NCBI RefSeq assembly: GCF_005869855.1
Contig: NZ_SZNH01000005.1
Location: 613 to 35,774, forward strand
Length of the DNA stretch: 35,162 nucleotides
Source: Nostoc sp. PA-18-2419
GTDB taxonomy: Bacteria > Cyanobacteriota > Cyanobacteriia > Cyanobacteriales > Nostocaceae
Direction of reading: 5' to 3'
The number at the start of each line of letters is the position of its first letter. Position 1 is the first letter of the stretch. The translations under genes were made by a program, and so were the position numbers. The notes under the pieces are model-generated. The model was not told the origin of the DNA, did no database searches, and saw nothing but the letters and a program-made list of their open reading frames with translations. Of this stretch, positions 1 to 35,162 are shown piece after piece.

Positions 1-378
1 ACCATCAAACTCTGGGATGTGAGCACAGGCAAAGCCATCAAAACCCTGAGTGGGCATAGCAATTCGGTCTATAGCGTCGTCTTCAGCCCCGATGGCAAGA
101 CACTGGCTTCTGGCAGTGATGACAAGACCATCAAACTCTGGGATGTGAGCACAGGCAAAGCCATCAAAACTCTGAGTGGGCATAGCAGTTCGGTCTGGGG
201 CGTCGTCTTCAGCCCCGATGGCAAGACACTGGCTTCTGGCAGTGATGACAAGACCATCAAACTCTGGGATGTGAGCACAGGCAAAGCCATCAAAACCCTG
301 AGTGGGCATAGCAGTTCGGTCTGGGGCGTCGTCTTCAGCCCCGATGGCAAGACACTGGCTTCTGGCAGTGATGACAAG
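1..378 (+). repeat. Three tandem 126-bp WD40 coding repeats
   Basis: Units 1-126, 127-252 and 253-378 are in the same frame. Units 2 and 3 differ by a single base (ACT versus ACC in the T-L-S codons), and unit 1 differs from them only at that codon region and around its NSVYS/SSVWG codons. Third codon positions are conserved as well, which points to recent amplification or gene conversion rather than purifying selection on protein alone. The array probably continues left of the window. Confidence 0.95.
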
Positions 379-1074
379 ACCGTGATTTTATGGGATTTGG
401 ATTTCGATAATTTATTACTCAGTGGTTGCAACTTGCTAAATAATTACCTAGTTGCCCATCCAGAAGTACTAGAGGATTTGAAAAAATGTCAAACTCCATC
501 ACGGAAGGTGCTGGGGGCAAAAGTGTTAGTCATCCAAGGTGAGAAGTTAGCGCGAAATGATGATATTAATGGCGCTGTTGAAAAGTTCCGCCAAGCACAG
601 CAGTGGGATAATAAGTTAAAGTTTGATTTCCACGCCAGAGCGACAGAGTTTGTTAACAAAGGCAAGGCTGAACGCTCAGTTGATGAAGGAAATAGCCGCT
701 TAGAAGAGAAAAAGTTTCAGGAAGCATTAGCAGCTTACACCGAAGCTCTCAAGCTCGATCCAAAAGTGGAAATTCCTATAAGCTCTTGGAATACACTATG
801 CTGGCGAGGTAGTCTGCAAAAACAAGCTGCCGAAGTGTTACCAGCCTGTGAAAAAGCCGTTGCACTTGCACCTGAAGATGGCAACATTCGTGATAGTCGT
901 GGCTTGGCTAGGGCGCTAACAGGCAACACCCAAGGGGCAATTGAGGACTTTGAAGCATACATCGCCCAGCCTGAAGATAAAAACACTAAAGCACAACGGC
1001 AGCGCTGGGTGAAAGATTTACGGGCAGGGAAAAATCCGTTTACAGATGGAGAGCTTAAGAAGTTACAGAATTAG
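1..1074 (+). CDS. WD40-repeat / TPR protein, 3' part (5' end outside window)
   Basis: The reading frame is open from base 1, so the true start lies upstream; a GTG at 19 is only the first internal start codon. The visible 357 residues begin with three WD40 blades of 42 residues, each with the GH...V..V.FSPDG..LASGSDD.TI.LWD pattern. They are encoded by near-perfect 126-bp DNA repeats. A linker with LLLSGCNLLNNYL, common at the end of cyanobacterial WD40 arrays, leads to about 200 helical residues with TPR-like pairs (for example around EEKKFQEALAAYTEALKLDP). WD40 propellers and TPRs are protein-interaction scaffolds; in Nostoc such C-termini often follow NACHT or other STAND NTPase or kinase domains, which cannot be seen here. 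The substrate or partner is unknown. Confidence 0.9.
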   Translation, partial: TIKLWDVSTGKAIKTLSGHSNSVYSVVFSPDGKTLASGSDDKTIKLWDVSTGKAIKTLSGHSSSVWGVVFSPDGKTLASGSDDKTIKLWDVSTGKAIKTLSGHSSSVWGVVFSPDGKTLASGSDDKTVILWDLDFDNLLLSGCNLLNNYLVAHPEVLEDLKKCQTPSRKVLGAKVLVIQGEKLARNDDINGAVEKFRQAQQWDNKLKFDFHARATEFVNKGKAERSVDEGNSRLEEKKFQEALAAYTEALKLDPKVEIPISSWNTLCWRGSLQKQAAEVLPACEKAVALAPEDGNIRDSRGLARALTGNTQGAIEDFEAYIAQPEDKNTKAQRQRWVKDLRAGKNPFTDGELKKLQN

Positions 1075-1150
1075 TTTTAACCTCACTTCCATATTCTACG
1101 AAAGCAATGAGTATTACCAGCCTCAGTTATGTGCAGTGTAATCCTAAGTA

Positions 1151-1264
1151 GATAGACACGATTATATCTAAGATGTCATTGCGAGCGAAGCGAAGCAATC
1201 ACAAGGTCTCTGGGATTGCTTCGCTTCGCTCGCAATGACAGAATGTATTATATTTATGTCTATC
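1151..1264. repeat. MITE-like hairpin element
   Basis: A perfect 27-bp inverted repeat (1174-1200 and 1214-1240) with a 13-base loop is built from the module TGTCATTGCGAGCGAAGCGA and its complement. Outside it, AT-rich flanks also pair imperfectly and end in an 8-bp match, GATAGACA (1151-1158) against TGTCTATC (1257-1264). The core shares TGTCATTGCGAG and GAAGCAATC with the elements at 2093 and 3263. It lies between convergent genes and could also act as a transcription barrier. Confidence 0.8.
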
Positions 1265-1267
1265 AAC

Positions 1268-1690
1268 TTAAACTTGGCTGAACTTACCAGAGTAAAGTTC
1301 ATCAGACACTTCTTTAAGTTCTGGTTCAACCACTGTCAAATGTTGCTCTAAAATTGCCAAATTCCGAATATTGGACTTATAAAAAGCATCAAACAAATCG
1401 CCCACAAAAGGCACAGTACCAACGACTGCTTCCAAACCCACGTTAAAAATCATTTTCGTTAAATCTTGGCGTGAGATGCCGAAGCGGGCAGCTAAAAATA
1501 TGATGTAAGCTGAAAACGCTGTACTGATTAAATCACCAGCACCGGGAACTAAACCGATAATTGGGTCTATTCCAATGCGAAAACCCGTCAAAGGAATACG
1601 TATTGATGTATCCATCAAACGGCTGAGTTTGCGAATGCGGTTGAGAGTAGCAAGGCGTTTGGCAGCGTCCATAATTTCTGATATTTGCAC
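1268..1690 (-). CDS. DUF4112 domain-containing small membrane-associated protein
   Basis: This 140-residue protein fits the DUF4112 family over nearly its whole length. It has the pattern RLMDTSIRIPLTGFRIGIDP, then PIIGLVPGAGDLIS and VVGTVPFVGDLFDAFYKSN. The glycine- and proline-rich hydrophobic stretches at about residues 40-70 and 85-105 suggest two membrane-inserted or re-entrant segments. The family has no established function. The start given is GTG; an in-frame ATG six codons later (1672) is an alternative, and neither has a strong ribosome-binding site. The gene is convergent with the WD40 gene, with the hairpin element in the gap. Confidence 0.85.
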   Translation of the reverse strand: MQISEIMDAAKRLATLNRIRKLSRLMDTSIRIPLTGFRIGIDPIIGLVPGAGDLISTAFSAYIIFLAARFGISRQDLTKMIFNVGLEAVVGTVPFVGDLFDAFYKSNIRNLAILEQHLTVVEPELKEVSDELYSGKFSQV

Positions 1691-2356
1691 TACTCTAAGA
1701 TTGCACTATTTTTAGTTCTTTGTCTTGTACCGTTAGAAATAACAAGTATGAATAAAAATTCCGAATTCTGCCTAAAAAATAGTCATCATTATAATTAATC
1801 ACTTTCTGTAAATTGTTAGCAACGTAATTTTATAAGTCCGTAAACATCAGTAACGCAATTGCGATAATAATATTAAACTGCCGACCCTTACAGTTCTGGA
1901 AAATTAGCTGAGTTGAAGAGGAAAAATACCAAATTTATTACTCATTGTAGATTGATTTAACGTTACAACTGCCACCAGAGACGGTACTTTAGCAAGACTA
2001 CTTAAACAATACAACAATCAATTTTACCCTTTGACTAAGCCTCTGGTACAATAGCAAAAGCCTAATTAACTAAAGTCAATCTCTTTACAGATAGGACTTA
2101 CGCAAGCACTATTTTGTCATTGCGAGCGTAACGGAGTCTAGGGAAGCAATCCCAGAGTTTTTGGCAATTACTTCTCTAGGAGACGCTCCGCGAACGCAAC
2201 TGTTAAAGACGCACTCGCGTTCGTTTGTAATGACGTAAAATCATAGTCAGTGCGTAAGTCCTGTACAGATATTATCAAGCTGTCCCTACTTACTTAATTC
2301 GACAACTCAATTTTTCCGAAAAATTCCAAGTATTAGTTATTACATCTACCACTACT
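1691..2356. other. Gene-free spacer with one MITE-like element
   Basis: This 666-bp region lies between the divergent DUF4112 gene and ccaA. Apart from the element at 2093-2263 it is AT-rich, and I see no credible coding frame or RNA gene. Promoters for both neighbours should lie here, but no convincing -35/-10 pair can be singled out by eye. Confidence 0.7.
2093..2263. repeat. MITE-like element, copy 1, with possible 7-bp target duplication
   Basis: The terminal inverted repeats are AGGACTTACGCA (2093-2104) and TGCGTAAGTCCT (2251-2262). The interior holds a second imperfect pair (GTCATTGCGAGCG against GTTTGTAATGAC). The heptamer TACAGAT occurs directly before the element (2086-2092) and again at 2264-2270, as expected for a target-site duplication. 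No transposase frame is present, so it would be mobilised in trans. It is homologous to the copy at 3263-3411 and carries an extra 26 bp bounded by GACGC repeats. Confidence 0.8.
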
Positions 2357-3166
2357 ATGAAAAAATTAATTAAAGGTTTGCGCGAATTCAAAAGTAGTTA
2401 TTTTCCCGCTAATGAAGAACTGTTTGAACAACTTTCTCATGGTCAAAAGCCTAGAGTACTATTTATTACTTGTTCTGATTCGCGTATCGATCCAAACCTG
2501 ATTACACAAGCTGGCTTAGGTGAATTATTTGTTATCCGCAATGCAGGCAATATTATTCCACCATATGGTGCGACTAATGGCGGTGAAGGGGCAACAATAG
2601 AATATGCTGTTCAAGCATTAGATATTCAACAAATTATTGTCTGCGGTCACTCGCATTGTGGTGCTATGAAGGGGTTAATGAAGTTAGACAGCTTGCGGAT
2701 AGAAATGCCGCTTGTACATGACTGGCTCAAGTATGCAGAGGCAACCCGACGACTAGTAAAAGACAATTATAGCGACTACGAAGGCGAAGAACTCTTAGAA
2801 ATAATTATTGCTGAAAATGTACTCACCCAAATCGAAAATTTACGAACTTATCCAGTGATTCACTCTAAGCTCCACCAAGGGCAACTCAAAATTTATGCTT
2901 GGATTTATCAAATTGAAACAGGAGAAGTCTTGGCATACGATGCACAAAACCACGCCTATATCTTGCCCCAAAATCAACTTCTACCATCAGAAAGAGATGA
3001 GATATTTGAACCACTAAGCAATGTGGAAATACGTTTCACTAAAACTCAACAACGGGCGTTGCCATCGTCTGAAGAAGTCCCTAATGGCGCACATGAATGG
3101 TTTCCAATGACAGTACTTTCTCCAGAGCAAATGGAGCGAATTTATCGAGGCTCAGCAACAAAGTAA
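2357..3166 (+). CDS. ccaA: Beta-class carbonic anhydrase, carboxysomal CcaA type
   Basis: This enzyme interconverts bicarbonate and CO2, and inside beta-carboxysomes it supplies CO2 to Rubisco. The 269-residue protein has all beta-CA signatures: zinc ligands Cys39, His98 and Cys101 with the Asp41-Arg43 dyad in TCSDSR and GHSHCG, plus VIRNAGNIIPPYG. The N-terminal half closely resembles Synechocystis CcaA as I recall it. The cyanobacterial extension of about 70 residues ends in QMERIYRGSATK, matching the ERIYRGS tail of carboxysomal CcaA that engages the CcmM scaffold. The ATG at 2357 gives the family's usual start. It is monocistronic, away from any ccm genes visible here, and bracketed by two copies of one MITE-like element. 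Confidence 0.95.
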   Translation: MKKLIKGLREFKSSYFPANEELFEQLSHGQKPRVLFITCSDSRIDPNLITQAGLGELFVIRNAGNIIPPYGATNGGEGATIEYAVQALDIQQIIVCGHSHCGAMKGLMKLDSLRIEMPLVHDWLKYAEATRRLVKDNYSDYEGEELLEIIIAENVLTQIENLRTYPVIHSKLHQGQLKIYAWIYQIETGEVLAYDAQNHAYILPQNQLLPSERDEIFEPLSNVEIRFTKTQQRALPSSEEVPNGAHEWFPMTVLSPEQMERIYRGSATK

Positions 3167-3262
3167 AAGTGTAGAAGATGAAAAATCCCTTGTAAGGGTA
3201 TGAGTTGGTTGACTAGAAGTAACAGATACCAGAGCCGATGGTTTAAAAGATTCTAAACAATT

Positions 3263-3411
3263 AGGACTTACGTAAGCACTATTCTGTCATTGCGACCGGA
3301 ACGTACTGTAGGGAAGCAATCCCAGAGTTTTTGGCGATTACTTCTCTAGGAGACGCACTCGCATTCGCTTCGCTCGTAATGACCTAAAATCGTAGTCAGT
3401 GCCTAAGTCCT
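3263..3411. repeat. MITE-like element, copy 2
   Basis: The ends are AGGACTTACGTAAGCAC and GTGCCTAAGTCCT, in the same orientation as copy 1. Shared interior blocks include AGGGAAGCAATCCCAGAG and TTACTTCTCTAGGAGACGC. It is 149 bp against about 170 bp because it lacks a 26-bp stretch found in copy 1 and has a 5-bp longer GCTTCGCTCG section. No clear target duplication is visible. It carries no transposase. Confidence 0.8.
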
Positions 3412-3415
3412 GATA

Positions 3416-3464
3416 ATATTACCCCTTAACTAACGAGGATAATAATCAAAATGAGGGGTAATAT
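3416..3464. repeat. 11-bp inverted repeat
   Basis: ATATTACCCCT (3416-3426) pairs perfectly with AGGGGTAATAT (3454-3464) around a 27-base loop. It abuts MITE copy 2 and could be a terminator-like fold or part of another small repeat element. No T-run follows. Confidence 0.6.
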
Positions 3465-3587
3465 CATGTCCGCCTAATTAGTTACAATTCCCGCATCTGT
3501 GCAAAACACCAGGAAAACCTCTTTCTCCCTGCTCCCTGCCCCCTGCACCCTGCCGTCTTAATGACAAGTCTTTAACGGGACATGATA
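3462..3587. repeat. Inverted repeat TATCATGTCC ... GGACATGATA
   Basis: A 10-bp perfect pair (3462-3471 and 3578-3587) encloses about 106 bases containing the CCCTGCN STRR. Its left arm shares three bases with the hairpin at 3416-3464. It has the layout of a short non-autonomous element, but no second copy in this window confirms that. Confidence 0.45.
3527..3554. repeat. STRR: four CCCTGCN heptamers
   Basis: CCCTGCT, CCCTGCC, CCCTGCA and CCCTGCC follow each other without spacing. Short tandemly repeated heptanucleotides are a known feature of heterocystous cyanobacterial genomes. Confidence 0.85.
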
Positions 3588-3720
3588 TGAGGCGTTGAGT
3601 CTTACTCCCCAATGCTAGTAGGGAAGGGGCTGAGGATTAAGTTTGATATTAGTTTTACAGATAATGTAAAAAATCAAAGTTTTATAATAGTATTTCAACG
3701 CTTAAAAATTAGAGAACACT

Positions 3721-4632
3721 GTGACCACTACACTACACTGGCAGGAGCGAGTTGGTAATCAAAGAGATTGGGTTTGGCGGGGCTGGCAAACTCGCTATAC
3801 TTATATTCGCTGTGCCCAGAATCACCAGAACACGCAACCTCTAATTCTGTTACATGGCTTTGGCGCTTCTATTGGTCATTGGCGACATAATTTAGAGGTG
3901 TTAGCCGAACATCACACAGTTTATGCCCTAGATATGCTCGGTTTTGGTGCTTCTCAAAAAGCCGCAGCTAATTACAGCATCGAACTTTGGGTAGAGCAAG
4001 TTTATGATTTTTGGCAAACATTTATTCGTCAACCAGCAATATTAATAGGCAATTCCAACGGTTCGCTGATTTCTTTAGCCGCCGCCGCCACTCATCCCGA
4101 CATGGTGCGGGGTATGGTGATGATGAGTTTACCAGATCCTTCACTGGAACAAGAAGCAATCCCTCCTGTGCTGCGGCCAGTGGTCAGAGGAATTAAAAAT
4201 ATTGTTGCTTCGCCGTTGATTCTCAAGCCTGTGTTTAACTTTGTGCGCCGTCCAGGCGTGTTGCGTCGCTGGGCTAGTCTCGCCTACGCTAAACCAGAGG
4301 CAATCACCGATGAACTGATAGAAATTTTAGCTGGCCCTCCCCAAGACCGAGGTTCAGTGAGGGCTTTTAGTGCTTTGTTTAAAGCTGCAATTGGAATTAA
4401 CTTTAGTCCCAATGTCAAGGCAGTATTACCAACCTTAACAATACCAATGCTATTAATTTGGGGACAAAAGGATCGGTTTGTTCCCCCAGCTTTGGCAAAC
4501 CAATTTGCTCAGTACAACGAAAAATTAGAAGTGCTGAATTTAGAAAACGTGGGTCATTGTCCCCATGATGAATGTCCTGAACAAGTCAACCAAGCGATTT
4601 TAGATTGGATTGAGAGAGGAGTTTGGAGTTAG
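3721..4632 (+). CDS. Alpha/beta-fold hydrolase
   Basis: This 303-residue alpha/beta hydrolase has a complete catalytic set: oxyanion motif HGFG (45-48), nucleophile elbow G-N-S112-N-G, acid Asp251 in WGQKDRF, and His279 in VGHCPHDE. The cap region (about 135-225) is of the type seen in the cyanobacterial and plant pheophytinase-like or esterase group. The substrate cannot be told from sequence. The start is GTG, with a weak AGAG upstream. The last codons (RGVWS, stop) are made of GGAGTTW heptamer repeats, so the extreme C-terminus has been set by an STRR. The next gene is convergent, 68 bp away. Confidence 0.85.
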   Translation: MTTTLHWQERVGNQRDWVWRGWQTRYTYIRCAQNHQNTQPLILLHGFGASIGHWRHNLEVLAEHHTVYALDMLGFGASQKAAANYSIELWVEQVYDFWQTFIRQPAILIGNSNGSLISLAAAATHPDMVRGMVMMSLPDPSLEQEAIPPVLRPVVRGIKNIVASPLILKPVFNFVRRPGVLRRWASLAYAKPEAITDELIEILAGPPQDRGSVRAFSALFKAAIGINFSPNVKAVLPTLTIPMLLIWGQKDRFVPPALANQFAQYNEKLEVLNLENVGHCPHDECPEQVNQAILDWIERGVWS

Positions 4633-4638
4633 GAGTTT
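4618..4638. repeat. STRR: three GGAGTTW heptamers across a stop codon
   Basis: GGAGTTT, GGAGTTA and GGAGTTT run from the last codons of the hydrolase into the spacer. The TAG stop at 4630-4632 lies at the junction of units two and three. Confidence 0.85.
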
Positions 4639-4700
4639 AAATTTAAGAATTATTCTCCCCTGCTTTTCCTGTCCTCCTGCCTACCTTGCCTTCTTGTTAC

Positions 4701-5057
4701 CTATTCAACCGCAGCTTGGTTAGTATCAACATCTGTAGTACCATTCACAGTACGGGCAACAGAAACCATTCTATCGAGAATATCTTGGCTGGGTACTTTA
4801 CCTTTCAACACTACAGTGCTACCTGTTTGAGCAACCCAAAGGGTATTAACATCGTCGAGTTGGGCGTCTTGGTCGAATGCCAATGCTACCCGCTTTGCTA
4901 AACCACTTTGGTCATATTCACCATTTAATCCTAGACGTTCTGGCGGTATTGATTGCGTATCAGTAGTACTAGGAGTTTGGGGTACTGCTTGGGCAGTGGG
5001 ATTTACTTCAGCATTGTCAGGTTTTTCCATTCCAAATAATCTTTGTAACCAACCCAT
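4701..5057 (-). CDS. BON-domain protein
   Basis: This is a 118-residue protein. Residues 1-45 are polar, proline- and threonine-rich and probably disordered. Residues about 48-115 fit a single BON (OsmY/transport-associated) domain, with alpha-beta topology and the pattern VALAFDQD..LDDV, V.QTGSTVVLKGKVPSQ and VARTVNGTTDV. BON domains are thought to bind phospholipid or other surfaces. No signal peptide is visible (the start is MGWLQRLFGME), so a cytosolic or peripheral membrane location is likely. A GGAG ten bases upstream supports the ATG. It is divergent from ilvN. Confidence 0.7.
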   Translation of the reverse strand: MGWLQRLFGMEKPDNAEVNPTAQAVPQTPSTTDTQSIPPERLGLNGEYDQSGLAKRVALAFDQDAQLDDVNTLWVAQTGSTVVLKGKVPSQDILDRMVSVARTVNGTTDVDTNQAAVE

Positions 5058-5410
5058 AACAACTTATCTCCGATTAGAGGTTAAATCAGACTTGAGTATA
5101 CAAGCTTTAGCAAGGTCTAACATCTGCCGATGAAAAGATATCTACTTAAAGAGAATGCTGCTTGCGAAATAATTTATCTACAAATTCTCTTTATAAATTG
5201 AAATGAGTGCAACTATTAAGTTTAAAATAAAAGGTCTCACTTATTATTATTTAGTGGCTCAGTACGTATAGCGCAGCCTACAGCTAGTACATTATCTGAA
5301 ATTGGTAAAAAGCTTGGGGTCTAAGTATTCTTACTTTTGACTTTTGACTTTTGCCTTATTGTACTAATGTCTGCGTTACTTAAATCCTGCTCTGGCCTGT
5401 GTTGGCGAAG
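5058..5410. other. Divergent promoter region with an STRR
   Basis: This 353-bp spacer lies between the BON gene and ilvN. It contains three ACTTTTG heptamers (5333-5353) about 57 bp before the ilvN start. No convincing T-box, leader peptide or riboswitch was recognised. Confidence 0.6.
5333..5353. repeat. STRR: three ACTTTTG heptamers
   Basis: Three exact adjacent copies lie in the leader or promoter region of ilvN. Confidence 0.85.
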
Positions 5411-5929
5411 ATGAAACATACTCTTTCAGTTTTGGTAGAAGATGAGGCGGGCGTTCTGTCCCGTATTTCTAGTTTATTTGCGCGTCGTGGTTTTAATATT
5501 GAAAGCCTTGCTGTCGGCCCGGCTGAACAAGGTGGTGTGTCGCGAATTACGATGGTTGTACCCGGTGACGATCGCATCATCGAACAACTCACCAAGCAAT
5601 TATACAAGTTAGTCAATGTCCTCAAGGTACAGGATATTACCGAAACTCCTTGTGTAGAACGAGAATTGATGCTATTAAAGGTCAATGCTACTAGCAGCAA
5701 TCGCTCAGAAGTAATCGAACTGTCTCAGATTTTCCGGGCGCGAGTCGTGGATGTGGCGGAAGATTCTCTGACTTTAGAAGTTGTGGGAGATCCGGGTAAA
5801 ATGGTAGCGATCGTCCAGGTATTACAAAAATTTGGTCTCAGAGAAATCGCCCGCACCGGCAAAATTGCCCTCACTCGTGAATCGGGTGTAAATACCGAAT
5901 TACTAAAATCTTTGGAAGTAAAGGTTTAG
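5411..5929 (+). CDS. ilvN: Acetolactate synthase small (regulatory) subunit
   Basis: This is the regulatory subunit of acetohydroxyacid synthase, the first common enzyme of branched-chain amino-acid synthesis; it activates the large subunit and confers valine feedback inhibition. The 172 residues show an N-terminal ACT domain ([34 protein letters not shown], then SRITMVV) and the C-terminal IlvN domain (REL.LLKV ... FRARVVDV ... [12 protein letters not shown] ... [13 protein letters not shown]). The length matches the family. An upstream in-frame GTG at 5399 would add four residues; the ATG at 5411 is chosen because orthologues begin [12 protein letters not shown]. The large-subunit gene is not adjacent, as is usual in cyanobacteria. 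Confidence 0.95.
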
Positions 5930-6006
5930 TTAGGAATTAAAGAAGAAGTCACAATGCAATTAGCGAAAACAAGCAGGGTGCATTGAGCTAACGCTGTAAC
6001 ATACTA

Positions 6007-6128
6007 TAGCAATCCAAATAGAAAGCAAAAAATATCAGTGGTGGCTGTTGACTATTAAGTGTCAACTTTTAACAGTCAACAGTCAACAGCTTGGGTAGCA
6101 AGATTTCACAAACGACTTAGGATTGCTA
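6007..6128. repeat. Nested inverted repeat / MITE-like element with STRR
   Basis: The outer arms are TAGCAATCC (6007-6015) and GGATTGCTA (6120-6128). The inner arms are GCTGTTGACT (6044-6053) and AGTCAACAGC (6081-6090). The right inner arm coincides with tandem ACAGTCA heptamers (6072-6085). There is no coding capacity. Confidence 0.6.
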
Positions 6129-6221
6129 GATGTAAGTTAATTCTGACTGTTGATTGCGGACTACTTCTTTAATCAATTAAAAAGTAATAATAGCTACTAA
6201 CATATAAATAAGTATATATAG

Positions 6222-6293
6222 TTATGTCTTTTTATATGCAAAAGTTACGCCAACTTGGCATGACGCAACATATAAGAAACTGCTACAAAGTTG
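6222..6293 (+). promoter_or_regulatory. Conserved 72-bp upstream block A with GCCAA-N-TTGGC dyad
   Basis: This block aligns without gaps to 24487-24558: 57 of 72 bases match by hand count, with a perfect 14-base start (TTATGTCTTTTTAT) and a strong tail (TGCTACAAA.TTG). The perfect dyad GCCAA-C-TTGGC lies at 6249-6259; in the other copy only its central base differs. It is in the same orientation as the genes downstream, about 500 bp before the dehydratase. It could be an operator, a promoter-proximal leader or a small RNA. The function is inferred only from conservation and position. Confidence 0.6.
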
Positions 6294-6799
6294 TTAGAAC
6301 AATAAAACACTAAAAACAACTAAAAGTTTTAATAGTCGTCAAGATGGCTATAGGACTCCTATTTGATTTTTAAAACAGCTCTGTACAATTTGAAAAGGTT
6401 AATTTTTTCCTACTCTCTGCCTGTTATGATTACTTGATTTGACCTTTAATATTTTATTAGAGGTAATTTACCAAATCTCATCTCATTGAAAAAGTAATCA
6501 TGTTCAATAAGAAATATACTCAAATTTCCCTAAAAATAGTTAATTTTCGAGATATTGATAATTTCAGGTAAATTAGACAAATAATTTCCAGCCTCAAATC
6601 ATCTAATCAGCATCTAGATAATGCTTTGACAATAGCAATATCATTAATAGCAGTTTTTCAAGAAGTGAGAAAAAAGAAAAAACTCAATAAAATATACAGA
6701 GTTTTTCGCTTATATTTTCTTCCTTATTGATTCTGTTGCAGTTGCAATAATGTTTTTAGTTAATGAGATAATTTTTTAGATTCAGAGGTCTTGACAGGC

Positions 6800-8839
6800 A
6801 TGAATTTATCATTGTTATTTGTTTCTCAGTGGCTACCTAAAAAGTTAATTAATAAGTTATTAAATAATCTGCTAAATATTAGGAATAGACATTTATTCTT
6901 GTTCGATATTATTATTTTTTCAATAACAGTCTTATTAACTCTGAATCTCTGTTTAGATGGGAAGTTTTTCATCGAAGATTATAAATTAGAATTAGGAATC
7001 GTAACAATACTTTTTTTAGTGATAAAGCTTACTGTATTGTGGAATTTAGGTTTTTATAGACTTTACTGGCGCTATGCAAGTATTGAAGAACTTTTATATA
7101 TAACTATTGTTATGGGAATTTCAGTAGTAATCCAAGCGGTATTCTTTGATGTGATGCGATTATTCCCATATTTAACATTGGATATTTTACCGCGATCGCT
7201 ACCATTAATTGATGGATTGCTTTCATGTATTTTCATTGGGGGACTGCGTTTTACTATTCCAATTGTAGAAAGAATTAGTCAACAAAATACAGTATTTAAA
7301 CCACAAGAACGTGTATTAATAATTGGTGCTGGTAATGCTGGAATTTCTTTAGTACGAGAAATGCAAAGAAATCCCCAATTAGGGTTTTATCCTGTTGCTT
7401 TCATTGATGACGATCCTCGAAAATTTCGGGCATACATACGTGGGATTCCTGTAGTTGGCGATCGCTATCAAATTCCTGATATTTTACAATCTCTCCAAAT
7501 CCATAAAGCGATCATTGCTATGCCGACAGTTACAGGTAAAGTTATTCGAGAAATTGTAGATATTTGCAAAGCAACTGGAACTCAAACTAGCACTTTACCA
7601 GGCATACATGAAATTCTCAATGGTCGGGTGCGAGTTGACAGCATTCGGGATGTACGAATTGAAGATTTACTCAGACGCGAACCCGTACAAATAAATTTTG
7701 AAAAAGTTTCTCAATTTCTCAAAGGTAAAACAGTATTGATCACGGGTTCAGGTGGCTCAATTGGTAGCGAACTTTGCCGCCAAATTTTTAAATGCAATCC
7801 TGCTGAAATGATACTGATGGGACATGGAGAAAACTCTGTATTTAATATCCAACAAGAATTAGAACAACTTATTCAAGTACTCGAAAATGAAGGCAAATCA
7901 TCCATTAATACTCCTCATATTTCTACCTTTATTGCTGATATTCGCTTCAAGTCTCGATTAGAACATGCATTTAAAATATTTCAACCTGATGTCATTTTCC
8001 ACGCTGCGGCTCATAAACATGTCCCATTAATGGAATTAAATCCAGTAGAAGCAATCACTAACAATGTAATGGGAACAAAAAATTTAGTAGAACTAGCATT
8101 GCAATATGATGTAAAACATTTCGTGATGATTTCTACAGACAAAGCAGTTAATCCTACCAATGTTATGGGTGCGAGTAAAAGAGTCGCTGAAATGTTGGTA
8201 CTGCAAGCTGCAAGAGAAAGTGGCAAACCTTATGTAACTGTACGTTTTGGCAACGTTTTAGGCAGTCGAGGTAGTGTAGTTCCCACTTTTAAAAAACAAA
8301 TTGCAGCAGGTGGCCCAGTGACTGTCACTCATCCAGATATTCGTCGTTATTTCATGACTATTCCGGAAGCAGTTCAACTCGTTTTGCAGGCTGCAGTACT
8401 TGGTCATGGTGGTGAAGTTTTAATGCTGAATATGGGTAAACCTGTGAAAATTGTTGACTTAGCAAAGGAATTGATTCGTCTTTCTGGATATAAAGTAAAC
8501 CAAGATATTGAGATTGTATTTACTGGTTTGCGTCCAGGAGAAAAGTTATTTGAAGAATTATTTATTAGTGGAGAAGAATATCAACCAACCGAACACGAAA
8601 AACTCTTAGTAGTAAAAAATGCTAGTCAAATGATTCCAGAAAATTTAGATATAACTGTGACAACTTTGTGTCAAGCAGCAGTAAAAAATGATACGAGTTT
8701 AATTCTATTTTTACTTGAACAATTGGTACCAGGCTACAAACCCAAACACTTAAATAGTTATGTGGGAGGAAATATTTCCAGCAATACTTCACTCCAAACG
8801 AAGCCAAATATGAATATGTTGGCACAGGTAAAATCGTAA
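6800..8839 (+). CDS. Membrane UDP-HexNAc 4,6-dehydratase (CapD/WbpM/PglF group)
   Basis: This enzyme probably converts a UDP-HexNAc into the 4-keto-6-deoxy sugar that starts bacillosamine-, QuiNAc- or FucNAc-type synthesis. In the 679 residues, four hydrophobic helices (about 33-155) precede a first Rossmann module (GAGNAG, 176-181). The catalytic SDR domain follows, with TGSGGSIGSE (315-324), HAAAHKHVPLME and STDKAVNPTNVMGASKR (445-461). Here the usual catalytic Tyr is replaced by Met (M-x3-K), as in WbpM/PglF. RFGNVLGSRGSVVP and GLRPGEKLFEEL complete the family pattern. An upstream TTG at 6791 is possible, but AGAGG at 6784 is better spaced for the ATG at 6800. It is the first gene of the left polysaccharide block. 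Confidence 0.9.
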   Translation: MNLSLLFVSQWLPKKLINKLLNNLLNIRNRHLFLFDIIIFSITVLLTLNLCLDGKFFIEDYKLELGIVTILFLVIKLTVLWNLGFYRLYWRYASIEELLYITIVMGISVVIQAVFFDVMRLFPYLTLDILPRSLPLIDGLLSCIFIGGLRFTIPIVERISQQNTVFKPQERVLIIGAGNAGISLVREMQRNPQLGFYPVAFIDDDPRKFRAYIRGIPVVGDRYQIPDILQSLQIHKAIIAMPTVTGKVIREIVDICKATGTQTSTLPGIHEILNGRVRVDSIRDVRIEDLLRREPVQINFEKVSQFLKGKTVLITGSGGSIGSELCRQIFKCNPAEMILMGHGENSVFNIQQELEQLIQVLENEGKSSINTPHISTFIADIRFKSRLEHAFKIFQPDVIFHAAAHKHVPLMELNPVEAITNNVMGTKNLVELALQYDVKHFVMISTDKAVNPTNVMGASKRVAEMLVLQAARESGKPYVTVRFGNVLGSRGSVVPTFKKQIAAGGPVTVTHPDIRRYFMTIPEAVQLVLQAAVLGHGGEVLMLNMGKPVKIVDLAKELIRLSGYKVNQDIEIVFTGLRPGEKLFEELFISGEEYQPTEHEKLLVVKNASQMIPENLDITVTTLCQAAVKNDTSLILFLLEQLVPGYKPKHLNSYVGGNISSNTSLQTKPNMNMLAQVKS

Positions 8840-8904
8840 CTAGCAGATAGTAATCTACTTTGATTGTTCAGCGTGAGTAATTTAACTTAACTGTCAAAAT
8901 AAAT

Positions 8905-9912
8905 ATGTCTAAAAATTCTAATCCTATTTTGCAAGTATTTGATAAAGTATCTCAAGTTAATAGTAGATATTTATCTAGGATTAAGAATATTGCCAAGATA
9001 TTTGTCACGAGAAGAAGTGAGTGGTCAATTGGAATTTATCTAGGCGAATCTCCTTTTAGTTTTGTTTCTGCCAATACAATTATTAATCCAGTTTTGACTG
9101 CCAAGGATATAACAGATGTCCCAGCACACTTTGTTGCTGACCCATTTATGGTTCGTGAGGACGGCATTTGGTATATGTTCTTTGAAGTATTAAATAGTTT
9201 GCAAAATAAAGGAGTAATAGGACTAGCAAATAGTAATGATGCATACAAATGGAATTATCAACAAATTGTACTTGATGAACCGTTTCATTTGTCTTATCCA
9301 TATGTATTCAAATTTCAAAATGATTACTATATGATTCCAGAAACTTCACAAGCTAGTTCTATTCGTTTATATAAAGCAACTAATTTTCCAACCAAATGGT
9401 CTTTTATCCAAACTTTACTTTCTGAAAAAGATTTTGTAGATCCTAGTATTTTTCAATACAATAATCTTTGGTGGTTGTTGACTGCAACATCACAAGCAAG
9501 AAACACATTACGTCTCTATTATTCCCAAAATTTGATGGATACTTGGATTGAGCATCCTCAAAGTCCAGTGATTAAAGGAAGTAAAAATATAGCCAGACCA
9601 GCAGGTAGAGTTATAGTCTTCGATGGCAAAATTATTAGATATACCCAAGATTGTGAGCGGGTATATGGTCATCAAGTTAGAGCATTTCAAATAACTGAAT
9701 TGACGACAACAAATTATCAAGAGAAGGAAATTAAAAATAATCCAGTTATTAAAGCAAGTGGACTTGGTTGGAATCAAATAGGTATGCATCATATTGATGC
9801 TCACCAAATTGATAAAGATAAATGGATTGCATGTGTAGATGGAAAGCGTTATCAATTAGTTTTTAATCAAACTTTAATAACTAAAAGTTTGGCTAATATT
9901 AATTCAATTTGA
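8905..9912 (+). CDS. Beta-propeller protein like the N-terminal domain of GINT1
   Basis: This 335-residue protein has no signal peptide or membrane helix. From about residue 70 it shows repeated blade-like motifs: AHFVADPFMVREDGIWYMFFEV, LSYPYVFKFQNDYYMIPET, WSFIQTLL...FVDPSIFQYNNLWWLLTAT, then ARPAGRVIVFDGKIIRYTQDC. This resembles the five-bladed, GH43-like N-terminal domain of plant glucosamine inositolphosphorylceramide transferase 1, which also occurs in bacterial surface-polysaccharide loci. The acidic DPF motifs recall GH43-fold active sites, but hydrolysis is not implied. It follows the dehydratase by 65 bp. I infer a role in sugar recognition or transfer during repeat-unit assembly; a wrong family assignment is possible. 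Confidence 0.6.
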   Translation: MSKNSNPILQVFDKVSQVNSRYLSRIKNIAKIFVTRRSEWSIGIYLGESPFSFVSANTIINPVLTAKDITDVPAHFVADPFMVREDGIWYMFFEVLNSLQNKGVIGLANSNDAYKWNYQQIVLDEPFHLSYPYVFKFQNDYYMIPETSQASSIRLYKATNFPTKWSFIQTLLSEKDFVDPSIFQYNNLWWLLTATSQARNTLRLYYSQNLMDTWIEHPQSPVIKGSKNIARPAGRVIVFDGKIIRYTQDCERVYGHQVRAFQITELTTTNYQEKEIKNNPVIKASGLGWNQIGMHHIDAHQIDKDKWIACVDGKRYQLVFNQTLITKSLANINSI

Positions 9913-10106
9913 TTTGTGAGATTTATTTTTTATCACGCAGAGTCACCGAGAAAGCAGAGAGAAGAATAAAGAAAGTGAGATTTAGATAAATAATTTAGGA
10001 TTACTAAGTCATTTATTATTACAGACAGCAATCATAATTAAAATCTGCTAGTTAAAAGTATATTTTAATAAGTTGAGTTTGAATAAGATAGTGAGGAATA
10101 GAAAAG

Positions 10107-10901
10107 ATGTTAATTATCACAAAGAAATTTATCTTTTCAGTAGGAGAAGTTTGGTTTGATGAAGAGACACGAGAATTACCGAACGTGGATGTACTTCACT
10201 ACAGACAATGGATGCACCCCATTCAAGGTGGTCAATCTGATGAATTTTATACAAGATTAATTGATTTAACTAAAAGTCATGATGAACTTTGGGAAAGTAT
10301 TAGTAGTAATGATAGATATAAAATTAGACGAGCAGAGCAGAAAGACCAGGTAATTTATGAATATTGGGAGACCATAGACTCTAATATTATCGATGATTTT
10401 TCTGATTTTTATGATTTATTTGCTTTCCAAAAAGGCTTAAATAGAATTAATAAAACTCAACTTCAAAATCGTGTAAACGCTGGTGTAATTGATATTTCAC
10501 GTATCAAGTCAAAAGATGGTAGTTCTTTAGTTTGGCATGTTTATTATCGAAATAAAAATAGAGTTCGTCTTTTACATTCTGCATCTCTAAAAAAGAATAA
10601 TGATACTTCCTACCAATCAATTTTAGGACGAGCAAACCGTTATCATCACTGGCAGGATATTTTGAGATTTAAAAACTTGGGAATTTGTAGCTATGATTTT
10701 GGCGGGTGGTATACCGGAAATACAGACCAAGAAAAATTAGGTATTAATGAGTTTAAAGAAAAGTTTGGCGGAGAAGTTGTCAAGAATTTTAATTGTGTTA
10801 ATGGTATTACTTTGAAAGGGAAGTTATATTTATATATTCTGAAAATATATTTCAGGTTATCTCAATTTCCTAAATCACATTTCTTGAATTTTAAATTTTA
10901 A
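10107..10901 (+). CDS. FemAB/GNAT-like acyl- or aminoacyltransferase
   Basis: This 264-residue protein has the look of half a FemAB-type double GNAT fold. ELWESISSNDRYKIRRAEQKD (about 71-91) matches the W..l....R..IrkA signature, and YDFGGWYTGNTDQEKLGINEFKEKFGGE (about 199-226) matches the final YDfGG ... FK..FGg strand-loop. FemAB relatives transfer amino acids or other acyl groups to amino functions of cell-wall precursors; relatives in polysaccharide loci are uncharacterised. The substrate is unknown. Its place between the propeller protein and the flippase suggests decoration of the lipid-linked repeat. The ATG has a GAGG about 11 bases upstream. Confidence 0.6.
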   Translation: MLIITKKFIFSVGEVWFDEETRELPNVDVLHYRQWMHPIQGGQSDEFYTRLIDLTKSHDELWESISSNDRYKIRRAEQKDQVIYEYWETIDSNIIDDFSDFYDLFAFQKGLNRINKTQLQNRVNAGVIDISRIKSKDGSSLVWHVYYRNKNRVRLLHSASLKKNNDTSYQSILGRANRYHHWQDILRFKNLGICSYDFGGWYTGNTDQEKLGINEFKEKFGGEVVKNFNCVNGITLKGKLYLYILKIYFRLSQFPKSHFLNFKF

Positions 10902-11033
10902 ATATTTGATTAAGTTTCTCAAAATTAAAAATTTTCTCTTATGCGAAAATAAGTTGAAAATCATTGCAACCAATAAATTCGCAAAAATCAGACACACCAA
11001 GATGATTGGTAATCTAAAATACAAAATTATACA

Positions 11034-12404
11034 ATGTGGCATTTGCAAAGCTTTGTTGATTACTGGAAGAAGCTGACAAGTGGCTCTATCAATCGCCAAA
11101 TTTTTGGTGCTGCGATGATAGTTGGTTTATTGACAGCATTGGTTAAAGTAGCGGCTGTGGGTAAAGAATTGGTGGTTGCTCAGAGGTTTGGCACTGGAGA
11201 TGACATAGATGCGTTTTTAATTGCTTTGTTGATACCTTCTTTTATTATTAACGTAATCGCTGGTTCTTTTAATACTGCTCTCATACCTACTTATATGCAG
11301 ATACGAGAGCAGGAAGGTACAAAAGCTGCTCAAAGGCTTTTCTGTGGAGCCACAATCAGTGGCTTGGGACTGTTAGTAATTACAACAATACTGATGGTAG
11401 TTCTAGCACCCTTGTATTTACCACGAATTGCGACTGGATTTAGTCCCCAAAAGTTAGAGCTGACTTTTCATTTGCTCTGCGCGATCGCACCTTTTGTTTT
11501 CTTAAGTGGGATTATTGTCATTTGGGGTGCTGTATTGAATGCAGGGGAGCGTTTTGCTTTAGCAGCATTCTCACCAATTATTACTCCAACTGTTACCGTT
11601 GTATTGCTTTTAACGCTGAAATCTTTGAGTATTTTCGCTTTGGCTGCTGGATTAGTCTGCGGTGCAGTACTAGAAATAATTCTCTTAGGAACAGCGCTGC
11701 ACCGACAAGGCATTTCATGGGTTCCGAAATGGTATGGATTTGACACTAATCTGCGTCAAGTTGTTCGCCAATATTTCCCGATGATTGCGGGAGGACTTTT
11801 AATGTGTAGTACAAACTTAGTCGATCAATCTATGGCAGCAATGTTGTTACCTGGTAGCGTTGCAGCACTCAACTACGGTAACAAAGCGATCGCATTTCCC
11901 ATGTCTCTAGCCACTACAGCATTAAGTACTGCTGTGATTCCCTATTTTTCTAAAATGATTGCTGCTAACGATTGGGTAGGCACACGTCGCACACTTAAGC
12001 GATATATGCAGATAATTTTTATCACAACTATTTTACTGTCAATATTCTTATTTGTATTTTCTGAATCTATAGTCAAAATACTTTTTCAAAGAGGTTCGTT
12101 TACAGCTGATGACACTCATTTAGTAGCCCAAATTCAAAGTTTTTTTGCTTTCCAAATACCTTTTTACGTAGCGGGAATTATGGTAGTACGATTAATTTCA
12201 GCAATGCAAGCCAATCATATATTGATGTGGGCTTCTGCATATAATCTCATTAACAATATTATTTTAAACTATTTATTTCTCCACTATTTTGGGGTTGCAG
12301 GTATTGCTCTATCAACAGCCTGTGTTTCTGCCTTAGCATTTTTCTTTTTATCATATTTTGCTCATAAAAAAATCAAAAAATTCTCTGCAACTTCAACAAC
12401 CTAG
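11034..12404 (+). CDS. MurJ/MVF-family lipid-linked oligosaccharide flippase
   Basis: This 456-residue polytopic protein has about 12-14 hydrophobic segments and belongs to the MurJ (MviN) branch of the MOP exporter superfamily. Signatures include VGKELVVAQRFGTGDDIDAFLIALLIPSFI, SFNTALIPTY, NLVDQSMAAMLLPGSVAALNYGNKAI and KILFQRGSFTADDT. MurJ flips lipid II. In cyanobacterial polysaccharide loci without a classical Wzx, such proteins are thought to flip the undecaprenyl-linked repeat unit, and that is the role inferred here because no other Wzx-like gene is seen. No clear ribosome-binding site precedes the ATG. Confidence 0.85.
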   Translation: MWHLQSFVDYWKKLTSGSINRQIFGAAMIVGLLTALVKVAAVGKELVVAQRFGTGDDIDAFLIALLIPSFIINVIAGSFNTALIPTYMQIREQEGTKAAQRLFCGATISGLGLLVITTILMVVLAPLYLPRIATGFSPQKLELTFHLLCAIAPFVFLSGIIVIWGAVLNAGERFALAAFSPIITPTVTVVLLLTLKSLSIFALAAGLVCGAVLEIILLGTALHRQGISWVPKWYGFDTNLRQVVRQYFPMIAGGLLMCSTNLVDQSMAAMLLPGSVAALNYGNKAIAFPMSLATTALSTAVIPYFSKMIAANDWVGTRRTLKRYMQIIFITTILLSIFLFVFSESIVKILFQRGSFTADDTHLVAQIQSFFAFQIPFYVAGIMVVRLISAMQANHILMWASAYNLINNIILNYLFLHYFGVAGIALSTACVSALAFFFLSYFAHKKIKKFSATSTT

Positions 12405-12489
12405 TTTTCAGATTGACCCTTTCTTCATCTCTGGGATCTGCATCTGAAACGCCTATGGGTGATTTTATATATACTCATATTGCACCACA

Positions 12490-13602
12490 ATGAAACTAAC
12501 ATTAATTATTCATTCCCTTACCTATGGTGGTGCCGAACGGATTATGTCAATTATGGCAAACTACTGGGCAGCTAAGGGATGGCAAATTACATTATTAACA
12601 TTTGATAACAATAAAGTACCGGACTTTGATCTCGACTCTCATGTAAATTATATTCCCTTAGGGATAGCTGAAAAATCTCCGACTGCAATAATTGGCATCT
12701 GGAATAATATAAAACGCATCAAAATTCTCCGAGATGCAATTATTAATAGTAAACCAGATGCCGTAATTAGCTTTATGTCTAAAACTAATACGATCACTTT
12801 ACTAGCAACGCGGTGGTTGAACATCCCAATAGTAGTTTCTGAACGTAGTAATCCCATCAAAAGTTCTTTAGGTTGGAATTGGCAACAACTACGACAATGG
12901 ACTTATCCATTTGCAGACAAAATTGTTTTTCAAACTCAACGAGCAAAGGATTATTTTCCATCGGAACTACAAAATCATAGCTGTATTATTCCTAATATGG
13001 TTGTATTACCACCAATAAAAAAACATTCATCAGAAAAATTTTTAACAGAGCGATCGCTAATTGCTATGGGACGTTTTGTACCAGAGAAAGGCTTTGATTT
13101 ATTGCTACAAGCTTTTGCCAAACTAAAAGATAATTATCCAGAATGGACATTAACTATTTTAGGAGACGGTAAATTACGTCCAGAATTGGAAACTTTACGT
13201 AACCAACTAAGACTAAGTGATCGCGTTCATTTTCCGGGAATGGTGAACAATACTTATACTTTTTTACAACAGGCAGAGTTTTTTATTATGTCTTCCCGTT
13301 TTGAAGGTTTTCCCAACGCTCTTTGTGAAGCAATGGCATGTGGTTTACCAGTTATATCCACAGATTGTCCTAGTGGCCCACGAGAGATTATTCGTGATGG
13401 TACAGATGGTATTTTGGTTCCGAATGAAGATGTTTCAGCATTAGCCACAGCAATAGAACGACTGATGTCTAACGAACAAGAACGAAAATCTTTAGCTGCT
13501 CGTGCGCCAGAAGTAACTGAACGATTTAGTGTCAAAAAAATAATGGGAATGTGGGAAGAAGTATTAGCTCAAGTTATTAAAAAGAAACCCAAGTTTATCT
13601 GA
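12490..13602 (+). CDS. GT4-family glycosyltransferase (1)
   Basis: This 370-residue GT-B enzyme has an N-terminal acceptor domain starting MKLTLIIHSLTYGGAERI and a Glycos_transf_1 C-terminal domain. MGRFVPEKGFDLLLQAF opens the donor half, and the retaining E-x7-E motif is E272 (in FEGFPNALCE) and E280. It would transfer a sugar from a nucleotide donor to the growing lipid-linked repeat at the cytoplasmic face. Donor and linkage cannot be read from sequence. It lies 85 bp after the flippase gene in the same transcriptional direction. Confidence 0.88.
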   Translation: MKLTLIIHSLTYGGAERIMSIMANYWAAKGWQITLLTFDNNKVPDFDLDSHVNYIPLGIAEKSPTAIIGIWNNIKRIKILRDAIINSKPDAVISFMSKTNTITLLATRWLNIPIVVSERSNPIKSSLGWNWQQLRQWTYPFADKIVFQTQRAKDYFPSELQNHSCIIPNMVVLPPIKKHSSEKFLTERSLIAMGRFVPEKGFDLLLQAFAKLKDNYPEWTLTILGDGKLRPELETLRNQLRLSDRVHFPGMVNNTYTFLQQAEFFIMSSRFEGFPNALCEAMACGLPVISTDCPSGPREIIRDGTDGILVPNEDVSALATAIERLMSNEQERKSLAARAPEVTERFSVKKIMGMWEEVLAQVIKKKPKFI

Positions 13603-13712
13603 AAACTGTAAACTTTAGATAATTAGCTTTATTAGAAAAGTCATTATTTTATCTTCTTTGCACCTTAAACTGCAAAAAATATATTTTTAGAGAAAATATA
13701 ATAAATTAAACA

Positions 13713-15041
13713 ATGAATATCCGAAAATCTCTTTACTTCACTTATGCTTCTTATAGAAATTACAGTTTTCCTCACCTGTATAATCAATTCGTTAAAGAAA
13801 GTTTATTTAATGTTTCTATTAATCCAACTAAAGAGTTATTAACAAAAATTTTGATTCATTGCCATAGATTTGTTCCATACTATGCCAAATTAATCGAAAG
13901 TCTACCTAATAAAGAAATTATTCACCAAACACCAAAACTATATCTTTGTCAATTTCCAATCCTGACAAAAGATATTATTCGTACAAACTTTGAACAAATA
14001 AAATCTACAGATTTAGCACAGCGCCAGTGGTATTTAAATACATCAGGTGGTTCAACAGGAGAGCCAATTAAATTAATTCAAGATGCTGACTACAATGACT
14101 ACTCTACAGCAATTAGCTTACTTTATTCTTATTTAGTTGGACGAGAATTAGGAGAGCCAGAAGTTCATTTATGGGGTTCAGAAAAAGATATTTTTCAGGG
14201 TACAATCGGATGGAAAGCAAACTTTTTTAATTTTTTGAGAAATACCACATATATGAATGCCTTTCAGATGACTCCTCAAAGAATGAGAAATTTTCTGAAA
14301 TCGCTAAATACAAAACAACCAAAATTAATTGTTGCCTACGCTCAAGCAATTTATGAATTAGCAAAATTTGCTGAATCTGAACAAATTAAACTTGTTCCTC
14401 AAAAAGCAATTATAACTTCTGCTGGAACACTTTACACTTGGATGCGCCAAAAGATTGAGGCTGTATTTCAATGTCAAGTATTTAATCGTTATGGTTCTAG
14501 AGAAGTTAGTGATGTTGCCTGTGAAAAACCAGGAGAGAAGGGGTTGTGGGTAGCTCCTTGGGGTAATTATATTGAGATTGTAGATGATGATAATAATCCT
14601 GTGCCACCAGGAGTTGAAGGTAATATTTTAGTTACTTCTCTGATCAACTTTGCTATGCCGTTGATTCGATATAAAATTGGCGATCGCGGTACTTTATCTC
14701 CTGAATATAAATCTGGACAAATACTACAGCAAGTTTCCGGAAGAAATGTTGATATTTTTAAAACTCATACCGGAACTTTAATCGATGGAGAATATTTTAC
14801 TCATCTTCTATACTTCAAAGATTGGGTGCATAAATTTCAAATAATTCAAAAAAGCTACTTAGAAATTACCATCAAAATTATTAAAGCTAATTCTGATTAT
14901 TTCACTGAAGAACTCGATGACATAGTCGCTAAGTGCAAGCTGATGATGGGGAAAGATTGTGTAGTCAATTTTGAGTTCGTGAATAATATTCCTGTTAATC
15001 ATTCTGGTAAATATCGCTACACCATTTCCGAGGTTGATTAA
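13713..15041 (+). CDS. CapK/PaaK-like adenylate-forming enzyme
   Basis: This 442-residue protein of the ANL superfamily resembles phenylacetate-CoA ligase and capsular CapK. The P-loop-like phosphate motif is SGGSTGEP (111-118), the aromatic A5 motif is YGSRE (260-264), and the A7/A8 region is RYKIGDRG (319-326). Such enzymes activate a carboxylate as acyl-AMP and usually pass it to CoA. In polysaccharide loci they are suspected of activating a non-sugar acyl substituent, but the substrate is not established. The stop codon is followed directly by the ATG of the next gene, so the two are probably co-translated. Confidence 0.8.
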   Translation: MNIRKSLYFTYASYRNYSFPHLYNQFVKESLFNVSINPTKELLTKILIHCHRFVPYYAKLIESLPNKEIIHQTPKLYLCQFPILTKDIIRTNFEQIKSTDLAQRQWYLNTSGGSTGEPIKLIQDADYNDYSTAISLLYSYLVGRELGEPEVHLWGSEKDIFQGTIGWKANFFNFLRNTTYMNAFQMTPQRMRNFLKSLNTKQPKLIVAYAQAIYELAKFAESEQIKLVPQKAIITSAGTLYTWMRQKIEAVFQCQVFNRYGSREVSDVACEKPGEKGLWVAPWGNYIEIVDDDNNPVPPGVEGNILVTSLINFAMPLIRYKIGDRGTLSPEYKSGQILQQVSGRNVDIFKTHTGTLIDGEYFTHLLYFKDWVHKFQIIQKSYLEITIKIIKANSDYFTEELDDIVAKCKLMMGKDCVVNFEFVNNIPVNHSGKYRYTISEVD

Positions 15042-16190
15042 ATGAAAAAGAAGATTGTATTCTTGATTCGCTCTTTGAACTATGGAGGAGCAGAAAGACA
15101 ATTAGTCACACTAGTAAAAGCTCTGGATCGAGAATACTTTGATGTAACCATTTTATGCTTTTATGCTGGTGATTCATTATCTCTAGATAAAAACTTACAA
15201 GATAGTAATATCTCGATAATTTATTTAAAAAAACAGGGACGTTGGCATTTATTTGGCTTTTTTCGGCGTCTTGTTCAGCATCTTCACCGTATACATCCCG
15301 ATATATTGCATGGATATGGTGGAACACCAAATTTACTCACTATTTTCTTAAAGCCTTTTTTTCCCTCAACCCGTATGGTTTGGGGATTACGTAATTCTGA
15401 TACTGATTCTAATTTTTATGATTGGTTAGGGCGTTTAATCTTACAGTTAGAATGTCTTTTATCCAGTTTTGCTGACTTGATTATTATCAATTCTTATGCT
15501 GGTCAAGCATCTTATCTAACTCATGGATTTCCATCTGACAAGATGATGGTAATTTCTAATGGTATTGATATCGAACTTTTTCAGCCTGACTTAGAAGCTA
15601 GAACCAAAGTCCGATCACAGTGGGGAATTTCAGAAAATACGATTTTAATTGGTTTAGTGGGGCGACTAGATTCTAGAAAAGATCATCCGACATTTCTTAA
15701 AGCAGCAGCACTACTGTGTGAAGATAACCAGAATGTGCATTTTGTTTGTGTAGGTAGTGGTTCAGAAAATTATGCACACGAGTTGGATGAACTAGCTCAT
15801 CACTTAGGCATCTCTGAGAAAGTTATCTGGGCAAAAGCGCGTGCAGATATGCCTGCAATCTACAATGCTCTAGATATTGCTGCTTCTTCATCTTATACAG
15901 AAGGATTTCCCAATGTAATTGGAGAGGCGATGGCGTGCGGTATACCTTGTGTGGTGACAGATGTAGGCGACTCAGCTTGGATTGTTGGTGATACCGATGT
16001 AGTGGTACCTCCCAAAACTCCACTAGCTTTGAAAACTGCCATGAAGAAATTGATAGAAAATCTCGCTCTTAATGGTTGCGATCGTACTCAAATTCGACAA
16101 CGAATAATTGACAAATTCTCAGTAGCTCAATTAGTCCTTACAACCGAAGCCACTATTCTTAGTTTATGTCATGAATCATTCTCTAAATAA
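15042..16190 (+). CDS. GT4-family glycosyltransferase (2)
   Basis: This 382-residue GT4 enzyme starts with FLIRSLNYGGAERQLVTL and has LVGRLDSRKDHPTFLKAA at the start of the donor domain and the E-x7-E pair E287/E295 in EGFPNVIGEAMACG. The following block CVVTDVGDSAWIVGDT is shared almost unchanged with the glycosyltransferase at 17388, so the two are paralogues flanking the polymerase gene. The start abuts the stop of the CapK-like gene, and the end overlaps the polymerase gene by 20 bp. Donor sugar unknown. Confidence 0.88.
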   Translation: MKKKIVFLIRSLNYGGAERQLVTLVKALDREYFDVTILCFYAGDSLSLDKNLQDSNISIIYLKKQGRWHLFGFFRRLVQHLHRIHPDILHGYGGTPNLLTIFLKPFFPSTRMVWGLRNSDTDSNFYDWLGRLILQLECLLSSFADLIIINSYAGQASYLTHGFPSDKMMVISNGIDIELFQPDLEARTKVRSQWGISENTILIGLVGRLDSRKDHPTFLKAAALLCEDNQNVHFVCVGSGSENYAHELDELAHHLGISEKVIWAKARADMPAIYNALDIAASSSYTEGFPNVIGEAMACGIPCVVTDVGDSAWIVGDTDVVVPPKTPLALKTAMKKLIENLALNGCDRTQIRQRIIDKFSVAQLVLTTEATILSLCHESFSK

Positions 16191-17391
16191 AAAATTTAAT
16201 TTCTTCTTTTTTTACCAATCTACCCTGGCATTAGGGGCTATTTTCACTTTTTTCACAGATATTAATTCCTATTTATATACATCAGGAATTATTTCTCAAC
16301 CTCCTTTAGTTTGGATCATAGCGTTTGCTGTATTCTCTCTTCCCTTACTTTTTTCATCAAACAAGTTCATACCACTCTCTATAATTAGTTGGTGTTTTAG
16401 TTTTATTTTTATTTCATTATTGTGGTTTGTACTATTTTCCAGTTTTGGAGAACTTGCTTTTGAAGAATTGAGAAAACGAATCTTAACAGTAATTTTTCTC
16501 CTTTGCATGTCATTAATTTTTTCTCAACATCCAAAAATTCATTACTTAACTCGATGGGCTATATTTTTAGCAGTATTGATGGGTATATTTAATAATTTTT
16601 GTGAATTTATTAACCCCGTCGTATTTAATTCATTAGGTGATGGTGGTCGGGCTGCTGGATTTTATTTAAATCCCAATAGTAATGGCTGTGCATTAATACT
16701 TGGGATGATTTTTAGTGTAAGTTTATTACAGCCGATATATCGTTTACCTTTCGTATCTCTCGTCGGTATTGGAGTTTTCTTGACATTTTCCCGAGGAGCT
16801 ATTGTTGGCTGGTTACTTGTAGTTATTATTTTTACGTTTGTGGGCGTGCTTCATTTTAACAAATTACTTTATTGGGCTTTGGGAATAGGGATTTTCATTA
16901 TTAGCTTAGGCTCACAATGGTGGGACGAACTATTACAAAATTTAAATTTAAATCAAAACTCTCTCGAAAGAATTGCCTGGTTTCAAAATATTTCAACTTC
17001 TGATTCTGAAGATTCTGCTGATTCGCGTTTAGAAGTGGCTCAATTGGCTTGGCAGATGTTTACTAAACGTCCCTTCTTAGGTAATGGAATTGGCTCAACT
17101 TTAACCTGGAATATGGATATATCCACACATAATATGTATTTGTATTATATGGCGGATCATGGAATTATCGGCGCTTTTATTTTACCTCTATTAGTATATG
17201 CAGTGACACAGCACGCCCGTGGAGAAACTAAATATATTGGCTTAGCTTTTGGGGCTTTTATTCTTCTTTGGGGACTATTTAGCCATAATGTTTTAGAGGA
17301 GCGCTATATCCTCATTATGTTTTCATTGATGGCTGCAATGACTAGAGGGAGTTGGTTAGAACAAAAATATCAACTAGAAAATCTATTATGA
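16171..17391 (+). CDS. O-antigen polymerase/ligase family protein (Wzy-like)
   Basis: This 406-residue membrane protein has about 10-12 hydrophobic helices. The Wzy_C-type region contains GIGVFLTFSRGAIVGWLL, and a long extracytoplasmic loop follows (about 245-320) ending in FLGNGIG and STHNMYLYYMADHGIIG, typical of O-antigen ligase and polymerase proteins. Within a Wzx/Wzy-type locus the likely job is polymerising lipid-linked repeat units on the outer face of the cytoplasmic membrane; ligation to another acceptor is the alternative. It overlaps genes on both sides (20 bp upstream, ATGA downstream), evidence for one operon. Confidence 0.82.
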   Translation: MNHSLNKKFNFFFFYQSTLALGAIFTFFTDINSYLYTSGIISQPPLVWIIAFAVFSLPLLFSSNKFIPLSIISWCFSFIFISLLWFVLFSSFGELAFEELRKRILTVIFLLCMSLIFSQHPKIHYLTRWAIFLAVLMGIFNNFCEFINPVVFNSLGDGGRAAGFYLNPNSNGCALILGMIFSVSLLQPIYRLPFVSLVGIGVFLTFSRGAIVGWLLVVIIFTFVGVLHFNKLLYWALGIGIFIISLGSQWWDELLQNLNLNQNSLERIAWFQNISTSDSEDSADSRLEVAQLAWQMFTKRPFLGNGIGSTLTWNMDISTHNMYLYYMADHGIIGAFILPLLVYAVTQHARGETKYIGLAFGAFILLWGLFSHNVLEERYILIMFSLMAAMTRGSWLEQKYQLENLL

Positions 17392-18554
17392 AAATTATTT
17401 ATATCATTACTGGACTCTCCACTGGTGGTGCTGAAGTTATGCTTTATAAACTTCTTTCCAGGATGAATCGAGAGCGTTTTAGTCCAGTTGTTGTTTCTTT
17501 AATGCATTATGGTACATGGGGCGATCGCATTGTAAATTTAGGCATTCCTGTTTATACCATTGGTATGAAACCAGGAAAGCTAAAACTAGTTGATATTTGG
17601 CGAATCATTCACATAGTACGCCAACTCAAACCTGATTTAATTCAAGGTTGGATGTATCACGGAAACTTAGCTGCACAAGTTGTTAAACTTTTTATATTTA
17701 GACAAGTGCCTGTTTTCTGGAATGTGCGTCATTCACTTTCTTCTTTAGATTTAGAAAAACCGCTAACAACTACTATTATTAAACTGTGTGCTAATGTTTC
17801 ATACTTACCTACAAAAATTATTTATAACTCTCAGAATAGTTCTCAACAACACGAAAAAAGTGGTTACTCTTTTGATAAAACCTGTATAATTTCCAATGGT
17901 TTTGAAACAGAAAAATTTATCCCATCAACCAAGGCTCGCCTCAATATCCGTTTAGAATTAAATACTGACGAAAATAATTTGTTGATTGGTTTGATTGGTC
18001 GTTATCATCCTGTCAAAGACCATTTTAATTTTCTTCAAGCTGCTGCATTATTACTTAAAAAGTCTGCCAACGTTCAATTTGTTCTCGCAGGCAGTAAAGT
18101 TGATTGGCAAAATCAGATTTTATCTGAATTAATCCATGAATTAGGGCTTGTTAAGCACATACATCTATTAGGTGAACGTCATGATGTGCGTTGTTTAACC
18201 GCTGCTTTTGATATCGCTTCTTCTTCTTCTTCTGGAGAAGGTTTTCCCAATGTTATTGGCGAAGCAATGTCTTGTAGTGTTCCTTGTGTAGTCACAGATG
18301 TGGGAGACTCAGCTTGGATTGTCGGTGATACCGGAAAGGTCGTACCCCCAAGGAATCCAGAAGCATTAGCAAATGCTTGGCAAGCATTAATCGATATCGG
18401 GAAAGAAGGTAGAGAAAGTTTAGGAAAAGCAGCACGAGCAAGAGTCATCAAATATTTTTCTTTAGACTCCATTGTGGCTCAATACGAGGCACTGTATGAC
18501 AATGTGTTAGTTCAAAAAAACATCAGAATTCATCAGAAGGTAGTGCAGTCTTAA
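17388..18554 (+). CDS. GT4-family glycosyltransferase (3)
   Basis: This 388-residue GT4 enzyme starts MKIIYIITGLSTGGAEVML at the ATG that overlaps the polymerase stop as ATGA; an in-frame TTG at 17352 would only add an unlikely extension inside the previous gene. The donor domain opens with LIGLIGRYHPVKDHFNFLQAA, and the E-x7-E residues are E284/E292 in EGFPNVIGEAMSC. It shares the long PCVVTDVGDSAWIVGDT block with the paralogue at 15042. It is the last gene of the left block, which ends 139 bp before a convergent gene. Confidence 0.88.
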   Translation: MKIIYIITGLSTGGAEVMLYKLLSRMNRERFSPVVVSLMHYGTWGDRIVNLGIPVYTIGMKPGKLKLVDIWRIIHIVRQLKPDLIQGWMYHGNLAAQVVKLFIFRQVPVFWNVRHSLSSLDLEKPLTTTIIKLCANVSYLPTKIIYNSQNSSQQHEKSGYSFDKTCIISNGFETEKFIPSTKARLNIRLELNTDENNLLIGLIGRYHPVKDHFNFLQAAALLLKKSANVQFVLAGSKVDWQNQILSELIHELGLVKHIHLLGERHDVRCLTAAFDIASSSSSGEGFPNVIGEAMSCSVPCVVTDVGDSAWIVGDTGKVVPPRNPEALANAWQALIDIGKEGRESLGKAARARVIKYFSLDSIVAQYEALYDNVLVQKNIRIHQKVVQS

Positions 18555-18693
18555 GGTCTCCCCAAGTAGAGCAACTGCGGTTCAGAACTTAGGAATTAGA
18601 AAGCTGTTCCCAATTAAAAATCCGTCTTCAAAAGTTTAGCGCGGAAGTTTCCTTCCCTCTAACATCTCGCAAAATCTCAAATCCCAAATTCTC

Positions 18694-20142
18694 TTACTTA
18701 GTAGGTATAGTAACTTCCCAAATTCCTTGGTTTCCACCGTATTCTATAACATAAATCTTATTGCCGATAATTTCAGCATCAATGGGATTACTGAAACCTT
18801 GGACAACACGTCTAGCTTGAAGTCGGTAGTTGGTATTTCCTACTTTAGTTAATTTCAAATCCAATAGATCTTGGCTGGGATCTTTAAAAGGACCTGGTAG
18901 TGTTTCACCAACAGGATCGCCTGGAGTCCAACTCAATACAAATGCATCTCCTTTGAATTCTGGACTCATTGCTCTTTGTGTATCAAAAACTAAACCCAAA
19001 GGAGAACGATGTGCTGTAAAAGTACTCAAACTTTGTCCAAGAACACTCGCATCTTTGATTTGGCCATTTTGAGGATTGCGGTAATTGTCTGCATCCGGGC
19101 CAAAATTAGGAATTGGTTCAGTCAAAGTGATATTAGGCCGAGGTGGAAAGGTTGGATCGTTATAATAGTAACCTTTGATAACTGCGCTAAATTTGGAGTT
19201 TAATAAACGGTCATTGGCAGGATTATAATTGGGAAATTGTTGGGGATTGTCTGTCCCACCTATACGCCAAGGAAAGCCATAATGTTGACCCTGACGTAGC
19301 CAATTTAATTCTTCTGACATATCGCGATCGGGACCATTTTCTGTGCCAAATAAATCCCCATTAGGCGCAAAAGCCATATCAAAAGTATTACGTGTTCCTT
19401 CTGCAAAAATATAACCAGCTGTTTTTAAAGTTGCTCGATTGTTTGCCAGAAAGAGATTTTGACCATTAGTAGGAAGACGGATTATACAGGCCGTTAATCC
19501 TACTTCGCGAGTATTGGGATATAAACCTCCAGCAGTCTGGATTTCACCATGATCTGTACGAGAACCGCTATTTACATAGATATACTTACCATCTGGGCTA
19601 ACCACCACACCGCTGAAACGATGGTCATAGGCTGTTTTACTTTTTGGATACCCTGCACTCTTAGCCAAAATAGACCAGATACGGACTCCTGTATTTGGGT
19701 TAATTACACCTTTAACAATAATTGCTTTGGTCTGGTCATTTCCAAGGTTTCCATTGCCAACTAGATAAATTGTACCATCAGGACCAATGGCCATACCTTG
19801 AGTTTCAGCTACCTTATGATTACTAAAGTCATAAACAAGTGTACTCGTAGATAAAGCTAAATTAACTTTATAAATCTCGCCATTGCGTTTGAGATAATAA
19901 AGTGTATTATTTCGGGGATCTTTTACAATCCGAACAGAAGGAGAAATTGATGCCGTATTTAGAATATTGCGAATCTTAATATCAGCACGCAGGGCTTGAG
20001 GTGCAGCATTAACTCCAATAGTTCCATAATTTAACAAAAATATTGTTAATAGAAGTGTTTTTTCCCAAAAAAAGTGGTTTTTCAGCGCGAATTTATTGCT
20101 AAATCTGCGCTTATCTGGGCTGGTTGACTTAGCATTATTCAT
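18694..20142 (-). CDS. Exported PQQ-type sugar dehydrogenase (GSDH family)
   Basis: This 482-residue protein belongs to the soluble glucose/sorbosone dehydrogenase family, a six-bladed propeller that oxidises aldoses with PQQ in characterised members. Residues about 27-50 form a hydrophobic export signal (TLLLTIFLLNYGTIGVNA) after a long basic N-region. Typical blades include TQGMAIGPDGTIYLVGNG, YDHRFSGVVVSPDGKYIYVNSG, FDMAFAPNGDLFGTENGPD and HYGFPWRIGG. A GGAG six bases before the third ATG selects the start at 20142 over 20160. Whether this host makes PQQ is unknown. It runs opposite to the flanking polysaccharide genes and in line with the RTX gene upstream of it. Confidence 0.82.
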   Translation of the reverse strand: MNNAKSTSPDKRRFSNKFALKNHFFWEKTLLLTIFLLNYGTIGVNAAPQALRADIKIRNILNTASISPSVRIVKDPRNNTLYYLKRNGEIYKVNLALSTSTLVYDFSNHKVAETQGMAIGPDGTIYLVGNGNLGNDQTKAIIVKGVINPNTGVRIWSILAKSAGYPKSKTAYDHRFSGVVVSPDGKYIYVNSGSRTDHGEIQTAGGLYPNTREVGLTACIIRLPTNGQNLFLANNRATLKTAGYIFAEGTRNTFDMAFAPNGDLFGTENGPDRDMSEELNWLRQGQHYGFPWRIGGTDNPQQFPNYNPANDRLLNSKFSAVIKGYYYNDPTFPPRPNITLTEPIPNFGPDADNYRNPQNGQIKDASVLGQSLSTFTAHRSPLGLVFDTQRAMSPEFKGDAFVLSWTPGDPVGETLPGPFKDPSQDLLDLKLTKVGNTNYRLQARRVVQGFSNPIDAEIIGNKIYVIEYGGNQGIWEVTIPTK

Positions 20143-20311
20143 GATTTTCTCCATAAACATAATCAGATGATTTTTTCTAAATCTTTTTAATCCAGTAAAA
20201 AGATTTACAGAATGTTTGAAAAACTTATACCAATTTTAAAAAGGATTGAAATAGATGGATTTACAAAACCCAAACACAAAAATTCCTAATCCAAAATGGT
20301 ATTATTCGTGC

Positions 20312-21661
20312 TTATCCTAAACTAACTTCCAAGGTATAAGGAACAGATATGCTGTCACTTTCCCCAGAGAAAGTTCCACCATTTTGAGGAAAGAAAGCAT
20401 ATTTACTCACTGAAATAGAGTACGTCCCCGCACTTAGTGAAGCAGTGATTAATGACCCAAAGTCTGATTCATTACCACTATCATCATTAAATTGCAGTAA
20501 AGTTCCAGCATTATTAAACAGACCGAGGACTGTATCATCAGGTGTCACTGTTTTGATAGTTACAGTTGCCGAATTTGCTATAGAAAATTTAAAAAAGTCG
20601 AAATCAGGATTATCTCCTGGCTGAACTGTTACTAACTCACCTGCAAGATTAACATTTGAACCTGATGATAAAGAACCCAATCCTTCAGCGCTGGCTAGTG
20701 TATTATTTGTAGCTTGTCCAGCATTTTCCCGCTCATAGAAAAGGAAGTCGTCACTATCAAGCCTCAGATTGGTTCTCCCCTGCACAATACCTATAATCTC
20801 ATCTGGCTCTGTTCCTGGTTTATCTAAGAATATTTGTGTGTTGCTTCCAACAACTTGCAGACGGTAGTTCTGTAGAGATCCTTTGAGTTCAATTCGATCG
20901 TCGCTAGAGTTGAAGTCACTAATGTTAGCCAAGTCTGCAAAACCTGCGTTCGTAGTGTTGTTATCGTCGTAGAAGACATTTGTCGCATTCCCTAGGACAA
21001 ATCTATCTACCCCAACCCCGCCAATCAAGTTATCAATCTCCCCTGAACCAGGTGGGAGCGAACTACCAGGAAAAATACCAATTAGGACATCGTCTCCAGA
21101 TCCCCCATTGAGTGTATCGTTACCAGGCCCTCCCTGTAGACTGTCATTGCCATCCTCACCATTGAGGATATCATTTCCCAAATTACCGTCTAGCGTGTCA
21201 TTGCCTGTTCTACCATTGAGAGTATTGTTACTACTATTACCAAACAGGAAGTTGTTAAGACTGTTACCTGTACCATTGATGGCCCTGCTTCCCGTCAGTG
21301 TCAGATTCTCCACATTGGCCATGAGTGTGTAAGAGACAGAAGACCGGACGCTATCTGTGCCTGAATTAGCAGCTTCGGTGATAATATCAGCACCACTGTC
21401 AACGATGTAAGTGTCGTTACCTGTTCCCCCATTCAAGCTGTCAGTACCTGTACCGCCATCAAGTGTGTCATTGCCATCTCCACCAATAAGACTGTCATTT
21501 TCTGTCCCACCAAATAGATTATCGTTACCAGCGGCACCATTTAAAATGTCATTACCGGACGTAGTATTAGCATTCCCACCATTAGCCCAACCATATATCG
21601 TGTCATCTCCCGAAGTCCCATTTCTGATGTCAGAACCTGTCGTACCGTAAATAACTACCAT
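20312..21661 (-). CDS. RTX calcium-binding repeat protein with PPC-like C-terminus
   Basis: This 449-residue acidic protein has no Sec signal. Residues about 10-195 are nonapeptide RTX repeats (GGxGxDxLxG), for example [22 protein letters not shown], in two groups separated by [23 protein letters not shown]. These form calcium-loaded beta-rolls. The region around 200-300 has VDRFVLGN and the [17 protein letters not shown] pattern common in cyanobacterial RTX proteins. The last 110 residues (DFFKFSI...[26 protein letters not shown]) fit a PPC/DVUA0089-type beta-sandwich. It is probably secreted by a type I system and surface-bound. The ATG at 21661 has GGAG seven bases upstream. Confidence 0.85.
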
Positions 21662-22596
21662 ATCATTTCTCCACAATTTTTAACTAAGCTTCACTTCCGG
21701 CTTAATTAAATAACTTTTTATTAGTTCAATCTAAATTACTTGCCATTTGCGTAATCCTAGATGGAAAACTTTAATTATTGATTGGATTAGCGACTTCCAA
21801 AGAAAAATATCCAACTATCGATTATGCTGAGTCAAAATCCACCCTTTTGGTTAGAGAGACAAAACGCTCACCATACAAGAAGATTAGATAATTTCTTTCT
21901 TGCAAATTTATTGATTAGGCAAATTGTAAGTAATAGGCAAAAATTTCTTAATATTGATTATTTTTATAAAATTTTTTCCTGCCATAACTATATTAATTAT
22001 CATGAGTGAAAGTTTTCATTAACTTCTTTACAAAGTCTTTACAATATTAATTTATGCCATTTATTTATAGTTTCATAAAAATAAATGCAAAATTTAATTA
22101 ACTTTTTTAAAACTTCCTTATTCTTTTAGTCAAAGTTATGATTTTTTTTCAATTAAGGCGCTCTCCTAGTTAAGTTAGGTTTCAATATTAGATATTTTGT
22201 TAAAAAAGTATTATTTTTCAATAAAAAAAATACTTTGAGATTAAAGAAAATTTTAAAAAGAAAGATAAGTTAAATTCATAGATTATCCATAAAATTTTTG
22301 AGTCTGACAAGAGTTGAACTTTACATAAATTTTATTAACGCATAATTTATGTATTTAACCGTTTTTTATTCCTTTGAACAGAGAATAATTAGAGTAAAAT
22401 AATTAGTATATAATCACAAAATTAGCGATCGCATACCCATAGCAACTGTCAAAACAAAACTTATCTTTCTCCAAAAGTTGCATAATTATTTTCAAAAACA
22501 GTATTAAAGAATAAATTAATATTTATAGCATTTACTCATCTCCAAACGTTAAATTCATTTCTCGCTTCAGAAATATTTGAATTAGGAGAACTTCAA
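21662..22596. other. 935-bp AT-rich gene-free region
   Basis: This divergent spacer lies between the RTX gene and the DUF4091 gene. It is very AT-rich, contains one HIP1 octamer (22425-22432) and has no coding frame I would defend; a 61-codon frame at 21824-22009 has no ribosome-binding site or family resemblance. Promoters in both directions must lie here. An AGGAGA eight bases before the ATG at 22597 is the only clear translation signal. Confidence 0.65.
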
Positions 22597-24240
22597 ATGT
22601 CTCTTTTCCGCAAAAAAATTAGGTTTTTTAACGTACTCAAATTTATTTTAGGAATATTAGGAATAGTATTGACTTTATTTGCTTGTTCAAGTATCTGGTT
22701 ATTAGGTAACAACTCATCCTTAGGCGATCGCCCTTTTGTATGGGTGGCTTCAAGTCTAGAAAGGATAAAGCAACAAGACGCACCAACAAGTAAAACCCAG
22801 ATTCATTTGTACGCTGCACGTGGTGAATATGAACCTTTTCAAATAGGAATTCACGCACCCAGTGGTGGTCTAACAAATGTGAATGTTACAGTCTCCGACT
22901 TATCTGGATCAAATAATCGACTAATTTCAAATAAAAATATTACACTTTATCGCGAACATTACGTTCATGTTGTTCATTCTAGCCCTAACAAAAAAGGCAG
23001 CACAAATTCATCTTTAGGTACTGGATGGTATGCTGATGGACTAATTCCATTTATTAATCCTGAAAACAAAACAGCTCTTACAGGTGCGGAGTTAGATGCA
23101 GTTCCATTCAACCTGAAAGCTAGGAATAATCAACCTATTTGGGTAGACATTTTTGTACCCCGCAACACTCAAGCTGGTGACTATCAAGGCACTTTTACTG
23201 TTAGCAGCAACCAAGGAGCGATCGCAGGAAAAATCCACCTCCAAGTTTGGAATTTTGAGTTACCGATAAAACCATCGCTCAATTCTGAGTTCACATTCTA
23301 TGAACATCAAGATAAAAGCGACATGGTAGAACTTCTCAAACATAAGTTAATGCCTGATGCCCATTTTAATCCGGCAGATGAACCTGAGTTAATTAAGCAG
23401 TGGGGACTTCGTTCCCGGAGTCTTTCTTTTTGGAGTGGGGCTAACGTTAATACTTGCAAAATGGCTCCAGCCCCTTCTCTCGAAAAGATTAAAACCACTG
23501 CTGCTAAGCATGAATCTGGTTTATTTCTCTACGCTAGATATGCCGATGAAATTGATAACTGCCCAAATTTAATTGAACCAGTTAAGCAATGGGCGCGAAA
23601 TTTTCATCAAGCTGGAATCGCAACCACCTTAGCAATGACTCCTACACCTGCGCTTTATGATGATGGTTCGGGAACTGGGCGCTCAGCTGTAGATATCTGG
23701 GTAGTATTGCCAGAATCCTATGATCAAGCTCCTGAGCGAATTACTGAAGTTCTGCAAAAAGGAAATAAAGTTTGGTCTTATAATGCCTTGGTACAAGATG
23801 GGTACTCTCCGAAATGGCAGATAGACTTTGAACCAATCAACTACAGAATTCATCCAGGCTTCATTAGCCAAAGCCTTGGACTGACGGGAATTTTATACTG
23901 GCGAGTTGACCTTTGGACAAAAGACCCCTGGAACGACGTTCAAACTTATTTCCAAAAGAAATACAAAGACTATTTTCCTGGTGAAGGGATGTTGTTTTAT
24001 CCTGGAAAACAGGTAGGTATCAAAGGAGTTGTTCCTTCCATGAGACTCAAGTGGCTCAGAGAAGGGGTAGAAGATTACGAGTATCTCGAAATACTTAAAA
24101 GTCACGAGCGCCAAGATTGGGCGCTTTCATTAGCTCGGCGTGTCGGTCTTGACTGGAAGCACTGGACGCGGGATATAAATCTCCTCGAATCAGTCCGGCG
24201 ACAGTTGGGAGAGGAAATAGACAGGCTCTCTTCTCAATAA
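22597..24240 (+). CDS. DUF4091 (GH123-like) membrane-anchored or lipoprotein glycosidase candidate
   Basis: This 547-residue protein has an N-terminal hydrophobic segment (about 12-35) with LTLFACSS, a possible but atypical lipobox, so it is exported and anchored. Residues about 45-220 form the beta-sandwich found before GH123-like domains (ARGEYEPFQIGIHAP ... VDIFVPRNTQAGDYQGTFTV). The C-terminal part carries the DUF4091 hallmark GILYWRVDLW, then FYPGKQVGIKGVVPSMRLKWLREGVEDYEYLEIL. GH123 includes beta-N-acetylgalactosaminidases; DUF4091 members are mostly uncharacterised. I infer processing of the polysaccharide made by this locus. A strong AGGAG supports the start. Confidence 0.82.
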   Translation: MSLFRKKIRFFNVLKFILGILGIVLTLFACSSIWLLGNNSSLGDRPFVWVASSLERIKQQDAPTSKTQIHLYAARGEYEPFQIGIHAPSGGLTNVNVTVSDLSGSNNRLISNKNITLYREHYVHVVHSSPNKKGSTNSSLGTGWYADGLIPFINPENKTALTGAELDAVPFNLKARNNQPIWVDIFVPRNTQAGDYQGTFTVSSNQGAIAGKIHLQVWNFELPIKPSLNSEFTFYEHQDKSDMVELLKHKLMPDAHFNPADEPELIKQWGLRSRSLSFWSGANVNTCKMAPAPSLEKIKTTAAKHESGLFLYARYADEIDNCPNLIEPVKQWARNFHQAGIATTLAMTPTPALYDDGSGTGRSAVDIWVVLPESYDQAPERITEVLQKGNKVWSYNALVQDGYSPKWQIDFEPINYRIHPGFISQSLGLTGILYWRVDLWTKDPWNDVQTYFQKKYKDYFPGEGMLFYPGKQVGIKGVVPSMRLKWLREGVEDYEYLEILKSHERQDWALSLARRVGLDWKHWTRDINLLESVRRQLGEEIDRLSSQ

Positions 24241-24256
24241 GTATTTTGAGAAATTG

Positions 24257-24313
24257 CTCGCTACTTTGACTAAAATTTAGATATTTTTTGATATATCTAA
24301 ACAGATGAGCGAG
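24257..24313. terminator. Possible terminator-like hairpin
   Basis: TTTAGATAT (24276-24284) pairs with ATATCTAAA (24293-24301) around an 8-base loop, and an outer pair CTCGCT (24257-24262) with AGCGAG (24308-24313) could extend it. There is no downstream T-run, so it is not a textbook intrinsic terminator. Confidence 0.35.
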
Positions 24314-24486
24314 TGGGGTAAAACTTTTAACTCCATTTTCTAACGCCACTTGCTACAACAGAGGGAACCTTCAGAGCGCGCTGGCTCCTCTCTGCTTCCT
24401 ACTCCCTGCCAATAACAAATAAGTTCAAAAATTAAAGCGAATTACTATATAAGAATAACAACTCATAGACAATTCCGTAGATGTGA

Positions 24487-24558
24487 TTATGTCTTTTTAT
24501 TTGTAGAAGCTGCGCCAATTTGGCATGACTCAAACAACAAAACAGTGCTACAAAATTG
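24487..24558 (+). promoter_or_regulatory. Conserved 72-bp upstream block B with GCCAA-N-TTGGC dyad
   Basis: This block aligns ungapped with 6222-6293. The dyad GCCAA-T-TTGGC lies at 24514-24524. It ends 192 bp before the start of the UDP-sugar dehydrogenase gene and has the same orientation relative to its genes as block A. Five of the six differences in the 29 bases around the dyad are transitions, and none disturbs the dyad arms. Confidence 0.6.
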
Positions 24559-24750
24559 AGATAGAAATCAGCAAGTAATACCATTTTTGATTTTGTGAAA
24601 GTTGAGTTATTCTTCAAAGTGTGTTTCCCAACTTGTGTGTAGATGCCCAGCATAAGGCTTCTCCTAGAGTACTATCGTTGAATGCCGACTTCCAGTCAGC
24701 AAAGCTCTATAAGACTGATTTTAGATTTATAAATATACTTTTGTTGAGAT

Positions 24751-26031
24751 ATGAGTAACCGTATTGCAGTTATTGGTCTTGGTTACGTTGGTCTACCTGT
24801 TGCCCTAGCATTTGCTAAAAAATTTCCCCAGACTATTGGATTTGATATTAATTTAGAGAAAGTTATAAGTTTAAAGCAAGGTATTGATTGTACAAATCAA
24901 ATCTCTACTGACGAATTAATAAATTCTAGTCTAATTATCACTTCAGAACTTTATGATTTAGTAGACACGAACTTTTTTGTAATTGCTGTACCAACACCAG
25001 TTGACCGCAATCATAATCCTGACTTGACTTTGCTAATAAAAGCCTCTGAACTCGTTGGAAAAGTCTTACAACCTGGAGCGATTGTAGTGTATGAATCTAC
25101 AGTTTATCCAGGGGTGACAGAGGATATCTGCAAAGCAACTTTGGCCAAAGTATCAGGTTTACAACCAGGTGTTGATTTTAAGTTGGGCTATTCTCCAGAA
25201 CGGATAAATCCGGGTGACAAAGCTCATACATTAGAAAAGATTGTCAAAGTGGTAGCTGGAGAAGATGCCCAAACTCTGGAACGAGTTGCAAGTGTGTATA
25301 CCGCGATTATTGATGTCGGTGTTTATCGCACCTCTTCGATTAAAGTAGCTGAGGCTGCCAAAGTCATTGAAAATACTCAGCGAGACTTAAATATTGCTTT
25401 GATGAACGAACTCGCACTCATATGCGATCGCCTTGGTATCCGCACCCATGATGTTTTAGCAGCAGCCAACACCAAATGGAACTTTTTACCGTTCACTCCC
25501 GGACTTGTTGGTGGTCACTGCATTGGAGTTGACCCTTACTATCTAACTACTAAAGCAGAAGAATTGGGATATCATCCCGAAGTCATCTTAGCTGGTCGTC
25601 GGATTAACGACGGTATGGGTACTTACCTTGGTCAGCGTTTTGTCAAACTCTTAATTGAAGCTAACTTGTCGATTAAACAAGCACGAGTAGGAATTCTCGG
25701 TCTGACTTTTAAGGAAAATGTACCCGACATCCGCAATAGTCGCATACCAGATATTGTCAGAGAATTGCAGCAATTTGGTATTGAACCACTCTTACACGAT
25801 CCTCTGGTAGATCCTGATGAAGCACACCAAGAATATGGGATTAATTTAGTCGATTGGCATAACCTGTCTAATTTAGACGGAGTAATATTTGCAGTCAGTC
25901 ATCAAGCTTATTTAGATATGCCTTGCGAACAACTTCTTAACTGTTTGCGTCCAGGTGGAGTATTGATGGATATCAAATCCATTTTTAGCCAAGCTACACT
26001 ACCACCACATATTCATTACTGGAGCTTATAG
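24751..26031 (+). CDS. tviB: UDP-N-acetylhexosamine 6-dehydrogenase (TviB/WbpA type)
   Basis: This enzyme oxidises C6 of a UDP-HexNAc to the uronate with two NAD+. The 426 residues contain the N-terminal Rossmann motif [75 protein letters not shown], the catalytic Cys257 in [13 protein letters not shown], and [15 protein letters not shown]. Several of these blocks match TviB of the Vi-antigen pathway closely, which favours UDP-GlcNAc over UDP-glucose as substrate. Block B lies upstream. It is followed after 10 bp by the epimerase gene, whose ribosome-binding site overlaps this stop codon. Confidence 0.88.
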
Positions 26032-26041
26032 GAGAAACATT

Positions 26042-27103
26042 ATGGTCAAGGTTTTAGTGACTGGTGCTGCTGGTTTTATCGGTTTTCATCTCAGCCAGTG
26101 TCTATTGACCAGAGGTGATGAGGTTGTTGGTTTAGATAACCTCAATGATTACTACGATGTTGTGCTGAAAAAAGACCGTTTAACTCAATTACAAGAAAGA
26201 CCTGGTTTTAGTTTTTATCAGATAGACTTGTCAGACTCGGTAACTATAGCCCAACTCTTTGCTGAACAACGCTTTGATGTGGTCGTCAATTTAGCAGCAC
26301 AAGCTGGCGTCCGCTACTCCATCAAGAACCCTCACGCCTATATAAACAGTAACTTGGTCGGCTTTATTAACATCCTCGAAGGTTGTCGTCATTCAGGTGT
26401 TCAGCATTTGGTATTTGCTTCTTCTAGTTCTGTTTACGGTGCTAATACTAAAATGCCTTTTTCTGTTCACGACAATGTAGACCATCCAGTTAGTTTATAC
26501 GCTGCGACTAAAAAAGCTAACGAGTTAATGGCTCATAGTTATAGCCATTTATATGGTCTACCAACAACTGGACTCCGCTTTTTTACTGTTTATGGGCCGT
26601 GGGGTCGTCCAGATATGGCGCTGTTTTTGTTCACTAAAGCAATTTTGACAAAACAGCCAATCGATGTGTTTAATTACGGAAAAATGTGCCGAGATTTTAC
26701 CTATATTGACGACATTGTAGAGGGTATTGTCCGAGTGATGGATAAAATTCCTCAGCCAAATATTGCTTGGTCAGGAAATACACCCGACCCAGGAACGAGT
26801 AAAGCTGCTTATAAAATTTACAATATAGGTAACAATCAACCGGTTCAATTAATGCGCTTTATAGAAGTGCTAGAAGATTGTCTGGGAATGAAAGCAGAAA
26901 AAAATTTACTACCTCTACAACCTGGTGATGTCCCCGTTACCTATGCAGATGTTGATGATTTAGTTCACGATGTAGGCTTTAGACCTAGCACGCCTATAGA
27001 AGTAGGAATTGAACGTTTTGTAGCTTGGTATTGTTCTTATTATCAGAAAGCTAATACTCGACTAAGCCGAAATTCTTGGGTGAGGGTGGGGAGTCGGGAA
27101 TAA
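26042..27103 (+). CDS. NAD-dependent UDP-uronate 4-epimerase
   Basis: This extended SDR of 353 residues has [10 protein letters not shown] at residues 8-17, the catalytic Tyr153-x3-Lys157 in [10 protein letters not shown], and [18 protein letters not shown]. It looks most like UDP-glucuronate 4-epimerases (the LpsL/Cap1J/GAE group). Its tight pairing with a TviB-type dehydrogenase makes UDP-GlcNAcA to UDP-GalNAcA conversion (the TviC role) equally plausible. The AGGAGA overlaps the upstream stop codon, and the stop TAA shares its last A with the ATG of the next gene, so it is translationally coupled on both sides. Confidence 0.85.
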
Positions 27104-28260
27104 TGAAGATACTCCATATATGTGCAATTGGAGGCACTGTTGAGGCGCTTTTACGACCTCAAATAGATTATTTTTTGTCTCAGAATCTATCTGTTGAAAT
27201 AGCTTGTTCTCCAGGTTCAGAAGTAAAAAAACTCCAGAATCAAGGGTATGTAATTCATCCGATAGAAATTGATCGCCGGATTTCTCTGGTGAGAAATTTG
27301 AGAAGTATTTATCAATTGATGCAATTAATTAGGCAAAATCGATATGACCTTGTTCACGTACACACTCCGATTGCTGCTGTCTTAGGTCGCATTGCTGCTA
27401 AGCTGGCTGGTGTTAAACGAATTGTCTATACTGCTCACGGCTTTCCGTTTCACGATCGCTCCTCACCTAGTCAATATCGTTTTTATTTTACTGTTGAGAA
27501 ATTTACTGCTTTGATAACTGATTTGATTCTTACCCAAAATCATGAAGATATTGCCACAGCTAAAAAATTAAATCTTTGTCCGCCGGAAAAATTGGGTTAT
27601 TTGGGTAATGGTGTAGACATTAATCGCTTCCGACGCGATCGCCTCAATTCCACTCACCAAATTCAATTACGAAAATCTCTAGGTATCCCGGATAATACTA
27701 ACTTCATTATTGGTACAATTGGACGCATAACTCAGAAAAAAGGCAGTGGATATTTAATTGAAGCCGCAGCCAAACTACTTCCTGATTTTCCAAATTTACA
27801 AGTTTTAATCATTGGCTCTCAACTTAGTAGTGATCCTGAACCTTTCTACACAGAATTAATTCAAAAAATTCAATCTTTAGGAATTGAAAAACATGTTATC
27901 TTGACAGGAGAACGCGAAGATATCCCAGAAGTTTTAGGTTTACTAGATATCTTCACGTTACCGACATTCACTCATGAAGGACTACCGCGTTCTATTCTCG
28001 AGGGAATGTCAATGGGTTTACCAGTTGTCACTACAGATATTCGTGGCTGTCGAGAAGCAGTAATTCATGGAAAAACGGGTTTAATTGTACCACCTCAAAA
28101 TAGTCAAAAGTTAGCTGAGGCTTTGGGAATATTATTATCTAATTCGGAATTGCGACAAAGTTATGGTCAAGCTAGTCGTGAACGCGTTGAAGTTACTTAT
28201 GATGAAGAATTAGTTTTTGGACGACTTAAGAAGTACTATCAAGAGTTAGAGATTATTTGA
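27103..28260 (+). CDS. GT4-family glycosyltransferase (4)
   Basis: This 385-residue protein begins [24 protein letters not shown] at the ATG overlapping the epimerase stop (TAATG); a GTG at 27076 lies inside the epimerase gene and is not favoured. Motifs include LVHVHTPIAAVLGRIAAK, YTAHGFPFH, IIGTIGRITQKKG and the E-x7-E pair in HEGLPRSILEGMSMGLPVV. This subfamily often sits next to phosphoglycosyl transferases and acts early, adding the second sugar. That position fits here, 150 bp before the PglC-like gene. Confidence 0.87.
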   Translation: MKILHICAIGGTVEALLRPQIDYFLSQNLSVEIACSPGSEVKKLQNQGYVIHPIEIDRRISLVRNLRSIYQLMQLIRQNRYDLVHVHTPIAAVLGRIAAKLAGVKRIVYTAHGFPFHDRSSPSQYRFYFTVEKFTALITDLILTQNHEDIATAKKLNLCPPEKLGYLGNGVDINRFRRDRLNSTHQIQLRKSLGIPDNTNFIIGTIGRITQKKGSGYLIEAAAKLLPDFPNLQVLIIGSQLSSDPEPFYTELIQKIQSLGIEKHVILTGEREDIPEVLGLLDIFTLPTFTHEGLPRSILEGMSMGLPVVTTDIRGCREAVIHGKTGLIVPPQNSQKLAEALGILLSNSELRQSYGQASRERVEVTYDEELVFGRLKKYYQELEII

Positions 28261-28410
28261 AAAGAAATGTAGTAATAAATTAATTAAAAATAATTAGTAA
28301 ACTTTTTATTATTCTCTGTGATTGGTTAAAAAATTAACTAGTGGAATTTTGATATGTCAGAAAAATAGTGAATAAAGAAATTCACGCAGATCTGCCTGCA
28401 CAGAAGAGGA

Positions 28411-29097
28411 ATGAGAAGTATTTTGAGAGTGGATGGTGTATTGATGAATAATAATTTTGAGGGGATTGAGTTAAAAAGATTTAGCAGATTAATTAAATTT
28501 ATATTGGATAGAGTTGTGGCAGCGATCGCCTTAATTTTTCTTTCTCCTTTATTTGTGGGTGTAGCGATCGCGATTTATTTTAAAATGGGTAGCCCGGTTA
28601 TTTTTACCCAACCTCGTCCAGGTAAAAATGCTCAAATTTTTAACTTTTATAAATTCCGGACGATGACCAATGAACGGGATACTGAAGGCAATCTTCTTGC
28701 TGATGAAAAACGCCTCACAGCCTTCGGTAAATTTCTGCGTCAAACTAGTCTTGATGAATTACCTCAACTTTGGAATGTCTTGAAAGGAGACATGAGTTTT
28801 GTTGGGCCTCGTCCATTATTAGTCAAGTATCTTGACCGCTACACACCCCAACAAGCACGTCGTCATGAAGTGCAGCCGGGTATTACTGGCTGGGCACAAG
28901 TGAATGGTCGCCGCACATTGGATCGATTTTGGGATAAAAAATTTCAGTTGGATGTTTGGTATATCGACCGCTGGAGTTTGTGGCTTGATTTAAAAATTTT
29001 ATTTATGACTGTATGGCAAGTAATCCAGCGAAAAAGCATCAGCCAGGAAGGTCACGTTACTTCGGAGGAATTCACAGGTCAACTTCATGAACAATAG
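28411..29097 (+). CDS. PglC-like monotopic phosphoglycosyl transferase
   Basis: This 228-residue enzyme (217 if the ATG at 28444 is used) moves a sugar-1-phosphate from a UDP-sugar to undecaprenyl phosphate and starts repeat-unit synthesis. It is the small form, with one re-entrant helix broken by Ser-Pro (ALIFLSPLFVGVAI). It has KFRTM, the catalytic dyad Asp115-Glu116 in TSLDELPQLWNVLKGDMS, FVGPRPLL and PGITGWAQVNGR. Small PGTs of the PglC/WcaJ-core type often use diacetamido- or amino-deoxy sugars, consistent with the dehydratase and aminotransferase in this locus. AGAGGA touches the first ATG, so which start is used is uncertain. Confidence 0.88.
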   Translation: MRSILRVDGVLMNNNFEGIELKRFSRLIKFILDRVVAAIALIFLSPLFVGVAIAIYFKMGSPVIFTQPRPGKNAQIFNFYKFRTMTNERDTEGNLLADEKRLTAFGKFLRQTSLDELPQLWNVLKGDMSFVGPRPLLVKYLDRYTPQQARRHEVQPGITGWAQVNGRRTLDRFWDKKFQLDVWYIDRWSLWLDLKILFMTVWQVIQRKSISQEGHVTSEEFTGQLHEQ

Positions 29098-29133
29098 CGG
29101 TTTTTATCGGCTATAGCAGAGGAAGTGAAAAAT

Positions 29134-30054
29134 ATGGGCTTTCAACAGATACGAGATCTATCCGCAGCGGTGTTAACTTCGATGACAGAAGAAGAATGCG
29201 CTGATTGGCACCGCAAACGAGGAATGCATGTGATTCGTCATCGGGGTCGCTACTGGAAGGAGACAATTCGAGGTTTCTATCAGCCGTTGCATTGGTTAGC
29301 ACGTTTGAGTGCCCAAGAAGCAAACTCACCAACACTACTATCTTGGGGATTCCAAGCAACCTTATCTGAAGTTGACGCAACCTCTGCTAACGCCTCAATG
29401 CCGATTCATTGGTTGCCCAATTTGGAAAACTATAGTCTTGAGAGTGTGACATCAAATCGCCGAAATCATCTTAGAAGGTGTTACAAACGAGTCAATATCG
29501 TGCAGTTAGATAAACCTGCGCTTTTGCAAGAACAAGGTTACAAAGTCTTTTTATCGGCATTGAAGCGAACAGCTTACCGTCAGATACCTTCAAAAAAAGA
29601 CTATCTCACCGCACTTGGTGATTATGCTACCCCTGAGAAGCAGTTGATTCTTGCAGGTCTTAACGGTGAGCAGCTTCTCGGTTATGTTACAGGATACGCT
29701 GTCAACAGTATTGCTTACATTGATGAAGTAATCATCGCCACTGAGGCATTATCTACCTACATTGGTACGGGATTGCTATTTGAATTTGCCCAAGTCTGTC
29801 GCCGGTCTGGGTTAATTCGCGAGCTTGTTAACGGTCTGCACTCTCGTGAAGATGAAAAACTCTGTGTCTTCAAACAAGGAATGGGTTTCCAGGTAAAGCA
29901 TATTCCTGCAAAGGTACAGATGAACCCGATTGTTGAGCAATTTATCGGGTGGCGATATCCACATAAGTATTATCGGCTAGTCGGTCGTCAACTGCGATCG
30001 CACCAGAGGAAGCTTTTCACTAGTAATCAAAATACAAAAAGTAAAGGAGTATGA
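29134..30054 (+). CDS. Uncharacterised GNAT/FemAB-like protein, tandem paralogue 1
   Basis: This 306-residue protein is of unrecognised function and forms a tandem pair with the next gene. Residues 1-75 hold MTEEECADWHRKRGMHVIRHRGRYW and GFYQPLHWLARL. A middle part follows with the basic SNRRNHLRRCYKR, like the FemAB R..iRk helix. The C-terminal half (LILAGLNGEQLLGYVTGYAVNSIAYIDEVIIATEAL ... LCVFKQGMGF) has the strand-helix pattern of a GNAT acyltransferase domain. No signal peptide or membrane segment is seen. The ATG at 29134 is preferred over the GTG at 29125: GAGGA is ten bases upstream, and the paralogue also begins M-x-FQQ.RD. Confidence 0.5.
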   Translation: MGFQQIRDLSAAVLTSMTEEECADWHRKRGMHVIRHRGRYWKETIRGFYQPLHWLARLSAQEANSPTLLSWGFQATLSEVDATSANASMPIHWLPNLENYSLESVTSNRRNHLRRCYKRVNIVQLDKPALLQEQGYKVFLSALKRTAYRQIPSKKDYLTALGDYATPEKQLILAGLNGEQLLGYVTGYAVNSIAYIDEVIIATEALSTYIGTGLLFEFAQVCRRSGLIRELVNGLHSREDEKLCVFKQGMGFQVKHIPAKVQMNPIVEQFIGWRYPHKYYRLVGRQLRSHQRKLFTSNQNTKSKGV

Positions 30055-30911
30055 GTTTTCAACAAATGCGAGATGTATCCGAAGCAGTGCTGACTTCAAT
30101 GACGGAAGAAGAATTCGCCAGTTGGCGCTGCAAGGAAGGTGCACACGTTATCTTTCATCGTGGGTGCTATTGGGAACAACGACGTTTTGGTTTCTATCAG
30201 CCAATCCATTTGTTAGCGCGCTTACAGATTCAACAAGTAACTCCTCCGATGCAACTATGCTGGGGATTTCAAGCATCATTGTCTGAAAATGACGTGCTAA
30301 GTGCTAATGGGTCAATTCCGATTCATTTATTGTCTAACCTTCAAGACTACGATTTGTATAGCATCAACAAAAATAACAGACAAAACATTCGTAAAAATCG
30401 CCATTTTTTTAATATTGTCGAGTTAACTGGTACACAACTGCTAGAAGAGCAAGGATATGATGTCTTTCTCTCAGCGGCTACACGAACGCAATTGAAACCA
30501 TTGCTTTCTAGAGAGAAATATATGATGAATCTTGTGGATTATGTTGTACCCAAACGTCGCCTGATTCTTGCAGGACTTAGTGATGCAAAGCTTTGTGGTT
30601 ATATCAGCGGGTACGCTGTCAACGGCATTGCATATGCAGAGGATCTCTACATCACCACTGAAGCATCAAAGAACAATATCAATAAAATATTAGTTTTTGA
30701 GTTTGTGCAAGTCTGCCGTCGTTCTGCTGGAATCTATGAATTTGCCATCGGTCAGGACTGGCGAGAAAAGCCAGGAATAGTCCAATTCAAAGAGAAAATG
30801 GGCTTTCCGGTGGTATATATCCCTGCCAAAGTGCAGATAAATCCGCTCGTCGAGCAATTTATCCGCTGGAAGTATCCGCATAAATACTATCGTTTGACTG
30901 GCCACGATTAA
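30051..30911 (+). CDS. Uncharacterised GNAT/FemAB-like protein, tandem paralogue 2
   Basis: This 286-residue paralogue of the preceding protein is roughly half identical by eye along its full length. The shared features are FQQMRDVSEAVLTSMTEEE, HRGCYW, GFYQPIHLLARL, RRLILAGLSDAKLCGYISGYAVNGIAY, FKEKMGF and PAKVQINPLVEQFIRWKYPHKYYRL. It differs in the central basic stretch (NNRQNIRKNRHFF). The start overlaps the previous stop as ATGA with AAGGAG just before it, so the pair is translationally coupled. The sequence divergence suggests an old duplication with different substrates or a heteromeric complex. Function unknown; an acyltransferase acting on the repeat unit is the best guess. Confidence 0.5.
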   Translation: MSFQQMRDVSEAVLTSMTEEEFASWRCKEGAHVIFHRGCYWEQRRFGFYQPIHLLARLQIQQVTPPMQLCWGFQASLSENDVLSANGSIPIHLLSNLQDYDLYSINKNNRQNIRKNRHFFNIVELTGTQLLEEQGYDVFLSAATRTQLKPLLSREKYMMNLVDYVVPKRRLILAGLSDAKLCGYISGYAVNGIAYAEDLYITTEASKNNINKILVFEFVQVCRRSAGIYEFAIGQDWREKPGIVQFKEKMGFPVVYIPAKVQINPLVEQFIRWKYPHKYYRLTGHD

Positions 30912-31025
30912 TATTTACAAAAACACTGCTCATATTAGGAGAATAAAAATTTTTCAATGATGCAAATTACATGCAAGTTGGTATCAGTTAGAAGACATAA
31001 TTGAAATTAAATACAGGAGAAATCA

Positions 31026-32099
31026 ATGGATTTTAAAATAGTTAGTTTATCAGATCCATTGTGGTTAGAAATTTTAGAAAAACTAAATCATGATATATAC
31101 CATTTGCCTGAATATGTAAATTTAGAAGCTAAAAGAATTAATGCTATTCCCGAAGCTATATTAATATTTGAAAATGAAAAAATATTGTTTTTACCTTATT
31201 TATTGCGTTGTGTAAATAATTTATTTGTTACAAAACTAGAAATTCCTTTGATTTGGGATATTGTATCTCCTTATGGTTATCCTGGAATTTTATTGAGTCA
31301 AGCCGCAGCTAATACACCAGAGTTTTTACAATTAGCAGTAAATCAGTTAATAGCTGGGCTACGCGATCGCCAAGTTTGTTCGGCATTTTTCCGATTGCAT
31401 CCAATATTAAACCAAGGGCTAAATGAAGTTTTACCACTTGGATTATCTCAAGTTACTGGAGAAACTGTATCTGTAGATTTAAGTTTATCAACATCAGAAA
31501 TATGGCATCAAACTAGACCAGAACATCGCAATCATATTAATAGGTGTAAACGTAATGGATTTACTGCAAGAATAGTGAAATTAGAAGAGTATTTAGATAA
31601 ATTTATAAGTATATATAATGAAACCATGAACCGTGTAGAAGCAAAAAAGTATTTTTATTTTGATAATGATTATTTTCATAATTTGGCAAAGTTAAATAAA
31701 AATATTTATTTATGTCTCGTAGAATTCAACAATCAAATTGCTTGTGCTGGAATATTTACCGAATGTTGTGAAATAGTTCAATACCACCTGGGAGGGACAA
31801 AAAATGAGTTTTTAAAACAAGCTCCTAGCAAGTTAATGTTTGATTATGTGCGATTTTGGGCTAAAGAATGTGGAAATAAATTTTTGCATTTGGGTGGTGG
31901 TGTTGGCTCAGCTAAAGATAGTCTCTACAATTTCAAAGCAGGGTTTTCTAAACAAAAGCATCCATTTTTAACACTCCGCCTAATTACAGATATAGAAAAA
32001 TATAATTCTTTAGTTGAATTACAAGCAAACTATTTAAAAACTAAGCCAAAAAATTTACTAGAATCAAATTTTTTTCCGGCCTATCGTTCTTTAAATTGA
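31026..32099 (+). CDS. FemAB-family acyl/aminoacyltransferase
   Basis: This 357-residue protein has the clearest FemAB-like double GNAT architecture of the four in this locus. The N-terminal domain (1-150) starts with SDPLWLEILEKLNHDIYHLPEYVNLEAKR. The linker motif LSTSEIWHQTRPEHRNHINRCKRNGF (about 154-180) is the classic W......R..i.r..k.G signature. The second domain has YNETMNRV, a YHLGGT strand and LHLGGGVGSAKDSLYNFKAGFS. Known relatives attach amino acids or acyl groups to peptidoglycan precursors or to exopolysaccharide. AGGAG precedes the ATG by seven bases. It is followed by the aminotransferase that would create an amino acceptor. Confidence 0.75.
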   Translation: MDFKIVSLSDPLWLEILEKLNHDIYHLPEYVNLEAKRINAIPEAILIFENEKILFLPYLLRCVNNLFVTKLEIPLIWDIVSPYGYPGILLSQAAANTPEFLQLAVNQLIAGLRDRQVCSAFFRLHPILNQGLNEVLPLGLSQVTGETVSVDLSLSTSEIWHQTRPEHRNHINRCKRNGFTARIVKLEEYLDKFISIYNETMNRVEAKKYFYFDNDYFHNLAKLNKNIYLCLVEFNNQIACAGIFTECCEIVQYHLGGTKNEFLKQAPSKLMFDYVRFWAKECGNKFLHLGGGVGSAKDSLYNFKAGFSKQKHPFLTLRLITDIEKYNSLVELQANYLKTKPKNLLESNFFPAYRSLN

Positions 32100-32163
32100 G
32101 TAAAAACTAGTAATATTCATCCAAAAATATAATTTTATTACCAAACTGATTCAGTTAATCTAA

Positions 32164-33357
32164 ATGAATAAACCAATTCTGCTTTCAACACCTCACATAG
32201 GCGAACGCGAACTAGAATTAGTTAAAGAAGCTTTTGCAAGTAACTGGATTGCTCCTGTTGGTCCGCATATTGATGCTTTCGAGCAAGAATTTTGTCAAGT
32301 AACTAGTGCTAGTTATGCTGTTGCTGTGACTTCGGGTACAGCGGCTCTACATTTAGCTTTGCGATTAGTTGGTGTTGAGGCTGGTGACGAAGTTTTTTGT
32401 TCTACTTTAACGTTTATTGCTAGTGCTAATCCGATTATTTATTTAGGAGCAAAACCAGTATTTATTGATAGCGATCGCACTTCGTGGAACATGAATCCCG
32501 AACTGTTAGCAGAAGCACTCCAACACCGTGCTAAAAAAGGCAAATTACCTAAAGCAGTTGTGCTTGTACATTTATATGGTCAAAGTGCAGATATTGACCC
32601 TATTTTGCAGACTTGTAATTATTATGATATTCCCTTAATTGAAGATGCTGCTGAAGCTTTAGGAGCTACCTACAAAGAACGTTCGTTAGGAACTTTTGGA
32701 CGTATTGGTATTTACTCATTTAATGGTAATAAAATTATTACTACTTCTGGCGGTGGGATGTTAGTTTCTGATGATTTAGAATTAGTAGAAAAAGCACGTT
32801 TTTTAGCAACCCAAGCACGCGATCGCGTTGTTCACTATCAACATTCAGAAATTGGCTATAACTATCGTCTCAGTAATATTTTAGCTGGTATTGGTCGCGG
32901 TCAATTGAGTGTTTTAAATCAGCGAGTAGCAGCTAGACGACGTAATTTTGAAAATTATTACCAGGTTTTAAAAAATCTGCCAGGAGTAGAGTTCATGCCA
33001 GAAGCTAATTATGGATACGCTACTCGCTGGTTAACTTGCATAACAGTAGAACCTGAGGCTTTTGGTGCAAACCGAGAACAACTTCGCCTTGCGCTTTTTG
33101 AACAACAAATAGAATCCCGTCCTGTCTGGAAACCTTTGCATATCCAGCCTATTTTTGCTGAATGTGAATGTTTTGGTGGTGCAGTGGCAGAAGATTTATT
33201 TGCACGCGGTCTTTGCTTACCTTCTGGGTCTAATCTTACAGATGAAGATTTAGATATAGTAATTACTGAAATTCAAGCAGTTCATCAGAAACATCAACAA
33301 ATAATTCGAGAGTCCGAACTCATAATTGATAAGACTTTTTGTATAAGTAATAAATGA
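32164..33357 (+). CDS. DegT/DnrJ/EryC1 sugar aminotransferase (PglE-like)
   Basis: This PLP enzyme of 397 residues transfers an amino group to a nucleotide 4-keto sugar. The diagnostic features are IGERELELVKEAFASNWIAPVGPHIDAFE, SGTAALHLALRLVGVEAGDEVFCSTLTFIASANPI, VHLYGQSADID, IEDAAEALGATY and the PLP lysine Lys190 in SFNGNKIITTSGGGM, with GYNYRLSNILAGIG. The set is closest to PglE/LegC-type C4 aminotransferases. Together with the dehydratase at 6800 it should yield a UDP-4-amino-4,6-dideoxy-HexNAc. About 25 extra polar residues at the C-terminus (after IQAVHQKH) look non-essential. Confidence 0.87.
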   Translation: MNKPILLSTPHIGERELELVKEAFASNWIAPVGPHIDAFEQEFCQVTSASYAVAVTSGTAALHLALRLVGVEAGDEVFCSTLTFIASANPIIYLGAKPVFIDSDRTSWNMNPELLAEALQHRAKKGKLPKAVVLVHLYGQSADIDPILQTCNYYDIPLIEDAAEALGATYKERSLGTFGRIGIYSFNGNKIITTSGGGMLVSDDLELVEKARFLATQARDRVVHYQHSEIGYNYRLSNILAGIGRGQLSVLNQRVAARRRNFENYYQVLKNLPGVEFMPEANYGYATRWLTCITVEPEAFGANREQLRLALFEQQIESRPVWKPLHIQPIFAECECFGGAVAEDLFARGLCLPSGSNLTDEDLDIVITEIQAVHQKHQQIIRESELIIDKTFCISNK

Positions 33358-33520
33358 ATTATGAAAATAAAAACCCTAATTAAAATAAAGCTTTCCTTAT
33401 ATTTTTATTTATTATTATCGAATTAAAGTATTTTTATGTACTTATAATTACCTTTTTTACTTCCTAAATTCTGTTTTTTAATTTGTAAATTATCAATTAT
33501 CAAGTATTTGCGATTATTTT

Positions 33521-35162
33521 ATGAAAATACAAGAATCTTCTAAAAGTTTCGATAATTATGGGCAAATCTTAAAACGTCGTTGGATTCCTGCTTTGAGTGT
33601 TTTTATCTGTGTATTCATAATCTTACAGGTAGCTACGTTTTTTAAAAAGCCTTATTACTTAGCAGAGGGAAAGCTAAAATTCCAAAGAATAAATACTACT
33701 TCTTCTTTAACAGGAGTAGGAACAGAAATTGGTAAATTAGAACCATTAGTCGATGATAAAAGTAATCCTCTTAATACAGAAGCAGAAGTTATCCGTTCTA
33801 TTCCAGTTCTCAAAAATACAATAACTATACTTAATCTAAAAGACAATAATAATTCACAATTAAAAATAAAACAATTTTTGCAAATGTTGACAGTCAAGGA
33901 AATAAAAGGAGCTGATATTTTAAGTATCTCTTATAAAGATACAAACCCAGAAATAGCTGCAAAAGTTGTTAATACTCTCATAGATGTATATTTAGAATAC
34001 AATATATCTTCTCATAGAAGTCAAGCTGCAACTGCTCGCAAATTTATAGAAAAACAATTACCAAATGCAGAATTAGTAGTTCGACAAGCAGAAGCAGAAC
34101 TAGCAGAATTTAAAGAAAAACATAAAATTGTCTCCTTACAAGAAGAAGCAAGTAAATCGCTGGAACTAATCACACAATTACAACAGCAAATTAGTGAAGC
34201 TAAATCTAGATTTACTGATGCTGAGGCACAGACTCAAGCAATCCGCAAACAATTGGGTATGAACTCCCAACAAGCTGTAATTATGACTTCCCTTAGTCAA
34301 ACTTCAGGGGTGCAAGATATTCTTAAAGAAATCCAACAGCTAGAATCACAATTGGCAGCTAAACGGACTGTTTTGCAAGACAATCATCCAGAAATTATCA
34401 ATTTACAATACAAATTAAGCTCTTTAAATGAGCTACTACAACAACGGATTAAAAACGTTATCGGTATAAAATCACCACAATTAAATAATAATTTTCAATT
34501 AGGAGAACTACAACAGCAACTTTCTGCAAAGCTTGTAGATTTAGAGTCAACTCGTATGGGTTTAGCAAGCCAAATCACTACTTTATCTAATTTACAAGCT
34601 GCTTATAAGCAACGTTTGAACAATCTGCCAAGATTAGAACAACAACAGCGACAATTAGAACGTAAAGTAGAAGCTGCGCAATCTACCTATTCACTTTTAC
34701 TCCAAAAGCTGCAAGAGAGCCGAATAGCAGAAAATCAAAATTTGGGTAATGCCAGCATGATATCGGAAGCTGAAGTTCCAGAAGAGTCAATTTCCTCTCC
34801 AATGTTTTTGTATTTGAGTACAGGTTTATTGTCTAGTTTGGCAGCTTTAGCAATTGTATATATTTTAGAAAAAATAGATAAATCAATTAAGAATGTTGAG
34901 CAGGCAAAAGAATTATTGGATTTTACTTTATTAGGAATTATTCCTACTTTCAATAAATCTAAAAACTCTCTTCGTGGGAAGGAAGAACTTGAGTTATATA
35001 CTAAAAGACTTGTAGTTAGAGATGCGCCGCGATCGCCTATTAATGAAGCATACCGAATGCTACGAGCAAATCTCAAGTTTACAAGTGCTGATAAGGAATT
35101 AAAAGTTATAGTTATCACTAGTTCCGTCCCCAGAGAAGGCAAATCTACAGTAGCTGCTAATT
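33521..35162 (+). CDS. Wzc-like polysaccharide tyrosine autokinase, 5' part
   Basis: The frame stays open for 547 codons to the window edge. An N-terminal Wzz-type domain begins after KSFDNYGQILKRRW, with a first membrane helix at about 23-41. A long periplasmic region (45-425) is rich in coiled coil (Q/E/L-rich, about 180-260 and 345-415). A second helix (about 428-450) leads to the cytoplasmic BY-kinase domain, starting with PINEAYRMLRANLKF and reaching Walker A, SSVPREGKSTVAAN (Gly540-Lys541-Ser542), at the edge. It controls chain length and export of Wzy-polymerised polysaccharide. Walker A', Walker B and the tyrosine cluster would lie outside the window. Confidence 0.9.
   Translation, partial: MKIQESSKSFDNYGQILKRRWIPALSVFICVFIILQVATFFKKPYYLAEGKLKFQRINTTSSLTGVGTEIGKLEPLVDDKSNPLNTEAEVIRSIPVLKNTITILNLKDNNNSQLKIKQFLQMLTVKEIKGADILSISYKDTNPEIAAKVVNTLIDVYLEYNISSHRSQAATARKFIEKQLPNAELVVRQAEAELAEFKEKHKIVSLQEEASKSLELITQLQQQISEAKSRFTDAEAQTQAIRKQLGMNSQQAVIMTSLSQTSGVQDILKEIQQLESQLAAKRTVLQDNHPEIINLQYKLSSLNELLQQRIKNVIGIKSPQLNNNFQLGELQQQLSAKLVDLESTRMGLASQITTLSNLQAAYKQRLNNLPRLEQQQRQLERKVEAAQSTYSLLLQKLQESRIAENQNLGNASMISEAEVPEESISSPMFLYLSTGLLSSLAALAIVYILEKIDKSIKNVEQAKELLDFTLLGIIPTFNKSKNSLRGKEELELYTKRLVVRDAPRSPINEAYRMLRANLKFTSADKELKVIVITSSVPREGKSTVAAN

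Follow-up and report, generated by a model that had tools for sequence, protein, structure and literature searches.

A promoter-like element duplicated upstream of two Nostoc polysaccharide operons recurs before polysaccharide and C39 peptide exporter operons across Nostocaceae

Introduction

Exopolysaccharide sheaths of Nostoc-family cyanobacteria are important for desiccation tolerance, colony form and bloom mucilage. The control of Wzx/Wzy operons in these cyanobacteria seems little described; the case that we found is XssQ of Synechocystis 6803, where several upstream regions of the synechan (xss) Wzx/Wzy exopolysaccharide cluster share an activator site near the start (PMC8205485). The window analyzed here, a stretch of 35,162 nucleotides from Nostoc sp. 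PA-18-2419, holds two polysaccharide operons, A and B, and a sequence-only reading of it had pointed out a 72-bp block with a dyad upstream of each. What kind of element is this block, and which genes does it serve in Nostoc and in the rest of the family?

Results

Two copies of a 109-bp unit face the polysaccharide operons of the window

Realignment bore out the gapless match of 57/72 between positions 6222-6293 (copy A) and 24487-24558 (copy B), against a chance ceiling of 43/72 for the best ungapped 72-mer between both spacers in 300 Markov-resampled pairs. The surrounding spacers had been called dissimilar, which proved incorrect on the upstream side, where the likeness goes on for 37 nt beyond 6222 (23/37); the full unit comes to about 109 bp with 80/109 positions identical (Table 1). 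Both copies were indeed found to face the operon 3' of them. Copy B is the sole strong match of copy A in its own 7.6-Mb genome (E 9.7e-12; runner-up 0.029), and a 114-position profile search of that genome returned no third copy (next E 0.40). The dyad GCCAA-N-TTGGC is unbroken in both copies. The further claim that its central base alone varies holds for the window pair and breaks down over the 23 copies collected from Nostoc, three of which carry an inner-arm change (GCCAG twice, GCCAT once). A terminator-like stem of 9 pairs, followed by T-rich DNA, is called on the minus strand (6244-6269) over the dyad region of copy A; copy B received no such call.

The space between the two operons is occupied on the minus strand (18694-21676) by a sorbosone-dehydrogenase-like gene and an RTX-repeat gene; the 19.9 kb past copy A in one relative (G026) hold no ORFs of either kind, and two RTX-like ORFs were seen in another (G013). 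A Pfam search of the 21 window proteins detected no transcription factor or regulator gene, response-regulator and helix-turn-helix families included, and among 17 proteins from beyond the window or from relatives no transcription factor was detected by Pfam, save a cNMP-binding domain within an exporter.

Table 1. Positions of the two repeat copies, their sub-elements and the neighboring genes in the window
Feature	Position	Strand	Evidence and remarks
ilvH-type acetolactate synthase small subunit, upstream neighbor of copy A in many genera	5399..5929	+	named from sequence; match in 189/192 family genomes
Copy A, whole conserved unit (109 bp), 5' of FlaA1-led polysaccharide operon	6185..6293	+	genome BLAST against copy B 73%, E 9.7e-12; 12 A-type copies aligned
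TTATGTCTTTTTAT sub-element, copy A, genus-level	6222..6235	+	TTATGTCTTTTT in 23/23 copies, AT next in 22; outside family-wide core
Dyad GCCAACTTGGC, putative operator, copy A, center 6254 (about -42 from predicted start)	6249..6259	+	G, C, A / T, G, C invariant in 29 divergent sites
ATGACG, possible -35 element, copy A	6260..6265	+	RTGAC in 22/29 sites; 18 bp from TACAAA; putative role
TGCTACAAA, putative extended -10, copy A, expected start about 6296	6281..6289	+	T55 G56 T58 A59 (TG-N-TA) invariant in 29 sites; TACAAA exact in 20/29
FlaA1/CapD-like polysaccharide biosynthesis protein, first gene of operon A, about 500 nt past expected start	6800..8839	+	PF02719, E 3.9e-119
Rest of operon A: GINT1_N-like, ORF without Pfam match, MurJ-type flippase, glycosyltransferases, AMP-ligase-like (below Pfam cut-off), Wzy	8905..18554	+	Pfam
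Putative glycosyltransferase ORF, operon A	17352-18554	+	called from sequence
Copy B, whole conserved unit, 5' of UDP-glucose dehydrogenase-led operon	24450..24558	+	BLAST against copy A; 11 B-type copies aligned
TTATGTCTTTTTAT sub-element, copy B	24487..24500	+	alignment of Nostoc copies
Dyad GCCAATTTGGC, putative operator, copy B, center 24519	24514..24524	+	alignment and 29-site conservation
ATGACT, possible -35 element, copy B	24525..24530	+	putative role
TGCTACAAA, putative extended -10, copy B, expected start about 24561	24546..24554	+	same 29-site conservation
Operon B: UDP-glucose dehydrogenase, epimerase, glycosyltransferase, sugar-phosphate (priming) transferase, three ORFs without Pfam match, DegT aminotransferase	24751..33357	+	Pfam

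A-type and B-type copies are kept apart in Nostoc

The 72-bp block was matched in 13/59 genomes, two of which (G027 and G037) gave a single weak match (E 0.004-0.007). Strong matches occurred in 11/59 genomes, the source genome included, and every one of these holds both an A-type copy, at least 85% identical to copy A of the window, and a B-type copy, 75-80% identical to it; G016 holds two A copies. A and B lie on one contig and on the same strand about 15-30 kb apart in 9/11 genomes and on separate contigs in G008 and G016. The 23 Nostoc copies align nearly without gaps, with TTATGTCTTTTT present in 23/23, TACAAA in 20/23, and CGCCA and TTGGC nearly or fully invariant. The TTATGTCTTTTTAT part is a feature of the Nostoc copies. 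Further upstream, AATAACTACT stands exactly 33 nt 5' of TTATGTC in 11 of the 23 (5 A-type and 6 B-type), and variants of it occur in some other copies. A 3-bp deletion between the dyad and TACAAA is common to three B copies (G030, L026; G009, L027; G016, L033).

For all 23 copies the nearest neighbor is a copy of the same type, and A-B identity within genomes (0.687) equals that between genomes (0.687; permutation P 0.41, in the 10 genomes that entered the comparison, from which G016 was left out). These two results point to a duplication older than these species, with A and B each maintained by itself, and not to gene conversion. Along the A-type alignment, conservation is high across the block, falls past it and rises again only near the gene start; one of the G016 copies (G016a), whose FlaA1 match is a fragment only, was misplaced in that run.

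A compact core recurs across Nostocaceae

Some of the weak matches of the Nostoc profile in other genera shared TTnTG[C/T]CA-N3-TGGC-RTGAC-N16-TG-N-TACAAA-nTTGAT. We inspected 26 of the weak first-profile matches and kept the core-like ones for a core model; L156, L158-L160, L162, L164-L166, L168-L172 and L174 were set aside by eye, and a decayed copy in G299 and a G280 site were excluded from the model. The core that survives in other genera reads GYCA-N3-TGGC-RTGAC-N15/16-TG-N-TACAAA, in which GYCA-N3-TGGC is the conserved form of the dyad. None of 29 divergent sites departs from G, C, A / T, G, C in the dyad or from TG-N-TA, and the spacing between the two halves of the core is N16 in 21/29 and N15 in 8/29. 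RTGAC is not kept in 7/29; its loss is fullest in G437, G438 and G445, where the dyad is retained.

The strict pattern GCCANNNTGGCNTGACN{16,24}TACAAA was found 32 times in 217 family genomes, against one match for the reversed control. With the core model, 95 sites were detected in 72/217 Nostocaceae genomes (E<=1e-5); 29 of the 95 are the model-building set, chosen by the look of their sequence and for part of them with the gene context already known, and 66/95 had no part in building the model. Outside the family, weak core-model matches (E 1e-4 to 1e-3) occur in six genomes, more than the E-values alone predict, and the core may be spread wider than Nostocaceae. No convincing gene context was seen for partial sites at G363:C1:6895852 and G445:C45. 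Two further weak sites (G385:C81, L329; G409:C237, L356; E about 1e-5) have the dyad GCCAAATTGGCATAA and no good TACAAA; 3' of them, by eye, come a small ORF that resembles a Cys-rich leader peptide and a haemagglutinin-like gene.

An exact 17-nt dyad pattern retrieved 105 stretches in contigs, of which the 19 named as Nostocales were inspected and 13 had the block; L059, L071, L072, L078, L134 and L138 have the dyad in two other recurring contexts, which we take for coding sequence. The remaining 86/105 come mostly from other phyla, judging by their titles.

Sites precede polysaccharide operons and one kind of peptide exporter operon

If the block were a mobile repeat, its matches might lie at random relative to genes and polysaccharide loci, as the sequence-only reading had put it. 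Instead, 82 of the 95 sites were assigned to polysaccharide genes, 10 to one kind of exporter operon, with a C39 peptidase, and 3 to others. A FlaA1 orthologue follows 55/95 sites on the same strand at 204-1133 bp (median 541, from the end of the model match to the start of the protein match). The other 40 sites comprise the 10 exporter sites and 27 more that were assigned to polysaccharide genes. Thirteen of the 40 are B-type copies from Nostoc, and each of the eight whose downstream gene was inspected (all except those of G009, G032, G022, G481 and G485) is followed by the start of a UDP-glucose dehydrogenase. Seven sites stand before a Wzx-type flippase, and single ones before a sugar-phosphate transferase, a GINT1_N gene and a GH28 gene. 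Broken FlaA1 genes lie behind two sites (G517 and G473:C111), a FlaA1 fragment lies behind the one at G016:C6, and the site in G444 is followed by ORFs that read, by eye, like an acyltransferase and a glycosyltransferase. The three others precede a pentapeptide/RTX protein, a hydrolase-like ORF (G417:C69, by eye) and, in G299, no such gene.

The gene behind the ten exporter sites encodes a C39-peptidase/cNMP-binding ABC exporter, identified by Pfam on the G480 copy and by eye in G479; in G326, a transposase-like ORF stands between site and exporter. Exporter operons of this kind were located at L287, L288, L296 and L304 (G480, G312, G421 and G533), and Pfam assigns to the G480 operon a cNMP-binding/C39 ABC transporter, HlyD and a rotamase. 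G421 has a second exporter operon, whose site is weak (E 2.7e-5). Near some exporters, small ORFs with double-glycine-like stretches were noticed by eye; one was scanned and had no Pfam match. The C39 transporter of G480 carries an additional N-terminal region and is accompanied by HlyD and a rotamase, as in the group I/II double-glycine bacteriocin clusters of cyanobacteria (PMC3140520); the likeness is one of gene content. The word promoter does not appear in the main text of that publication, and the link between the exporter and a promoter that polysaccharide operons also use was drawn in the present analysis.

Several genomes contain more than one site. G480 and G475 have three each, those of G480 standing at a FlaA1 operon, at a C39 exporter and at a pentapeptide/RTX (exoprotein-like) gene, and G188 has two within one polysaccharide locus.

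The element accompanies its operons to different places

FlaA1 has 101 orthologues in 96/217 genomes. We scanned the 1.5 kb 5' of 44 of the 46 FlaA1 genes remaining after the model search (G473:C49 and G466:C219, at contig ends, were left out) and obtained 7 extra sites (E<0.001), all on the gene strand, which raised the number with a site to 62/101. No site was detected in the 1.5 kb 5' of the other 37 scanned genes, and together with the two at contig ends 39/101 are without a detected site. FlaA1 therefore does not require the site, and the association is strong and not universal. Sites before FlaA1 follow ilvH, a dnaA-like gene (G480) or a wzc-like gene (G360 and G412), both kinds named by eye, or lie elsewhere (G354, G472 and G475). 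Inheritance at a single locus does not account for the sites, which accompany the operon to different places.

The slot after ilvH (5930-6796 in the window; loci L205-L284) carries FlaA1-led, Wzx-led or C39-exporter-led cassettes or none in different Nostocaceae, which gives it the look of a cassette hot spot. Among 78 of 80 ilvH-downstream regions (L213 and L252 were dropped as too short), a polysaccharide or exporter gene was present in 16/17 with a site, 15 of which had supplied a training site, and in 7/61 without one, where it may be a piece of such a gene (Fisher 2e-10; FlaA1 fragments in G520 and G385 and a 37% ABC match in G379 were counted as positive).

Since the content of this slot differs from genus to genus, the block could also be a mobile repeat or a recombination site for the swapping of polysaccharide cassettes. 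We consider this very improbable: its own genome has just two copies, the copies are oriented and linked to the starts of genes, no homogenization of the two types is seen within genomes, and the site goes with the presence of a cassette in the ilvH regions.

In the Nostoc genome G299 (L207), which lacks a close FlaA1, an orphan copy A is left after ilvH (G299:C3:5822567-5822672). Its upstream part is intact, the TTGGC of the dyad is changed and TACAAA is gone, a pattern of decay expected for a functional site released from selection. Two ilvH-FlaA1 spacers without the dyad/TACAAA core contain TTATGTCTTTTT (G447, L238) or TTATGTATTTTT (G128, L242); because it is present there without a detected core, the TTATGTCTTTTT-type sub-element may be functional by itself.

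The conserved core reads as a probable promoter with a putative adjoining operator

The sequence-only reading had left the choice among a promoter plus operator, a leader and a small RNA. The first fits best. TG-N-TACAAA would act as an extended -10, with transcription starting at the positions given in Table 1, RTGAC(N) as a weak -35 element at a distance of 18 bp on its 5' side (in some relatives 17), and GYCA-N3-TGGC, the dyad directly upstream, as the site of a dimeric activator. Its center at about -42 is the usual position for activators that contact RNA polymerase. An extended -10 predicts TG-N-TA, which was present and invariant in the 29 divergent sites. The sixth position of a -10 element usually has to be a T; this T is missing from TACAAA, and a simple sigma-70 scan that requires it calls no promoter there. 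A shared operator predicts a constant geometry, and the dyad was found at a near-constant distance from the promoter before several operons, the exception being the three B copies of G009, G016 and G030, where the 3-bp deletion would alter the geometry of dyad and TACAAA. These observations suggest that the copies are probably a promoter region with one operator, through which a dimeric regulator, itself probably an activator, would drive both operons. The probabilities that we attach to the rivals of this reading overlap and need not sum to one.

The same promoter might be silenced rather than activated, with a repressor bound to the dyad, overlapping the polymerase footprint until a signal arrives. 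The dyad adjoins the -35-like RTGAC, and an operator at the edge of a -35 element can act as an activator site or as a repressor site. The weak -35 and the atypical -10, which has no sixth T, speak of a promoter that needs help rather than shutting off, and where RTGAC is lost in G437, G438 and G445 the dyad is kept, which fits an activator that replaces the -35 contact. We therefore regard a repressor as unlikely, though the strongest of the rivals.

Conservation of the entire core as a single unit, with an atypical -10, would also suit the promoter of a particular alternative sigma factor, in which the dyad would be part of the sigma contact and no operator. We know of no sigma factor that contacts a symmetric 11-bp dyad. 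The SigJ-dependent J-Box promoters of Nostoc punctiforme are a lineage-wide extended -10 type, and the genes that depend on SigJ include the hormogonium polysaccharide genes hpsA-D (PMC6495340); the block resembles these promoters as a lineage-wide cyanobacterial extended -10-type motif tied to polysaccharide genes. It differs from the J-Box as given there (GGG plus aAtacT, PMC6495340) in that GGG occurs in the last 45 nt of 0/23 Nostoc copies and 1/29 divergent sites, no aAtacT was seen by eye, and a dyad stands alongside the motif. An alternative sigma factor appears improbable, clearly more so than a repressor.

A further possibility is that the block lies in the leader and, like JUMPstart/ops, loads an RfaH-like elongation factor that serves long operons for polysaccharides and secretion. 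RfaH targets are polysaccharide and type I secretion operons, and the target classes found here resemble them, as does the occurrence of a short common sequence upstream of both; the distance of the sites from the FlaA1 match would also suit a leader. RfaH and LoaP are paralogues of NusG. In 38 genomes, of which 20 have a site and 18 lack an intact one (G299 among the latter), exactly one NusG-domain match per genome was detected (E<=1e-5), and the conserved piece, unlike JUMPstart/ops, looks like a promoter rather than a leader, with TG-N-TACAAA at a nearly fixed distance. Given the lack of a second NusG paralogue in the 38 genomes, RfaH/LoaP-type antitermination was rejected, and we hold recruitment of this kind to be quite improbable, somewhat below the sigma alternative and about level with, if slightly above, the mobile repeat.

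Least probable of all is a leader RNA element or small RNA under structural selection. The dyad can fold as a stem of 4 pairs with a 3-nt loop, and copy A folds slightly better than shuffles (z -1.78), an advantage that copy B lacks (z 0.17). Of the 4 pairs in the consensus fold, none is changed on both sides in the Nostoc copies, and in the 29 divergent sites three of the four never vary, with the fourth changed on one side in 5 and unpaired in 1; the check for covariation thus spoke against RNA structure. No Rfam family matched the window at gathering scores, and the fall of conservation past the block argues against a leader element.

Discussion

Our analysis suggests that the repeated block is very probably a promoter with a dyad operator, and as such it looks like the switch region for a gene set of the outer coat of the cell. 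We infer that a regulator binds the dyad and that operons A and B are co-expressed, the coupling following from the shared promoter. One dimeric regulator encoded outside the window, probably an activator, would turn on the two operons together, and the flippase, polymerase and transferases would be made alongside the UDP-sugar enzymes and the priming transferase. The proposal that the block couples two operons making one polysaccharide is plausible in this form; it is too narrow in scope, as the element reaches beyond that pair to 82 polysaccharide and 10 exporter sites. Since the same promoter serves exopolysaccharide and C39 exporter operons across Nostocaceae, the gene set of the regulator would be that of the cell surface and the extracellular matrix.

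The closest known arrangement, XssQ and the xss cluster, likewise has one site type common to several exopolysaccharide upstream regions (PMC8205485). The XssQ consensus given there, AAGTTXXAC, was found in 0/23 Nostoc copies and 0/29 divergent sites on either strand, and unlike the XssQ site the candidate site of the block is a symmetric dyad, with no response-regulator or helix-turn-helix Pfam match among the 21 window proteins. The element would be of a familiar kind, a promoter/operator motif common to the members of a regulon; its set of targets is unusual. A search of the open-access full-text literature, where most subscription papers are missing, found no description of the motif, and among the matches listed for the dyad letter string in open full text there was no cyanobacterial title, which is weak evidence that the motif is undescribed.

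More tentatively, and at somewhat less than even odds in our judgment, the sites may define a Nostocaceae-wide matrix regulon, in which one dedicated dimeric activator acts on a portable composite promoter, GYCA-N3-TGGC / RTGAC / TG-N-TACAAA, placed on Wzx/Wzy and C39 peptide-export operons, such that the same signal would switch both capsule building and peptide secretion. In Nostoc the promoter would have been duplicated and one locus run from two synchronized promoters.

The motif, present in 72/217 genomes and mostly before such operons, offers a direct means of isolating the regulator; for a given genome it predicts the polysaccharide locus that joins the regulon. Its use by exporter and polysaccharide operons alike suggests that matrix building is linked to peptide secretion in these cyanobacteria.
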